A stretch of DNA of 64,000 nt, from the NCBI GenBank assembly GCA_019828595.1, contig JAHQRK010000022.1, positions 186,001 to 250,000 of the forward strand. Direction: 5' to 3'. Each line of letters opens with the position of its first letter. Positions within the stretch are counted from its first letter, which is position 1. Shown piece by piece: positions 1-64,000 of the stretch. The position numbers and the translations under genes are program-made. The DNA is from Aphanomyces cochlioides (taxonomy: Eukaryota; Oomycota; Saprolegniomycetes; Saprolegniales; Verrucalvaceae). A model generated the notes under the pieces. That model was not told the origin of the DNA, did not search any database, and saw only the letters and a program-made list of their open reading frames with translations.

Positions 1-1916
1 CTCGACGCCTTGACGCCAGTCCACTGCGGAGGGTTGGCTTGCGCAGTTTTCCGACGTTTTGGCGCCTTGGGAGTCGAAGAAGGCGGGTTGGTTGGGCTGG
101 GAGCTGGCTTGTTCAATCCATATTGGCGGGACGTTGCATCAAGGTCCAAACGAACCAAGTTCTTGTCACGAAAATACCACCCTTGACCGTACACGCGGAG
201 ACAACGGCCCTTGAAAAGAATTTCTTCGACGAGACGGCCGTCGCGCTGTATGGTCGTTGGTACGGAGGTTCCTTCAAAGTAAAGGCGGTACCGAGAGCTC
301 GCCATACCGCTTGAAGAGGAAACGTTGGGGTAGGAGCCCCACAGGAAGCGTGGCTCCAACTTGGTCATGACGTCGAAGATCAGGCGCTCTTCGTCTTGAT
401 CTTGAAGGCCTTGAGGGATGTCCATGAAAAATCCGCCGAGGACGTGCGGAACGTTCATCGTGAAGTGTTGGGACGAGCCATCTCGAGCGACTTGAATCTT
501 AAACGCGATGCCTCGCAGCTTCGTCATCGCTTCGTGAGAGGCAACACCCCACTTGAGCATGCGGTTCGGGATGTCCTTCTCGCATCTCACAATGTCAGCA
601 ATCGCAGTGTCGAGGCCGAGGGCTTGGTTGTCGAAAAGGATCGATGCCATGGCAGCTGAAACATCGATGGTCTTCGTGTGTGCACCCGTGGGCATCTGCA
701 ACCAGCCGACGATGCCGCGCGCCGAGTGCTTCTGGATCGGGAGGGTGTCTTCAAACGTGAGGGTTCCAGCAGCACGCTTGCGAAGGAGGGGTTCGAGTTC
801 CTCCATCGTGGGCTGATAAGGAGCAACGTCCTTGGTCTTGATGGCCTTGGCAGACTGAGACCGCTGTTGCGCTTGGAAGGCCCATACGTCGTTGGGGGCC
901 TGGCGGTTGTTGGGTTGGCCACGGCCAGGTGTCTGGGCTCCGCCAGATTGAGAAATGTTTTCCAAATGCGATCCGGGTGAAGCCTGAGACGATGGCTGGC
1001 GGACTGAGTGAGAGTCCGAGTCGTGCGTCAGACCAACACTCAAGCGTGCGTCAGAGGCTTGGTCTTGTCCGGACCCTGTCCCATGGTGGACAGAGTCACA
1101 CGTTTGACCTTCACTCGCGTTGGACTTCGAGAAGCTTCCATGGGTGACTTGGTCTTGAGTATTCCCATGACCAACACTGGCCACAGGGTTGTTCGCGATT
1201 GTTCCAGATCTTGCCCGATGATTCTTCGAGAAGAGACCATCACTCATGGAGCGACTAGTCTCGATGGGATCTTGACCTGTCGCCAGAGTGGACTTGTCGC
1301 TCGGGGGATTCTTCGAGAAGGGACCTTCACTCAGGGATGGACTGTTCTCGAATCTTCCTTGACATGTCGTCATGTTGACGTCGGTGCTTGAGCGAGTCTT
1401 CGAGAAGCCACTATCACTCGTCGAGAGAACATTCTCGAAAGGAACAGAACCCAACGGAGTCTTGCCAGGCAAGCCACCATCACTCACGATGGACGTGGTT
1501 GATGGAGATTCTTCGGGCAAGGTCGTTGACGTCATGAGCACATCTTCCGAGGTTGGAACGCCGTCTTGCCAGGCTTCGTCGCAAGTGTCAGAGGTCGTTG
1601 GATCATTCGCGGGATCGCAAGCCTTCGTCGAGCGAGTCACAGGCAAGGGTTCAAAACGGCGCGGTTTCGAAGGGGTTGCACGTTGACGTGGAAACGGAAC
1701 GCGCGTTGGAGTAGGGAGCGGATTCGTAGACGCGTCATGATGCGAAGCGTTGGAAGCATCGTCGACGTCCTCTTCCAACGACGACGCCATGTCGGTATCG
1801 CTTGGGGATGGGTCAGCAACGACGATGACGTCCATATCGCTGGGGCTGGACGCCGAGGGAGAGAACGCGGAGGAGCAAGATGGGGCACGAGGGTTGGTCG
1901 AGCGGGTAGCAACCAT
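1..1916 (-). CDS. tPhe-A ORF1, partial (C-terminal third missing)
   Basis: This is the N-terminal part of the 999-aa ORF1 protein described in full under copy A-8. The frame is open from the ATG at 1916 to the window edge. Differences from the other copies are few; the A/G change in the codon near 817 is synonymous. The frame also runs back to a TTG at 1958, but the first ATG (MVATRS) is the likelier start because it follows a 52-nt leader. The copy cannot be called intact because its 3' end is outside the window. Confidence 0.85.
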   Translation of the reverse strand, partial: MVATRSTNPRAPSCSSAFSPSASSPSDMDVIVVADPSPSDTDMASSLEEDVDDASNASHHDASTNPLPTPTRVPFPRQRATPSKPRRFEPLPVTRSTKACDPANDPTTSDTCDEAWQDGVPTSEDVLMTSTTLPEESPSTTSIVSDGGLPGKTPLGSVPFENVLSTSDSGFSKTRSSTDVNMTTCQGRFENSPSLSEGPFSKNPPSDKSTLATGQDPIETSRSMSDGLFSKNHRARSGTIANNPVASVGHGNTQDQVTHGSFSKSNASEGQTCDSVHHGTGSGQDQASDARLSVGLTHDSDSHSVRQPSSQASPGSHLENISQSGGAQTPGRGQPNNRQAPNDVWAFQAQQRSQSAKAIKTKDVAPYQPTMEELEPLLRKRAAGTLTFEDTLPIQKHSARGIVGWLQMPTGAHTKTIDVSAAMASILFDNQALGLDTAIADIVRCEKDIPNRMLKWGVASHEAMTKLRGIAFKIQVARDGSSQHFTMNVPHVLGGFFMDIPQGLQDQDEERLIFDVMTKLEPRFLWGSYPNVSSSSGMASSRYRLYFEGTSVPTTIQRDGRLVEEILFKGRCLRVYGQGWYFRDKNLVRLDLDATSRQYGLNKPAPSPTNPPSSTPKAPKRRKTAQANPPQWTGVKAS

Positions 1917-1968
1917 ATTGTCAGATAGCGTAGAGTGGTACTGCGGGGTAGCTGGCAAATTGGAAACT
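1..1968 (-). mobile_element. tPhe-A retrotransposon copy A-1, 5' part (runs off the window)
   Basis: This is the 5' portion of a tPhe-A non-LTR element on the minus strand, matching A-7 and A-8 almost base for base. Its 5' end at 1968 abuts an intact tRNA-Phe gene, so it is the latest arrival in an array whose remainder lies left of the window. It shares diagnostic variants with A-7 and A-8 (Cys in the MTTCQ segment of ORF1), marking one subfamily. Confidence 0.93.

Positions 1969-1970
<2 letters not shown>
1954..1970 (-). promoter_or_regulatory. Element A-1 initiator plus flanking promoter region
   Basis: Read on the minus strand, the tRNA-derived GC is followed by AGTTTCCAATTTGCC. This fits an oomycete Inr with A at +1 and a perfect CAWTTTNYY flanking promoter region. 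The predicted start is the first base of the element (1968). Confidence 0.55.
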
Positions 1971-2016
<46 letters not shown>

Positions 2017-2041
2017 ACTGGTTCGATCCCGGTTCGTGGCA
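1969..2041 (+). tRNA. tRNA-Phe (GAA), intact
   Basis: This is a 73-nt cloverleaf: acceptor stem GCCGCGA/TCGTGGC with one G-U pair, D stem GCTC/GAGC, anticodon stem TCAGA/TCTGA with loop CTGAAGA (anticodon GAA), and T stem ACTGG/CCGGT. The discriminator base is A, there is no intron and CCA is not encoded. The A box (nt 8-19) and B box (GGTTCGATCC) are intact. The gene lies directly at the 5' end of element A-1, so nt 1-14 are one copy of that element's target-site duplication. The upstream flank is retrotransposon DNA, which internal Pol III promoters may tolerate. Confidence 0.97.
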
Positions 2042-2044
2042 TTG

Positions 2045-2048
2045 TTTT
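2045..2048 (+). terminator. Pol III T-run terminator
   Basis: TTTT begins 4 nt after the last base of the tRNA. Confidence 0.75.
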
Positions 2049-2177
2049 CACCACCACGCCTGCTTTTTCATTCACAACATCGCACCCTTCTTTTACACCA
2101 CGGAGCGCACTTACACGCGCACACACTAACACATTGGACTTGTCCATTTCATTCACAACTCACACACCAACATAACC

Positions 2178-2762
2178 ATGGACTGCACCTTTTACACTGC
2201 CATTCAAATTGCAAAGACAAAACACAGCATCCACGCACAGAATGCGATGCCATACATTCCTCCAAAGTCTCACGCCCAAGCTTGTCTCGCTCCTCTCTCA
2301 ACGATCGAATGAAGCACAACTCATTCTCATGTCTTACTCTCGACAGCACACACAACCAAAATGGCGTCTAAGCAAGACGTTGATGTTTTCAGCGACAATA
2401 CACATTACAAGGCGATGGCTTCCTTCAGGACAGCACACACTTAACAATCATACGCGGAGGAGTTCCATCATGTAGAGGCCATGCATCATATGCTGGACGT
2501 CGTATCGTGTTCTCTTCAAAGAGCTATGAATAGAAAGAACGACCCATCCAATGCATGTGAAAGTTGCACGTAATGTGGAGCAAGCATACGTTGTCCACAC
2601 TGATTCAAGTTCGACGAGGAGAATACTCTATGCTCCAAAAAGTGCTCTTTTGACGACTTCTCGAGGCGAGGGATAATGACCCTCGATTTCTGTCAATATT
2701 CCGATCTCATTCGAATCCCTCCTGTGGATAGTTCTTTCAACCACACATCGTTTGCTTTCTGA
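2178..2762 (+). pseudogene. Degenerate frame with Cys-rich (zinc-finger-like) motif, copy 1
   Basis: One frame runs 194 codons from an ATG in good context to a TGA at 2760, interrupted by stops at 2310 (TGA), 2442 (TAA), 2571 (TAA) and 2601 (TGA). The second half looks protein-like: CxxC, then a stop, CG, five residues, CP, a stop, and then LCSKKC about 13 residues on. This spacing resembles small zinc-binding modules such as MYND-type fingers. Each stop could come from one C-to-T change (CAA to TAA, CGA to TGA). All copies share the stops, so the decay predates duplication. Function is unknown. Other frames are also partly open here, so this may be chance. Confidence 0.35.
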
Positions 2763-3092
2763 GCTACAAGACTCTAGATATTACTGTAGGATGAGTTTTT
2801 ATGTCATTGCTTTAAAGTATATGTCATAGCATGGGAATCGCCAGAAGAAAGGACCATGACGTGGTTAGCGAAGCATGGGCAGACGAGTGTATTCCCTGTG
2901 ATGTGGAAATGAAACGGGATACTTTGTAGTATGGGATGTCAGTTAGTTGACAATGGTGTGTTTGAGTGTGCGTGTTGTTGCATAAGCTGAAGGAGGTAGT
3001 GTTCAGGGTGTATGGGAGGTGTTGTCAGGTGTGTGTATGTGTGTGGAAGAGGACGTGCGAGTGTGTGTGCATGGTCCTATGGAAGCATATAC

Positions 3093-3106
3093 GCCGCGAT
3101 AGCTCA
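3093..3106 (+). repeat. 14-nt tRNA-Phe 5' stub (target-site duplication)
   Basis: GCCGCGATAGCTCA equals tRNA nt 1-14. It follows native spacer DNA (CATATAC), so it marks the original tRNA start before array 2 was inserted. Confidence 0.95.
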
Positions 3107-3122
3107 CTGCAATGGGGAGGTA

Positions 3123-3151
3123 TATTAATAGACTTTCAATATCTACTAATA
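3123..3151 (-). other. tPhe-A 3' UTR hairpin
   Basis: TATTAATAG and CTACTAATA form a 9-bp stem with one pair that is G-U in the element RNA, around an 11-nt loop. The same hairpin is at 10653-10681, 21637-21665, 32311-32339, 39652-39680 and 48118-48146. tPhe-B has a different 9-bp hairpin at the same place, so a role in RT recognition of the RNA 3' end is plausible. Confidence 0.5.
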
Positions 3152-3263
3152 CTAATATTGCCTACTAACGGCTCATCCCACTTCCAAATGCTTCAGCAGA
3201 TTTTCTACTTTGGGCTTTGGAGTACAGCGATTTTTGACTTGTTGAATAAATACTTGGGGCTTG

Positions 3264-5062
3264 TTAATTTGGGGCTGAAGGTTGGAGCGCGAGCAAAGTC
3301 GGGTACGTGGCTACCAGTGGGCGATAGACAGGTTGTCTATGCAAAGTATTGATTGCTGAAATTGCTTCCACTCGTTGAGGGCTGTCAACTTCTTGGAGGC
3401 GAAGCCATCTGCGGATCGATGCATGCCATCGGATGAAGCTGACTTCTTGCCAAATTTCTGGCGGAGGCGGCTCCTTCGATTCGAACTTGGCGGCGTTGTG
3501 CGTTGTCCAAATATAGTGAAGGTTGGAAGCACACAGAAGAGCCCAGAGCACAAACAGTATGTCTTGAAGCTGGCTACCGCGTTCGTTGACTTGAAAGCGG
3601 TCGATGTTGGTGATGGCAGTCCAATCGAAATTGACACCGAAGCATCGCCAAGCGGTCGCGTGAAAACGCCAAAGGGGATACACGCGAGAGCAGGTGTGGA
3701 AGGCGTGGTGTTGGTTCTCCGGTGCGTCTCAATTGGTATAGACACAGCAAATTACGTCTGGCTGCTGAGGTTGCAAGTAGAACAAGCGCGAGTTGACAGG
3801 CAGCATGTTGAACAACAGTCGAAACCAAACGTCGCCATGGAGGGGAGGCGGCCAACGGCATGTTTTGCGGATGAGTCGCACGTAGGTCGCAATATCTTGT
3901 TGCTCGACGCGGGACGATGTCGCCACTGGGTGCGGTTTTCCATCCGAAGGGGCGTGATGCGCCAAACGTGATACGAGTCGCTTGGGCCAACGCTCGAAGG
4001 ATAGCAATTGATCTTTGAAAAGTGCCTTGAAAGGGTGACTTGTTGTATCGATATCGGTGAAAGCAGTTCCAGTTCGAACGCCAGACGTGCGGAGGACTTG
4101 GTCGAATATCTTGGTGAGGTGGCTATAAACTTGACCAGCACGTTCGGGTGCTGCAAATCCCATCGCGCCGTTCGCTTGTAACGTCACTTGTGCCGCACGG
4201 TTGTTGGATGACAGTCGATCAATAAACGCAGCTCTTGTAGGCCATGTCCCTTGCCGTGTCAAGAAGTCTTTGAGGCAGTGGAAACCGTTTTGAGACGCAT
4301 GTCTACACCATCGACGACACAGAGCAGTCTTCACGACATTTGATGTAGCACCCGCAGGACCAACTTGCAGAGCGGGGTAGGATGTCAGCCACACGGGGAG
4401 GTTCAAAAGTTCTTCGAGGCTTGGTGGCGAAGCGGTTCGCTTGGCCATAGGTGTGGCGGCCCATTGATGCCAAATGTCGTGCCAAAGAGGATGCAGCTCC
4501 CACAAAAACAACCACTTGGAGCTGTGGTTGGGGAAGTACGTGAGAAAGTCGAACGGGTGGGTGTCGCGATACAGCTTGTTCATGACACGGGAAAATTGTC
4601 TCTTGACAAGCAACTTCCATGGGGCAAATGTGTTGGGTGAATTGGGCTGCATCAAGAGTTGGAGCCGCAGCAGTCGCTGAGTCCGAAGCTTCGAAGCCAC
4701 ATGCGGAATACCGAGGCCGAGTTTTTGATCGAACTGCCACTTGCGGCAAATAGTTGAGCGATGATGGTCGGTGATTTGCGTCTTCCGACCAAGGATGTAC
4801 TTGTTGACCATTCTTTGCCAAACGGCAACCATCGTTGGAGGCACATACACTGCAGCCGTGACATGCCATAACAACGACAACAACATGGTCGATACGATGA
4901 GTTTGCGGCCTTGGATGGTTCGCGCACTATCGAGATTGTTGTTGAGCGCCAAAGTCATGCACTTGGCAACGTTGAGACGAGCTCCAGACACAGAGCAAAA
5001 GTCTTCGACAATTGCCATTTGCTCGACCGCCGCTTGGAGGGATGACGAGAGTAGAGTCGTGT
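3264..5062 (-). pseudogene. ORF2 C-terminal half (tPhe-A type), broken, in AB-2
   Basis: This matches residues from the end of the RT domain to the C-terminus of tPhe-A ORF2. A TGC-to-TGA change at 3729-3731 replaces a predicted zinc-ligand cysteine (residue 1230 of the intact protein) with a stop. A 156-bp in-frame deletion at 4927/4928 removes 52 codons after the RT motifs, between the NNNLD and RTIQGRK segments. The frame continues rightward only into unrelated tPhe-B sequence, so this copy cannot make ORF2. Confidence 0.9.
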
Positions 5063-5090
5063 ACATGATGACATGTATGGAAGGCATGAT

Positions 5091-5346
5091 GAAACTTGTA
5101 CAGCGACAATTTAGCCGCACAATACATCAGTTATTCCGAGACAGTCACCCATTCGATTTTCTTTCATACTACCCAAATGCAAGCTCCAAGTGGCTTTTGC
5201 TTCGCGAGCTCCATCCACTGTGGCTTGATACTTGGAAACATTGGTCAGCCACAGACATGAGTAAGCGAATCGGCGTGCCTCCAAATCTCGACACGGTACT
5301 GAACCTCCCGGTATGGCTCACAGCCTACGACGCAATGCACTTCGGC
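5091..5346 (+). repeat. Inverted 256-bp segment of tPhe-B ORF2
   Basis: The plus strand here encodes the tPhe-B ORF2 stretch beginning KLVQRQFSR and ending DAMHFG, which is minus-strand coding in B-9 (58031-58286). It sits between tPhe-B sequence in the normal orientation on both sides, and the original breakpoints at 58286 and 58292 are almost flush. The long plus-strand frame across this region is a by-product of the inversion. Confidence 0.88.
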
Positions 5347-8113
5347 ACCAGGATTTCACCAGGAGAATCGGCAGACATAAAGAGCTGTAAACGAAGAAGG
5401 CGTTGTGTTCGCAGCCTCGATGCAATGTGGGGGATTCCCAAGCCTAAAGGCTTGTCGTACTGCCACCTTCTATGGATTGAGGGACGGTAACTCTCATCGA
5501 GCTGGGTCTTGCGGCAAAGTATGAACTTGTTTAACATTTGTTGCCACGTAACGACCATAGCAGGAGGCACAGGTACAACGGCTGTTACATGCCACAACAT
5601 AGATAGCAACATCGTGGAGGCAATAAGCTTTCGGCCCTGCAATGTCCTTGCTCGTTTACCCCATAGTTGAAAGGACGAGATGAATTTGTCGTTGAGTTTT
5701 TGAAGTTGGGAGTCAGCCGAAAGTCGATGGCCAAAGAGAATACCAAGATATTTCGTACACTGACCAGTTGGTACGATATTGAGCAAACCATCTGCTTCGA
5801 TGTCTTCTTGATCGAGATGGTCGTTGAGAACCAAGGTCATGCACTTGGAACGATTCAGACGGGCCCCTGAAGCCGTGCAAAACTCTTCCACAATTGCCAT
5901 TTGCTCCACAGCAGATTGCAGCGAGTTTGATAACAACGTCGAGTCGTCGGCAAAGAATATACTCGTAATAACTGAGTCGTGGGGGAGAGCGATTCCAAGA
6001 TGTGGGGACGCTCGGAGCATCTCACCAAGAGGTTCTAGGTATAGGACGAACAGTAGGCATGATAAAGGACAGCCTTGTTTGACGCCTCGGGTAGGTCGGA
6101 TCTTAGGGCCAAGCTCGCCATTGAAGATGATCTGGACCAAAGGTGAGTCGTACAAAAGAGCTACCCACGCAATGAAACCATCACCAGTGTTGACTTCTCT
6201 CAGCACATCAAGCATGAATTCTCGATCCACCATGTCGTACGCTTTCGAAAAGTCAAGGAATGTTGCATAGTAGTCGTGATCTTCGTTAGTGCAAAACGTT
6301 TGCAAAGTTTGCACAAGCAGGACGTGGTCATGCAGCCGTCGTCCTGGGACAAAGCCAGCTTGACTTGGGTGAATGAGATGAGGAGCTACTGTAGCCAGGC
6401 GATAAGCGAGGGCACGGGATAGTATCTTCACCTCCACTGACATGAGTGCAATAGGTCGGTAGTTTCCAGGATCGCCTCGATCACCAGCTTTGAAGAGCAG
6501 AGCCACAGCACTACGCCTTTGTTGAAGGAGTAGTTTACCGTGGTGGTGAAGTTGGTAGTTGAAGACCCTGACCAGGATTTCGGAGAAAGCCTCGGGTGCT
6601 ACTTGGAAGAAGGCCGCTGGCCATCCATCAGGACCAGGAGACTTGTTTGGACTCATTGTCTTGAGAGCACTACACAGCTCGGCTGCTGTGATAGGTCTGT
6701 CTAGCTCCTCGCGTTGCTCATCATTGAGTTTGCGGGAGATAAACCGTATGACAGCCCTCCGCCTCGCCCGGTTTAGCCGAGGTTGTTCGCCACGAGTGGT
6801 AGTCATTATTGCCTTCCAATGGGCAGTGAATCTCTCTTTGATAGTGGTAGGATCAGACACGGGAATGCCATCGACGTTGACCGTCGTGATAGGAACCTTG
6901 AGTCCTTGTGGCCTTCGAAAGAAGTGGCTCGTACCGCGTTCGTTGACATTTGCATGAAAATCGAATTGCTGATCCATGCGGTATTGGCGATATTCGATTC
7001 TTGCGTTTTCCAGCGCCAACCGAGTAGCATCAACGGCAGCCTCGTCGAGCAAGCCAGCTTTGATCGTTGTGCAGATATATGTCTCAGTTTTAGGCTTTTG
7101 AGCTCGTGTTGCATGGATTGGAGGTGGTGGCGATGACATTGTTGTAAACGTCGTTTGATTCGCTTAAGCCACCCATACCAGACGGCTCCCATGTTTGTCG
7201 ATTCGTCCGCACGCATCTCAGAGAGGAGGTGTGATGCCTCTTCTCGTATGGCTTTGATGACGAGCGGGTCTTTGAGTAGCTCTCTCGGCAGCCTCCAGTA
7301 GCCACGGGTCGTGGGTGTATGACTTGTAGAGAGAACGACAGTGTGCTCCAAGTGATCTCCGGCAAAGCTGTTAGTGGCATATTTTGAGCTTTGGTAGGAT
7401 TGGGCAACTAAATCTTGGTCAATGAACCAGTAGTCCAGACGATTGCTTCGTCCTGGACCGCTTGCCAGTCTTTCGTGAGGGTGGTGTAGGCGCCACGCGT
7501 CGATGACTCCTAGTTGTGACAGCCAGGCAAGACATTCGACTTTTCCAAAGGTGTGATCTTGCCGTGGTTTGGAAGCATCGAGGTGTTCGTTGACAGGAAG
7601 GTTAAAATCTCCCCCAACCAGGTGTACACTGTTAGCTTCAAAAGCGCGAGGGAGACTGTCAAAGAAACTAGCCCGATGTTGAGGGGTAACTGGCGCGTAA
7701 ATGTTGTGGATGTAGACTGGGGTTTCATCCCAGTACGTTTTGATCACAATATAACGGCCAGGGATATCGTGTTGTGATAAGTGCACCAGGCTTGAGAATC
7801 CAGGCATCGATTCGTGAAAGTATGATGCAACGCCACATCGACGGTTGTTCAAATTGTCCGTGCGGGTTGTTCGTAAGTCGTTGGTAAAAAGTTTGTACTT
7901 GCTAACACCCACTTCGTTGTCGAGGTGAGTGTGGAAAGTGTCAAGATGTTTTGCGTTGTTGAGTTTCGTTTCTTGAAAGAGAACAGCTTGTGTCGGTTTC
8001 CGAAGACGCCGTGCAACAAGATGTCCGTTTTCTTTCAGCCCATTGAGGTTGCTCGTCGTCACTTCAAGTATGGGGAGCTTGACAAAATGACCAGCCGCGA
8101 CCACTTTAGCCAC
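5347..8113 (-). pseudogene. ORF2 N-terminal part (tPhe-B type), frameshifted, in AB-2
   Basis: This encodes the APE-type endonuclease (SNLNG, QET, GGDFN, NRLDY, GDH motifs) and the RT domain (NYRPI, FLDFSKAYD, RGVKQGCPLS, FADD). A 4-nt deletion between 7060 and 7061 relative to B-9 shifts the frame between the two domains. The 3' end is lost at the inversion. The RT half is otherwise open and keeps the correct base at the site where B-9 has its own frameshift, so the two copies broke independently. Confidence 0.9.
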
Positions 8114-10571
8114 GGGAAGCGATCGTTGTGAGGTCCGCTAGGTCGCCGTGAATTAAAGTAGGTTCGCTTGGGTGAAACATGACTTGATTGTGGAGAGTGA
8201 TATCCAAATCGTTGCTTTCGTGTAGTTGAAGGATTTTTGTCATGATGTGACACATCGATTCTCCGTCGCCAGTGTACATGAATTCCATTCTGTTCCATAT
8301 GTGGAGGCCAAGGTCGGTGTACATCAGGAGTGACATGAGCGTTTCGGAGGATAGACTGCGTTTACCAAGGCGAGAGGGTAACGCTGTCACTGGACTTTTT
8401 GTTGAGGCCAAAATTGCCGCATCGCTATTGAAATATAGTGGAGCATGAACTGCCATCAATACTTCTGCAATGGCCAGCACTTCTTCGACTTCAACTCTGT
8501 TGAGGACGATGTCATCATCGGTGATGATTGCCTCGATGAGTGGGAGGTTGTTGACCATCTTCTGGTCACTGAACACCGAGATCACGTGGTCGTGAGTGAT
8601 TGGAGTGCCGAATGTTGCCTCGTAGAGCTGACCAAAAGATTTTGTGCCACCACCAGACGCTCTTAGCCAACGATTAAGCAGTCGAAGACGAACAAAGTAT
8701 TCGAAGCTGTCACGATTGGAGACAAAAATTTGGTGCAGTTGCAGTCCAAATTCGATTGGCGCACGTTCTAGATGGATGCAGATCGTGTCAACACGCCCGT
8801 CCGTAATCAATTTCAATAAGTTGAAGGAATCGTGCGCTAACGCTTCCTTAACTTGGGCCGGGATATGTTGTGGTGCGTTTTGAGCCTTGGTGTCAAGGTC
8901 GTTGAGCTCGGCAAGTATGGCATCGAGAGACTTCTCAAACCTTTGGATTGAGCCCTCGTGGGGTTTGATCCCGCTAATGAACTCTTCAGCGGCAACGTGC
9001 ACCTTGTCACCAGATTTGAGTGTCAGCTTTGGAACAATTACTTTGACAGTGGTGTTGCCAACTGTCGTTTCGTGTTCCTCGGGCTCAACATTAGCGCGTT
9101 CGTCCAGAGCCGCAAACATGTTCGGGGAGATCCAAGGACGATCAGGAGCTGGGATTGAGCCAGCGGAGATTGGGGTTTTCTTTCTTTTGCCTGTAGTTTG
9201 AACTTCAGTCCATTCCTTGTTGCTGTCTCGGGTCATTTTCTGCCGTTTGGCAGTGGATGTCGAGACAGCGGCGTCTCCCCGTGGGCGGTGAGGGGTTGCG
9301 TGAAGTCCATGTTGGGTGGCGATTACATCGAGGTCAAGGCGCGCGAGCTTCTTGTCACGGTAAAACCATCCTTGACCAAACACGCGGAGGCACCGACCCT
9401 TGAAAATGAATTCTTCAATTGATCGACCGTCATTGTGCATAGATTCGGGTATAGCTGTCCCTTCAAAATACAAGCGATAACGAGAGCTAGCCAAGCCAGT
9501 CGTCGAGGAAACTGTGGAGTATGAGCCCCACAAAAAGCGCGGCTCAAGCTTTGACATGATGCTGAACATGAGACGTTCTTCATCCTGTCCTTGGAGACCA
9601 GATGGGATATCGATGAAATATCCATCAAGTATATGGGGCTCAGTCATGACAAATCTCTGAGAGCTGCCATCCTTTGCCACTTGGATCTTGAGAGAGACTC
9701 CACGCAGCTTTTTAAGAGCATCTTCAGAGGCTATGCCCCACTTGAGAAGACGATTGGAGACATCTTTCTCGCACTTGATGACATCGACAAATGCATCGTC
9801 CAAATCAAGCGCTTGGTTGTCAAACAATAGAGATGTCATTGCCTTGGAGATGTCGATGTATTTGGTGTATTGGCCAGTGGACATTTGTAGCCAGCCAACA
9901 ACATCTCTGGGGGAATGTTTTTGGATGGGCAAAGTGTCGTCAAACGTGAGAGATCCTGTCGCGCGTTTTTGCAACAAGGACGCCAGCTCGGCCATAGTTG
10001 GTCGATAATGGCCGACGTCACTGTTCCGCTGAGCCTTGGCAGATTTAGCTCTCTGCTTGGCTTGGAATTCCCACACGCATTCGTTTGGCTTTTTGGTCGA
10101 GGTGTTCGATTCGGGTGGTATTGGCATGGAGCGTGTTGTAGCAGGAGGCGAGGCATCGATTTGAGCTTCAGGCTCCATTTCCACATCAACATTGGTGTCG
10201 CGAATCGATTGGTCTTCAGAGCGCGGCTCCAGCTCAGTGGCTTGAGTAATCGGTGGGGTATGTGGTTGGTTGTTGTTGGAGATATCCTCTATGTCTTCAT
10301 CAGGCATCGGAGAAACATTATCCTTGTTGACAGTTTTGTCGCTGGTACGAGCGCTTGGTAATGGCACGCGACCACCGAGTGTAGCAAGACGTATGGGCGG
10401 TTGAGCAGCAGGCGGAGTTTTGTCGATGATTGAGTCAGGTTCATCGTCATCATCATCGTCAACAATCACCTCCATGATACTAGAAGCGTCCGAGGTATTG
10501 CGAAAGGGAGAGGCAGAAAAAGCTGAGGGCTTGTGTGCATGAGCACGGCTGGAAGAGCGGGTAGTCGCCAT
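8106..10571 (-). CDS. tPhe-B ORF1 protein (821 aa) in AB-2
   Basis: This is an intact copy of the tPhe-B ORF1. It starts at the first ATG (MATTRSS) 51 nt from the element's 5' end; the frame continues upstream without another ATG. It has an acidic Asp-rich run near residue 40, then low-complexity Ser/Pro/Thr sequence, then a core alignable by eye with tPhe-A ORF1 (DTLPIQKHS, GWLQM, LEPRFLWGSY, RYRLYFEGT, GRCLRV GQGW), and basic patches (TAKRQK, KRKK) that could be nuclear signals. By position it should be the RNA-binding ORF1 of a LINE, but I recognise no zinc knuckle or certain RRM. It overlaps the ORF2 frame at its 3' end. Confidence 0.85.
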   Translation of the reverse strand: MATTRSSSRAHAHKPSAFSASPFRNTSDASSIMEVIVDDDDDDEPDSIIDKTPPAAQPPIRLATLGGRVPLPSARTSDKTVNKDNVSPMPDEDIEDISNNNQPHTPPITQATELEPRSEDQSIRDTNVDVEMEPEAQIDASPPATTRSMPIPPESNTSTKKPNECVWEFQAKQRAKSAKAQRNSDVGHYRPTMAELASLLQKRATGSLTFDDTLPIQKHSPRDVVGWLQMSTGQYTKYIDISKAMTSLLFDNQALDLDDAFVDVIKCEKDVSNRLLKWGIASEDALKKLRGVSLKIQVAKDGSSQRFVMTEPHILDGYFIDIPSGLQGQDEERLMFSIMSKLEPRFLWGSYSTVSSTTGLASSRYRLYFEGTAIPESMHNDGRSIEEFIFKGRCLRVFGQGWFYRDKKLARLDLDVIATQHGLHATPHRPRGDAAVSTSTAKRQKMTRDSNKEWTEVQTTGKRKKTPISAGSIPAPDRPWISPNMFAALDERANVEPEEHETTVGNTTVKVIVPKLTLKSGDKVHVAAEEFISGIKPHEGSIQRFEKSLDAILAELNDLDTKAQNAPQHIPAQVKEALAHDSFNLLKLITDGRVDTICIHLERAPIEFGLQLHQIFVSNRDSFEYFVRLRLLNRWLRASGGGTKSFGQLYEATFGTPITHDHVISVFSDQKMVNNLPLIEAIITDDDIVLNRVEVEEVLAIAEVLMAVHAPLYFNSDAAILASTKSPVTALPSRLGKRSLSSETLMSLLMYTDLGLHIWNRMEFMYTGDGESMCHIMTKILQLHESNDLDITLHNQVMFHPSEPTLIHGDLADLTTIASRG

Positions 10572-10607
10572 GTTGTCAGTTTTGGACAGTGGTACTGCGG
10601 GGTAGCT

Positions 10608-10624
10608 GGCAAATTGGAAACTGC
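10608..10624 (-). promoter_or_regulatory. Element AB-2 initiator plus flanking promoter region
   Basis: This carries the same Inr and CAATTTGCC as the tPhe-A copies although the body here is tPhe-B. The 35 nt from 10622 leftward are identical between the two families. Confidence 0.55.
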
Positions 10625-10636
10625 CGCGATAGCTCA
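10623..10636 (+). repeat. 14-nt tRNA-Phe stub between AB-2 and A-3
   Basis: GCCGCGATAGCTCA lies directly between the 5' end of AB-2 and the 3' end of A-3. It shows that A-3 inserted into the tRNA copy that AB-2 had rebuilt. Confidence 0.93.
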
Positions 10637-10793
10637 CTGCAATGGGGAGGTATATTAATAGACTTTCAATATCTACTAATACTAATATTGCCTACTAACG
10701 GCTCATCCCACTTCCAAATGCTTCAGCAGATTTTCTACTTTGGGCTTTGGAGTACAGCGATTTTTGACTTGTTGAATAAATACTTGGGGCTTG

Positions 10794-13700
10794 TTAATTT
10801 GGGGCTGAAGGTTGGAGCGCGAGCAAAGTCGGGTACGTGGCTACCAGTGGGCGATAGACAGGTTGTCTATGCAAAGTATTGATTGCTGAAATTGCTTCCA
10901 CTCGTTGAGGGCTGTCAACTTCTTGGAGGCGAAGCCATCTGCGGATCGATGCATGCCATCGGATGAAGCTGACTTCTTGCCAAATTTCTGGCGGAGGCGG
11001 CTCCTTCGATTCGAACTTGGCGGCGTTGTGCGTTGTCCAAATATAGTGAAGGTTGGAAGCACACAGAAGAGCCCAGAGCACAAACAGTATGTCTTGAAGC
11101 TGGCTACCGCGTTCGTTGACTTGAAAGCGGTCGATGTTGGTGATGGCAGTCCAATCGAAATTGACACCGAAGCATCGCCAAGCGGTCGCGTGAAAACGCC
11201 AAAGGGGATACACGCGAGAGCAGGTGTGGAAGGCGTGGTGTTGGTTCTCCGGTGCGTCGCAATTGGTATAGACACAGCAAATTACGTCTGGCTGCTGAGG
11301 TTGCAAGTAGAACAAGCGCGAGTTGACAGGCAGCATGTTGAACAACAGTCGAAACCAAACGTCGCCATGGAGGGGAGGCGGCCAACGGCATGTTTTGCGG
11401 ATGAGTCGCACGTAGGTCGCAATATCTTGTTGCTCGACGCGGGACGATGTCGCCACTGGGTGCGGTTTTCCATCCGAAGGGGCGTGATGCGCCAAACGTG
11501 ATACGAGTCGCTTGGGCCAACGCTCGAAGGATAGCAATTGATCTTTGAAAAGTGCCTTGAAAGGGTGACTTGTTGTATCGATATCGGTCAAAGCAGTTCC
11601 AGTTCGAACGCCAGACGTGCGGAGGACTTGGTCGAATATCTTGGTGAGGTGGCTATAAACTTGACCAGCACGTTCGGGTGCTGCAAATCCCATCGCGCCG
11701 TTCGCTTGTAACGTCACTTGTGCCGCACGGTTGTTGGATGACAGTCGATCAATAAACGCAGCTCTTGTAGGCCATGTCCCTTGCCGTGTCAAGAAGTCTT
11801 TGAGGCAGTGGAAACCGTTTTGAGACGCATGTCTACACCATCGACGACACAGAGCAGTCTTCACGACATTTGATGTAGCACCCGCAGGACCAACTTGCAG
11901 AGCGGGGTAGGATGTCAGCCACACGGGGAGGTTCAAAAGTTCTTCGAGGCTTGGTGGCGAAGCGGTTCGCTTGGCCATAGGTGTGGCGGCCCATTGATGC
12001 CAAATGTCGTGCCAAAGAGGATGCAGCTCCCACAAAAACAACCACTTGGAGCTGTGGTTGGGGAAGTACGTGAGAAAGTCGAACGGGTGGGTGTCGCGAT
12101 ACAGCTTGTTCATGACACGGGAAAATTGTCTCTTGACAAGCAACTTCCATGGGGCAAATGTGTTGGGTGAATTGGGCTGCATCAAGAGTTGGAGCCGCAG
12201 CAGTCGCTGAGTCCGAAGCTTCGAAGCCACATGCGGAATACCGAGGCCGAGTTTTTGATCGAACTGCCACTTGCGGCAAATAGTTGAGCGATGATGGTCG
12301 GTGATTTGCGTCTTCCGACCAAGGATGTACTTGTTGACCATTCTTTGCCAAACGGCAACCATCGTTGGAGGCACATACACTGCAGCCGTGACATGCCATA
12401 ACAACGACAACAACATGGTCGATACGATGAGTTTGCGGCCTTGGATGGTTCGCGCACGACTTCCCCACGTTTGAAACGCAGTCAGAAACTTGTCGTTCAG
12501 TTGCTGGACTTGAAAATCGCGCGGCAGTCGGTGGCCAAAGAGAATACCAAGGTATTTCACTGGCTTCTCGCTCGGCAAGACGTTCAAGAGGCCACCATCG
12601 TCGATGTCTTCGATATCGAGATTGTTGTTGAGCGCCAAAGTCATGCACTTGGCAACGTTGAGACGAGCTCCAGACACAGAGCAAAAGTCTTCGACAATTG
12701 CCATTTGCTCGACCGCCGCTTGGAGGGATGACGAGAGTAGAGTCGTGTCGTCGGCAAAGTAGATGCTCGTCAGTGAGTCTCCATTTGGAAGGGGAATACC
12801 AAAATCAGGAGATCCGCGTAGCATTTCGCCGAGTGGCTCGAGGTAAAGTACGAAGAGCATGCACGATAGGGGGCAACCTTGCTTGACTCCGCGGGTAGGC
12901 CGTATGGTAGGGCCAAGACCGTCGTTGAAAATGATCTGGACCAGAGGCGTATTGTAAAGCAACTGAACCCAAGACACAAATGTGGGACCGATGTTCATCT
13001 CCTTGAGTACGTCGAAGAGAAAGCCTTGGTCAACCATATCGTATGCCTTGGAAAAGTCGAGAAACGTCGCGTAGTAGTCGTGGTCTTCATTGGTACAGAA
13101 AGTCTGCAATGCTTGTACCAGCATCACGTGGTCGTGCAAGCGACGGCCAGGGACAAAACCAGCTTGGCTTGGGTGAGCGAGGTATGGGGCAACTTGTGCA
13201 AGACGGTAGGCCAGCGCCCGCGATAGAATCTTGACTTCAACCGACATGAGAGTAATCGGCCGATAGTTGCCAGGGTCGCCTCTGTCTCCAGCCTTGAACA
13301 AGAGCGCCACTGCACTTCGGCGTTGTTGGAGCAGGAGGTGACCGTGATGGGTGAGTTGGTAGTTGAACACCTTGAGCAGGATTTGGGCGAATACGTCCGG
13401 GGAGATTTGAAAGAAAGCTGCAGGCCAGCCGTCTGAACCAGGAGACTTGTTCGGGTTCATAGACTTGAGCGCACCGCACAGGTCTTCCGCCGTGAGAGGA
13501 CTTTCCAGAGCGTCGCGCTGTTCTTGAGTGAGACGTCGAGTAATGGCTCGAATGATAGCTCGGCGACGGGCCCGATTCAACGGTGGTTGGTCTCTTGGAG
13601 TGACCATGATGTTTTTCCAATGAGACGTAAAACCAGCCTTGACTTCAGACGGGTCAGTCGACGTTACACCGTTGATTGTCACGGACGAGAGCGGCACTTT

Positions 13701-14948
13701 GATCCCCTTGGGTCGACGAAAAAAGTGACTGGTACCTCGCTCGTTGACGTTGGCGTGAAAGTCGAATTGCTGATCCAGGTTGAACTGTCGGTACTCGCTG
13801 CGGGCAGTGTCAAGGGCTTGACGGGCGGTATTAACAATGGATGTCTCAACGAGTCCCATGTCGAATGCTCGGCGGGAAGTAAGCCACTTCATCTTGAGGC
13901 TGTTGAGTGTGTACTTCATCGAGTCAATGTACTGGCGATGACTGACTTGGAGACGCTTCTTCATTCTCTTCAACCAGCCGTACCACTTTGCGCCAAAGTT
14001 TTGAGTGTCGTCTGCGCGCATCTCGTCCAAAAGTTGATTGGCTTCGGCCTTGATCGCTGCGACTACTTGAGGGTTCTTTAAGAGCTCACGGGGGAGGCGC
14101 CAGTAACTTCGGTCGGGAGCTCGCTGCTCGCAGGAGAGGACCACTTTGTGTTCCATGTGGTCGCCTGCAAAGCTGCTTGGGGAATAGCTTGAACGTGCGT
14201 ACGTTTGAGCGACGATATCTTGGTCCACAAACAGGTAGTCGAGGCGGTTGCTTCGACCAGGGCCGCTGTAAACGCGCTCGTTGGGGTGGTGCATCCTCCA
14301 CGCATCGATAACACCAAGTGCTGAAAGCCAGGCAATGCATTCCGCCTTACCAGCGTTGTGGTCTTGGCGAGGTCGAGTCGCGTCCAGATGCTCCTCCAGG
14401 GGTAAGTTGAAATCGCCTCCGACAAAGTGAATGCTGTCGTCTTCAAAGTCGCGAGGCAGATCGTCGAAAAACGGTGCTCGAGAGTGAGCGATAACCGGGG
14501 CATAGACGTTGTGAAAGTACACAGGAACGCCGTCCCACTGAGTTCGAACAACCATGTATCTTCCAGGTCGGTCATCGGTGGTCAAGTGTTGCAGGTCGAG
14601 GAATCCAGGCATGGATCCATGGAAATACGATGCCACACCGCAGCGCCGATTGTTGAGTGAGTCGACGCGATCAGTGCGGAGATCGTTGGTGAAGAGCTTG
14701 TATTTGCCAACGCCTACTTCGTTGTTGAGGTGGAGTTGGAAGGTTTCGAGATGTTTGATGTTATTGATTTTGGTTTCTTGAAAGAAAACGGCTTGGGTCG
14801 GAATTTGGAGTCGCCGCGCCACAAGATGTCCGTTGTCTTTCAGCCCATTGAGGTTGGCAGTGGTCAGTTCGAGTATGGGGAACTTGGTGAAGAGACCGGC
14901 CGCGACCACCTTAGCCACGGAACGCGACAGACGTTGCGTTCGCAACAT
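10794..14948 (-). CDS. tPhe-A ORF2 (APE endonuclease / reverse transcriptase), intact in A-3
   Basis: The full 1,384-codon frame carries all catalytic motifs described under A-8. Small differences include Thr for Lys near the C-terminus (VATYPT) and Asp for His in the LTTDDRPG segment of the endonuclease. ORF2 is open, but ORF1 of the same copy is frameshifted, so A-3 would depend on another copy for ORF1. The start ATG lies 38 nt inside ORF1. Confidence 0.9.
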   Translation of the reverse strand: MLRTQRLSRSVAKVVAAGLFTKFPILELTTANLNGLKDNGHLVARRLQIPTQAVFFQETKINNIKHLETFQLHLNNEVGVGKYKLFTNDLRTDRVDSLNNRRCGVASYFHGSMPGFLDLQHLTTDDRPGRYMVVRTQWDGVPVYFHNVYAPVIAHSRAPFFDDLPRDFEDDSIHFVGGDFNLPLEEHLDATRPRQDHNAGKAECIAWLSALGVIDAWRMHHPNERVYSGPGRSNRLDYLFVDQDIVAQTYARSSYSPSSFAGDHMEHKVVLSCEQRAPDRSYWRLPRELLKNPQVVAAIKAEANQLLDEMRADDTQNFGAKWYGWLKRMKKRLQVSHRQYIDSMKYTLNSLKMKWLTSRRAFDMGLVETSIVNTARQALDTARSEYRQFNLDQQFDFHANVNERGTSHFFRRPKGIKVPLSSVTINGVTSTDPSEVKAGFTSHWKNIMVTPRDQPPLNRARRRAIIRAITRRLTQEQRDALESPLTAEDLCGALKSMNPNKSPGSDGWPAAFFQISPDVFAQILLKVFNYQLTHHGHLLLQQRRSAVALLFKAGDRGDPGNYRPITLMSVEVKILSRALAYRLAQVAPYLAHPSQAGFVPGRRLHDHVMLVQALQTFCTNEDHDYYATFLDFSKAYDMVDQGFLFDVLKEMNIGPTFVSWVQLLYNTPLVQIIFNDGLGPTIRPTRGVKQGCPLSCMLFVLYLEPLGEMLRGSPDFGIPLPNGDSLTSIYFADDTTLLSSSLQAAVEQMAIVEDFCSVSGARLNVAKCMTLALNNNLDIEDIDDGGLLNVLPSEKPVKYLGILFGHRLPRDFQVQQLNDKFLTAFQTWGSRARTIQGRKLIVSTMLLSLLWHVTAAVYVPPTMVAVWQRMVNKYILGRKTQITDHHRSTICRKWQFDQKLGLGIPHVASKLRTQRLLRLQLLMQPNSPNTFAPWKLLVKRQFSRVMNKLYRDTHPFDFLTYFPNHSSKWLFLWELHPLWHDIWHQWAATPMAKRTASPPSLEELLNLPVWLTSYPALQVGPAGATSNVVKTALCRRWCRHASQNGFHCLKDFLTRQGTWPTRAAFIDRLSSNNRAAQVTLQANGAMGFAAPERAGQVYSHLTKIFDQVLRTSGVRTGTALTDIDTTSHPFKALFKDQLLSFERWPKRLVSRLAHHAPSDGKPHPVATSSRVEQQDIATYVRLIRKTCRWPPPLHGDVWFRLLFNMLPVNSRLFYLQPQQPDVICCVYTNCDAPENQHHAFHTCSRVYPLWRFHATAWRCFGVNFDWTAITNIDRFQVNERGSQLQDILFVLWALLCASNLHYIWTTHNAAKFESKEPPPPEIWQEVSFIRWHASIRRWLRLQEVDSPQRVEAISAINTLHRQPVYRPLVATYPTLLALQPSAPN

Positions 14949-17909
14949 CTCCCAGCATGAGTGTCTGAGTGTCGGGTTGGAACATCACTTGGTTGTCGAA
15001 GGTGGGGTCCAGGGAGCCAGCCTCATGGAATTCCAGGATCGTGGTCAAGACGTATCGCGACTTCTCGTCTTCGCCGGCATACAACGTTTCCATGATATTC
15101 CAAATCAAGAGGCCGAAGCTCGTGTCAAGCAATATGGCAGATAGCGATACGCCCGACAAACAGCGGGAGCCCAAATGAGAAGCCAGTGCAGTGACCGGGT
15201 ACTTGGTAGAGGCCACGATCGCAGCATCACTGTTGTAGTACGTTGGAGCATGAATGGCCAAGAGAACTTCTGCCACAGCCAACACTTCTTCCAGGTCGCC
15301 GCGGTGGAGGGAAATCTCGTCGCCGTCAATGGTAGTATCGATGAAGTCGATGTTCTTGAATAGCTCGATGTTGCTGAAGATGGCTTGAACGTGCTCGCGG
15401 GTCATACGCACACCCCACGTCAATGAGTACAGCTGGGAGAACGGTTTGTCTCCACCCCAAGTCGCTCGAAGCCACCGATGGAGGAGGCGTTGTCTCACAA
15501 AGTACTCAAAGCATGCACGGTCTTCATCAAAAAGTCGGTGCAGTTGCAAGCCAAATTCAATCGGGGAACGCTCGAGATGGCTACACAGCATGTCGACGCG
15601 GCCGTCGTTGATGAGTTGGGCAAGGTTGAACGAGCTGTTGGTCACTGCATCTTCGACTTGGGTTGAGAGATGCAATGGAACTTTGGCTGTCTTGGTGTCG
15701 AGGTCTTGTAGTTCGGCGAGAATTTCGTCAAGAGACATTTCTATGCGCTTGGGAACGCCATCTTGGATCTTGGTGCCGCCGACAAATTGACCGGACGTAG
15801 GGAGGTGGGGAGGGTCATCCGAGACGTCCAGCTTGGGTACAATCGTTGAGATCTTGTAATCGCCAAACTGAGCAACGTGTTCCTCGGGGTTGACACACAC
15901 ACGTTCGTCGAGGGCTTCAAACATGTTGGGCGAAATCCAAGAGCGGCCATGCTCGGGGGAATCCACTTGCTGTTGCGTCTTCTTGCGCTTGCCTCTCGAC
16001 GCCTTGACGCCAGTCCACTGCGGAGGGTTGGCTTGCGCAGTTTTCCGACGTTTTGGCGCCTTGGGAGTCGAAGAAGGCGGGTTGGTTGGGCTGGGAGCTG
16101 GCTTGTTCAATCCATATTGGCGGGACGTTGCATCAAGGTCCAAACGAACCAAGTTCTTGTCACGAAAATACCACCCTTGACCGTACACGCGGAGACAACG
16201 GCCCTTGAAAAGAATTTCTTCGACGAGACGGCCGTCGCGCTGTATGGTCGTTGGTACGGAGGTTCCTTCAAAGTAAAGGCGGTACCGAGAGCTCGCCATA
16301 CCGCTTGAAGAGGAAACGTTGGGGTAGGAGCCCCACAGGAAGCGTGGCTCCAACTTGGTCATGACGTCGAAGATCAGGCGCTCTTCGTCTTGATCTTGAA
16401 GGCCTTGAGGGATGTCCATGAAAAATCCGCCGAGGACGTGCGGAACGTTCATCGTGAAGTGTTGGGACGAGCCATCTCGAGCGACTTGAATCTTAAACGC
16501 GATGCCTCGCAGCTTCGTCATCGCTTCGTGAGAGGCAACACCCCACTTGAGCATGCGGTTCGGGATGTCCTTCTCGCATCTCACAATGTCAGCAATCGCA
16601 GTGTCGAGGCCGAGGGCTTGGTTGTCGAAAAGGATCGATGCCATGGCAGCTGAAACATCGATGGTCTTCGTGTGTGCACCCGTGGGCATCTGCAACCAGC
16701 CGACGATGCCGCGCGCCGAGTGCTTCTGGATCGGGAGGGTGTCTTCAAACGTGAGGGTTCCAGCAGCACGCTTGCGAAGGAGGGGTTCGAGTTCCTCCAT
16801 CGTGGGCTGGTAAGGAGCAACGTCCTTGGTCTTGATGGCCTTGGCAGACTGAGACCGCTGTTGCGCTTGGAAGGCCCATACGTCGTTGGGGGCCTGGCGG
16901 TTGTTGGGTTGGCCACGGCCAGGTGTCTGGGCTCCGCCAGATTGAGAAATGTTTTCCAAATGCGATCCGGGTGAAGCCTGAGACGATGGCTGGCGGACTG
17001 AGTGAGAGTCCGAGTCGTGCGTCAGACCAACACTCAAGCGTGCGTCAGAGGCTTGGTCTTGTCCGGACCCTGTCCCATGGTGGACAGAGTCACACGTTTG
17101 ACCTTCACTCGCGTTGGACTTCGAGAAGCTTCCATGGGTGACTTGGTCTTGAGTATTCCCATGACCAACACTGGCCACAGGGTTGTTCGCGATTGTTCCA
17201 GATCTTGCCCGATGATTCTTCGAGAAGAGACCATCACTCATGGAGCGACTAGTCTCGATGGGATCTTGACCTGTCGCCAGAGTGGACTTGTCGCTCGGGG
17301 GATTCTTTGAGAAGGGACCTTCACTCAGGGATGGACTGTTCTCGAATCTTCCTTGACCTGTCGTCATGTTGACGTCGGTGCTTGAGCGAGTCTTCGAGAA
17401 GCCACTATCACTCGTCGAGAGAACATTCTCGAAAGGAACAGAACCCAACGGAGTCTTGCCAGGCAAGCCACCATCACTCACGATGGACGTGGTTGATGGA
17501 GATTCTTCGGGCAAGGTCGTTGACGTCATGAGCACATCTTCCGAGGTTGGAACGCCGTTTGCCAGGCTTCGTCGCAAGTGTCAGAGGTCGTTGGATCATT
17601 CGCGGGATCGCAAGCCTTCGTCGAGCGAGTCACAGGCAAGGGTTCAAAACGGCGCGGTTTCGAAGGGGTTGCACGTTGACGTGGAAACGGAACGCGCGTT
17701 GGAGTAGGGAGCGGATTCGTAGACGCGTCATGATGCGAAGCGTTGGAAGCATCGTCGACGTCCTCTTCCAACGACGACGCCATGTCGGTATCGCTTGGGG
17801 ATGGGTCAGCAACGACGATGACGTCCATATCGCTGGGGCTGGACGCCGAGGGAGAGAACGCGGAGGAGCAAGATGGGGCACGAGGGTTGGTCGAGCGGGT
17901 AGCAACCAT
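14911..17909 (-). pseudogene. tPhe-A ORF1, one-base frameshift, in A-3
   Basis: Near 17557 this copy reads GCCGTTTGCC where the others read GCCGTCTTGCC. The single-base loss breaks the frame after about 117 codons from the ATG at 17909. The remaining 888-codon downstream part is open. It carries the GQG version of the repeat region rather than the CQG version of A-1, A-7 and A-8. Confidence 0.93.
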
Positions 17910-17946
17910 ATTGTCAGATAGCGTAGAGTGGTACTGCGGGGTAGCT

Positions 17947-17963
17947 GGCAAATTGGAAACTGC
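17947..17963 (-). promoter_or_regulatory. Element A-3 initiator plus flanking promoter region
   Basis: This motif has the same sequence as at 1954-1970; the predicted +1 is 17961. Confidence 0.5.
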
Positions 17964-17975
17964 CGCGATAGCTCA
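17962..17975 (+). repeat. 14-nt tRNA-Phe stub between A-3 and B-4
   Basis: GCCGCGATAGCTCA is preceded by T, the last base of A-3. The matching duplication on the other side of B-4 is 15 nt and includes this T. Confidence 0.93.
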
Positions 17976-17993
17976 ATGTCAATGGGGAGTCTA

Positions 17994-18017
17994 TTTGTAG
18001 TTAATGTAAACTACAAA
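17994..18017 (-). other. tPhe-B 3' UTR hairpin (copy B-4)
   Basis: TTTGTAGTT and AACTACAAA form a perfect 9-bp stem with a 6-nt loop, 18 nt from the element's 3' terminus. Confidence 0.55.
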
Positions 18018-18053
18018 CTAATATTGCCCGAAGGCTCATCCCATTTCCAACTG

Positions 18054-19268
18054 CTAGGCTGAATTGGAAATCAATTTGGCTTTTCGTTTTCTTGATTCGC
18101 TTCGACGTTGGGACTTCGATTTCTTCGGTGTTTGTAAGCTAACACGGCGAATATGTCGGATAAAACTGACTCTTGGCATCTGACCCAGGGGGTATACATT
18201 TTCATTGTCTTGGATCATACATAGACTTCGGTCTATGCAGCGCTTGTATCGCTTGGCGAGGACCCAGCAATGGGATGTTGAATCAGTGACAGAAACAACC
18301 AAGAATTCTCCGTCAGGCTCATCCAATATCGCTCTACAGATATCACGAATTGGATCACCCACCGATTGCTTGAGCAGTTGACGGGAGAATATGGCGTCGT
18401 TGTAGTGGAATCCATGTGTGTATGCCAGCTTGAGAAAATCATGCATCTTGGAAGGGGGAATGCCCGCGTCTTGAGGAACTCCATGGGCCTCTTTGAAACC
18501 CGAAATGACTTCTTCGCTGAGCTCAAAATTGGAGACATTCAAATTGGTAGCAACGATTCGGATTGCAGCCGCAAGACAAGATTTGTCACTGTTGTTGCCA
18601 ATTTCTAGCCACAGAGGATCCATCGCTCGAAATTCAGCAAGCGTTGGGGCGAGACCAGTGTTCGTGAGGAAGTGGGCTCCAGCTTGTCGCCATCGTTGGT
18701 ACATCGCCACGGCTTCTTGACACCCGCTGAGGTCTTTTTCGTCGAACCAGTCTTTGTCGAGTCCATCCGGGCGTTGAAACTTCCAGTTGACTTGGTATTG
18801 AATAGTTGAAATTCGATTTCGCATTGATGCCACTTCGCGGTGGTCATCGATAAACAACACTTCATCGATGTCATCATCGTCGGTTGGAATTCGCAGAGTG
18901 CGTGGGCGGTTGGTTGGGGCATCAGCCGTTGTCGCATTCGTTTGTGGCCTGGCTGGAACAGAAACATCGTCCAATAGATCCATGAGGGATGGTAGCGGAG
19001 ATCCATTGTCATTGCCCAAGGGGTCAAATTCGCGGGTGCTCGAGTTCAAAATGGACATATCAGGAGTAAATTGGTGTTCTTCAGTTGTAACTGGACTTGA
19101 AGGACGAGTGTCGGATGATTGCGTCATAGGTACAGAAATCTCAACTCCATCCACTCCCTCAAGAGTAATCCCTGGAGACATCGAGCTCCCCACACCTCGT
19201 GTAGTTATGGGTCTCGACGTCTGCGCGGGGAGTACGCTATCGGCAGTGAAAATCGTTGAAGCTTCCAT
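18054..19268 (-). CDS. tPhe-B ORF3: chromodomain-like plus cysteine-protease-like protein (404 aa), copy B-4
   Basis: The protein is the same as in B-9, where the domains are described. It starts here at the first ATG (MEASTIF, 19268). The frame continues to a TTG at 19430 in the expanded A-run but has no earlier ATG. Because this copy lost its promoter and ORF1, expression would need outside transcription. The frame is still open, which fits a recent insertion. Confidence 0.8.
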   Translation of the reverse strand: MEASTIFTADSVLPAQTSRPITTRGVGSSMSPGITLEGVDGVEISVPMTQSSDTRPSSPVTTEEHQFTPDMSILNSSTREFDPLGNDNGSPLPSLMDLLDDVSVPARPQTNATTADAPTNRPRTLRIPTDDDDIDEVLFIDDHREVASMRNRISTIQYQVNWKFQRPDGLDKDWFDEKDLSGCQEAVAMYQRWRQAGAHFLTNTGLAPTLAEFRAMDPLWLEIGNNSDKSCLAAAIRIVATNLNVSNFELSEEVISGFKEAHGVPQDAGIPPSKMHDFLKLAYTHGFHYNDAIFSRQLLKQSVGDPIRDICRAILDEPDGEFLVVSVTDSTSHCWVLAKRYKRCIDRSLCMIQDNENVYPLGQMPRVSFIRHIRRVSLQTPKKSKSQRRSESRKRKAKLISNSA

Positions 19269-19495
19269 TGTTGTTGTCTTGGGTAAAATCAAAAGTGAGT
19301 CTTGGAGAATTGTTTTGAGATTCTCACTGAACTTATTCTCAGTTGCGACACTTGAGTCAGGCACGATTTGATTGGGCAGTGAAATGTTTTGCGCGGATCG
19401 TGAGTGATGGTCGCCAGGATTCCCAATCAAAAAAAAAAAAAAAAAAATTCAGCTGGGATACCAAGTCAAGAATACAGCTGGGGCTTGTAATCAAA

Positions 19496-20480
19496 TTACT
19501 GGTGTTCAACTCGAAAAGACATGGGATATTTTTCGAATAGCTCGTTGTATCCAGCTTGAGAGAAAAGGACTGAGACCGCTTCGATGATGTTTCGATAGTC
19601 GAAGTCGTCAGGCGAGAGCAAACGAATTGTTCGCCTGATGGAAGCTGTCCAACTGACAAATATAATCTCGTTCCATAGTAAAATCGGTAGAGGCCTTTTG
19701 CCATCGAACTTGGTTGCATTTCTTTGAGTCCATAAGGAGTACGTGATGGAAGCACAAAGGAGGGACCATAATTTGAATAATGCGTCATGCAGGTGTTTTC
19801 CTCGCGTATTGGTCTTGAAGCGACTGATATTCGTGGTGGTTGCCCAATCAAACTTAACACCATAAGCTCTCCATGCTCGCTCTTGGAACATCCAAACTTG
19901 ATGTACATGATGACATGTATGGAAGGCATGATGAAAAGTCTCAACATCCGAGCAATCTTCATAGACACAACAAATAGCGTCAGGGTTTTGGATCTGCATA
20001 TAGGAAAACCTCGAGTTGACGGGTAACATCTTCATGTGCAATCGAAACCATACATCGCCTTGAACAGGTGGAGGTAGATTACACACAGTACGAATGAGAC
20101 GGATATACTTTGCTATGTCTTTGTCAGTTCTTGTCGTAGTCTTCATAGGATGTATAGCTTCAGTCTGGGGGGCGTGGTAAGCTAAATGCACCACGTTTTT
20201 CTTGGGCCACGACTCGAAAGGTAAATCAGCATCCTTGATTCTGGCTGTAAACGGATGTTGACAAGTCGGGACATTAGGCAGTGGCGACCCTTGCCGAATG
20301 TCAAACGATCGAACAACTTTGTCGAAGATTCGTGTGAGTTGATTGTAAATGTCGGTTGTGCGGGGCAATGTGGCAAAGTCCATGACTCCGTCCTGGTTTA
20401 GACAAACTTGGGCAGCTGGATTGTTCGACGACATTCGGTTCACGAACATGGTCTCTGTTGGCCAAGCGCCATGTGGGGTC
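19496..20480 (-). pseudogene. tPhe-B ORF2 C-terminal fragment in B-4
   Basis: About 328 codons of ORF2 C-terminus, including the zinc-binding region (CCVYEDC, then HHAFHTC), end at the stop at 19496. The endonuclease and RT are missing. An apparent ATG at 20482 is created only by the junction with the tRNA and is not a real start. Confidence 0.9.
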
Positions 20481-20482
20481 AT

Positions 20483-20530
<48 letters not shown>

Positions 20531-20555
20531 ACTGGTTCGATCCCGGTTCGTGGCA
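20483..20555 (+). tRNA. tRNA-Phe (GAA), intact
   Basis: The sequence is identical to the gene at 1969-2041. It was rebuilt by the duplication made by B-4; the base before it (T, 20482) belongs to a 15-nt duplication. Stems, GAA anticodon and A and B boxes are complete. Confidence 0.97.
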
Positions 20556-20558
20556 TTG

Positions 20559-20562
20559 TTTT
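20559..20562 (+). terminator. Pol III T-run terminator
   Basis: TTTT begins 4 nt after the tRNA end. Confidence 0.75.
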
Positions 20563-20691
20563 CACCACCACGCCTGCTTTTTCATTCACAACATCGCACC
20601 CTTCTTTTACACCACGGAGCGCACTTACACGCGCACACACTAACACATTGGACTTGTCCATTTCATTCACAACTCACACACCAACATAACC

Positions 20692-21276
20692 ATGGACTGC
20701 ACCTTTTACACTGCCATTCAAATTGCAAAGACAAAACACAGCATCCACGCACAGAATGCGATGCCATACATTCCTCCAAAGTCTCACGCCCAAGCTTGTC
20801 TCGCTCCTCTCTCAACGATCGAATGAAGCACAACTCATTCTCATGTCTTACTCTCGACAGCACACACAACCAAAATGGCGTCTAAGCAAGACGTTGATGT
20901 TTTCAGCGACAATACACATTACAAGGCGATGGCTTCCTTCAGGACAGCACACACTTAACAATCATACGCGGAGGAGTTCCATCATGTAGAGGCCATGCAT
21001 CATATGCTGGACGTCGTATCGTGTTCTCTTCAAAGAGCTATGAATAGAAAGAACGACCCATCCAATGCATGTGAAAGTTGCACGTAATGTGGAGCAAGCA
21101 TACGTTGTCCACACTGATTCAAGTTCGACGAGGAGAATACTCTATGCTCCAAAAAGTGCTCTTTTGACGACTTCTCGAGGCGAGGGACAATGACCCTCGA
21201 TTTCTGTCAATATTCCGATCTCATTCGAATCCCTCCTGTGGATAGTTCTTTCAACCACACATCGTTTGCTTTCTGA
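20692..21276 (+). pseudogene. Degenerate Cys-rich frame, copy 2
   Basis: This has the same frame and the same four internal stops as 2178-2762. One codon differs (Thr for Ile, near 21189). Confidence 0.35.
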
Positions 21277-21606
21277 GCTACAAGACTCTAGATATTACTG
21301 TAGGATGAGTTTTTATGTCATTGCTTTAAAGTATATGTCATAGCATGGGAATCGCCAGAAGAAAGGACCATGACGTGGTTAGCGAAGCATGGGCAGACGA
21401 GTGTATTCCCTGTGATGTGGAAATGAAACGGGATACTTTGTAGTATGGGATGTCAGTTAGTTGACAATGGTGTGTTTGAGTGTGCGTGTTGTTGCATAAG
21501 CTGAAGGAGGTAGTGTTCAGGGTGTATGGGAGGTGTTGTCAGGTGTGTGTATGTGTGTGGAAGAGGACGTGCGAGTGTGTGTGCATGGTCCTATGGAAGC
21601 ATATAC

Positions 21607-21620
21607 GCCGCGATAGCTCA
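21607..21620 (+). repeat. 14-nt tRNA-Phe 5' stub before A-5
   Basis: GCCGCGATAGCTCA is preceded by the native spacer end CATATAC. Confidence 0.95.
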
Positions 21621-21777
21621 CTGCAATGGGGAGGTATATTAATAGACTTTCAATATCTACTAATACTAATATTTCCTACTAACGGCTCATCCCACTTCCA
21701 AATGCTTCAGCAGATTTTCTACTTTGGGCTTTGGAGTACAGCGATTTTTGACTTGTTGAATAAATACTTGGGGCTTG

Positions 21778-24700
21778 TTAATTTGGGGCTGAAGGTTGGA
21801 GCGCGAGCAAAGTCGGGTACTTGGCTACCAGTGGGCGATAGACAGGTTGTCTATGCAAAGTATTGATTGCTGAAATTGCTTCCACTCGTTGAGGGCTGTC
21901 AACTTCTTGGAGGCGAAGCCATCTGCGGATCGATGCATGCCATCGGATGAAGCTGACTTCTTGCCAAATTTCTGGCGGAGGCGGCTCCTTCGATTCGAAC
22001 TTGGCGGCGTTGTGCGTTGTCCAAATATAGTGAAGGTTGGAAGCACACAGAAGAGCCCAGAGCACAAACAGTATGTCTTGAAGCTGGCTACCGCGTTCGT
22101 TGACTTGAAAGCGGTCGATGTTGGTGATGGCAGTCCAATCGAAATTGACACCGAAGCATCGCCAAGCGGTCGCGTGAAAACGCCAAAGGGGATACACGCG
22201 AGAGCAGGTGTGGAAGGCGTGGTGTTGGTTCTCCGGTGCGTCGCAATTGGTATAGACACAGCAAATTACGTCTGGCTGCTGAGGTTGCAAGTAGAACAAG
22301 CGCGAGTTGACAGGCAGCATGTTGAACAACAGTCGAAACCAAACGTCGCCATGGAGGGGAGGCGGCCAACGGCATGTTTTGCGGATGAGTCGCACGTAGG
22401 TCGCAATATCTTGTTGCTCGACGCGGGACGATGTCGCCACTGGGTGCGGTTTTCCATCCGAAGGGGCGTGATGCGCCAAACGTGATACGAGTCGCTTGGG
22501 CCAACGCTCGAAGGATAGCAATTGATCTTTGAAAAGTGCCTTGAAAGGGTGACTTGTTGTATCGATATCGGTCAAAGCAGTTCCAGTTCGAACGCCAGAC
22601 GTGCGGAGGACTTGGTCGAATATCTTGGTGAGGTGGCTATAAACTTGACCAGCACGTTCGGGTGCTGCAAATCCCATCGCGCCGTTCGCTTGTAACGTCA
22701 CTTGTGCCGCACGGTTGTTGGATGACAGTCGATCAATAAACGCAGCTCTTGTAGGCCATGTCCCTTGCCGTGTCAAGAAGTCTTTGAGGCAGTGGAAACC
22801 GTTTTGAGACGCATGTCTACACCATCGACGACACAGAGCAGTCTTCACGACATTTGATGTAGCACCCGCAGGACCAACTTGCAGAGCGGGGTAGGATGTC
22901 AGCCACACGGGGAGGTTCAAAAGTTCTTCGAGGCTTGGTGGCGAAGCGGTTCGCTTGGCCATAGGTGTGGCGGCCCATTGATGCCAAATGTCGTGCCAAA
23001 GAGGATGCAGCTCCCACAAAAACAACCACTTGGAGCTGTGGTTGGGGAAGTACGTGAGAAAGTCGAACGGGTGGGTGTCGCGATACAGCTTGTTCATGAC
23101 ACGGGAAAATTGTCTCTTGACAAGCAACTTCCATGGGGCAAATGTGTTGGGTGAATTGGGCTGCATCAAGAGTTGGAGCCGCAGCAGTCGCTGAGTCCGA
23201 AGCTTCGAAGCCACATGCGGAATACCGAGGCCGAGTTTTTGATCGAACTGCCACTTGCGGCAAATAGTTGAGCGATGATGGTCGGTGATTTGCGTCTTCC
23301 GACCAAGGATGTACTTGTTGACCATTCTTTGCCAAACGGCAACCATCGTTGGAGGCACATACACTGCAGCCGTGACATGCCATAACAACGACAACAACAT
23401 GGTCGATACGATGAGTTTGCGGCCTTGGATGGTTCGCGCACGACTTCCCCACGTTTGAAACGCAGCCAGAAACTTGTCGTTCAGTTGCTGGACTTGAAAA
23501 TCGCGCGGCAGTCGGTGGCCAAAGAGAATACCAAGGTATTTCACTGGCTTCTCGCTCGGCAAGACGTTCAAGAGGCCACCATCGTCGATGTCTTCGATAT
23601 CGAGATTGTTGTTGAGCGCCAAAGTCATGCACTTGGCAACGTTGAGACGAGCTCCAGACACAGAGCAAAAGTCTTCGACAATTGCCATTTGCTCGACCGC
23701 CGCTTGGAGGGATGACGAGAGTAGAGTCGTGTCGTCGGCAAAGTAGATGCTCGTCAGTGAGTCTCCATTTGGAAGGGGAATACCAAAATCAGGAGATCCG
23801 CGTAGCATTTCGCCGAGTGGCTCGAGGTAAAGTACGAAGAGCATGCACGATAGGGGGCAACCTTGCTTGACTCCGCGGGTAGGCCGTATGGTAGGGCCAA
23901 GACCGTCGTTGAAAATGATCTGGACCAGAGGCGTATTGTAAAGCAACTGAACCCAAGACACAAATGTGGGACCGATGTTCATCTCCTTGAGTACGTCGAA
24001 GAGAAAGCCTTGGTCAACCATATCGTATGCCTTGGAAAAGTCGAGAAACGTCGCGTAGTAGTCGTGGTCTTCATTGGTACAGAAAGTCTGCAATGCTTGT
24101 ACCAGCATCACGTGGTCGTGCAAGCGACGGCCAGGGACAAAACCAGCTTGGCTTGGGTGAGCGAGGTATGGGGCAACTTGTGCAAGACGGTAGGCCAGCG
24201 CCCGCGATAGAATCTTGACTTCAACCGACATGAGAGTAATCGGCCGATAGTTGCCAGGGTCGCCTCTGTCTCCAGCCTTGAACAAGAGCGCCACTGCACT
24301 TCGGCGTTGTTGGAGCAGGAGGTGACCGTGATGGGTGAGTTGGTAGTTGAACACCTTGAGCAGGATTTGGGCGAATACGTCCGGGGAGATTTGAAAGAAA
24401 GCTGCAGGCCAGCCGTCTGAACCAGGAGACTTGTTCGGGTTCATAGACTTGAGCGCACCGCACAGGTCTTCCGCCGTGAGAGGACTTTCCAGAGCGTCGC
24501 GCTGTTCTTGAGTGAGACGTCGAGTAATGGCTCGAATGATAGCTCGGCGACGGGCCCGATTCAACGGTGGTTGGTCTCTTGGAGTGACCATGATGTTTTT
24601 CCAATGAGACGTAAAACCAGCCTTGACTTCAGACGGGTCAGTCGACGTTACACCGTTGATTGTCACGGACGAGAGCGGCACTTTGATCCCCTTGGGTCGA

Positions 24701-25932
24701 CGAAAAAAGTGACTGGTACCTCGCTCGTTGACGTTGGCGTGAAAGTCGAATTGCTGATCCAGGTTGAACTGTCGGTACTCGCTGCGGGCAGTGTCAAGGG
24801 CTTGACGGGCGGTATTAACAATGGATGTCTCAACGAGTCCCATGTCGAATGCTCGGCGGGAAGTAAGCCACTTCATCTTGAGGCTGTTGAGTGTGTACTT
24901 CATCGAGTCAATGTACTGGCGATGACTGACTTGGAGACGCTTCTTCATTCTCTTCAACCAGCCGTACCACTTTGCGCCAAAGTTTTGAGTGTCGTCTGCG
25001 CGCATCTCGTCCAAAAGTTGATTGGCTTCGGCCTTGATCGCTGCGACTACTTGAGGGTTCTTTAAGAGCTCACGGGGGAGGCGCCAGTAACTTCGGTCGG
25101 GAGCTCGCTGCTCGCAGGAGAGGACCACTTTGTGTTCCATGTGGTCGCCTGCAAAGCTGCTTGGGGAATAGCTTGAACGTGCGTACGTTTGAGCGACGAT
25201 ATCTTGGTCCACAAACAGGTAGTCGAGGCGGTTGCTTCGACCAGGGCCGCTGTAAACGCGCTCGTTGGGGTGGTGCATCCTCCACGCATCGGTAACACCA
25301 AGTGCTGAAAGCCAGGCAATGCATTCCGCCTTACCAGCGTTGTGGTCTTGGCGAGGTCGAGTCGCGTCCAGATGCTCCTCCAGGGGTAAGTTGAAATCGC
25401 CTCCGACAAAGTGAATGCTGTCGTCTTCAAAGTCGCGAGGCAGGTCGTCGAAAAACGGTGCTCGAGAGTGAGCGATAACCGGGGCATAGACGTTGTGAAA
25501 GTACACAGGAACGCCGTCCCACTGAGTTCGAACAACCATGTATCTTCCAGGTCGGTCATGGGTGGTCAAGTGTTGCAGGTCGAGGAATCCAGGCATGGAT
25601 CCATGGAAATACGATGCCACACCGCAGCGCCGATTGTTGAGTGAGTCGACGCGATCAGTGCGGAGATCGTTGGTGAAAAGCTTGTATTTGCCAACGCCTA
25701 CTTCGTTGTTGAGGTGGAGTTGGAAGGTTTCGAGATGTTTGATGTTATTGATTTTGGTTTCTTGAAAGAAAACGGCTTGGGTCGGAATTTGGAGTCGCCG
25801 CGCCACAAGATGTCCGTTGTCTTTCAGCCCATTGAGGTTGGCAGTGGTCAGTTCGAGTATGGGGAACTTGGTGAAGAGACCGGCCGCGACCACCTTAGCC
25901 ACGGAACGCGACAGACGTTGCGTTCGCAACAT
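21778..25932 (-). CDS. tPhe-A ORF2 (APE endonuclease / reverse transcriptase), intact in A-5
   Basis: A 1,384-aa polyprotein with the same domain order as A-8. The endonuclease would nick the + strand of the tRNA gene after nt 14 and the RT would extend from that end. Differences from A-8 are single residues, such as Thr for Ile in the GVTDAW segment. ATG 25932 lies upstream of the ORF1 stop, giving a 38-nt overlap in another frame. Confidence 0.93.
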   Translation of the reverse strand: MLRTQRLSRSVAKVVAAGLFTKFPILELTTANLNGLKDNGHLVARRLQIPTQAVFFQETKINNIKHLETFQLHLNNEVGVGKYKLFTNDLRTDRVDSLNNRRCGVASYFHGSMPGFLDLQHLTTHDRPGRYMVVRTQWDGVPVYFHNVYAPVIAHSRAPFFDDLPRDFEDDSIHFVGGDFNLPLEEHLDATRPRQDHNAGKAECIAWLSALGVTDAWRMHHPNERVYSGPGRSNRLDYLFVDQDIVAQTYARSSYSPSSFAGDHMEHKVVLSCEQRAPDRSYWRLPRELLKNPQVVAAIKAEANQLLDEMRADDTQNFGAKWYGWLKRMKKRLQVSHRQYIDSMKYTLNSLKMKWLTSRRAFDMGLVETSIVNTARQALDTARSEYRQFNLDQQFDFHANVNERGTSHFFRRPKGIKVPLSSVTINGVTSTDPSEVKAGFTSHWKNIMVTPRDQPPLNRARRRAIIRAITRRLTQEQRDALESPLTAEDLCGALKSMNPNKSPGSDGWPAAFFQISPDVFAQILLKVFNYQLTHHGHLLLQQRRSAVALLFKAGDRGDPGNYRPITLMSVEVKILSRALAYRLAQVAPYLAHPSQAGFVPGRRLHDHVMLVQALQTFCTNEDHDYYATFLDFSKAYDMVDQGFLFDVLKEMNIGPTFVSWVQLLYNTPLVQIIFNDGLGPTIRPTRGVKQGCPLSCMLFVLYLEPLGEMLRGSPDFGIPLPNGDSLTSIYFADDTTLLSSSLQAAVEQMAIVEDFCSVSGARLNVAKCMTLALNNNLDIEDIDDGGLLNVLPSEKPVKYLGILFGHRLPRDFQVQQLNDKFLAAFQTWGSRARTIQGRKLIVSTMLLSLLWHVTAAVYVPPTMVAVWQRMVNKYILGRKTQITDHHRSTICRKWQFDQKLGLGIPHVASKLRTQRLLRLQLLMQPNSPNTFAPWKLLVKRQFSRVMNKLYRDTHPFDFLTYFPNHSSKWLFLWELHPLWHDIWHQWAATPMAKRTASPPSLEELLNLPVWLTSYPALQVGPAGATSNVVKTALCRRWCRHASQNGFHCLKDFLTRQGTWPTRAAFIDRLSSNNRAAQVTLQANGAMGFAAPERAGQVYSHLTKIFDQVLRTSGVRTGTALTDIDTTSHPFKALFKDQLLSFERWPKRLVSRLAHHAPSDGKPHPVATSSRVEQQDIATYVRLIRKTCRWPPPLHGDVWFRLLFNMLPVNSRLFYLQPQQPDVICCVYTNCDAPENQHHAFHTCSRVYPLWRFHATAWRCFGVNFDWTAITNIDRFQVNERGSQLQDILFVLWALLCASNLHYIWTTHNAAKFESKEPPPPEIWQEVSFIRWHASIRRWLRLQEVDSPQRVEAISAINTLHRQPVYRPLVAKYPTLLALQPSAPN

Positions 25933-28894
25933 CTCCCAGCATGAGTGTCTGAGTGTCGGGTTGGAACATCACTTGGTTGTCGAAGGTGGGGTCCAGGGAG
26001 CCAGCCTCATGGAATTCCAGGATCGTGGTCAAGACGTATCGCGACTTCTCGTCTTCGCCGGCATACAACGTTTCCATGATATTCCAAATCAAGAGGCCGA
26101 AGCTCGTGTCAAGCAATATGGCAGATAGCGATATGCCCGACAAACAGCGGGAGCTCAAATGAGAAGCCAGTGCAGTGACCGGGTACTTGGTAGAGGCCAC
26201 GATCGCAGCATCACTGTTGTAGTACGTTGGAGCATGAATGGACAAGAGAACTTCTGCCACAGCCAACACTTCTTCCAGGTCGCCGCGGTGGAGGGAAATC
26301 TCGTCGCCGTCAATGGTAGTATCGATGAAGTCGATGTTCTTGAATAGCTCGATGTTGCTGAAGATGGCTTGAACGTGCTCGCGGGTCATACGCACACCCC
26401 ACGTCAATGAGTACAGCTGGGAGAACGGTTTGTCTCCACCCCAAGTCGCTCGAAGCCACCGATGGAGGAGGCGTTGTCTCACAAAGTACTCAAAGCACGC
26501 ACGGTCTTCATCAAAAAGTCGGTGCAGTTGCAAGCCAAATTCAATCGGGGAACGCTCGAGATGGCTACACAGCATGTCGACGCGGCCGTCGTTGATGAGT
26601 TGGGCAAGGTTGAACGAGCTGTTGGTCACTGCATCTTCGACTTGGGTTGAGAGATGCAATGGAACTTTGGCTGTCTTGGTGTCGAGGTCTTGTAGTTCGG
26701 CGAGAATTTCGTCAAGAGACATTTCTATGCGCTTGGGAACGCCATCTTGGATCTTGGTGCCGCCGACAAATTGACCGGACGTAGGGAGGTGGGGAGGGTC
26801 ATCCGAGACGTCCAGCTTGGGTACAATCGTTGAGATCTTGTAATCGCCAAACTGAGCAACGTGTTCCTCGGGGTTGACACACACACGTTCGTCGAGGGCT
26901 TCAAACATGTTGGGCGAAATCCAAGAGCGGCCATGCTCGGGGGAATCCACTTGCTGTTGCGTCTTCTTGCGCTTGCCTCTCGACGCCTTGACGCCAGTCC
27001 ACTGCGGAGGGTTGGCTTGCGCAGTTTTCCGACGTTTTGGCGCCTTGGGAGTCGAAGAAGGCGGGTTGGTTGGGCTGGGAGCTGGCTTGTTCAATCCATA
27101 TTGGCGGGACGTTGCATCAAGGTCCAAACGAACCAAGTTCTTGTCACGAAAATACCACCCTTGACCGTACACGCGGAGACAACGGCCCTTGAAAAGAATT
27201 TCTTCGACGAGACGGCCGTCGCGCTGTATGGTCGTTGGTACGGAGGTTCCTTCAAAGTAAAGGCGGTACCGAGAGCTCGCCATACCGCTTGAAGAGGAAA
27301 CGTTGGGGTAGGAGCCCCACAGGAAGCGTGGCTCCAACTTGGTCATGACGTCGAAGATCAGGCGCTCTTCGTCTTGATCTTGAAGGCCTTGAGGGATGTC
27401 CATGAAAAATCCGCCGAGGACGTGCGGAACGTTCATCGTGAAGTGTTGGGACGAGCCATCTCGAGCGACTTGAATCTTAAACGCGATGCCTCGCAGCTTC
27501 GTCATCGCTTCGTGAGAGGCAACACCCCACTTGAGCATGCGGTTCGGGATGTCCTTCTCGCATCTCACAATGTCAGCAATCGCAGTGTCGAGGCCGAGGG
27601 CTTGGTTGTCGAAAAGGATCGATGCCATGGCAGCTGAAACATCGATGGTCTTCGTGTGTGCACCCGTGGGCATCTGCAACCAGCCGACGATGCCGCGCGC
27701 CGAGTGCTTCTGGATCGGGAGGGTGTCTTCAAACGTGAGGGTTCCAGCAGCACGCTTGCGAAGGAGGGGTTCGAGTTCCTCCATCGTGGGCTGGTAAGGA
27801 GCAACGTCCTTGGTCTTGATGGCCTTGGCAGACTGAGACCGCTGTTGCGCTTGGAAGGCCCATACGTCGTTGGGGGCCTGGCGGTTGTTGGGTTGGCCAC
27901 GGCCAGGTGTCTGGGCTCCGCCAGATTGAGAAATGTTTTCCAAATGCGATCCGGGTGAAGCCTGAGATGATGGCTGGCGGACTGAGTGAGAGTCCGAGTC
28001 GTGCGTCAGACCAACACTCAAGCGTGCGTCAGAGGCTTGGTCTTGTCCGGACCCTGTCCCATGGTGGACAGAGTCACACGTTTGACCTTCACTCGCGTTG
28101 GACTTCGAGAAGCTTCCATGGGTGACTTGGTCTTGAGTATTCCCATGACCAACACTGGCCACAGGGTTGTTCGCGATTGTTCCAGATCTTGCCCGATGAT
28201 TCTTCGAGAAGAGACCATCACTCATGGAGCGACTAGTCTCGATGGGATCTTGACCTGTCGCCAGAGTGGACTTGTCGCTCGGGGGATTCTTTGAGAAGGG
28301 ACCTTCACTCAGGGATGGACTGTTCTCGAATCTTCCTTGACCTGTCGTCATGTTGACGTCGGTGCTTGAGCGAGTCTTCGAGAAGCCACTATCACTCGTC
28401 GAGAGAACATTCTCGAAAGGAACAGAACCCAACGGAGTCTTGCCAGGCAAGCCACCATCACTCACGATGGACGTGGTTGATGGAGATTCTTCGGGCAAGG
28501 TCGTTGACGTCATGAGCACATCTTCCGAGGTTGGAACGCCGTCTTGCCAGGCTTCGTCGCAAGTGTCAGAGGTCGTTGGATCATTCGCGGGATCGCAAGC
28601 CTTCGTCGAGCGAGTCACAGGCAAGGGTTCAAAACGGCGCGGTTTCGAAGGGGTTGCACGTTGACGTGGAAACGGAACGCGCGTTGGAGTAGGGAGCGGA
28701 TTCGTAGACGCGTCATGATGCGAAGCGTTGGAAGCATCGTCGACGTCCTCTTCCAACGACGACGCCATGTCGGTATCGCTTGGGGATGGGTCAGCAACGA
28801 CGATGACGTCCATATCGCTGGGGCTGGACGCCGAGGGAGAGAACGCGGAGGAGCAAGATGGGGCACGAGGGTTGGTCGAGCGGGTAGCAACCAT
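25895..28894 (-). CDS. tPhe-A ORF1 protein (999 aa), intact in A-5
   Basis: This is a full open frame; domain notes are under A-8. It carries the GQG and LLSIHAP variants and Ser for Gly in the HLSSRC segment. The start is taken at ATG 28894, 52 nt from the element's 5' end; the frame reaches a TTG at 28936 with no other ATG. Confidence 0.88.
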   Translation of the reverse strand: MVATRSTNPRAPSCSSAFSPSASSPSDMDVIVVADPSPSDTDMASSLEEDVDDASNASHHDASTNPLPTPTRVPFPRQRATPSKPRRFEPLPVTRSTKACDPANDPTTSDTCDEAWQDGVPTSEDVLMTSTTLPEESPSTTSIVSDGGLPGKTPLGSVPFENVLSTSDSGFSKTRSSTDVNMTTGQGRFENSPSLSEGPFSKNPPSDKSTLATGQDPIETSRSMSDGLFSKNHRARSGTIANNPVASVGHGNTQDQVTHGSFSKSNASEGQTCDSVHHGTGSGQDQASDARLSVGLTHDSDSHSVRQPSSQASPGSHLENISQSGGAQTPGRGQPNNRQAPNDVWAFQAQQRSQSAKAIKTKDVAPYQPTMEELEPLLRKRAAGTLTFEDTLPIQKHSARGIVGWLQMPTGAHTKTIDVSAAMASILFDNQALGLDTAIADIVRCEKDIPNRMLKWGVASHEAMTKLRGIAFKIQVARDGSSQHFTMNVPHVLGGFFMDIPQGLQDQDEERLIFDVMTKLEPRFLWGSYPNVSSSSGMASSRYRLYFEGTSVPTTIQRDGRLVEEILFKGRCLRVYGQGWYFRDKNLVRLDLDATSRQYGLNKPAPSPTNPPSSTPKAPKRRKTAQANPPQWTGVKASRGKRKKTQQQVDSPEHGRSWISPNMFEALDERVCVNPEEHVAQFGDYKISTIVPKLDVSDDPPHLPTSGQFVGGTKIQDGVPKRIEMSLDEILAELQDLDTKTAKVPLHLSTQVEDAVTNSSFNLAQLINDGRVDMLCSHLERSPIEFGLQLHRLFDEDRACFEYFVRQRLLHRWLRATWGGDKPFSQLYSLTWGVRMTREHVQAIFSNIELFKNIDFIDTTIDGDEISLHRGDLEEVLAVAEVLLSIHAPTYYNSDAAIVASTKYPVTALASHLSSRCLSGISLSAILLDTSFGLLIWNIMETLYAGEDEKSRYVLTTILEFHEAGSLDPTFDNQVMFQPDTQTLMLGDVANATSVAFRG

Positions 28895-28931
28895 ATTGTC
28901 AGATAGCGTAGAGTGGTACTGCGGGGTAGCT

Positions 28932-28946
28932 GGCAAATTGGAAACT

Positions 28947-28948
<2 letters not shown>
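28932..28948 (-). promoter_or_regulatory. Element A-5 initiator plus flanking promoter region
   Basis: CAATTTGCC occupies 28940-28932 on the minus strand and AGTTTC begins at 28946. The two preceding bases (GC) belong to the tRNA. The motif spacing fits the oomycete core promoter in 15 of 17 positions by eye. Confidence 0.58.

Positions 28949-28993
<45 letters not shown>
28947..28993 (+). pseudogene. tRNA-Phe 5' fragment (nt 1-47), split by an insertion
   Basis: This is identical to the intact genes up to AAGGT, then interrupted. It retains the A box but not the B box, so it should not be a functional Pol III gene. The rest of the tRNA is at 31187-31229. Confidence 0.95.
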
Positions 28994-29639
28994 GCCCTGA
29001 CGATCATTTCAGACATTCTAATGGTCTTCAGGGTTGCTAGACATCCCAAGCAGACAAACGCAAGCGTTAGATTGCAAAAAAGTGCAGTGGTTCTCTCACA
29101 ACAACACTTTGAAAATTGTTACGACGTCTCCCCCTGGGGGCGAAATCTCAAAATCGAGTGCACACTTTTTGTTCGGGAAAATTGCGCCACGGTGCCTAAA
29201 AGATTCTCCCATGTCTCCTCCTCAAGATGTGCCAGTTTGCGAGTGCTCAAACCTCGCCAAACTCGCGAAACAAAATTCGAAAGGAAATTCGACCCGGTGA
29301 CACCCATTTTGAACCGGTTTCAACCCGTCACCAAAAGTGAAATTTCTCTCGACCTACTGCGTGGATTTCTACGTTTAGTGGCTTGTTATCTCAGTTGAAT
29401 CGAGCTCTATGCCGACACCAACTAGCACATATTGCAGATCTATGGTTCAAAACCACGAACCCATTTTGGACTGTCACCCAAACCGGTGAAACACCAGGAC
29501 AACTCGAACGCTTTCCCTACGGTCACCGAGTGACATCTAGGGGTCTAGTGGGTGGCTCCACCACTTATTACGACTAGCCAAAGCGTTAGAACGCCCTGAA
29601 ACATCCTGGTTTGCTCGCAATCCTCAATCCAAAATGTCA

Positions 29640-29990
29640 ACCGCCCCTATCCACCGGCTACAAAACCTTAAGTCGGCTACAGGTCGCAAATCATTTCCTA
29701 TCGACCGGCTATGACTCTTTTCCATCCTATCATGGCTAGACGAGTGTTTTAAGCCATCAAGAGCGATGATTGAAGCCCTGGAACCTACTTGCCGTCGCCC
29801 CGACAACTTTTGGTGAAATGGCTAAAACTCATCGGAATGGCTCCTGAACGCAAATCAACTCCGATCGCCCAACTTAGAGTTGGAGAGGCTCGAGAATGTC
29901 CTCGCGATGGATTTGAGCTATCAAGCACCATGATAGCAGCACAGGAACCCAACTTCCGATTCCAAACCATTTTGAGCCGATAAGGCTCCA
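29640..29990. repeat. Two diverged copies of a roughly 165-bp repeat inside the insertion
   Basis: The segment around ATCAAGAGCGATGATTGAAG (about 29756) resembles ATCAAGCACCATGATAGCAG (about 29918), and the flanking sequence also aligns loosely. The minus-strand translations share GSxAxIxxLD and IGxDLR patterns, which support common origin rather than coding function. Confidence 0.5.
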
Positions 29991-30430
29991 AAACGACCAT
30001 CGTAGCTCATTTCAGCTACACGACTCTATATGCACCGATTAATATGGTGCATCCACCGCTAGCCTCCATTGATGGAGGACACCAAGTATGGCTATCTATC
30101 TCATAGCCGTTCGGAAGTTATGACTCCTTCAAATTTGGCCGCCGAGACGCCCGATTGGAAAAACCACTGGTTTTGGCTAGCGCTCTCCCGCTACACACTA
30201 CCTATGGCGATTCTAATGGTGCGCTATCCTTCGTACGTATCGTCGCTACGATTCTGCCAAGTGGCTCCATGCACCGCGGCGCCGTTCGAAATCCAGCTCC
30301 GACGATGCTCGCGCTCGAGACCTATCCGCGCATGGCGCATGTCAAAATGGCACCTCCCAAATATTTTACCCTTTTTTATTATTTTTGGGAGGTTTACCCC
30401 AAAAGCCCAACCCACAAGGGATTTTCCCTC

Positions 30431-31020
30431 TATCTCGCCACCATCAACTCCGATGAAGACGCTCCTGAAATCAACTTTGCTTGTCATGGAACGACCGACC
30501 TCGTTGATTTTTTTGGCTGGTCAAATCGTCCAAGAACATTTTATTTTGGATGGTCTTTTCTCTCAAACCCAGCTTTTCCCATGGATCCAGCGATTTAATT
30601 CGGCCTCCTGAGGTCGAATTAAATTGGCCACGACCTTTTTGGATTTTTTGGGCTCCTACCTCTTGCCAATTTATTTTCCTTGGGCCTGATTTTACTCTGT
30701 TTCGACCCTTTTGTCAATTTTTGGCCTTCCTCTCCTGTCGATTTATTTATTCATGGATCGACCCCAACTCAAGCTTTTATTCACTTGGCCTTTTTCACTG
30801 CGTACCTCCACTTGGAATTTTTATCAAGACTTTTGTATACAAATTTTCAAGTCCTCCACAGTCAACCCGAAATTGCCTCGTATCTCGCCACCACCAACTC
30901 GGATCAAGATGGTCATGAAAAGAAAGTTGCTTGTATGGCTCTTCTCTATACTGTTGAATTTTTTCACAGCCTGAATCGCCATGCAACATTTTCTTTCTGC
31001 CATGGTTCCTCCAAATTACC
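30431..31020. repeat. Diverged direct repeat pair, 460-bp spacing, inside the insertion
   Basis: TATCTCGCCACCATCAACTC at 30431 aligns with TATCTCGCCACCACCAACTC at 30891. Similarity continues at a lower level for over 100 bp (to about 30560 and 31020). Confidence 0.6.
30594..30623. other. 13-bp hairpin inside the insertion
   Basis: TTTAATTCGGCCT and AGGTCGAATTAAA pair at 12 of 13 positions plus one wobble, around the loop CCTG. Confidence 0.6.
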
Positions 31021-31145
31021 CCACACCCAAGTCTATTTCGGTTAAGCAACACTGGACGATTTTCCACAAGAACCTTCCAAGGTCACATTTCGCAACACAT
31101 ATTTATTATGCGACCTATGAAGCCAAAATCGAAAGTCTAGTTTGC

Positions 31146-31176
31146 GGCCCTTTTGGGCCATATTAATTCTTTAATA
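31146..31176. other. Two short hairpins at the right end of the insertion
   Basis: GGCCC-TTTT-GGGCC (31146-31159) is followed by TATTAA-TTCT-TTAATA (31161-31176), ending 10 nt before the insertion boundary. Confidence 0.55.
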
Positions 31177-31186
31177 TACTCAGTTA

Positions 31187-31229
31187 ACTGAAGATCTGAA
31201 GGTCACTGGTTCGATCCCGGTTCGTGGCA
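31187..31229 (+). pseudogene. tRNA-Phe 3' fragment (nt 31-73)
   Basis: This is the right-hand part of the split tRNA: 17-bp duplicated anticodon arm, T arm with B box, and acceptor 3' strand. The A box is absent. Spacer copy 3 follows as after the intact genes. Confidence 0.95.
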
Positions 31230-32280
31230 TTGTTTTCACCACCACGCCTGCTTTTTCATTCACAACATCGCACCCTTCTTTTACACCACGGAGCGCACTT
31301 ACACGCGCACACACTAACACATTGGACTTGTCCATTTCATTCACAACTCACACACCAACATAACCATGGACTGCACCTTTTACACTGCCATTCAAATTGC
31401 AAAGACAAAACACAGCATCCACGCACAGAATGCGATGCCATACATTCCTCCAAAGTCTCACGCCCAAGCTTGTCTCGCTCCTCTCTCAACGATCGAATGA
31501 AGCACAACTCATTCTCATGTCTTACTCTCGACAGCACACACAACCAAAATGGCGTCTAAGCAAGACGTTGATGTTTTCAGCGACAATACACATTACAAGG
31601 CGATGGCTTCCTTCAGGACAGCACACACTTAACAATCATACGCGGAGGAGTTCCATCATGTAGAGGCCATGCATCATATGCTGGACGTCGTATCGTGTTC
31701 TCTTCAAAGAGCTATGAATAGAAAGAACGACCCATCCAATGCATGTGAAAGTTGCACGTAATGTGGAGCAAGCATACGTTGTCCACACTGATTCAAGTTC
31801 GACGAGGAGAATACTCTATGCTCCAAAAAGTGCTCTTTTGACGACTTCTCGAGGCGAGGGACAATGACCCTCGATTTCTGTCAATATTCCGATCTCATTC
31901 GAATCCCTCCTGTGGATAGTTCTTTCAACCACACATCGTTTGCTTTCTGAGCTACAAGACTCTAGATATTACTGTAGGATGAGTTTTTATGTCATTGCTT
32001 TAAAGTATATGTCATAGCATGGGAATCGCCAGAAGAAAGGACCATGACGTGGTTAGCGAAGCATGGGCAGACGAGTGTATTCCCTGTGATGTGGAAATGA
32101 AACGGGATACTTTGTAGTATGGGATGTCAGTTAGTTGACAATAGTGTGTTTGAGTGTGCGTGTTGTTGCATAAGCTGAAGGAGGTAGTGTTCAGGGTGTA
32201 TGGGAGGTGTTGTCAGGTGTGTGTATGTGTGTGGAAGAGGACGTGCGAGTGTGTGTGCATGGTCCTATGGAAGCATATAC
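31230..32280 (+). repeat. tRNA-Phe locus spacer, copy 3 (1,051 bp)
   Basis: This has the same length and ends as the other copies, with an A for G near 32143. It contains the degenerate frame at 31366-31950 and nothing else recognisable. Confidence 0.9.
31366..31950 (+). pseudogene. Degenerate Cys-rich frame, copy 3
   Basis: The frame and four stops are the same as in copy 2. Confidence 0.35.
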
Positions 32281-32294
32281 GCCGCGATAGCTCA
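32281..32294 (+). repeat. 14-nt tRNA-Phe 5' stub before A-6
   Basis: GCCGCGATAGCTCA follows the native spacer end. Confidence 0.95.
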
Positions 32295-32451
32295 CTGCAA
32301 TGGGGAGGTATATTAATAGACTTTCAATATCTACTAATACTAATATTGCCTACTAACGGCTCATCCCACTTCCAAATGCTTCAGCAGATTTTCTACTTTG
32401 GGCTTTGGAGTACAGCGATTTTTGACTTGTTGAATAAATACTTGGGGCTTG

Positions 32452-35400
32452 TTAATTTGGGGCTGAAGGTTGGAGCGCGAGCAAAGTCGGGTACTTGGCT
32501 ACCAGTGGGCGATAGACAGGTTGTCTATGCAAAGTATTGATTGCTGAAATTGCTTCCACTCGTTGAGGGCTGTCAACTTCTTGGAGGCGAAGCCATCTGC
32601 GGATCGATGCATGCCATCGGATGAAGCTGACTTCTTGCCAAATTTCTGGCGGAGGCGGCTCCTTCGATTCGAACTTGGCGGCGTTGTGCGTTGTCCAAAT
32701 ATAGTGAAGGTTGGAAGCACACAGAAGAGCCCAGAGCACAAACAGTATGTCTTGAAGCTGGCTACCGCGTTCGTTGACTTGAAAGCGGTCGATGTTGGTG
32801 ATGGCAGTCCAATCGAAATTGACACCGAAGCATCGCCAAGCGGTCGCGTGAAAACGCCAAAGGGGATACACGCGAGAGCAGGTGTGGAAGGCGTGGTGTT
32901 GGTTCTCCGGTGCGTCGCAATTGGTATAGACACAGCAAATTACGTCTGGCTGCTGAGGTTGCAAGTAGAACAAGCGCGAGTTGACAGGCAGCATGTTGAA
33001 CAACAGTCGAAACCAAACGTCGCCATGGAGGGGAGGCGGCCAACGGCATGTTTTGCGGATGAGTCGCACGTAGGTCGCAATATCTTGTTGCTCGACGCGG
33101 GACGATGTCGCCACTGGGTGCGGTTTTCCATCCGAAGGGGCGTGATGCGCCAAACGTGATACGAGTCGCTTGGGCCAACGCTCGAAGGATAGCAATTGAT
33201 CTTTGAAAAGTGCCTTGAAAGGGTGACTTGTTGTATCGATATCGGTCAAAGCAGTTCCAGTTCGAACGCCAGACGTGCGGAGGACTTGGTCGAATATCTT
33301 GGTGAGGTGGCTATAAACTTGACCAGCACGTTCGGGTGCTGCAAATCCCATCGCGCCGTTCGCTTGTAACGTCACTTGTGCCGCACGGTTGTTGGATGAC
33401 AGTCGATCAATAAACGCAGCTCTTGTAGGCCATGTCCCTTGCCGTGTCAAGAAGTCTTTGAGGCAGTGGAAACCGTTTTGAGACGCATGTCTACACCATC
33501 GACGACACAGAGCAGTCTTCACGACATTTGATGTAGCACCCGCAGGACCAACTTGCAGAGCGGGGTAGGATGTCAGCCACACGGGGAGGTTCAAAAGTTC
33601 TTCGAGGCTTGGTGGCGAAGCGGTTCGCTTGGCCATAGGTGTGGCGGCCCATTGATGCCAAATGTCGTGCCAAAGAGGATGCAGCTCCCACAAAAACAAC
33701 CACTTGGAGCTGTGGTTGGGGAAGTACGTGAGAAAGTCGAACGGGTGGGTGTCGCGATACAGCTTGTTCATGACACGGGAAAATTGTCTCTTGACAAGCA
33801 ACTTCCATGGGGCAAATGTGTTGGGTGAATTGGGCTGCATCAAGAGTTGGAGCCGCAGCAGTCGCTGAGTCCGAAGCTTCGAAGCCACATGCGGAATACC
33901 GAGGCCGAGTTTTTGATCGAACTGCCACTTGCGGCAAATAGTTGAGCGATGATGGTCGGTGATTTGCGTCTTCCGACCAAGGATGTACTTGTTGACCATT
34001 CTTTGCCAAACGGCAACCATCGTTGGAGGCACATACACTGCAGCCGTGACATGCCATAACAACGACAACAACATGGTCGATACGATGAGTTTGCGGCCTT
34101 GGATGGTTCGCGCACGACTTCCCCACGTTTGAAACGCAGCCAGAAACTTGTCGTTCAGTTGCTGGACTTGAAAATCGCGCGGCAGTCGGTGGCCAAAGAG
34201 AATACCAAGGTATTTCACTGGCTTCTCGCTCGGCAAGACGTTCAAGAGGCCACCATCGTCGATGTCTTCGATATCGAGATTGTTGTTGAGCGCCAAAGTC
34301 ATGCACTTGGCAACGTTGAGACGAGCTCCAGACACAGAGCAAAAGTCTTCGACAATTGCCATTTGCTCGACCGCCGCTTGGAGGGATGACGAGAGTAGAG
34401 TCGTGTCGTCGGCAAAGTAGATGCTCGTCAGTGAGTCTCCATTTGGAAGGGGAATACCAAAATCAGGAGATCCGCGTAGCATTTCGCCGAGTGGCTCGAG
34501 GTAAAGTACGAAGAGCATGCACGATAGGGGGCAACCTTGCTTGACTCCGCGGGTAGGCCGTATGGTAGGGCCAAGACCGTCGTTGAAAATGATCTGGACC
34601 AGAGGCGTATTGTAAAGCAACTGAACCCAAGACACAAATGTGGGACCGATGTTCATCTCCTTGAGTACGTCGAAGAGAAAGCCTTGGTCAACCATATCGT
34701 ATGCCTTGGAAAAGTCGAGAAACGTCGCGTAGTAGTCGTGGTCTTCATTGGTACAGAAAGTCTGCAATGCTTGTACCAGCATCACGTGGTCGTGCAAGCG
34801 ACGGCCAGGGACAAAACCAGCTTGGCTTGGGTGAGCGAGGTATGGGGCAACTTGTGCAAGACGGTAGGCCAGCGCCCGCGATAGAATCTTGACTTCAACC
34901 GACATGAGAGTAATCGGCCGATAGTTGCCAGGGTCGCCTCTGTCTCCAGCCTTGAACAAGAGCGCCACTGCACTTCGGCGTTGTTGGAGCAGGAGGTGAC
35001 CGTGATGGGTGAGTTGGTAGTTGAACACCTTGAGCAGGATTTGGGCGAATACGTCCGGGGAGATTTGAAAGAAAGCTGCAGGCCAGCCGTCTGAACCAGG
35101 AGACTTGTTCGGGTTCATAGACTTGAGCGCACCGCACAGGTCTTCCGCCGTGAGAGGACTTTCCAGAGCGTCGCGCTGTTCTTGAGTGAGACGTCGAGTA
35201 ATGGCTCGAATGATAGCTCGGCGACGGGCCCGATTCAACGGTGGTTGGTCTCTTGGAGTGACCATGATGTTTTTCCAATGAGACGTAAAACCAGCCTTGA
35301 CTTCAGACGGGTCAGTCGACGTTACACCGTTGATTGTCACGGACGAGAGCGGCACTTTGATCCCCTTGGGTCGACGAAAAAAGTGACTGGTACCTCGCTC

Positions 35401-36605
35401 GTTGACGTTGGCGTGAAAGTCGAATTGCTGATCCAGGTTGAACTGTCGGTACTCGCTGCGGGCAGTGTCAAGGGCTTGACGGGCGGTATTAACAATGGAT
35501 GTCTCAACGAGTCCCATGTCGAATGCTCGGCGGGAAGTAAGCCACTTCATCTTGAGGCTGTTGAGTGTGTACTTCATCGAGTCAATGTACTGGCGATGAC
35601 TGACTTGGAGACGCTTCTTCATTCTCTTCAACCAGCCGTACCACTTTGCGCCAAAGTTTTGAGTGTCGTCTGCGCGCATCTCGTCCAAAAGTTGATTGGC
35701 TTCGGCCTTGATCGCTGCGACTACTTGAGGGTTCTTTAAGAGCTCACGGGGGAGGCGCCAGTAACTTCGGTCGGGAGCTCGCTGCTCGCAGGAGAGGACC
35801 ACTTTGTGTTCCATGTGGTCGCCTGCAAAGCTGCTTGGGGAATAGCTTGAACGTGCGTACGTTTGAGCGACGATATCTTGGTCCACAAACAGGTAGTCGA
35901 GGCGGTTGCTTCGACCAGGGCCGCTGTAAACGCGCTCGTTGGGGTGGTGCATCCTCCACGCATCGGTAACACCAAGTGCTGAAAGCCAGGCAATGCATTC
36001 CGCCTTACCAGCGTTGTGGTCTTGGCGAGGTCGAGTCGCGTCCAGATGCTCCTCCAGGGGTAAGTGAAATCGCCTCCGACAAAGTGAATGCTGTCGTCTT
36101 CAAAGTCGCGAGGCAGGTCGTCGAAAAACGGTGCTCGAGAGTGAGCGATAACCGGGGCATAGACGTTGTGAAAGTACACAGGAACGCCGTCCCACTGAGT
36201 TCGAACAACCATGTATCTTCCAGGTCGGTCATGGGTGGTCAAGTGTTGCAGGTCGAGGAATCCAGGCATGGATCCATGGAAATACGATGCCACACCGCAG
36301 CGCCGATTGTTGAGTGAGTCGACGCGATCAGTGCGGAGATCGTTGGTGAAAAGCTTGTATTTGCCAACGCCTACTTCGTTGTTGAGGTGGAGTTGGAAGG
36401 TTTCGAGATGTTTGATGTTATTGATTTTGGTTTCTTGAAAGAAATCGGCTTGGGTCGGAATTTGGAGTCGCCGCGCCACAAGATGTCCGTTGTCTTTCAG
36501 CCCATTGAGGTTGGCAGTGGTCAGTTCGAGTATGGGGAACTTGGTGAAGAGACCGGCCGCGACCACCTTAGCCACGGAACGCGACAGACGTTGCGTTCGC
36601 AACAT
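32452..36605 (-). pseudogene. tPhe-A ORF2, one-base frameshift in the endonuclease, in A-6
   Basis: A single T is missing near 36064 (GGTAAGTGAA instead of GGTAAGTTGAA). The frame breaks inside the GGDFN motif of the APE endonuclease. The RT and C-terminal part downstream are open for 1,166 codons from an internal ATG. A nearby change puts Asp for Val before FFQET. This copy should make no active endonuclease. Confidence 0.93.
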
Positions 36606-39567
36606 CTCCCAGCATGAGTGTCTGAGTGTCGGGTTGGAACATCACTTGGTTGTCGAAGGTGGGGTCCAGGGAGCCAGCCTCATGGAATTCCAGGATCGTG
36701 GTCAAGACGTATCGCGACTTCTCGTCTTCGCCGGCATACAACGTTTCCATGATATTCCAAATCAAGAGGCCGAAGCTCGTGTCAAGCAATATGGCAGATA
36801 GCGATATGCCCGACAAACAGCGGGAGCCCAAATGAGAAGCCAGTGCAGTGACCGGGTACTTGGTAGAGGCCACGATCGCAGCATCACTGTTGTAGTACGT
36901 TGGAGCATGAATGGACAAGAGAACTTCTGCCACAGCCAACACTTCTTCCAGGTCGCCGCGGTGGAGGGAAATCTCGTCGCCGTCAATGGTAGTATCGATG
37001 AAGTCGATGTTCTTGAATAGCTCGATGTTGCTGAAGATGGCTTGAACGTGCTCGCGGGTCATACGCACACCCCACGTCAATGAGTACAGCTGGGAGAACG
37101 GTTTGTCTCCACCCCAAGTCGCTCGAAGCCACCGATGGAGGAGGCGTTGTCTCACAAAGTACTCAAAGCACGCACGGTCTTCATCAAAAAGTCGGTGCAG
37201 TTGCAAGCCAAATTCAATCGGGGAACGCTCGAGATGGCTACACAGCATGTCGACGCGGCCGTCGTTGATGAGTTGGGCAAGGTTGAACGAGCTGTTGGTC
37301 ACTGCATCTTCGACTTGGGTTGAGAGATGCAATGGAACTTTGGCTGTCTTGGTGTCGAGGTCTTGTAGTTCGGCGAGAATTTCGTCAAGAGACATTTCTA
37401 TGCGCTTGGGAACGCCATCTTGGATCTTGGTGCCGCCGACAAATTGACCGGACGTAGGGAGGTGGGGAGGGTCATCCGAGACGTCCAGCTTGGGTACAAT
37501 CGTTGAGATCTTGTAATCGCCAAACTGAGCAACGTGTTCCTCGGGGTTGACACACACACGTTCGTCGAGGGCTTCAAACATGTTGGGCGAAATCCAAGAG
37601 CGGCCATGCTCGGGGGAATCCACTTGCTGTTGCGTCTTCTTGCGCTTGCCTCTCGACGCCTTGACGCCAGTCCACTGCGGAGGGTTGGCTTGCGCAGTTT
37701 TCCGACGTTTTGGCGCCTTGGGAGTCGAAGAAGGCGGGTTGGTTGGGCTGGGAGCTGGCTTGTTCAATCCATATTGGCGGGACGTTGCATCAAGGTCCAA
37801 ACGAACCAAGTTCTTGTCACGAAAATACCACCCTTGACCGTACACGCGGAGACAACGGCCCTTGAAAAGAATTTCTTCGACGAGACGGCCGTCGCGCTGT
37901 ATGGTCGTTGGTACGGAGGTTCCTTCAAAGTAAAGGCGGTACCGAGAGCTCGCCATACCGCTTGAAGAGGAAACGTTGGGGTAGGAGCCCCACAGGAAGC
38001 GTGGCTCCAACTTGGTCATGACGTCGAAGATCAGGCGCTCTTCGTCTTGATCTTGAAGGCCTTGAGGGATGTCCATGAAAAATCCGCCGAGGACGTGCGG
38101 AACGTTCATCGTGAAGTGTTGGGACGAGCCATCTCGAGCGACTTGAATCTTAAACGCGATGCCTCGCAGCTTCGTCATCGCTTCGTGAGAGGCAACACCC
38201 CACTTGAGCATGCGGTTCGGGATGTCCTTCTCGCATCTCACAATGTCAGCAATCGCAGTGTCGAGGCCGAGGGCTTGGTTGTCGAAAAGGATCGATGCCA
38301 TGGCAGCTGAAACATCGATGGTCTTCGTGTGTGCACCCGTGGGCATCTGCAACCAGCCGACGATGCCGCGCGCCGAGTGCTTCTGGATCGGGAGGGTGTC
38401 TTCAAACGTGAGGGTTCCAGCAGCACGCTTGCGAAGGAGGGGTTCGAGTTCCTCCATCGTGGGCTGGTAAGGAGCAACGTCCTTGGTCTTGATGGCCTTG
38501 GCAGACTGAGACCGCTGTTGCGCTTGGAAGGCCCATACGTCGTTGGGGGCCTGGCGGTTGTTGGGTTGGCCACGGCCAGGTGTCTGGGCTCCGCCAGATT
38601 GAGAAATGTTTTCCAAATGCGATCCGGGTGAAGCCTGAGATGATGGCTGGCGGACTGAGTGAGAGTCCGAGTCGTGCGTCAGACCAACACTCAAGCGTGC
38701 GTCAGAGGCTTGGTCTTGTCCGGACCCTGTCCCATGGTGGACAGAGTCACACGTTTGACCTTCACTCGCGTTGGACTTCGAGAAGCTTCCATGGGTGACT
38801 TGGTCTTGAGTATTCCCATGACCAACACTGGCCACAGGGTTGTTCGCGATTGTTCCAGATCTTGCCCGATGATTCTTCGAGAAGAGACCATCACTCATGG
38901 AGCGACTAGTCTCGATGGGATCTTGACCTGTCGCCAGAGTGGACTTGTCGCTCGGGGGATTCTTTGAGAAGGGACCTTCACTCAGGGATGGACTGTTCTC
39001 GAATCTTCCTTGACCTGTCGTCATGTTGACGTCGGTGCTTGAGCGAGTCTTCGAGAAGCCACTATCACTCGTCGAGAGAACATTCTCGAAAGGAACAGAA
39101 CCCAACGGAGTCTTGCCAGGCAAGCCACCATCACTCACGATGGACGTGGTTGATGGAGATTCTTCGGGCAAGGTCGTTGACGTCATGAGCACATCTTCCG
39201 AGGTTGGAACGCCGTCTTGCCAGGCTTCGTCGCAAGTGTCAGAGGTCGTTGGATCATTCGCGGGATCGCAAGCCTTCGTCGAGCGAGTCACAGGCAAGGG
39301 TTCAAAACGGCGCGGTTTCGAAGGGGTTGCACGTTGACGTGGAAACGGAACGCGCGTTGGAGTAGGGAGCGGATTCGTAGACGCGTCATGATGCGAAGCG
39401 TTGGAAGCATCGTCGACGTCCTCTTCCAACGACGACGCCATGTCGGTATCGCTTGGGGATGGGTCAGCAACGACGATGACGTCCATATCGCTGGGGCTGG
39501 ACGCCGAGGGAGAGAACGCGGAGGAGCAAGATGGGGCACGAGGGTTGGTCGAGCGGGTAGCAACCAT
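36568..39567 (-). CDS. tPhe-A ORF1 protein (999 aa), intact in A-6
   Basis: The frame is open from ATG 39567. A 2-nt insertion (CATATATTG for CATATTG) in the leader puts the usual upstream in-frame extension out of frame. That supports MVATRS rather than an upstream TTG as the true start. The sequence is close to A-5 (LLSIHAP, SGISL variants). Confidence 0.88.
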   Translation of the reverse strand: MVATRSTNPRAPSCSSAFSPSASSPSDMDVIVVADPSPSDTDMASSLEEDVDDASNASHHDASTNPLPTPTRVPFPRQRATPSKPRRFEPLPVTRSTKACDPANDPTTSDTCDEAWQDGVPTSEDVLMTSTTLPEESPSTTSIVSDGGLPGKTPLGSVPFENVLSTSDSGFSKTRSSTDVNMTTGQGRFENSPSLSEGPFSKNPPSDKSTLATGQDPIETSRSMSDGLFSKNHRARSGTIANNPVASVGHGNTQDQVTHGSFSKSNASEGQTCDSVHHGTGSGQDQASDARLSVGLTHDSDSHSVRQPSSQASPGSHLENISQSGGAQTPGRGQPNNRQAPNDVWAFQAQQRSQSAKAIKTKDVAPYQPTMEELEPLLRKRAAGTLTFEDTLPIQKHSARGIVGWLQMPTGAHTKTIDVSAAMASILFDNQALGLDTAIADIVRCEKDIPNRMLKWGVASHEAMTKLRGIAFKIQVARDGSSQHFTMNVPHVLGGFFMDIPQGLQDQDEERLIFDVMTKLEPRFLWGSYPNVSSSSGMASSRYRLYFEGTSVPTTIQRDGRLVEEILFKGRCLRVYGQGWYFRDKNLVRLDLDATSRQYGLNKPAPSPTNPPSSTPKAPKRRKTAQANPPQWTGVKASRGKRKKTQQQVDSPEHGRSWISPNMFEALDERVCVNPEEHVAQFGDYKISTIVPKLDVSDDPPHLPTSGQFVGGTKIQDGVPKRIEMSLDEILAELQDLDTKTAKVPLHLSTQVEDAVTNSSFNLAQLINDGRVDMLCSHLERSPIEFGLQLHRLFDEDRACFEYFVRQRLLHRWLRATWGGDKPFSQLYSLTWGVRMTREHVQAIFSNIELFKNIDFIDTTIDGDEISLHRGDLEEVLAVAEVLLSIHAPTYYNSDAAIVASTKYPVTALASHLGSRCLSGISLSAILLDTSFGLLIWNIMETLYAGEDEKSRYVLTTILEFHEAGSLDPTFDNQVMFQPDTQTLMLGDVANATSVAFRG

Positions 39568-39606
39568 ATATTGTCAGATAGCGTAGAGTGGTACTGCGGG
39601 GTAGCT

Positions 39607-39623
39607 GGCAAATTGGAAACTGC
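39607..39623 (-). promoter_or_regulatory. Element A-6 initiator plus flanking promoter region
   Basis: This motif is identical to the other copies; the predicted +1 is 39621. Confidence 0.5.
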
Positions 39624-39635
39624 CGCGATAGCTCA
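39622..39635 (+). repeat. 14-nt tRNA-Phe stub between A-6 and A-7
   Basis: GCCGCGATAGCTCA separates two full-length tPhe-A copies head to tail. Confidence 0.93.
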
Positions 39636-39792
39636 CTGCAATGGGGAGGTATATTAATAGACTTTCAATATCTACTAATACTAATATTGCCTACTAACGG
39701 CTCATCCCACTTCCAAATGCTTCAGCAGATTTTCTACTTTGGGCTTTGGAGTACAGCGATTTTTGACTTGTTGAATAAATACTTGGGGCTTG

Positions 39793-42700
39793 TTAATTTG
39801 GGGCTGAAGGTTGGAGCGCGAGCAAAGTCGGGTACTTGGCTACCAGTGGGCGATAGACAGGTTGTCTATGCAAAGTATTGATTGCTGAAATTGCTTCCAC
39901 TCGTTGAGGGCTGTCAACTTCTTGGAGGCGAAGCCATCTGCGGATCGATGCATGCCATCGGATGAAGCTGACTTCTTGCCAAATTTCTGGCGGAGGCGGC
40001 TCCTTCGATTCGAACTTGGCGGCGTTGTGCGTTGTCCAAATATAGTGAAGGTTGGAAGCACACAGAAGAGCCCAGAGCACAAACAGTATGTCTTGAAGCT
40101 GGCTACCGCGTTCGTTGACTTGAAAGCGGTCGATGTTGGTGATGGCAGTCCAATCGAAATTGACACCGAAGCATCGCCAAGCGGTCGCGTGAAAACGCCA
40201 AAGGGGATACACGCGAGAGCAGGTGTGGAAGGCGTGGTGTTGGTTCTCCGGTGCGTCGCAATTGGTATAGACACAGCAAATTACGTCTGGCTGCTGAGGT
40301 TGCAAGTAGAACAAGCGCGAGTTGACAGGCAGCATGTTGAACAACAGTCGAAACCAAACGTCGCCATGGAGGGGAGGCGGCCAACGGCATGTTTTGCGGA
40401 TGAGTCGCACGTAGGTCGCAATATCTTGTTGCTCGACGCGGGACGATGTCGCCACTGGGTGCGGTTTTCCATCCGAAGGGGCGTGATGCGCCAAACGTGA
40501 TACGAGTCGCTTGGGCCAACGCTCGAAGGATAGCAATTGATCTTTGAAAAGTGCCTTGAAAGGGTGACTTGTTGTGTATCGATATCGGTCAAAGCAGTTC
40601 CAGTTCGAACGCCAGACGTGCGGAGGACTTGGTCGAATATCTTGGTGAGGTGGCTATAAACTTGACCAGCACGTTCGGGTGCTGCAAATCCCATCGCGCC
40701 GTTCGCTTGTAACGTCACTTGTGCCGCACGGTTGTTGGATGACAGTCGATCAATAAACGCAGCTCTTGTAGGCCATGTCCCTTGCCGTGTCAAGAAGTCT
40801 TTGAGGCAGTGGAAACCGTTTTGAGACGCATGTCTACACCATCGACGACACAGAGCAGTCTTCACGACATTTGATGTAGCACCCGCAGGACCAACTTGCA
40901 GAGCGGGGTAGGATGTCAGCCACACGGGGAGGTTCAAAAGTTCTTCGAGGCTTGGTGGCGAAGCGGTTCGCTTGGCCATAGGTGTGGCGGCCCATTGATG
41001 CCAAATGTCGTGCCAAAGAGGATGCAGCTCCCACAAAAACAACCACTTGGAGCTGTGGTTGGGGAAGTACGTGAGAAAGTCGAACGGGTGGGTGTCGCGA
41101 TACAGCTTGTTCATGACACGGGAAAATTGTCTCTTGACAAGCAACTTCCATGGGGCAAATGTGTTGGGTGAATTGGGCTGCATCAAGAGTTGGAGCCGCA
41201 GCAGTCGCTGAGTCCGAAGCTTCGAAGCCACATGCGGAATACCGAGGCCGAGTTTTTGATCGAACTGCCACTTGCGGCAAATAGTTGAGCGATGATGGTC
41301 GGTGATTTGCGTCTTCCGACCAAGGATGTACTTGTTGACCATTCTTTGCCAAACGGCAACCATCGTTGGAGGCACATACACTGCAGCCGTGACATGCCAT
41401 AACAACGACAACAACATGGTCGATACGATGAGTTTGCGGCCTTGGATGGTTCGCGCACGACTTCCCCACGTTTGAAACGCAGCCAGAAACTTGTCGTTCA
41501 GTTGCTGGACTTGAAAATCGCGCGGCAGTCGGTGGCCAAAGAGAATACCAAGGTATTTCACTGGCTTCTCGCTCGGCAAGACGTTCAAGAGGCCACCATC
41601 GTCGATGTCTTCGATATCGAGATTGTTGTTGAGCGCCAAAGTCATGCACTTGGCAACGTTGAGACGAGCTCCAGACACAGAGCAAAAGTCTTCGACAATT
41701 GCCATTTGCTCGACCGCCGCTTGGAGGGATGACGAGAGTAGAGTCGTGTCGTCGGCAAAGTAGATGCTCGTCAGTGAGTCTCCATTTGGAAGGGGAATAC
41801 CAAAATCAGGAGATCCGCGTAGCATTTCGCCGAGTGGCTCGAGGTAAAGTACGAAGAGCATGCACGATAGGGGGCAACCTTGCTTGACTCCGCGGGTAGG
41901 CCGTATGGTAGGGCCAAGACCGTCGTTGAAAATGATCTGGACCAGAGGCGTATTGTAAAGCAACTGAACCCAAGACACAAATGTGGGACCGATGTTCATC
42001 TCCTTGAGTACGTCGAAGAGAAAGCCTTGGTCAACCATATCGTATGCCTTGGAAAAGTCGAGAAACGTCGCGTAGTAGTCGTGGTCTTCATTGGTACAGA
42101 AAGTCTGCAATGCTTGTACCAGCATCACGTGGTCGTGCAAGCGACGGCCAGGGACAAAACCAGCTTGGCTTGGGTGAGCGAGGTATGGGGCAACTTGTGC
42201 AAGACGGTAGGCCAGCGCCCGCGATAGAATCTTGACTTCAACCGACATGAGAGTAATCGGCCGATAGTTGCCAGGGTCGCCTCTGTCTCCAGCCTTGAAC
42301 AAGAGCGCCACTGCACTTCGGCGTTGTTGGAGCAGGAGGTGACCGTGATGGGTGAGTTGGTAGTTGAACACCTTGAGCAGGATTTGGGCGAATACGTCCG
42401 GGGAGACTTGAAAGAAAGCTGCAGGCCAGCCGTCTGAACCAGGAGACTTGTTCGGGTTCATAGACTTGAGCGCGCCGCACAGGTCTTCCGCCGTGAGAGG
42501 ACTTTCCAGAGCGTCGCGCTGTTCTTGAGTGAGACGTCGAGTAATGGCTCGAATGATAGCTCGGCGACGGGCCCGATTCAACGGTGGTTGGTCTCTTGGA
42601 GTGACCATGATGTTTTTCCAATGAGACGTAAAACCAGCCTTGACTTCAGACGGGTCAGTCGACGTTACACCGTTGATTGTCACGGACGAGAGCGGCACTT

Positions 42701-43949
42701 TGATCCCCTTGGGTCGACGAAAAAAGTGACTGGTACCTCGCTCGTTGACGTTGGCGTGAAAGTCGAATTGCTGATCCAGGTTGAACTGTCGGTACTCGCT
42801 GCGGGCAGTGTCAAGGGCTTGACGGGCGGTATTAACAATGGATGTCTCAACGAGTCCCATGTCGAATGCTCGGCGGGAAGTAAGCCACTTCATCTTGAGG
42901 CTGTTGAGTGTGTACTTCATCGAGTCAATGTACTGGCGATGACTGACTTGGAGACGCTTCTTCATTCTCTTCAACCAGCCGTACCACTTTGCGCCAAAGT
43001 TTTGAGTGTCGTCTGCGCGCATCTCGTCCAAAAGTTGATTGGCTTCGGCCTTGATCGCTGCGACTACTTGAGGGTTCTTTAAGAGCTCACGGGGGAGGCG
43101 CCAGTAACTTCGGTCGGGAGCTCGCTGCTCGCAGGAGAGGACCACTTTGTGTTCCATGTGGTCGCCTGCAAAGCTGCTTGGGGAATAGCTTGAACGTGCG
43201 TACGTTTGAGCGACGATATCTTGGTCCACAAACAGGTAGTCGAGGCGGTTGCTTCGACCAGGGCCGCTGTAAACGCGCTCGTTGGGGTGGTGCATCCTCC
43301 ACGCATCGATAACACCAAGTGCTGAAAGCCAGGCAATGCATTCCGCCTTACCAGCGTTGTGGTCTTGGCGAGGTCGAGTCGCGTCCAGATGCTCCTCCAG
43401 GGGTAAGTTGAAATCGCCTCCGACAAAGTGAATGCTGTCGTCTTCAAAGTCGCGAGGCAGGTCGTCGAAAAACGGTGCTCGAGAGTGAGCGATAACCGGG
43501 GCATAGACGTTGTGAAAGTACACAGGAACGCCGTCCCACTGAGTTCGAACAACCATGTATCTTCCAGGTCGGTCATGGGTGGTCAAGTGTTGCAGGTCGA
43601 GGAATCCAGGCATGGATCCATGGAAATACGATGCCACACCGCAGCGCCGATTGTTGAGTGAGTCGACGCGATCAGTGCGGAGATCGTTGGTGAAAAGCTT
43701 GTATTTGCCAACGCCTACTTCGTTGTTGAGGTGGAGTTGGAAGGTTTCGAGATGTTTGATGTTATTGATTTTGGTTTCTTGAAAGAAAACGGCTTGGGTC
43801 GGAATTTGGAGTCGCCGCGCCACAAGATGTCCGTTGTCTTTCAGCCCATTGAGGTTGGCAGTGGTCAGTTCGAGTATGGGGAACTTGGTGAAGAGACCGG
43901 CCGCGACCACCTTAGCCACGGAACGCGACAGACGTTGCGTTCGCAACAT
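39793..43949 (-). pseudogene. tPhe-A ORF2, two-base insertion near the C-terminus, in A-7
   Basis: At about 40573 the copy reads TTGTTGTGTATCG where others read TTGTTGTATCG. This GT slippage shifts the frame after about residue 1125. The endonuclease and RT are intact, but the C-terminal zinc-binding region is replaced by about 97 unrelated residues. Whether such a protein retains any activity cannot be told from sequence. Confidence 0.93.
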
Positions 43950-46911
43950 CTCCCAGCATGAGTGTCTGAGTGTCGGGTTGGAACATCACTTGGTTGTCGA
44001 AGGTGGGGTCCAGGGAGCCAGCCTCATGGAATTCCAGGATCGTGGTCAAGACGTATCGCGACTTCTCGTCTTCGCCGGCATACAACGTTTCCATGATATT
44101 CCAAATCAAGAGGCCGAAGCTCGTGTCAAGCAATATGGCAGATAGCGATACGCCCGACAAACAGCGGGAGCCCAAATGAGAAGCCAGTGCAGTGACCGGG
44201 TACTTGGTAGAGGCCACGATCGCAGCATCACTGTTGTAGTACGTTGGAGCATGAATGGCCAAGAGAACTTCTGCCACAGCCAACACTTCTTCCAGGTCGC
44301 CGCGGTGGAGGGAAATCTCGTCGCCGTCAATGGTAGTATCGATGAAGTCGATGTTCTTGAATAGCTCGATGTTGCTGAAGATGGCTTGAACGTGCTCGCG
44401 GGTCATACGCACACCCCACGTCAATGAGTACAGCTGGGAGAACGGTTTGTCTCCACCCCAAGTCGCTCGAAGCCACCGATGGAGGAGGCGTTGTCTCACA
44501 AAGTACTCAAAGCATGCACGGTCTTCATCAAAAAGTCGGTGCAGTTGCAAGCCAAATTCAATCGGGGAACGCTCGAGATGGCTACACAGCATGTCGACGC
44601 GGCCGTCGTTGATGAGTTGGGCAAGGTTGAACGAGCTGTTGGTCACTGCATCTTCGACTTGGGTTGAGAGATGCAATGGAACTTTGGCTGTCTTGGTGTC
44701 GAGGTCTTGTAGTTCGGCGAGAATTTCGTCAAGAGACATTTCTATGCGCTTGGGAACGCCATCTTGGATCTTGGTGCCGCCGACAAATTGACCGGACGTA
44801 GGGAGGTGGGGAGGGTCATCCGAGACGTCCAGCTTGGGTACAATCGTTGAGATCTTGTAATCGCCAAACTGAGCAACGTGTTCCTCGGGGTTGACACACA
44901 CACGTTCGTCGAGGGCTTCAAACATGTTGGGCGAAATCCAAGAGCGGCCATGCTCGGGGGAATCCACTTGCTGTTGCGTCTTCTTGCGCTTGCCTCTCGA
45001 CGCCTTGACGCCAGTCCACTGCGGAGGGTTGGCTTGCGCAGTTTTCCGACGTTTTGGCGCCTTGGGAGTCGAAGAAGGCGGGTTGGTTGGGCTGGGAGCT
45101 GGCTTGTTCAATCCATATTGGCGGGACGTTGCATCAAGGTCCAAACGAACCAAGTTCTTGTCACGAAAATACCACCCTTGACCGTACACGCGGAGACAAC
45201 GGCCCTTGAAAAGAATTTCTTCGACGAGACGGCCGTCGCGCTGTATGGTCGTTGGTACGGAGGTTCCTTCAAAGTAAAGGCGGTACCGAGAGCTCGCCAT
45301 ACCGCTTGAAGAGGAAACGTTGGGGTAGGAGCCCCACAGGAAGCGTGGCTCCAACTTGGTCATGACGTCGAAGATCAGGCGCTCTTCGTCTTGATCTTGA
45401 AGGCCTTGAGGGATGTCCATGAAAAATCCGCCGAGGACGTGCGGAACGTTCATCGTGAAGTGTTGGGACGAGCCATCTCGAGCGACTTGAATCTTAAACG
45501 CGATGCCTCGCAGCTTCGTCATCGCTTCGTGAGAGGCAACACCCCACTTGAGCATGCGGTTCGGGATGTCCTTCTCGCATCTCACAATGTCAGCAATCGC
45601 AGTGTCGAGGCCGAGGGCTTGGTTGTCGAAAAGGATCGATGCCATGGCAGCTGAAACATCGATGGTCTTCGTGTGTGCACCCGTGGGCATCTGCAACCAG
45701 CCGACGATGCCGCGCGCCGAGTGCTTCTGGATCGGGAGGGTGTCTTCAAACGTGAGGGTTCCAGCAGCACGCTTGCGAAGGAGGGGTTCGAGTTCCTCCA
45801 TCGTGGGCTGGTAAGGAGCAACGTCCTTGGTCTTGATGGCCTTGGCAGACTGAGACCGCTGTTGCGCTTGGAAGGCCCATACGTCGTTGGGGGCCTGGCG
45901 GTTGTTGGGTTGGCCACGGCCAGGTGTCTGGGCTCCGCCAGATTGAGAAATGTTTTCCAAATGCGATCCGGGTGAAGCCTGAGACGATGGCTGGCGGACT
46001 GAGTGAGAGTCCGAGTCGTGCGTCAGACCAACACTCAAGCGTGCGTCAGAGGCTTGGTCTTGTCCGGACCCTGTCCCATGGTGGACAGAGTCACACGTTT
46101 GACCTTCACTCGCGTTGGACTTCGAGAAGCTTCCATGGGTGACTTGGTCTTGAGTATTCCCATGACCAACACTGGCCACAGGGTTGTTCGCGATTGTTCC
46201 AGATCTTGCCCGATGATTCTTCGAGAAGAGACCATCACTCATGGAGCGACTAGTCTCGATGGGATCTTGACCTGTCGCCAGAGTGGACTTGTCGCTCGGG
46301 GGATTCTTCGAGAAGGGACCTTCACTCAGGGATGGACTGTTCTCGAATCTTCCTTGACATGTCGTCATGTTGACGTCGGTGCTTGAGCGAGTCTTCGAGA
46401 AGCCACTATCACTCGTCGAGAGAACATTCTCGAAAGGAACAGAACCCAACGGAGTCTTGCCAGGCAAGCCACCATCACTCACGATGGACGTGGTTGATGG
46501 AGATTCTTCGGGCAAGGTCGTTGACGTCATGAGCACATCTTCCGAGGTTGGAACGCCGTCTTGCCAGGCTTCGTCGCAAGTGTCAGAGGTCGTTGGATCA
46601 TTCGCGGGATCGCAAGCCTTCGTCGAGCGAGTCACAGGCAAGGGTTCAAAACGGCGCGGTTTCGAAGGGGTTGCACGTTGACGTGGAAACGGAACGCGCG
46701 TTGGAGTAGGGAGCGGATTCGTAGACGCGTCATGATGCGAAGCGTTGGAAGCATCGTCGACGTCCTCTTCCAACGACGACGCCATGTCGGTATCGCTTGG
46801 GGATGGGTCAGCAACGACGATGACGTCCATATCGCTGGGGCTGGACGCCGAGGGAGAGAACGCGGAGGAGCAAGATGGGGCACGAGGGTTGGTCGAGCGG
46901 GTAGCAACCAT
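43912..46911 (-). CDS. tPhe-A ORF1 protein (999 aa), intact in A-7
   Basis: The frame is open from ATG 46911. It belongs to the CQG subfamily with A-1 and A-8. Confidence 0.88.
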   Translation of the reverse strand: MVATRSTNPRAPSCSSAFSPSASSPSDMDVIVVADPSPSDTDMASSLEEDVDDASNASHHDASTNPLPTPTRVPFPRQRATPSKPRRFEPLPVTRSTKACDPANDPTTSDTCDEAWQDGVPTSEDVLMTSTTLPEESPSTTSIVSDGGLPGKTPLGSVPFENVLSTSDSGFSKTRSSTDVNMTTCQGRFENSPSLSEGPFSKNPPSDKSTLATGQDPIETSRSMSDGLFSKNHRARSGTIANNPVASVGHGNTQDQVTHGSFSKSNASEGQTCDSVHHGTGSGQDQASDARLSVGLTHDSDSHSVRQPSSQASPGSHLENISQSGGAQTPGRGQPNNRQAPNDVWAFQAQQRSQSAKAIKTKDVAPYQPTMEELEPLLRKRAAGTLTFEDTLPIQKHSARGIVGWLQMPTGAHTKTIDVSAAMASILFDNQALGLDTAIADIVRCEKDIPNRMLKWGVASHEAMTKLRGIAFKIQVARDGSSQHFTMNVPHVLGGFFMDIPQGLQDQDEERLIFDVMTKLEPRFLWGSYPNVSSSSGMASSRYRLYFEGTSVPTTIQRDGRLVEEILFKGRCLRVYGQGWYFRDKNLVRLDLDATSRQYGLNKPAPSPTNPPSSTPKAPKRRKTAQANPPQWTGVKASRGKRKKTQQQVDSPEHGRSWISPNMFEALDERVCVNPEEHVAQFGDYKISTIVPKLDVSDDPPHLPTSGQFVGGTKIQDGVPKRIEMSLDEILAELQDLDTKTAKVPLHLSTQVEDAVTNSSFNLAQLINDGRVDMLCSHLERSPIEFGLQLHRLFDEDRACFEYFVRQRLLHRWLRATWGGDKPFSQLYSLTWGVRMTREHVQAIFSNIELFKNIDFIDTTIDGDEISLHRGDLEEVLAVAEVLLAIHAPTYYNSDAAIVASTKYPVTALASHLGSRCLSGVSLSAILLDTSFGLLIWNIMETLYAGEDEKSRYVLTTILEFHEAGSLDPTFDNQVMFQPDTQTLMLGDVANATSVAFRG

Positions 46912-46948
46912 ATTGTCAGATAGCGTAGAGTGGTACTGCGGGGTAGCT

Positions 46949-46963
46949 GGCAAATTGGAAACT

Positions 46964-46965
<2 letters not shown>
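46949..46965 (-). promoter_or_regulatory. Element A-7 initiator plus flanking promoter region
   Basis: This motif is identical to the other copies; the predicted +1 is 46963, next to the first base of the tRNA on the opposite strand. Confidence 0.5.
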
Positions 46966-47011
<46 letters not shown>

Positions 47012-47036
47012 ACTGGTTCGATCCCGGTTCGTGGCA
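46964..47036 (+). tRNA. tRNA-Phe (GAA), intact
   Basis: The sequence is identical to 1969-2041 over 73 nt. It lies directly at the 5' end of A-7 and is followed by spacer copy 4. Confidence 0.97.
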
Positions 47037-47039
47037 TTG

Positions 47040-47043
47040 TTTT
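47040..47043 (+). terminator. Pol III T-run terminator
   Basis: TTTT begins 4 nt after the tRNA end. Confidence 0.75.
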
Positions 47044-47172
47044 CACCACCACGCCTGCTTTTTCATTCACAACATCGCACCCTTCTTTTACACCACGGAG
47101 CGCACTTACACGCGCACACACTAACACATTGGACTTGTCCATTTCATTCACAACTCACACACCAACATAACC

Positions 47173-47757
47173 ATGGACTGCACCTTTTACACTGCCATTC
47201 AAATTGCAAAGACAAAACACAGCATCCACGCACAGAATGCGATGCCATACATTCCTCCAAAGTCTCACGCCCAAGCTTGTCTCGCTCCTCTCTCAACGAT
47301 CGAATGAAGCACAACTCATTCTCATGTCTTACTCTCGACAGCACACACAACCAAAATGGCGTCTAAGCAAGACGTTGATGTTTTCAGCGACAATACACAT
47401 TACAAGGCGATGGCTTCCTTCAGGACAGCACACACTTAACAATCATACGCGGAGGAGTTCCATCATGTAGAGGCCATGCATCATATGCTGGACGTCGTAT
47501 CGTGTTCTCTTCAAAGAGCTATGAATAGAAAGAACGACCCATCCAATGCATGTGAAAGTTGCACGTAATGTGGAGCAAGCATACGTTGTCCACACTGATT
47601 CAAGTTCGACGAGGAGAATACTCTATGCTCCAAAAAGTGCTCTTTTGACGACTTCTCGAGGCGAGGGACAATGACCCTCGATTTCTGTCAATATTCCGAT
47701 CTCATTCGAATCCCTCCTGTGGATAGTTCTTTCAACCACACATCGTTTGCTTTCTGA
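47173..47757 (+). pseudogene. Degenerate Cys-rich frame, copy 4
   Basis: The frame and four stops are the same as in copies 2 and 3. Confidence 0.35.
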
Positions 47758-48087
47758 GCTACAAGACTCTAGATATTACTGTAGGATGAATTTTTATGTC
47801 ATTGCTTTAAAGTATATGTCATAGCATGGGAATCGCCAGAAGAAAGGACCATGACGTGGTTAGCGAAGCATGGGCAGACGAGTGTATTCCCTGTGATGTG
47901 GAAATGAAACGGGATACTTTGTAGTATGGGATGTCAGTTAGTTGACAATGGTGTGTTTGAGTGTGCGTGTTGTTGCATAAGCTGAAGGAGGTAGTGTTCA
48001 GGGTGTATGGGAGGTGTTGTCAGGTGTGTGTATGTGTGTGGAAGAGGACGTGCGAGTGTGTGTGCATGGTCCTATGGAAGCATATAC

Positions 48088-48101
48088 GCCGCGATAGCTC
48101 A
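48088..48101 (+). repeat. 14-nt tRNA-Phe 5' stub before A-8
   Basis: GCCGCGATAGCTCA follows the native spacer end CATATAC. Confidence 0.95.
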
Positions 48102-48258
48102 CTGCAATGGGGAGGTATATTAATAGACTTTCAATATCTACTAATACTAATATTGCCTACTAACGGCTCATCCCACTTCCAAATGCTTCAGCAGATTTTC
48201 TACTTTGGGCTTTGGAGTACAGCGATTTTTGACTTGTTGAATAAATACTTGGGGCTTG

Positions 48259-51200
48259 TTAATTTGGGGCTGAAGGTTGGAGCGCGAGCAAAGTCGGGTA
48301 CTTGGCTACCAGTGGGCGATAGACAGGTTGTCTATGCAAAGTATTGATTGCTGAAATTGCTTCCACTCGTTGAGGGCTGTCAACTTCTTGGAGGCGAAGC
48401 CATCTGCGGATCGATGCATGCCATCGGATGAAGCTGACTTCTTGCCAAATTTCTGGCGGAGGCGGCTCCTTCGATTCGAACTTGGCGGCGTTGTGCGTTG
48501 TCCAAATATAGTGAAGGTTGGAAGCACACAGAAGAGCCCAGAGCACAAACAGTATGTCTTGAAGCTGGCTACCGCGTTCGTTGACTTGAAAGCGGTCGAT
48601 GTTGGTGATGGCAGTCCAATCGAAATTGACACCGAAGCATCGCCAAGCGGTCGCGTGAAAACGCCAAAGGGGATACACGCGAGAGCAGGTGTGGAAGGCG
48701 TGGTGTTGGTTCTCCGGTGCGTCGCAATTGGTATAGACACAGCAAATTACGTCTGGCTGCTGAGGTTGCAAGTAGAACAAGCGCGAGTTGACAGGCAGCA
48801 TGTTGAACAACAGTCGAAACCAAACGTCGCCATGGAGGGGAGGCGGCCAACGGCATGTTTTGCGGATGAGTCGCACGTAGGTCGCAATATCTTGTTGCTC
48901 GACGCGGGACGATGTCGCCACTGGGTGCGGTTTTCCATCCGAAGGGGCGTGATGCGCCAAACGTGATACGAGTCGCTTGGGCCAACGCTCGAAGGATAGC
49001 AATTGATCTTTGAAAAGTGCCTTGAAAGGGTGACTTGTTGTATCGATATCGGTCAAAGCAGTTCCAGTTCGAACGCCAGACGTGCGGAGGACTTGGTCGA
49101 ATATCTTGGTGAGGTGGCTATAAACTTGACCAGCACGTTCGGGTGCTGCAAATCCCATCGCGCCGTTCGCTTGTAACGTCACTTGTGCCGCACGGTTGTT
49201 GGATGACAGTCGATCAATAAACGCAGCTCTTGTAGGCCATGTCCCTTGCCGTGTCAAGAAGTCTTTGAGGCAGTGGAAACCGTTTTGAGACGCATGTCTA
49301 CACCATCGACGACACAGAGCAGTCTTCACGACATTTGATGTAGCACCCGCAGGACCAACTTGCAGAGCGGGGTAGGATGTCAGCCACACGGGGAGGTTCA
49401 AAAGTTCTTCGAGGCTTGGTGGCGAAGCGGTTCGCTTGGCCATAGGTGTGGCGGCCCATTGATGCCAAATGTCGTGCCAAAGAGGATGCAGCTCCCACAA
49501 AAACAACCACTTGGAGCTGTGGTTGGGGAAGTACGTGAGAAAGTCGAACGGGTGGGTGTCGCGATACAGCTTGTTCATGACACGGGAAAATTGTCTCTTG
49601 ACAAGCAACTTCCATGGGGCAAATGTGTTGGGTGAATTGGGCTGCATCAAGAGTTGGAGCCGCAGCAGTCGCTGAGTCCGAAGCTTCGAAGCCACATGCG
49701 GAATACCGAGGCCGAGTTTTTGATCGAACTGCCACTTGCGGCAAATAGTTGAGCGATGATGGTCGGTGATTTGCGTCTTCCGACCAAGGATGTACTTGTT
49801 GACCATTCTTTGCCAAACGGCAACCATCGTTGGAGGCACATACACTGCAGCCGTGACATGCCATAACAACGACAACAACATGGTCGATACGATGAGTTTG
49901 CGGCCTTGGATGGTTCGCGCACGACTTCCCCACGTTTGAAACGCAGCCAGAAACTTGTCGTTCAGTTGCTGGACTTGAAAATCGCGCGGCAGTCGGTGGC
50001 CAAAGAGAATACCAAGGTATTTCACTGGCTTCTCGCTCGGCAAGACGTTCAAGAGGCCACCATCGTCGATGTCTTCGATATCGAGATTGTTGTTGAGCGC
50101 CAAAGTCATGCACTTGGCAACGTTGAGACGAGCTCCAGACACAGAGCAAAAGTCTTCGACAATTGCCATTTGCTCGACCGCCGCTTGGAGGGATGACGAG
50201 AGTAGAGTCGTGTCGTCGGCAAAGTAGATGCTCGTCAGTGAGTCTCCATTTGGAAGGGGAATACCAAAATCAGGAGATCCGCGTAGCATTTCGCCGAGTG
50301 GCTCGAGGTAAAGTACGAAGAGCATGCACGATAGGGGGCAACCTTGCTTGACTCCGCGGGTAGGCCGTATGGTAGGGCCAAGACCGTCGTTGAAAATGAT
50401 CTGGACCAGAGGCGTATTGTAAAGCAACTGAACCCAAGACACAAATGTGGGACCGATGTTCATCTCCTTGAGTACGTCGAAGAGAAAGCCTTGGTCAACC
50501 ATATCGTATGCCTTGGAAAAGTCGAGAAACGTCGCGTAGTAGTCGTGGTCTTCATTGGTACAGAAAGTCTGCAATGCTTGTACCAGCATCACGTGGTCGT
50601 GCAAGCGACGGCCAGGGACAAAACCAGCTTGGCTTGGGTGAGCGAGGTATGGGGCAACTTGTGCAAGACGGTAGGCCAGCGCCCGCGATAGAATCTTGAC
50701 TTCAACCGACATGAGAGTAATCGGCCGATAGTTGCCAGGGTCGCCTCTGTCTCCAGCCTTGAACAAGAGCGCCACTGCACTTCGGCGTTGTTGGAGCAGG
50801 AGGTGACCGTGATGGGTGAGTTGGTAGTTGAACACCTTGAGCAGGATTTGGGCGAATACGTCCGGGGAGATTTGAAAGAAAGCTGCAGGCCAGCCGTCTG
50901 AACCAGGAGACTTGTTCGGGTTCATAGACTTGAGCGCACCGCACAGGTCTTCCGCCGTGAGAGGACTTTCCAGAGCGTCGCGCTGTTCTTGAGTGAGACG
51001 TCGAGTAATGGCTCGAATGATAGCTCGGCGACGGGCCCGATTCAACGGTGGTTGGTCTCTTGGAGTGACCATGATGTTTTTCCAATGAGACGTAAAACCA
51101 GCCTTGACTTCAGACGGGTCAGTCGACGTTACACCGTTGATTGTCACGGACGAGAGCGGCACTTTGATCCCCTTGGGTCGACGAAAAAAGTGACTGGTAC

Positions 51201-52413
51201 CTCGCTCGTTGACGTTGGCGTGAAAGTCGAATTGCTGATCCAGGTTGAACTGTCGGTACTCGCTGCGGGCAGTGTCAAGGGCTTGACGGGCGGTATTAAC
51301 AATGGATGTCTCAACGAGTCCCATGTCGAATGCTCGGCGGGAAGTAAGCCACTTCATCTTGAGGCTGTTGAGTGTGTACTTCATCGAGTCAATGTACTGG
51401 CGATGACTGACTTGGAGACGCTTCTTCATTCTCTTCAACCAGCCGTACCACTTTGCGCCAAAGTTTTGAGTGTCGTCTGCGCGCATCTCGTCCAAAAGTT
51501 GATTGGCTTCGGCCTTGATCGCTGCGACTACTTGAGGGTTCTTTAAGAGCTCACGGGGGAGGCGCCAGTAACTTCGGTCGGGAGCTCGCTGCTCGCAGGA
51601 GAGGACCACTTTGTGTTCCATGTGGTCGCCTGCAAAGCTGCTTGGGGAATAGCTTGAACGTGCGTACGTTTGAGCGACGATATCTTGGTCCACAAACAGG
51701 TAGTCGAGGCGGTTGCTTCGACCAGGGCCGCTGTAAACGCGCTCGTTGGGGTGGTGCATCCTCCACGCATCGATAACACCAAGTGCTGAAAGCCAGGCAA
51801 TGCATTCCGCCTTACCAGCGTTGTGGTCTTGGCGAGGTCGAGTCGCGTCCAGATGCTCCTCCAGGGGTAAGTTGAAATCGCCTCCGACAAAGTGAATGCT
51901 GTCGTCTTCAAAGTCGCGAGGCAGGTCGTCGAAAAACGGTGCTCGAGAGTGAGCGATAACCGGGGCATAGACGTTGTGAAAGTACACAGGAACGCCGTCC
52001 CACTGAGTTCGAACAACCATGTATCTTCCAGGTCGGTCATGGGTGGTCAAGTGTTGCAGGTCGAGGAATCCAGGCATGGATCCATGGAAATACGATGCCA
52101 CACCGCAGCGCCGATTGTTGAGTGAGTCGACGCGATCAGTGCGGAGATCGTTGGTGAAAAGCTTGTATTTGCCAACGCCTACTTCGTTGTTGAGGTGGAG
52201 TTGGAAGGTTTCGAGATGTTTGATGTTATTGATTTTGGTTTCTTGAAAGAAAACGGCTTGGGTCGGAATTTGGAGTCGCCGCGCCACAAGATGTCCGTTG
52301 TCTTTCAGCCCATTGAGGTTGGCAGTGGTCAGTTCGAGTATGGGGAACTTGGTGAAGAGACCGGCCGCGACCACCTTAGCCACGGAACGCGACAGACGTT
52401 GCGTTCGCAACAT
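48259..52413 (-). CDS. tPhe-A ORF2: APE endonuclease, reverse transcriptase, C-terminal zinc-binding region (1,384 aa)
   Basis: The enzyme would cut the tRNA target and copy the element RNA onto it. Residues 24-272 are an APE/EEP endonuclease: N32 (TANLNG), E58 (QET), GGDFN 177-181, R235-Y238 (RLDY), GDH 262-264. Residues about 540-830 are RT: NYRPI 561, GFVPGRR 597, FLDFSKAYD with D631, RGVKQGCPLS 686, FADD 731-734, KYLGI 798. Residues about 1190-1260 resemble the RT zinc-binding domain (C1225, C1230, H1238, C1243). No RNase H or restriction-like endonuclease is seen. This is L1/Tx1-like architecture. ATG 52413 lies 38 nt inside ORF1, suggesting coupled translation. Confidence 0.95.
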   Translation of the reverse strand: MLRTQRLSRSVAKVVAAGLFTKFPILELTTANLNGLKDNGHLVARRLQIPTQAVFFQETKINNIKHLETFQLHLNNEVGVGKYKLFTNDLRTDRVDSLNNRRCGVASYFHGSMPGFLDLQHLTTHDRPGRYMVVRTQWDGVPVYFHNVYAPVIAHSRAPFFDDLPRDFEDDSIHFVGGDFNLPLEEHLDATRPRQDHNAGKAECIAWLSALGVIDAWRMHHPNERVYSGPGRSNRLDYLFVDQDIVAQTYARSSYSPSSFAGDHMEHKVVLSCEQRAPDRSYWRLPRELLKNPQVVAAIKAEANQLLDEMRADDTQNFGAKWYGWLKRMKKRLQVSHRQYIDSMKYTLNSLKMKWLTSRRAFDMGLVETSIVNTARQALDTARSEYRQFNLDQQFDFHANVNERGTSHFFRRPKGIKVPLSSVTINGVTSTDPSEVKAGFTSHWKNIMVTPRDQPPLNRARRRAIIRAITRRLTQEQRDALESPLTAEDLCGALKSMNPNKSPGSDGWPAAFFQISPDVFAQILLKVFNYQLTHHGHLLLQQRRSAVALLFKAGDRGDPGNYRPITLMSVEVKILSRALAYRLAQVAPYLAHPSQAGFVPGRRLHDHVMLVQALQTFCTNEDHDYYATFLDFSKAYDMVDQGFLFDVLKEMNIGPTFVSWVQLLYNTPLVQIIFNDGLGPTIRPTRGVKQGCPLSCMLFVLYLEPLGEMLRGSPDFGIPLPNGDSLTSIYFADDTTLLSSSLQAAVEQMAIVEDFCSVSGARLNVAKCMTLALNNNLDIEDIDDGGLLNVLPSEKPVKYLGILFGHRLPRDFQVQQLNDKFLAAFQTWGSRARTIQGRKLIVSTMLLSLLWHVTAAVYVPPTMVAVWQRMVNKYILGRKTQITDHHRSTICRKWQFDQKLGLGIPHVASKLRTQRLLRLQLLMQPNSPNTFAPWKLLVKRQFSRVMNKLYRDTHPFDFLTYFPNHSSKWLFLWELHPLWHDIWHQWAATPMAKRTASPPSLEELLNLPVWLTSYPALQVGPAGATSNVVKTALCRRWCRHASQNGFHCLKDFLTRQGTWPTRAAFIDRLSSNNRAAQVTLQANGAMGFAAPERAGQVYSHLTKIFDQVLRTSGVRTGTALTDIDTTSHPFKALFKDQLLSFERWPKRLVSRLAHHAPSDGKPHPVATSSRVEQQDIATYVRLIRKTCRWPPPLHGDVWFRLLFNMLPVNSRLFYLQPQQPDVICCVYTNCDAPENQHHAFHTCSRVYPLWRFHATAWRCFGVNFDWTAITNIDRFQVNERGSQLQDILFVLWALLCASNLHYIWTTHNAAKFESKEPPPPEIWQEVSFIRWHASIRRWLRLQEVDSPQRVEAISAINTLHRQPVYRPLVAKYPTLLALQPSAPN

Positions 52414-55375
52414 CTCCCAGCATGAGTGTCTGAGTGTCGGGTTGGAACATCACTTGGTTGTCGAAGGTGGGGTCCAGGGAGCCAGCCTCATGGAATTCCA
52501 GGATCGTGGTCAAGACGTATCGCGACTTCTCGTCTTCGCCGGCATACAACGTTTCCATGATATTCCAAATCAAGAGGCCGAAGCTCGTGTCAAGCAATAT
52601 GGCAGATAGCGATACGCCCGACAAACAGCGGGAGCCCAAATGAGAAGCCAGTGCAGTGACCGGGTACTTGGTAGAGGCCACGATCGCAGCATCACTGTTG
52701 TAGTACGTTGGAGCATGAATGGCCAAGAGAACTTCTGCCACAGCCAACACTTCTTCCAGGTCGCCGCGGTGGAGGGAAATCTCGTCGCCGTCAATGGTAG
52801 TATCGATGAAGTCGATGTTCTTGAATAGCTCGATGTTGCTGAAGATGGCTTGAACGTGCTCGCGGGTCATACGCACACCCCACGTCAATGAGTACAGCTG
52901 GGAGAACGGTTTGTCTCCACCCCAAGTCGCTCGAAGCCACCGATGGAGGAGGCGTTGTCTCACAAAGTACTCAAAGCATGCACGGTCTTCATCAAAAAGT
53001 CGGTGCAGTTGCAAGCCAAATTCAATCGGGGAACGCTCGAGATGGCTACACAGCATGTCGACGCGGCCGTCGTTGATGAGTTGGGCAAGGTTGAACGAGC
53101 TGTTGGTCACTGCATCTTCGACTTGGGTTGAGAGATGCAATGGAACTTTGGCTGTCTTGGTGTCGAGGTCTTGTAGTTCGGCGAGAATTTCGTCAAGAGA
53201 CATTTCTATGCGCTTGGGAACGCCATCTTGGATCTTGGTGCCGCCGACAAATTGACCGGACGTAGGGAGGTGGGGAGGGTCATCCGAGACGTCCAGCTTG
53301 GGTACAATCGTTGAGATCTTGTAATCGCCAAACTGAGCAACGTGTTCCTCGGGGTTGACACACACACGTTCGTCGAGGGCTTCAAACATGTTGGGCGAAA
53401 TCCAAGAGCGGCCATGCTCGGGGGAATCCACTTGCTGTTGCGTCTTCTTGCGCTTGCCTCTCGACGCCTTGACGCCAGTCCACTGCGGAGGGTTGGCTTG
53501 CGCAGTTTTCCGACGTTTTGGCGCCTTGGGAGTCGAAGAAGGCGGGTTGGTTGGGCTGGGAGCTGGCTTGTTCAATCCATATTGGCGGGACGTTGCATCA
53601 AGGTCCAAACGAACCAAGTTCTTGTCACGAAAATACCACCCTTGACCGTACACGCGGAGACAACGGCCCTTGAAAAGAATTTCTTCGACGAGACGGCCGT
53701 CGCGCTGTATGGTCGTTGGTACGGAGGTTCCTTCAAAGTAAAGGCGGTACCGAGAGCTCGCCATACCGCTTGAAGAGGAAACGTTGGGGTAGGAGCCCCA
53801 CAGGAAGCGTGGCTCCAACTTGGTCATGACGTCGAAGATCAGGCGCTCTTCGTCTTGATCTTGAAGGCCTTGAGGGATGTCCATGAAAAATCCGCCGAGG
53901 ACGTGCGGAACGTTCATCGTGAAGTGTTGGGACGAGCCATCTCGAGCGACTTGAATCTTAAACGCGATGCCTCGCAGCTTCGTCATCGCTTCGTGAGAGG
54001 CAACACCCCACTTGAGCATGCGGTTCGGGATGTCCTTCTCGCATCTCACAATGTCAGCAATCGCAGTGTCGAGGCCGAGGGCTTGGTTGTCGAAAAGGAT
54101 CGATGCCATGGCAGCTGAAACATCGATGGTCTTCGTGTGTGCACCCGTGGGCATCTGCAACCAGCCGACGATGCCACGCGCCGAGTGCTTCTGGATCGGG
54201 AGGGTGTCTTCAAACGTGAGGGTTCCAGCAGCACGCTTGCGAAGGAGGGGTTCGAGTTCCTCCATCGTGGGCTGGTAAGGAGCAACGTCCTTGGTCTTGA
54301 TGGCCTTGGCAGACTGAGACCGCTGTTGCGCTTGGAAGGCCCATACGTCGTTGGGGGCCTGGCGGTTGTTGGGTTGGCCACGGCCAGGTGTCTGGGCTCC
54401 GCCAGATTGAGAAATGTTTTCCAAATGCGATCCGGGTGAAGCCTGAGACGATGGCTGGCGGACTGAGTGAGAGTCCGAGTCGTGCGTCAGACCAACACTC
54501 AAGCGTGCGTCAGAGGCTTGGTCTTGTCCGGACCCTGTCCCATGGTGGACAGAGTCACACGTTTGACCTTCACTCGCGTTGGACTTCGAGAAGCTTCCAT
54601 GGGTGACTTGGTCTTGAGTATTCCCATGACCAACACTGGCCACAGGGTTGTTCGCGATTGTTCCAGATCTTGCCCGATGATTCTTCGAGAAGAGACCATC
54701 ACTCATGGAGCGACTAGTCTCGATGGGATCTTGACCTGTCGCCAGAGTGGACTTGTCGCTCGGGGGATTCTTCGAGAAGGGACCTTCACTCAGGGATGGA
54801 CTGTTCTCGAATCTTCCTTGACATGTCGTCATGTTGACGTCGGTGCTTGAGCGAGTCTTCGAGAAGCCACTATCACTCGTCGAGAGAACATTCTCGAAAG
54901 GAACAGAACCCAACGGAGTCTTGCCAGGCAAGCCACCATCACTCACGATGGACGTGGTTGATGGAGATTCTTCGGGCAAGGTCGTTGACGTCATGAGCAC
55001 ATCTTCCGAGGTTGGAACGCCGTCTTGCCAGGCTTCGTCGCAAGTGTCAGAGGTCGTTGGATCATTCGCGGGATCGCAAGCCTTCGTCGAGCGAGTCACA
55101 GGCAAGGGTTCAAAACGGCGCGGTTTCGAAGGGGTTGCACGTTGACGTGGAAACGGAACGCGCGTTGGAGTAGGGAGCGGATTCGTAGACGCGTCATGAT
55201 GCGAAGCGTTGGAAGCATCGTCGACGTCCTCTTCCAACGACGACGCCATGTCGGTATCGCTTGGGGATGGGTCAGCAACGACGATGACGTCCATATCGCT
55301 GGGGCTGGACGCCGAGGGAGAGAACGCGGAGGAGCAAGATGGGGCACGAGGGTTGGTCGAGCGGGTAGCAACCAT
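52376..55375 (-). CDS. tPhe-A ORF1 protein (999 aa)
   Basis: By position this is the LINE ORF1, expected to bind element RNA. Residues 1-340 are low-complexity and rich in Ser, Thr, Pro and Asp. Residues 145-232 hold degenerate 29-aa repeats centred on FSK. Residues about 343-591 are a core shared with tPhe-B ORF1 (DTLPIQKHS, GWLQM, LEPRFLWGSYP, RYRLYFEGT, FKGRCLRVYGQGW); the alternation of strands could be RRM-like, but I cannot assign a family. Basic patches KAPKRRK (617) and RGKRKK (639) may be nuclear signals. The last 330 residues are also conserved with tPhe-B. No CCHC knuckle is seen. The start is ATG 55375 after a 52-nt leader. Confidence 0.9.
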   Translation of the reverse strand: MVATRSTNPRAPSCSSAFSPSASSPSDMDVIVVADPSPSDTDMASSLEEDVDDASNASHHDASTNPLPTPTRVPFPRQRATPSKPRRFEPLPVTRSTKACDPANDPTTSDTCDEAWQDGVPTSEDVLMTSTTLPEESPSTTSIVSDGGLPGKTPLGSVPFENVLSTSDSGFSKTRSSTDVNMTTCQGRFENSPSLSEGPFSKNPPSDKSTLATGQDPIETSRSMSDGLFSKNHRARSGTIANNPVASVGHGNTQDQVTHGSFSKSNASEGQTCDSVHHGTGSGQDQASDARLSVGLTHDSDSHSVRQPSSQASPGSHLENISQSGGAQTPGRGQPNNRQAPNDVWAFQAQQRSQSAKAIKTKDVAPYQPTMEELEPLLRKRAAGTLTFEDTLPIQKHSARGIVGWLQMPTGAHTKTIDVSAAMASILFDNQALGLDTAIADIVRCEKDIPNRMLKWGVASHEAMTKLRGIAFKIQVARDGSSQHFTMNVPHVLGGFFMDIPQGLQDQDEERLIFDVMTKLEPRFLWGSYPNVSSSSGMASSRYRLYFEGTSVPTTIQRDGRLVEEILFKGRCLRVYGQGWYFRDKNLVRLDLDATSRQYGLNKPAPSPTNPPSSTPKAPKRRKTAQANPPQWTGVKASRGKRKKTQQQVDSPEHGRSWISPNMFEALDERVCVNPEEHVAQFGDYKISTIVPKLDVSDDPPHLPTSGQFVGGTKIQDGVPKRIEMSLDEILAELQDLDTKTAKVPLHLSTQVEDAVTNSSFNLAQLINDGRVDMLCSHLERSPIEFGLQLHRLFDEDRACFEYFVRQRLLHRWLRATWGGDKPFSQLYSLTWGVRMTREHVQAIFSNIELFKNIDFIDTTIDGDEISLHRGDLEEVLAVAEVLLAIHAPTYYNSDAAIVASTKYPVTALASHLGSRCLSGVSLSAILLDTSFGLLIWNIMETLYAGEDEKSRYVLTTILEFHEAGSLDPTFDNQVMFQPDTQTLMLGDVANATSVAFRG
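54680..54943 (-). repeat. 87-bp tandem repeats within ORF1 (29-aa units)
   Basis: TTCGAGAAG followed by a CATCACTC-like block recurs near 54683, 54770 and 54857 (spacing 87 bp), with a shorter unit near 54918. Translated units read S-D/E-G-x-F-S-K. Confidence 0.75.
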
Positions 55376-55412
55376 ATTGTCAGATAGCGTAGAGTGGTAC
55401 TGCGGGGTAGCT

Positions 55413-55429
55413 GGCAAATTGGAAACTGC
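55413..55429 (-). promoter_or_regulatory. Element A-8 initiator plus flanking promoter region
   Basis: This motif is identical to the other copies; the predicted +1 is 55427. Confidence 0.55.
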
Positions 55430-55441
55430 CGCGATAGCTCA
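55428..55441 (+). repeat. 14-nt tRNA-Phe stub between A-8 and B-9
   Basis: GCCGCGATAGCTCA is followed by the tPhe-B 3' terminus (ATGTCAATGGGG) instead of the tPhe-A one (CTGCAATGGGG). Confidence 0.93.
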
Positions 55442-55459
55442 ATGTCAATGGGGAGTCTA

Positions 55460-55483
55460 TTTGTAGTTAATGTAAACTACAAA
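55460..55483 (-). other. tPhe-B 3' UTR hairpin
   Basis: TTTGTAGTT / AACTACAAA is a perfect 9-bp stem with a 6-nt loop. The same structure is at 17994-18017 and 63604-63627. Confidence 0.6.
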
Positions 55484-55519
55484 CTAATATTGCCCGAAGG
55501 CTCATCCCATTTCCAACTG

Positions 55520-56734
55520 CTAGGCTGAATTGGAAATCAATTTGGCTTTTCGTTTTCTTGATTCGCTTCGACGTTGGGACTTCGATTTCTTCGGTGTTTG
55601 TAAGCTAACACGGCGAATATGTCGGATAAAACTGACTCTTGGCATCTGACCCAGGGGGTATACATTTTCATTGTCTTGGATCATACATAGACTTCGGTCT
55701 ATGCAGCGCTTGTATCGCTTGGCGAGGACCCAGCAATGGGATGTTGAATCAGTGACAGAAACAACCAAGAATTCTCCGTCAGGCTCATCCAATATCGCTC
55801 TACAGATATCACGAATTGGATCACCCACCGATTGCTTGAGCAGTTGACGGGAGAATATGGCGTCGTTGTAGTGGAATCCATGTGTGTATGCCAGCTTGAG
55901 AAAATCATGCATCTTGGAAGGGGGAATGCCCGCGTCTTGAGGAACTCCATGGGCCTCTTTGAAACCCGAAATGACTTCTTCGCTGAGCTCAAAATTGGAG
56001 ACATTCAAATTGGTAGCAACGATTCGGATTGCAGCCGCAAGACAAGATTTGTCACTGTTGTTGCCAATTTCTAGCCACAGAGGATCCATCGCTCGAAATT
56101 CAGCAAGCGTTGGGGCGAGACCAGTGTTCGTGAGGAAGTGGGCTCCAGCTTGTCGCCATCGTTGGTACATCGCCACGGCTTCTTGACACCCGCTGAGGTC
56201 TTTTTCGTCGAACCAGTCTTTGTCGAGTCCATCCGGGCGTTGAAACTTCCAGTTGACTTGGTATTGAATAGTTGAAATTCGATTTCGCATTGATGCCACT
56301 TCGCGGTGGTCATCGATAAACAACACTTCATCGATGTCATCATCGTCGGTTGGAATTCGCAGAGTGCGTGGGCGGTTGGTTGGGGCATCAGCCGTTGTCG
56401 CATTCGTTTGTGGCCTGGCTGGAACAGAAACATCGTCCAATAGATCCATGAGGGATGGTAGCGGAGATCCATTGTCATTGCCCAAGGGGTCAAATTCGCG
56501 GGTGCTCGAGTTCAAAATGGACATATCAGGAGTAAATTGGTGTTCTTCAGTTGTAACTGGACTTGAAGGACGAGTGTCGGATGATTGCGTCATAGGTACA
56601 GAAATCTCAACTCCATCCACTCCCTCAAGAGTAATCCCTGGAGACATCGAGCTCCCCACACCTCGTGTAGTTATGGGTCTCGACGTCTGCGCGGGGAGTA
56701 CGCTATCGGCAGTGAAAATCGTTGAAGCTTCCAT
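55520..56734 (-). CDS. tPhe-B ORF3: chromodomain-like plus papain-fold-like cysteine protease (404 aa)
   Basis: Residues 1-130 are disordered, rich in Ser, Thr and Pro. Residues about 134-195 fit a chromodomain by pattern: DEVLFIDDHR, then YQVNWK, W, EKDL, and an ending helix with AVAMYQRW (compare the family's V-I-hR, YLVKWK, W-pe-nL, Y). Residues about 220-360 carry a possible Cys-His-Asp triad in papain/OTU/Josephin order: SCLAAA (C231), SHCWVL (H333), CIDRSL (D346), with strand-like FLVVSV before the His. The C-terminus is basic (KKSKSQRRSESRKRKAK). The first ATG is 56734; the frame opens upstream without ATG after a stop. ORF2 ends 51 nt upstream of the longest frame. Both domain calls are by eye. 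Confidence 0.8.
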   Translation of the reverse strand: MEASTIFTADSVLPAQTSRPITTRGVGSSMSPGITLEGVDGVEISVPMTQSSDTRPSSPVTTEEHQFTPDMSILNSSTREFDPLGNDNGSPLPSLMDLLDDVSVPARPQTNATTADAPTNRPRTLRIPTDDDDIDEVLFIDDHREVASMRNRISTIQYQVNWKFQRPDGLDKDWFDEKDLSGCQEAVAMYQRWRQAGAHFLTNTGLAPTLAEFRAMDPLWLEIGNNSDKSCLAAAIRIVATNLNVSNFELSEEVISGFKEAHGVPQDAGIPPSKMHDFLKLAYTHGFHYNDAIFSRQLLKQSVGDPIRDICRAILDEPDGEFLVVSVTDSTSHCWVLAKRYKRCIDRSLCMIQDNENVYPLGQMPRVSFIRHIRRVSLQTPKKSKSQRRSESRKRKAKLISNSA

Positions 56735-56947
56735 TGTTGTTGTCTTGGGTAAAATCAAAAGTGAGTCTTGGAGAATTGTTTTGAGATTCTCACTGAACTT
56801 ATTCTCAGTTGCGACACTTGAGTCAGGCACGATTTGATTGGGCAGTGAAATGTTTTGCGCGGATCGTGAGTGATGGTCGCCAGGATTCCCAATCAAAAAT
56901 TCAGCTGGGATACCAAGTCAAGAATACAGCTGGGGCTTGTAATCAAA

Positions 56948-59900
56948 TTACTGGTGTTCAACTCGAAAAGACATGGGATATTTTTCGAATAGCTCGTTGT
57001 ATCCAGCTTGAGAGAAAAGGACTGAGACCGCTTCGATGATGTTTCGATAGTCGAAGTCGTCAGGCGAGAGCAAACGAATTGTTCGCCTGATGGAAGCTGT
57101 CCAACTGACAAATATAATCTCGTTCCATAGTAAAATCGGTAGAGGCCTTTTGCCATCGAACTTGGTTGCATTTCTTTGAGTCCATAAGGAGTACGTGATG
57201 GAAGCACAAAGGAGGGACCATAATTTGAATAATGCGTCATGCAGGTGTTTTCCTCGCGTATTGGTCTTGAAGCGACTGATATTCGTGGTGGTTGCCCAAT
57301 CAAACTTAACACCATAAGCTCTCCATGCTCGCTCTTGGAACATCCAAACTTGATGTACATGATGACATGTATGGAAGGCATGATGAAAAGTCTCAACATC
57401 CGAGCAATCTTCATAGACACAACAAATAGCGTCAGGGTTTTGGATCTGCATATAGGAAAACCTCGAGTTGACGGGTAACATCTTCATGTGCAATCGAAAC
57501 CATACATCGCCTTGAACAGGTGGAGGTAGATTACACACAGTACGAATGAGACGGATATACTTTGCTATGTCTTTGTCAGTTCTTGTCGTAGTCTTCATAG
57601 GATGTATAGCTTCAGTCTGGGGGGCGTGGTAAGCTAAATGCACCACGTTTTTCTTGGGCCACGACTCGAAAGGTAAATCAGCATCCTTGATTCTGGCTGT
57701 AAACGGATGTTGACAAGTCGGGACATTAGGCAGTGGCGACCCTTGCCGAATGTCAAACGATCGAACAACTTTGTCGAAGATTCGTGTGAGTTGATTGTAA
57801 ATGTCGGTTGTGCGGGGCAATGTGGCAAAGTCCATGACTCCGTCCTGGTTTAGACAAACTTGGGCAGCTGGATTGTTCGACGACATTCGGTTCACGAACA
57901 TGGTCTCTGTTGGCCAAGCGCCATGTGGGGTCAGGAAATCCTTCAGGCATCTGAGACCATTTTTGGCCCCGTGGCGGCACCAGAGACGCATGTCTTCATC
58001 TTTCACGACATTTGCTAACATCTTAGCAGAGCCGAAGTGCATTGCGTCGTAGGCTGTGAGCCATACCGGGAGGTTCAGTACCGTGTCGAGATTTGGAGGC
58101 ACGCCGATTCGCTTACTCATGTCTGTGGCTGACCAATGTTTCCAAGTATCAAGCCACAGTGGATGGAGCTCGCGAAGCAAAAGCCACTTGGAGCTTGCAT
58201 TTGGGTAGTATGAAAGAAAATCGAATGGGTGACTGTCTCGGAATAACTGATGTATTGTGCGGCTAAATTGTCGCTGTACAAGTTTCTTCCACACCAGGAT
58301 TTCACCAGGAGAATCGGCAGACATAAAGAGCTGTAAACGAAGAAGGCGTTGTGTTCGCAGCCTCGATGCAATGTGGGGGATTCCCAGGCCTAAAGGCTTG
58401 TCGTACTGCCACCTTCTATGGATTGAGGGACGGTAACTCTCATCGAGCTGGGTCTTGCGGCAAAGTATGAACTTGTTTAACATTTGTTGCCACGTAACGA
58501 CCATAGCAGGAGGCACAGGTACAACGGCTGTTACATGCCACAACATAGATAGCAACATCGTGGAGGCAATAAGCTTTCGGCCCTGCAATGTCCTTGCTCG
58601 TTTACCCCATAGTTGAAAGGACGAGATGAATTTGTCGTTGAGTTTTTGAAGTTGGGAGTCAGCCGAAAGTCGATGGCCAAAGAGAATACCAAGATATTTC
58701 GTACACTGACCAGTTGGTACGATATTGAGCAAACCATCTGCTTCGATGTCTTCTTGATCGAGATGGTCGTTGAGAACCAAGGTCATGCACTTGGAACGAT
58801 TCAGACGGGCCCCTGAAGCCGTGCAAAACTCTTCCACAATTGCCATTTGCTCCACAGCAGATTGCAGCGAGTTTGATAACAACGTCGAGTCGTCGGCAAA
58901 GAATATACTCGTAATAACTGAGTCGTGGGGGAGAGCGATTCCAAGATGTGGGGACGCTCGGAGCATCTCACCAAGAGGTTCTAGGTATAGGACGAACAGT
59001 AGGCATGATAAAGGACAGCCTTGTTTGACGCCTCGGGTAGGTCGGATCTTAGGGCCAAGCTCGCCATTGAAGAGATCTGGACCAAAGGTGAGTCGTACAA
59101 AAGAGCTACCCACGCAATGAAACCATCACCAGTGTTGACTTCTCTCAGCACATCAAGCATAAATTCTCGATCCACCATGTCGTACGCTTTCGAAAAGTCA
59201 AGGAATGTTGCATAGTAGTCGTGATCTTCGTTGGTGCAAAACGTTTGCAAAGTTTGCACAAGCAGGACGTGGTCATGCAGCCGTCGTCCTGGGACAAAGC
59301 CAGCTTGACTTGGGTGAATGAGATGAGGAGCTACTGTAGCCAGGCGATAAGCGAGGGCACGGGATAGTATCTTCACCTCCACTGACATGAGTGCAATAGG
59401 TCGGTAGTTTCCAGGATCGCCTCGATCACCAGCTTTGAAGAGCAGAGCCACAGCACTACGCCTTTGTTGAAGGAGTAGTTTACCGTGGTGGTGAAGTTGG
59501 TAGTTGAAGACCCTGACCAGGATTTCGGAGAAAGCCTCGGGTGCTACTTGGAAGAAGGCCGCTGGCCATCCATCAGGACCAGGAGACTTGTTTGGACTCA
59601 TTGTCTTGAGAGCACTACACAGCTCGGCTGCTGTGATAGGTCTGTCTAGCTCCTCGCGTTGCTCATCATTGAGTTTGCGGGAGATAAACCGTATGACAGC
59701 CCTCCGCCTCGCCCGGTTTAGCCGAGGTTGTTCGCCACGAGTGGTAGTCATTATTGCCTTCCAATGGGCAGTGAATCTCTCTTTGATAGTGGTAGGATCA
59801 GACACGGGAATGCCATCGACGTTGACCGTCGTGATAGGAACCTTGAGTCCTTGTGGCCTTCGAAAGAAGTGGCTCGTACCGCGTTCGTTGATATTTGCAT

Positions 59901-61062
59901 GAAAATCGAATTGCTGATCCATGCGGTATTGGCGATATTCGATTCTTGCGTTTTCCAGCGCCAACCGAGTAGCATCAACGGCAGCCTCGTCGAGCAAGCC
60001 AGCTTCGTATGATCGTTGTGCAGATATATGTCTCAGTTTTAGGCTTTTGAGCTCGTGTTGCATGGATTGGAGGTGGTGGCGATGACATTGTTGTAAACGT
60101 CGTTTGATTCGCTTAAGCCACCCATACCAGACGGCTCCCATGTTTGTCGATTCGTCCGCACGCATCTCAGAGAGGAGGTGTGATGCCTCTTCTCGTATGG
60201 CTTTGATGACGAGCGGGTCTTTGAGTAGCTCTCTCGGCAGCCTCCAGTAGCCACGGGTCGTGGGTGTATGACTTGTAGAGAGAACGACAGTGTGCTCCAA
60301 GTGATCTCCGGCAAAGCTGTTAGTGGCATATTTTGAGCTTTGGTAGGATTGGGCAACTAAATCTTGGTCAATGAACCAGTAGTCCAGACGATTGCTTCGT
60401 CCTGGACCGCTTGCCAGTCTTTCGTGAGGGTGGTGTAGGCGCCACGCGTCGATGACTCCTAGTTGTGACAGCCAGGCAAGACATTCGACTTTTCCAAAGG
60501 TGTGATCTTGCCGTGGTTTGGAAGCATCGAGGTGTTCGTTGACAGGAAGGTTAAAATCTCCCCCAACCAGGTGTACACTGTTAGCTTCAAAAGCGCGAGG
60601 GAGACTGTCAAAGAAACTAGCCCGATGTTGAGGGGTAACTGGCGCGTAAATGTTGTGGATGTAGACTGGGGTTTCATCCCAGTACGTTTTGATCACAATA
60701 TAACGGCCAGGGATATCGTGTTGTGATAAGTGCACCAGGCTTGAGAATCCAGGCATCGATTCGTGAAAGTATGATGCAACGCCACATCGACGGTTGTTCA
60801 AATTGTCCGTGCGGGTTGTTCGTAAGTCGTTGGTAAAAAGTTTGTACTTGCTAACACCCACTTCGTTGTCGAGGTGAGTGTGGAAAGTGTCAAGATGTTT
60901 TGCGTTGTTGAGTTTCGTTTCTTGAAAGAGAACAGCTTGTGTCGGTTTCCGAAGACGCCGTGCAACAAGATGTCCGTTTTCTTTCAGCCCATTGAGGTTG
61001 CTCGTCGTCACTTCAAGTATGGGGAGCTTGACAAAATGACCAGCCGCGACCACTTTAGCCAC
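56948..61062 (-). pseudogene. tPhe-B ORF2, one-base frameshift in the RT domain, in B-9
   Basis: The frame encodes APE endonuclease motifs (SNLNG N22, QET E48, GGDFN, NRLDY, GDH), the RT (FLDFSKAYD, FADD) and a C-terminal zinc-binding region (CCVYEDC, HHAFHTC). One T is missing at 59073/59074 (GAAGAGATC for GAAGATGATC in AB-2), between FSKAYD and RGVKQGC. The frame is therefore split into parts of 693 and about 700 codons. Unshifted length would be about 1,371 aa. There is no ATG near the start: the frame opens after a TAG about 11 codons upstream of GTG 61062, overlapping the end of ORF1. Confidence 0.92.
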
Positions 61063-63520
61063 GGGAAGCGATCGTTGTGAGATCCGCTAGGTCGCCGTGA
61101 ATTAAAGTAGGTTCGCTTGGGTGAAACATGACTTGATTGTGGAGAGTGATATCCAAATCGTTGCTTTCGTGTAGTTGAAGGATTTTTGTCATGATGTGAC
61201 ACATCGATTCTCCGTCGCCAGTGTACATGAATTCCATTCTGTTCCATATGTGGAGGCCAAGGTCGGTGTACATCAGGAGTGACATGAGCGTTTCGGAGGA
61301 TAGACTGCGTTTACCAAGGCGAGAGGGTAACGCTGTCACTGGACTTTTTGTTGAGGCCAAAATTGCCGCATCGCTATTGAAATATAGTGGAGCATGAACT
61401 GCCATCAATACTTCTGCAATGGCCAGCACTTCTTCGACTTCAACTCTGTTGAGGACGATGTCATCATCGGTGATGATTGCCTCGATGAGTGGGAGGTTGT
61501 TGACCATCTTCTGGTCACTGAACACCGAGATCACGTGGTCGTGAGTGATTGGAGTGCCGAATGTTGCCTCGTAGAGCTGACCAAAAGATTTTGTGCCACC
61601 ACCAGACGCTCTTAGCCAACGATTAAGCAGTCGAAGACGAACAAAGTATTCGAAGCTGTCACGATTGGAGACAAAAATTTGGTGCAGTTGCAGTCCAAAT
61701 TCGATTGGCGCACGTTCTAGATGGATGCAGATCGTGTCAACACGCCCGTCCGTAATCAATTTCAATAAGTTGAAGGAATCGTGCGCTAACGCTTCCTTAA
61801 CTTGGGCCGGGATATGTTGTGGTGCGTTTTGAGCCTTGGTGTCAAGGTCGTTGAGCTCGGCAAGTATGGCATCGAGAGACTTCTCAAACCTTTGGATTGA
61901 GCCCTCGTGGGGTTTGATCCCGCTAATGAACTCTTCAGCGGCAACGTGCACCTTGTCACCAGATTTGAGTGTCAGCTTTGGAACAATTACTTTGACAGTG
62001 GTGTTGCCAACTGTCGTTTCGTGTTCCTCGGGCTCAACATTAGCGCGTTCGTCCAGAGCCGCAAACATGTTCGGGGAGATCCAAGGACGATCAGGAGCTG
62101 GGATTGAGCCAGCGGAGATTGGGGTTTTCTTTCTTTTGCCTGTAGTTTGAACTTCAGTCCATTCCTTGTTGCTGTCTCGGGTCGTTTTCTGCCGTTTGGC
62201 AGTGGATGTCGAGACAGCGGCGTCTCCCCGTGGGCGGTGAGGGGTTGCGTGAAGTCCATGTTGGGTGGCGATTACATCGAGGTCAAGGCGCGCGAGCTTC
62301 TTGTCACGGTAAAACCATCCTTGACCAAACACGCGGAGGCACCGACCCTTGAAAATGAATTCTTCAATTGATCGACCGTCATTGTGCATAGATTCGGGTA
62401 TAGCTGTCCCTTCAAAATACAAGCGATAACGAGAGCTAGCCAAGCCAGTCGTCGAGGAAACTGTGGAGTATGAGCCCCACAAAAAGCGCGGCTCAAGCTT
62501 TGACATGATGCTGAACATGAGACGTTCTTCATCCTGTCCTTGGAGACCAGATGGGATATCGATGAAATATCCATCAAGTATATGGGGCTCTGTCATGACA
62601 AATCTCTGAGAGCTGCCATCCTTTGCCACTTGGATCTTGAGAGAGACTCCACGCAGCTTTTTAAGAGCATCTTCAGAGGCTATGCCCCACTTGAGAAGAC
62701 GATTGGAGACATCTTTCTCGCACTTGATGACATCGACAAATGCATCGTCCAAATCAAGCGCTTGGTTGTCAAACAATAGAGATGTCATTGCCTTGGAGAT
62801 GTCGATGTATTTGGTGTATTGGCCAGTGGACATTTGTAGCCAGCCAACAACATCTCTGGGGGAATGTTTTTGGATGGGCAAAGTGTCGTCAAACGTGAGA
62901 GATCCTGTCGCGCGTTTTTGCAACAAGGACGCCAGCTCGGCCATAGTTGGTCGATAATGGCCGACGTCACTGTTCCGCTGAGCCTTGGCAGATTTAGCTC
63001 TCTGCTTGGCTTGGAATTCCCACACGCATTCGTTTGGCTTTTTGGTCGAGGTGTTCGACTCGGGTGGTATTGGCGCGGAGCGTGTTGTAGCAGGAGGCGA
63101 GGCATCGATTTGAGCTTCAGGCTCCATTTCCACATCAACATTGGTGTCGCGAATCGATTGGTCTTCAGAGCGCGGCTCCAGCTCAGTGGCTTGAGTAATC
63201 GGTGGGGTATGTGGTTGGTTGTTGTTGGAGATATCCTCTATGTCTTCATCAGGCATCGGAGAAACATTATCCTTGTTGACAGTTTTGTCGCTGGTACGAG
63301 CGCTTGGTAATGGCACGCGACCACCGAGTGTAGCAAGACGTATGGGCGGTTGAGCAGCAGGCGGAGTTTTGTCGATGATTGAGTCAGGTTCATCGTCATC
63401 ATCATCGTCAACAATCACCTCCATGATACTAGAAGCGTCCGAGGTATTGCGAAAGGGAGAGGCAGAAAAAGCTGAGGGCTTGTGTGCATGAGCACGGCTG
63501 GAAGAGCGGGTAGTCGCCAT
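61055..63520 (-). CDS. tPhe-B ORF1 protein (821 aa) in B-9
   Basis: This is intact and nearly identical to the AB-2 copy, with differences such as Ala for Met after TTRS and Thr for Met after KRQK. The frame starts at ATG 63520 (MATTRSS), 51 nt from the element end. It ends in SRG-TAA; the same bases read in another frame start the ORF2 stretch AKVVAAG. Confidence 0.88.
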   Translation of the reverse strand: MATTRSSSRAHAHKPSAFSASPFRNTSDASSIMEVIVDDDDDDEPDSIIDKTPPAAQPPIRLATLGGRVPLPSARTSDKTVNKDNVSPMPDEDIEDISNNNQPHTPPITQATELEPRSEDQSIRDTNVDVEMEPEAQIDASPPATTRSAPIPPESNTSTKKPNECVWEFQAKQRAKSAKAQRNSDVGHYRPTMAELASLLQKRATGSLTFDDTLPIQKHSPRDVVGWLQMSTGQYTKYIDISKAMTSLLFDNQALDLDDAFVDVIKCEKDVSNRLLKWGIASEDALKKLRGVSLKIQVAKDGSSQRFVMTEPHILDGYFIDIPSGLQGQDEERLMFSIMSKLEPRFLWGSYSTVSSTTGLASSRYRLYFEGTAIPESMHNDGRSIEEFIFKGRCLRVFGQGWFYRDKKLARLDLDVIATQHGLHATPHRPRGDAAVSTSTAKRQKTTRDSNKEWTEVQTTGKRKKTPISAGSIPAPDRPWISPNMFAALDERANVEPEEHETTVGNTTVKVIVPKLTLKSGDKVHVAAEEFISGIKPHEGSIQRFEKSLDAILAELNDLDTKAQNAPQHIPAQVKEALAHDSFNLLKLITDGRVDTICIHLERAPIEFGLQLHQIFVSNRDSFEYFVRLRLLNRWLRASGGGTKSFGQLYEATFGTPITHDHVISVFSDQKMVNNLPLIEAIITDDDIVLNRVEVEEVLAIAEVLMAVHAPLYFNSDAAILASTKSPVTALPSRLGKRSLSSETLMSLLMYTDLGLHIWNRMEFMYTGDGESMCHIMTKILQLHESNDLDITLHNQVMFHPSEPTLIHGDLADLTTIASRG

Positions 63521-63556
63521 GTTGTCAGTTTTGGACAGTGGTACTGCGGGGTAGCT

Positions 63557-63573
63557 GGCAAATTGGAAACTGC
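63557..63573 (-). promoter_or_regulatory. Element B-9 initiator plus flanking promoter region
   Basis: AGTTTCCAATTTGCC begins at 63571, preceded by the tRNA-derived GC. It is the same in both families. Confidence 0.55.
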
Positions 63574-63585
63574 CGCGATAGCTCA
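63572..63585 (+). repeat. 14-nt tRNA-Phe stub between B-9 and B-10
   Basis: GCCGCGATAGCTCA separates two tPhe-B copies. Confidence 0.93.
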
Positions 63586-64000
63586 ATGTCAATGGGGAGT
63601 CTATTTGTAGTTAATGTAAACTACAAACTAATATTGCCCGAAGGCTCATCCCATTTCAAATGGTAGGCTGAATTGGAAATCAATTTGGCTTTTCGTTTTC
63701 TTGATTCGCTTCGACGTTGGGACTTCGATTTCTTCGGTGTTTGTAAGCTAACACGGCGAATATGTCGGATAAAACTGACTCTTGGCATCTGACCCAGGGG
63801 GTATACATTTTCATTGTCTTGGATCATACATAGACTTCGGTCTATGCAGCGCTTGTATCGCTTGGCGAGGACCCAGCAATGGGATGTTGAATCAGTGACA
63901 GAAACAACCAAGAATTCTCCGTCAGGCTCATCCAATATCGCTCTACAGATATCACGAATTGGATCACCCACCGATTGCTTGAGCAGTTTACGGGAGAATA
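63586..64000 (-). mobile_element. tPhe-B copy B-10, 3' end only (runs off the window)
   Basis: The 3' UTR with hairpin (63604-63627) and the C-terminal part of ORF3 are present. It differs from B-4 and B-9 by a small indel-substitution block at about 63656-63663. Confidence 0.9.
63621..64000 (-). CDS. tPhe-B ORF3, partial, with a C-terminal extension, in B-10
   Basis: This is the C-terminal part including the His and Asp of the putative protease triad. The usual TAG stop after SNSA is changed (TTTCAAATGGTAGG for TTTCCAACTGCTAGG on the plus strand). The frame then reads 14 codons further, into the 3' UTR hairpin. One Gln-to-Lys change lies near the window edge. The N-terminal part is outside the window. 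Confidence 0.8.
   Translation of the reverse strand, partial: FSRKLLKQSVGDPIRDICRAILDEPDGEFLVVSVTDSTSHCWVLAKRYKRCIDRSLCMIQDNENVYPLGQMPRVSFIRHIRRVSLQTPKKSKSQRRSESRKRKAKLISNSAYHLKWDEPSGNISL

Follow-up and report, generated by a model that had tools for sequence, protein, structure and literature searches.

Antisense LINE insertions at a fixed A-box position rebuild tRNA genes in Aphanomyces cochlioides

A tRNA-Phe array and its LINE insertions

The window, by which we mean the whole 64,000-nt stretch of DNA analysed, is C15:186001-250000 of the 76.2-Mb, 94-contig assembly of Aphanomyces cochlioides. It contains tRNA-Phe genes, a repeated spacer, and long antisense elements linked via 14-nt stubs, GCCGCGATAGCTCA, which are nt 1-14 of tRNA-Phe. 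The 14-mer occurs 13 times, always exactly in a search tolerating one mismatch, where shuffles gave an expectation of 0.02. An element 3′ end directly follows nine of the 13 copies (six CTGCAATGGGG, three ATGTCAATGGGG), and an element 5′ end directly precedes nine, one of which (20483) is the end of a truncated copy. Exact 73-nt tRNA-Phe genes lie at 1969, 20483 and 46964. A fourth rebuilt gene (28947) is interrupted after nt 47 by a 2194-bp insert. The interval that first drew attention, 1969-3106, consists of a rebuilt tRNA and the 1051-bp spacer of the array, followed by the next unit's stub, with elements to its left (to 1968) and right (from 3107). The features of the window are:

1-1968 (−): 5′ part of a family A LINE whose remainder lies beyond the window edge; its 5′ end abuts tRNA nt 1
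1969-2041 (+): rebuilt exact 73-nt tRNA-Phe (GAA)
2042-3092 (+): spacer of the 1124-bp tRNA-Phe tandem unit
2759-2766 (−): TAGCTCAG in the spacer, outside the tRNA; internal control site
3093-3106 (+): 14-nt stub, tRNA-Phe nt 1-14
3107-10622 (−): chimeric insertion of an A 3′ part, an inverted 256-bp B piece and a B 5′ part; duplication intact
10623-10636 (+): stub, tRNA-Phe nt 1-14
10637-17961 (−): full-length family A LINE
17962-17975 (+): stub, tRNA-Phe nt 1-14
17976-20482 (−): 5′-truncated family B LINE; duplication intact
20483-20555 (+): rebuilt exact tRNA-Phe
21607-21620 (+): stub, tRNA-Phe nt 1-14
21621-28946 (−): full-length family A LINE
28947-28993 (+): rebuilt tRNA-Phe nt 1-47, interrupted
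28994-31187 (no strand assigned): 2194-bp insertion behind nt 47 with CTGAAGATCTGAAGGT on both sides; its ends match none of A, B and C
32281-32294 (+): stub, tRNA-Phe nt 1-14
32295-39621 (−): full-length family A LINE
39622-39635 (+): stub, tRNA-Phe nt 1-14
39636-46963 (−): full-length family A LINE
46964-47036 (+): rebuilt exact tRNA-Phe
48088-48101 (+): stub, tRNA-Phe nt 1-14
48102-55427 (−): full-length family A LINE, both ORFs open
48259-52413 (−): family A ORF2, 1384 aa, predicted APE endonuclease and reverse transcriptase
52376-55417 (−): family A ORF1, 1013 aa, without Pfam match
55428-55441 (+): stub, tRNA-Phe nt 1-14
55442-63571 (−): full-length family B LINE, ORF2 frame broken
55520-56896 (−): extra 3′ ORF of family B, 458 aa, without Pfam match
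63572-63585 (+): stub, tRNA-Phe nt 1-14
63586-64000 (−): 3′ end of the following family B LINE, which runs on past the window edge

We extended the analysis to C15:1-260000 by adding stretches of 190 kb and 10 kb to the window. The array in this region comprises 44 tRNA-Phe units, mostly of 1124 bp. Twenty-four units are empty (one with a 1-nt change) and 20 are filled, with 37 LINE insertions among them, so that the pre-insertion site can be seen on the same contig as empty units at 1124 bp spacing. Filled units hold chains of one to four elements. Fifteen of the 19 complete chains terminate in an exact tRNA-Phe; the other four terminate in a tRNA-Phe disrupted after nt 47 by other inserts. 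Rebuilt genes are thus not permanently protected, a correction to the original prediction that rebuilding would avoid harm. Tandem tRNA arrays are already known in oomycetes, from Phytophthora infestans (accessible part of PMC9584435). Since such arrays recombine and may be misassembled, insertions within them are not all independent events.

Every one of the 37 elements lies antisense and directly after tRNA nt 14, with nt 1-14 duplicated at its 5′ side. This bears out, across C15:1-260000, the predicted insertion between nt 14 and 15 and the predicted duplication with the rebuilt gene on the 5′ side of the element. On the tRNA sense strand, 3′ ends follow GCCGCGATAGCTCA in all 17 family A, all 19 family B and the single family C element, and no element 3′ end was found on the opposite strand of this region. 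The same 14-mer follows all 21 full-length A/B-type 5′ ends, once behind an extra C. For 36 elements, truncated ones included, the next copy of the 14-mer lies within one element length; for the 37th, at the edge of the region, it lies at C15:266182.

About ten different truncation points occur within C15:1-260000. Four B copies have one truncation point in common (4523-4539-bp units), and three of these four precede a tRNA with the same poly-T/poly-A insert, which indicates that duplication within arrays does occur. One joint is odd: at C15:71800-71841, the rebuilt gene is separated from a truncated A copy by a short partial second copy of tRNA-Phe (nt 1-20).

Two different inserts were seen after nt 47 of rebuilt tRNA-Phe, both with the same 16-bp duplication, CTGAAGATCTGAAGGT. 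The first (window 28994-31187) is 2194 bp long, and its longest ORF has no Pfam match. The second is the poly-T/poly-A insert, found in three related units (C15:45799, 79736 and 104383). These inserts may represent a second site-specific element in tRNA-Phe.

Target genes across the genome

Searching the genome for element 3′ ends with at most two mismatches gave 226 for family A and 204 for family B, 430 in total. The exact word TAGCTCA adjoined the 3′ end in 338 cases and TGGCTCA in 82, of which 81 were on contig C78. About 420 of the 430 A/B 3′ ends therefore lie directly after TRGCTCA, which is tRNA nt 8-14 in the A box; the figure is approximate, since an exact pattern is set against one allowing two mismatches, and about 10 ends are unexplained by the TRGCTCA patterns. 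Among A/B ends sampled outside the window array from these roughly 430, TRGCTCA stood immediately before the joint in 20/20. The genome-wide tabulation of 3′ termini and adjoining bases that had been proposed as a check came out in favour of the original prediction: unrelated sites are not the majority.

Of 172 full-length 5′ ends genome-wide, 142 are followed by TAGCTCA (3 in the reversed-pattern control) and 24 by TGGCTCA on C78, the latter count omitting one C21 row that is likely a chance match. Among 100 listed TAGCTCA 5′ joints, 60 have no extra base before nt 1 and 40 have 1-6 bases (one base in 22, two in 8, three in 7, four in 2 and six in 1). Twelve of the 24 C78 joints are without an extra base, and two C78 joints have A instead of G at nt 1. 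The joint is thus not always exact, which corrects the original claim of exact rebuilding.

In 15 copies at other tRNAs for which both ends were fetched, nt 1-14 were rebuilt at the 5′ side in all 15; seven had clean 14-15-bp duplications and eight carried 1-6 extra bases. Beyond the rebuilt nt 1-14, tRNA sequence continued in 13 copies and a further element began in two. Eight rebuilt genes were scored complete by ARAGORN or Rfam, excluding L054, for which the ARAGORN call is a 90-nt gene. The bases of L058 equal those of L057, a locus of the intron-bearing tRNA-Tyr that Rfam scored as a tRNA. Four rebuilt genes (L049, L050, L054 and L066) appear damaged or incomplete further downstream.

The targets that could be named are tRNA-Phe, Tyr (GTA, with intron), Lys-TTT, Lys-CTT, Asn, Ala-AGC, Ala-CGC and Met, all used at the same position. 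The Tyr anticodon was read by eye, the intron-bearing gene having been missed by ARAGORN in bacterial mode. The Met target lies on C78 in 1053-bp units; after A/B 5′ ends it was read for nt 1-15 only (e.g., C78:1901326), and the complete Met gene (L078) adjoins a C-like 5′ end. Target stubs without a tRNA name include GGGAAATTGGCTCA and GCCCCTATAGCTCA. We considered the GGGAAATTGGCTCA site at C15:1207552 as an off-target insertion and rejected this, because the same stub is used by family C on contig C5.

Family C, represented in the array by the element at C15:141609-150289, encodes an ORF2 38.5% identical to that of A and shares the A-box insertion point with A/B. Its 83 genomic 3′ ends follow (A/G)GCTCAG in 70 cases, AGCTTAG in 4, AGCGCAG in 2 and AGGTCAG in 1, with 6 unmatched, so that 6-7 of the 83 are unexplained by site patterns. 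The idea of tRNA-Phe as the target thus holds in the C15 array; elsewhere the target widens, the three element families inserting at the A boxes of many tRNA genes.

In C15:1-260000, full-length A copies differ by 0-0.26% (n = 11) and full-length B copies by 0.02-0.22% (n = 9), truncated and chimeric copies left out of both figures. Both ORFs are open in 6 of the 11 A copies. From this closeness and the open frames, recent activity of family A is probable, subject to the homogenisation that arrays undergo. The same closeness, the near homogeneity of the arrays and the four co-truncated B copies, three with the same tRNA insert, could also be read to mean that most copies are not site insertions and stem from a few composite units (stub, element and tRNA) multiplied by unequal exchange and gene conversion. 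We think this very improbable: the identical joint recurs on many contigs in tRNA genes unrelated to one another, C15:1-260000 by itself has three element families and about ten truncation points, and the first joint in each tRNA family cannot come from exchange.

Element families and their proteins

The 5′ and 3′ ends of the elements are unlike, with no terminal repeats, and truncated copies carry target-site duplications, as expected of LINEs. The reverse transcriptase (RT) of family A ORF2 matches Pfam RVT_1 (E 3.4e-34), with the FADD catalytic motif in the alignment, and its best PDB match by sequence is L1 ORF2p (E 7e-57). Pfam matches to an endonuclease are weak: family A scores E 0.02 and family B E 4e-4, neither reaching the curated cut-off. 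However, the structural model of the family A ORF2 endonuclease (pLDDT 87) has the human L1 endonuclease as its best match (E 1e-15), and residues E58, D179, N181, D237, D263 and H264 are invariant across 22 alignment rows. On this modelling, the N-terminal domain of ORF2 is an APE-type endonuclease. No Pfam match to a restriction-like endonuclease was found in ORF2, and ORF1 of family A gave no Pfam match at all. Bearing on membership of an L1/Tx1-type clade are L1 as the closest solved RT relative and a weak, below-cut-off zf-RVT match in B; the RT tree contained no clade references.

The two family A ORFs share 38 nt (window 52376-52413), an overlap that suggests coupled translation or frameshifting. 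The 458-aa ORF of family B has three homologs, two in A. cochlioides and one in a JGI metagenome sequence. Relatives with flanking DNA were not found in viral contigs; in genome contigs there were two distant matches, from mollusc symbiont genomes, at 25-26% identity.

This coding content bears on another possible source of the insertions, a cut-and-paste DNA transposon like Dada. According to the accessible text of PMC3706591, the target of Perkinsus Dada transposons is TAGCTC in the A box of tRNA genes. However, the Dada duplication is 6 bp (TAGCTC) and that seen here is 14-15 bp, and the 5′-truncated copies, a U6 chimera (described below) and the encoded reverse transcriptase and APE endonuclease do not belong to such an element. 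We regard a Dada-like origin as refuted by the coding content and truncations, and its chance of being correct as negligible.

The RT tree was built from 57 rows; six candidates were dropped for short RT matches, and sequences under 900 aa were not entered. Families A and B fall in one clade with Aphanomyces astaci and metagenome sequences. Family C pairs with P0047 (98/92), and this pair joins a Globisporangium-containing group at 92/82, which is not a strong fork, C being a long branch. A set of 47 rows that includes A, B and C is split from the other 10 at 100/100. The tree is compatible both with an old A-box habit and with one that arose twice. By eye, the first 22 or so bases are alike in the 5′ ends of A/B and C (AGTTTCCAATTTGCCAGCTACC and ACTTTTACTTTTGCCGTCAACC), possibly a shared promoter or initiation signal.

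Insertion mechanism, site choice and known systems

The fixed site, orientation, duplication, rebuilding, truncations and chains, seen in several tRNA families and with three element families, are very probably the work of site-specific APE-type LINEs that nick the tRNA A box, insert by target-primed reverse transcription, and rebuild the gene when fill-in duplicates nt 1-14. The endonuclease would nick the sense strand of the tRNA gene after nt 14, within the A box (TRGCTCA/G), and the freed 3′ end would prime reverse transcription of the element RNA. The other strand would then be cut opposite nt 1, usually 14 bp off and sometimes 15. Fill-in would copy nt 1-14, leaving the stub at the element 3′ end and restoring at the element 5′ end a complete tRNA gene that includes the internal promoter (A and B box). 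Because the rebuilt gene would again be a target, chains could extend head-to-tail between the last element and the tRNA. We infer the order of the nicks and the use of the primer from the joint itself: past nt 14 the tRNA sense strand runs on into the antisense strand of the element, and the nick at that point therefore most likely primes the first strand.

On contig C1 (L075, G000:C1:3433900-3434460), a complete U6 snRNA (Rfam positions 1-105 of 105) is joined to a truncated A copy at the 5′ side of the latter and has a complete tRNA-Lys-TTT on its other side. U6-L1 chimeras occur in mammals. Read from its sequence, the U6-LINE chimera is the mark of a template-switching RT, and together with the truncated copies that carry duplications it supports target-primed reverse transcription. 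The chimeric insertion at window 3107-10622 may have a template-switch-like origin or be due to recombination.

The spacer provides an internal control for what sets the site. It contributes 43 copies of the word TAGCTCAG in C15:1-260000, and none has an A, B or C 3′ end, while the A boxes of the same array account for 37 elements and 44 sites now uninserted (p 4e-9, in a test that treats copies as independent, which array copies are not). Genome-wide, TAGCTCAG occurs 2523 times, fewer than a reversed control word (3988). We rejected TAGCTCAG alone as the target on account of the 43 uninserted spacer copies, which imply that the site needs something more. The site may extend further through the A box and D arm, or it may depend on the Pol III complex.

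If the Pol III machinery picks the site, a tRNA gene bound by TFIIIC/TFIIIB would recruit the element protein and set the nick; this departs from the explanation above only in how the site is found. All nameable targets are tRNA genes, of several families with unlike acceptor stems, and insertions are at A boxes (37) and not at the 43 spacer words, as such recruitment would have it. Dictyostelid elements also target tRNA genes, although according to the accessible part of PMC5006619 they land outside the gene, some over a range such as 2-6 or 13-16 bp, and here the 3′ joint is fixed to the base. Moreover, the A-box 7-mer at the joint is nearly invariant in A/B, and the spacer words diverge from the tRNAs past TAGCTCAG, so that a longer DNA site would explain the control equally well. 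We consider recruitment by Pol III factors possible but clearly the less likely of the two, and favour direct recognition of A-box and D-arm DNA, because the insertion position is fixed to the base.

A broader reading, which we offer tentatively and do not expect to hold in full, is that an old, oomycete-wide LINE lineage recognises the Pol III A box in tRNA genes generally. With a stagger of about 14 bp, matching the span between the nick and the 5′ end of the tRNA, every insertion would heal its target, and the rebuilt tRNA would also serve the element, for example as a divergent promoter. Full-length elements have their first ATG some 50-60 bp away from the rebuilt tRNA gene that they adjoin. 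If this reading is true, the habit would date from near the root of the clade, because A/B and C, which are apart in the RT tree, share the target.

These LINEs clearly exemplify a parasite that, through the geometry of its cuts, repairs the gene into which it inserts. Most of the cost that normally comes with landing in an essential gene family may thereby fall away, and the target stays available; we infer that insertion is nearly harmless to the host. The rebuilt genes may nevertheless be silent, their upstream flank being replaced. Our results predict a LINE endonuclease with a long, conserved natural site in tRNA genes that have an A box of this kind. They also offer natural experiments on tRNA gene function under a replaced upstream flank and on the co-evolution of tRNA arrays and retrotransposons.

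Among known LINEs, human L1 is the nearest solved relative of both the endonuclease and the RT (PDB). L1 is not known to have a fixed gene target. R1 is an APE-type LINE with a fixed 28S rDNA site in insects; it makes a 14-bp target duplication and interrupts the gene unit. It differs in its 28S rDNA target from the elements described here, which adjoin an A-box word at about 420 of 430 A/B 3′ ends. The NeSL-related elements are a restriction-like-endonuclease group, and the R2/NeSL/Utopia/LIN group as a whole differs by that enzyme from our elements, with their N-terminal APE domain.

LINEs in tRNA genes are not new in themselves, which corrects the original prediction. LIN15_SM and LIN25_SM, planarian non-LTR retrotransposons of the R5/LIN lineage, are said to be specific for tRNA-Arg and tRNA-Glu genes (PMC4640811). 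They are named with one tRNA type each and are placed in a NeSL-related tree, unlike the APE-type, many-tRNA elements of A. cochlioides, and the accessible part of PMC4640811 does not describe rebuilding of the gene. The same source, as far as it is accessible, gives Utopia as oomycete LINEs in arrays of multicopy small-RNA genes, but with a restriction-like endonuclease and a U2 snRNA target, leaving disrupted U2 genes without their 5′ 38 bp. That some non-LTR elements target tRNA genes is stated in general terms in the available text of PMC8869645. The dictyostelid non-LTR elements TRE5, TRE3 and NLTR-A/B target tRNA genes too and, as the original prediction correctly had it for TRE, insert beside them, upstream or downstream (PMC5006619, accessible part), whereas the 3′ joint here is at nt 14/15. 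Dada elements do enter tRNA genes, several at A-box nt 8-13 (TAGCTC), but they have a DDE transposase and a 6-bp duplication, and each Perkinsus family is bound to its own tRNA genes (accessible parts of PMC3706591 and PMC8869645). In the literature searched, mostly outside subscription journals, we found no description of an APE LINE that inserts at the A box in many tRNA families and rebuilds the gene it enters. LINEs in tRNA-Arg and tRNA-Glu genes, A-box DNA transposons and dictyostelid elements beside tRNA genes are thus already known; the apparently new feature, within that literature, is that a single lineage of APE LINEs works through the A box across many tRNA families and leaves the gene restored.
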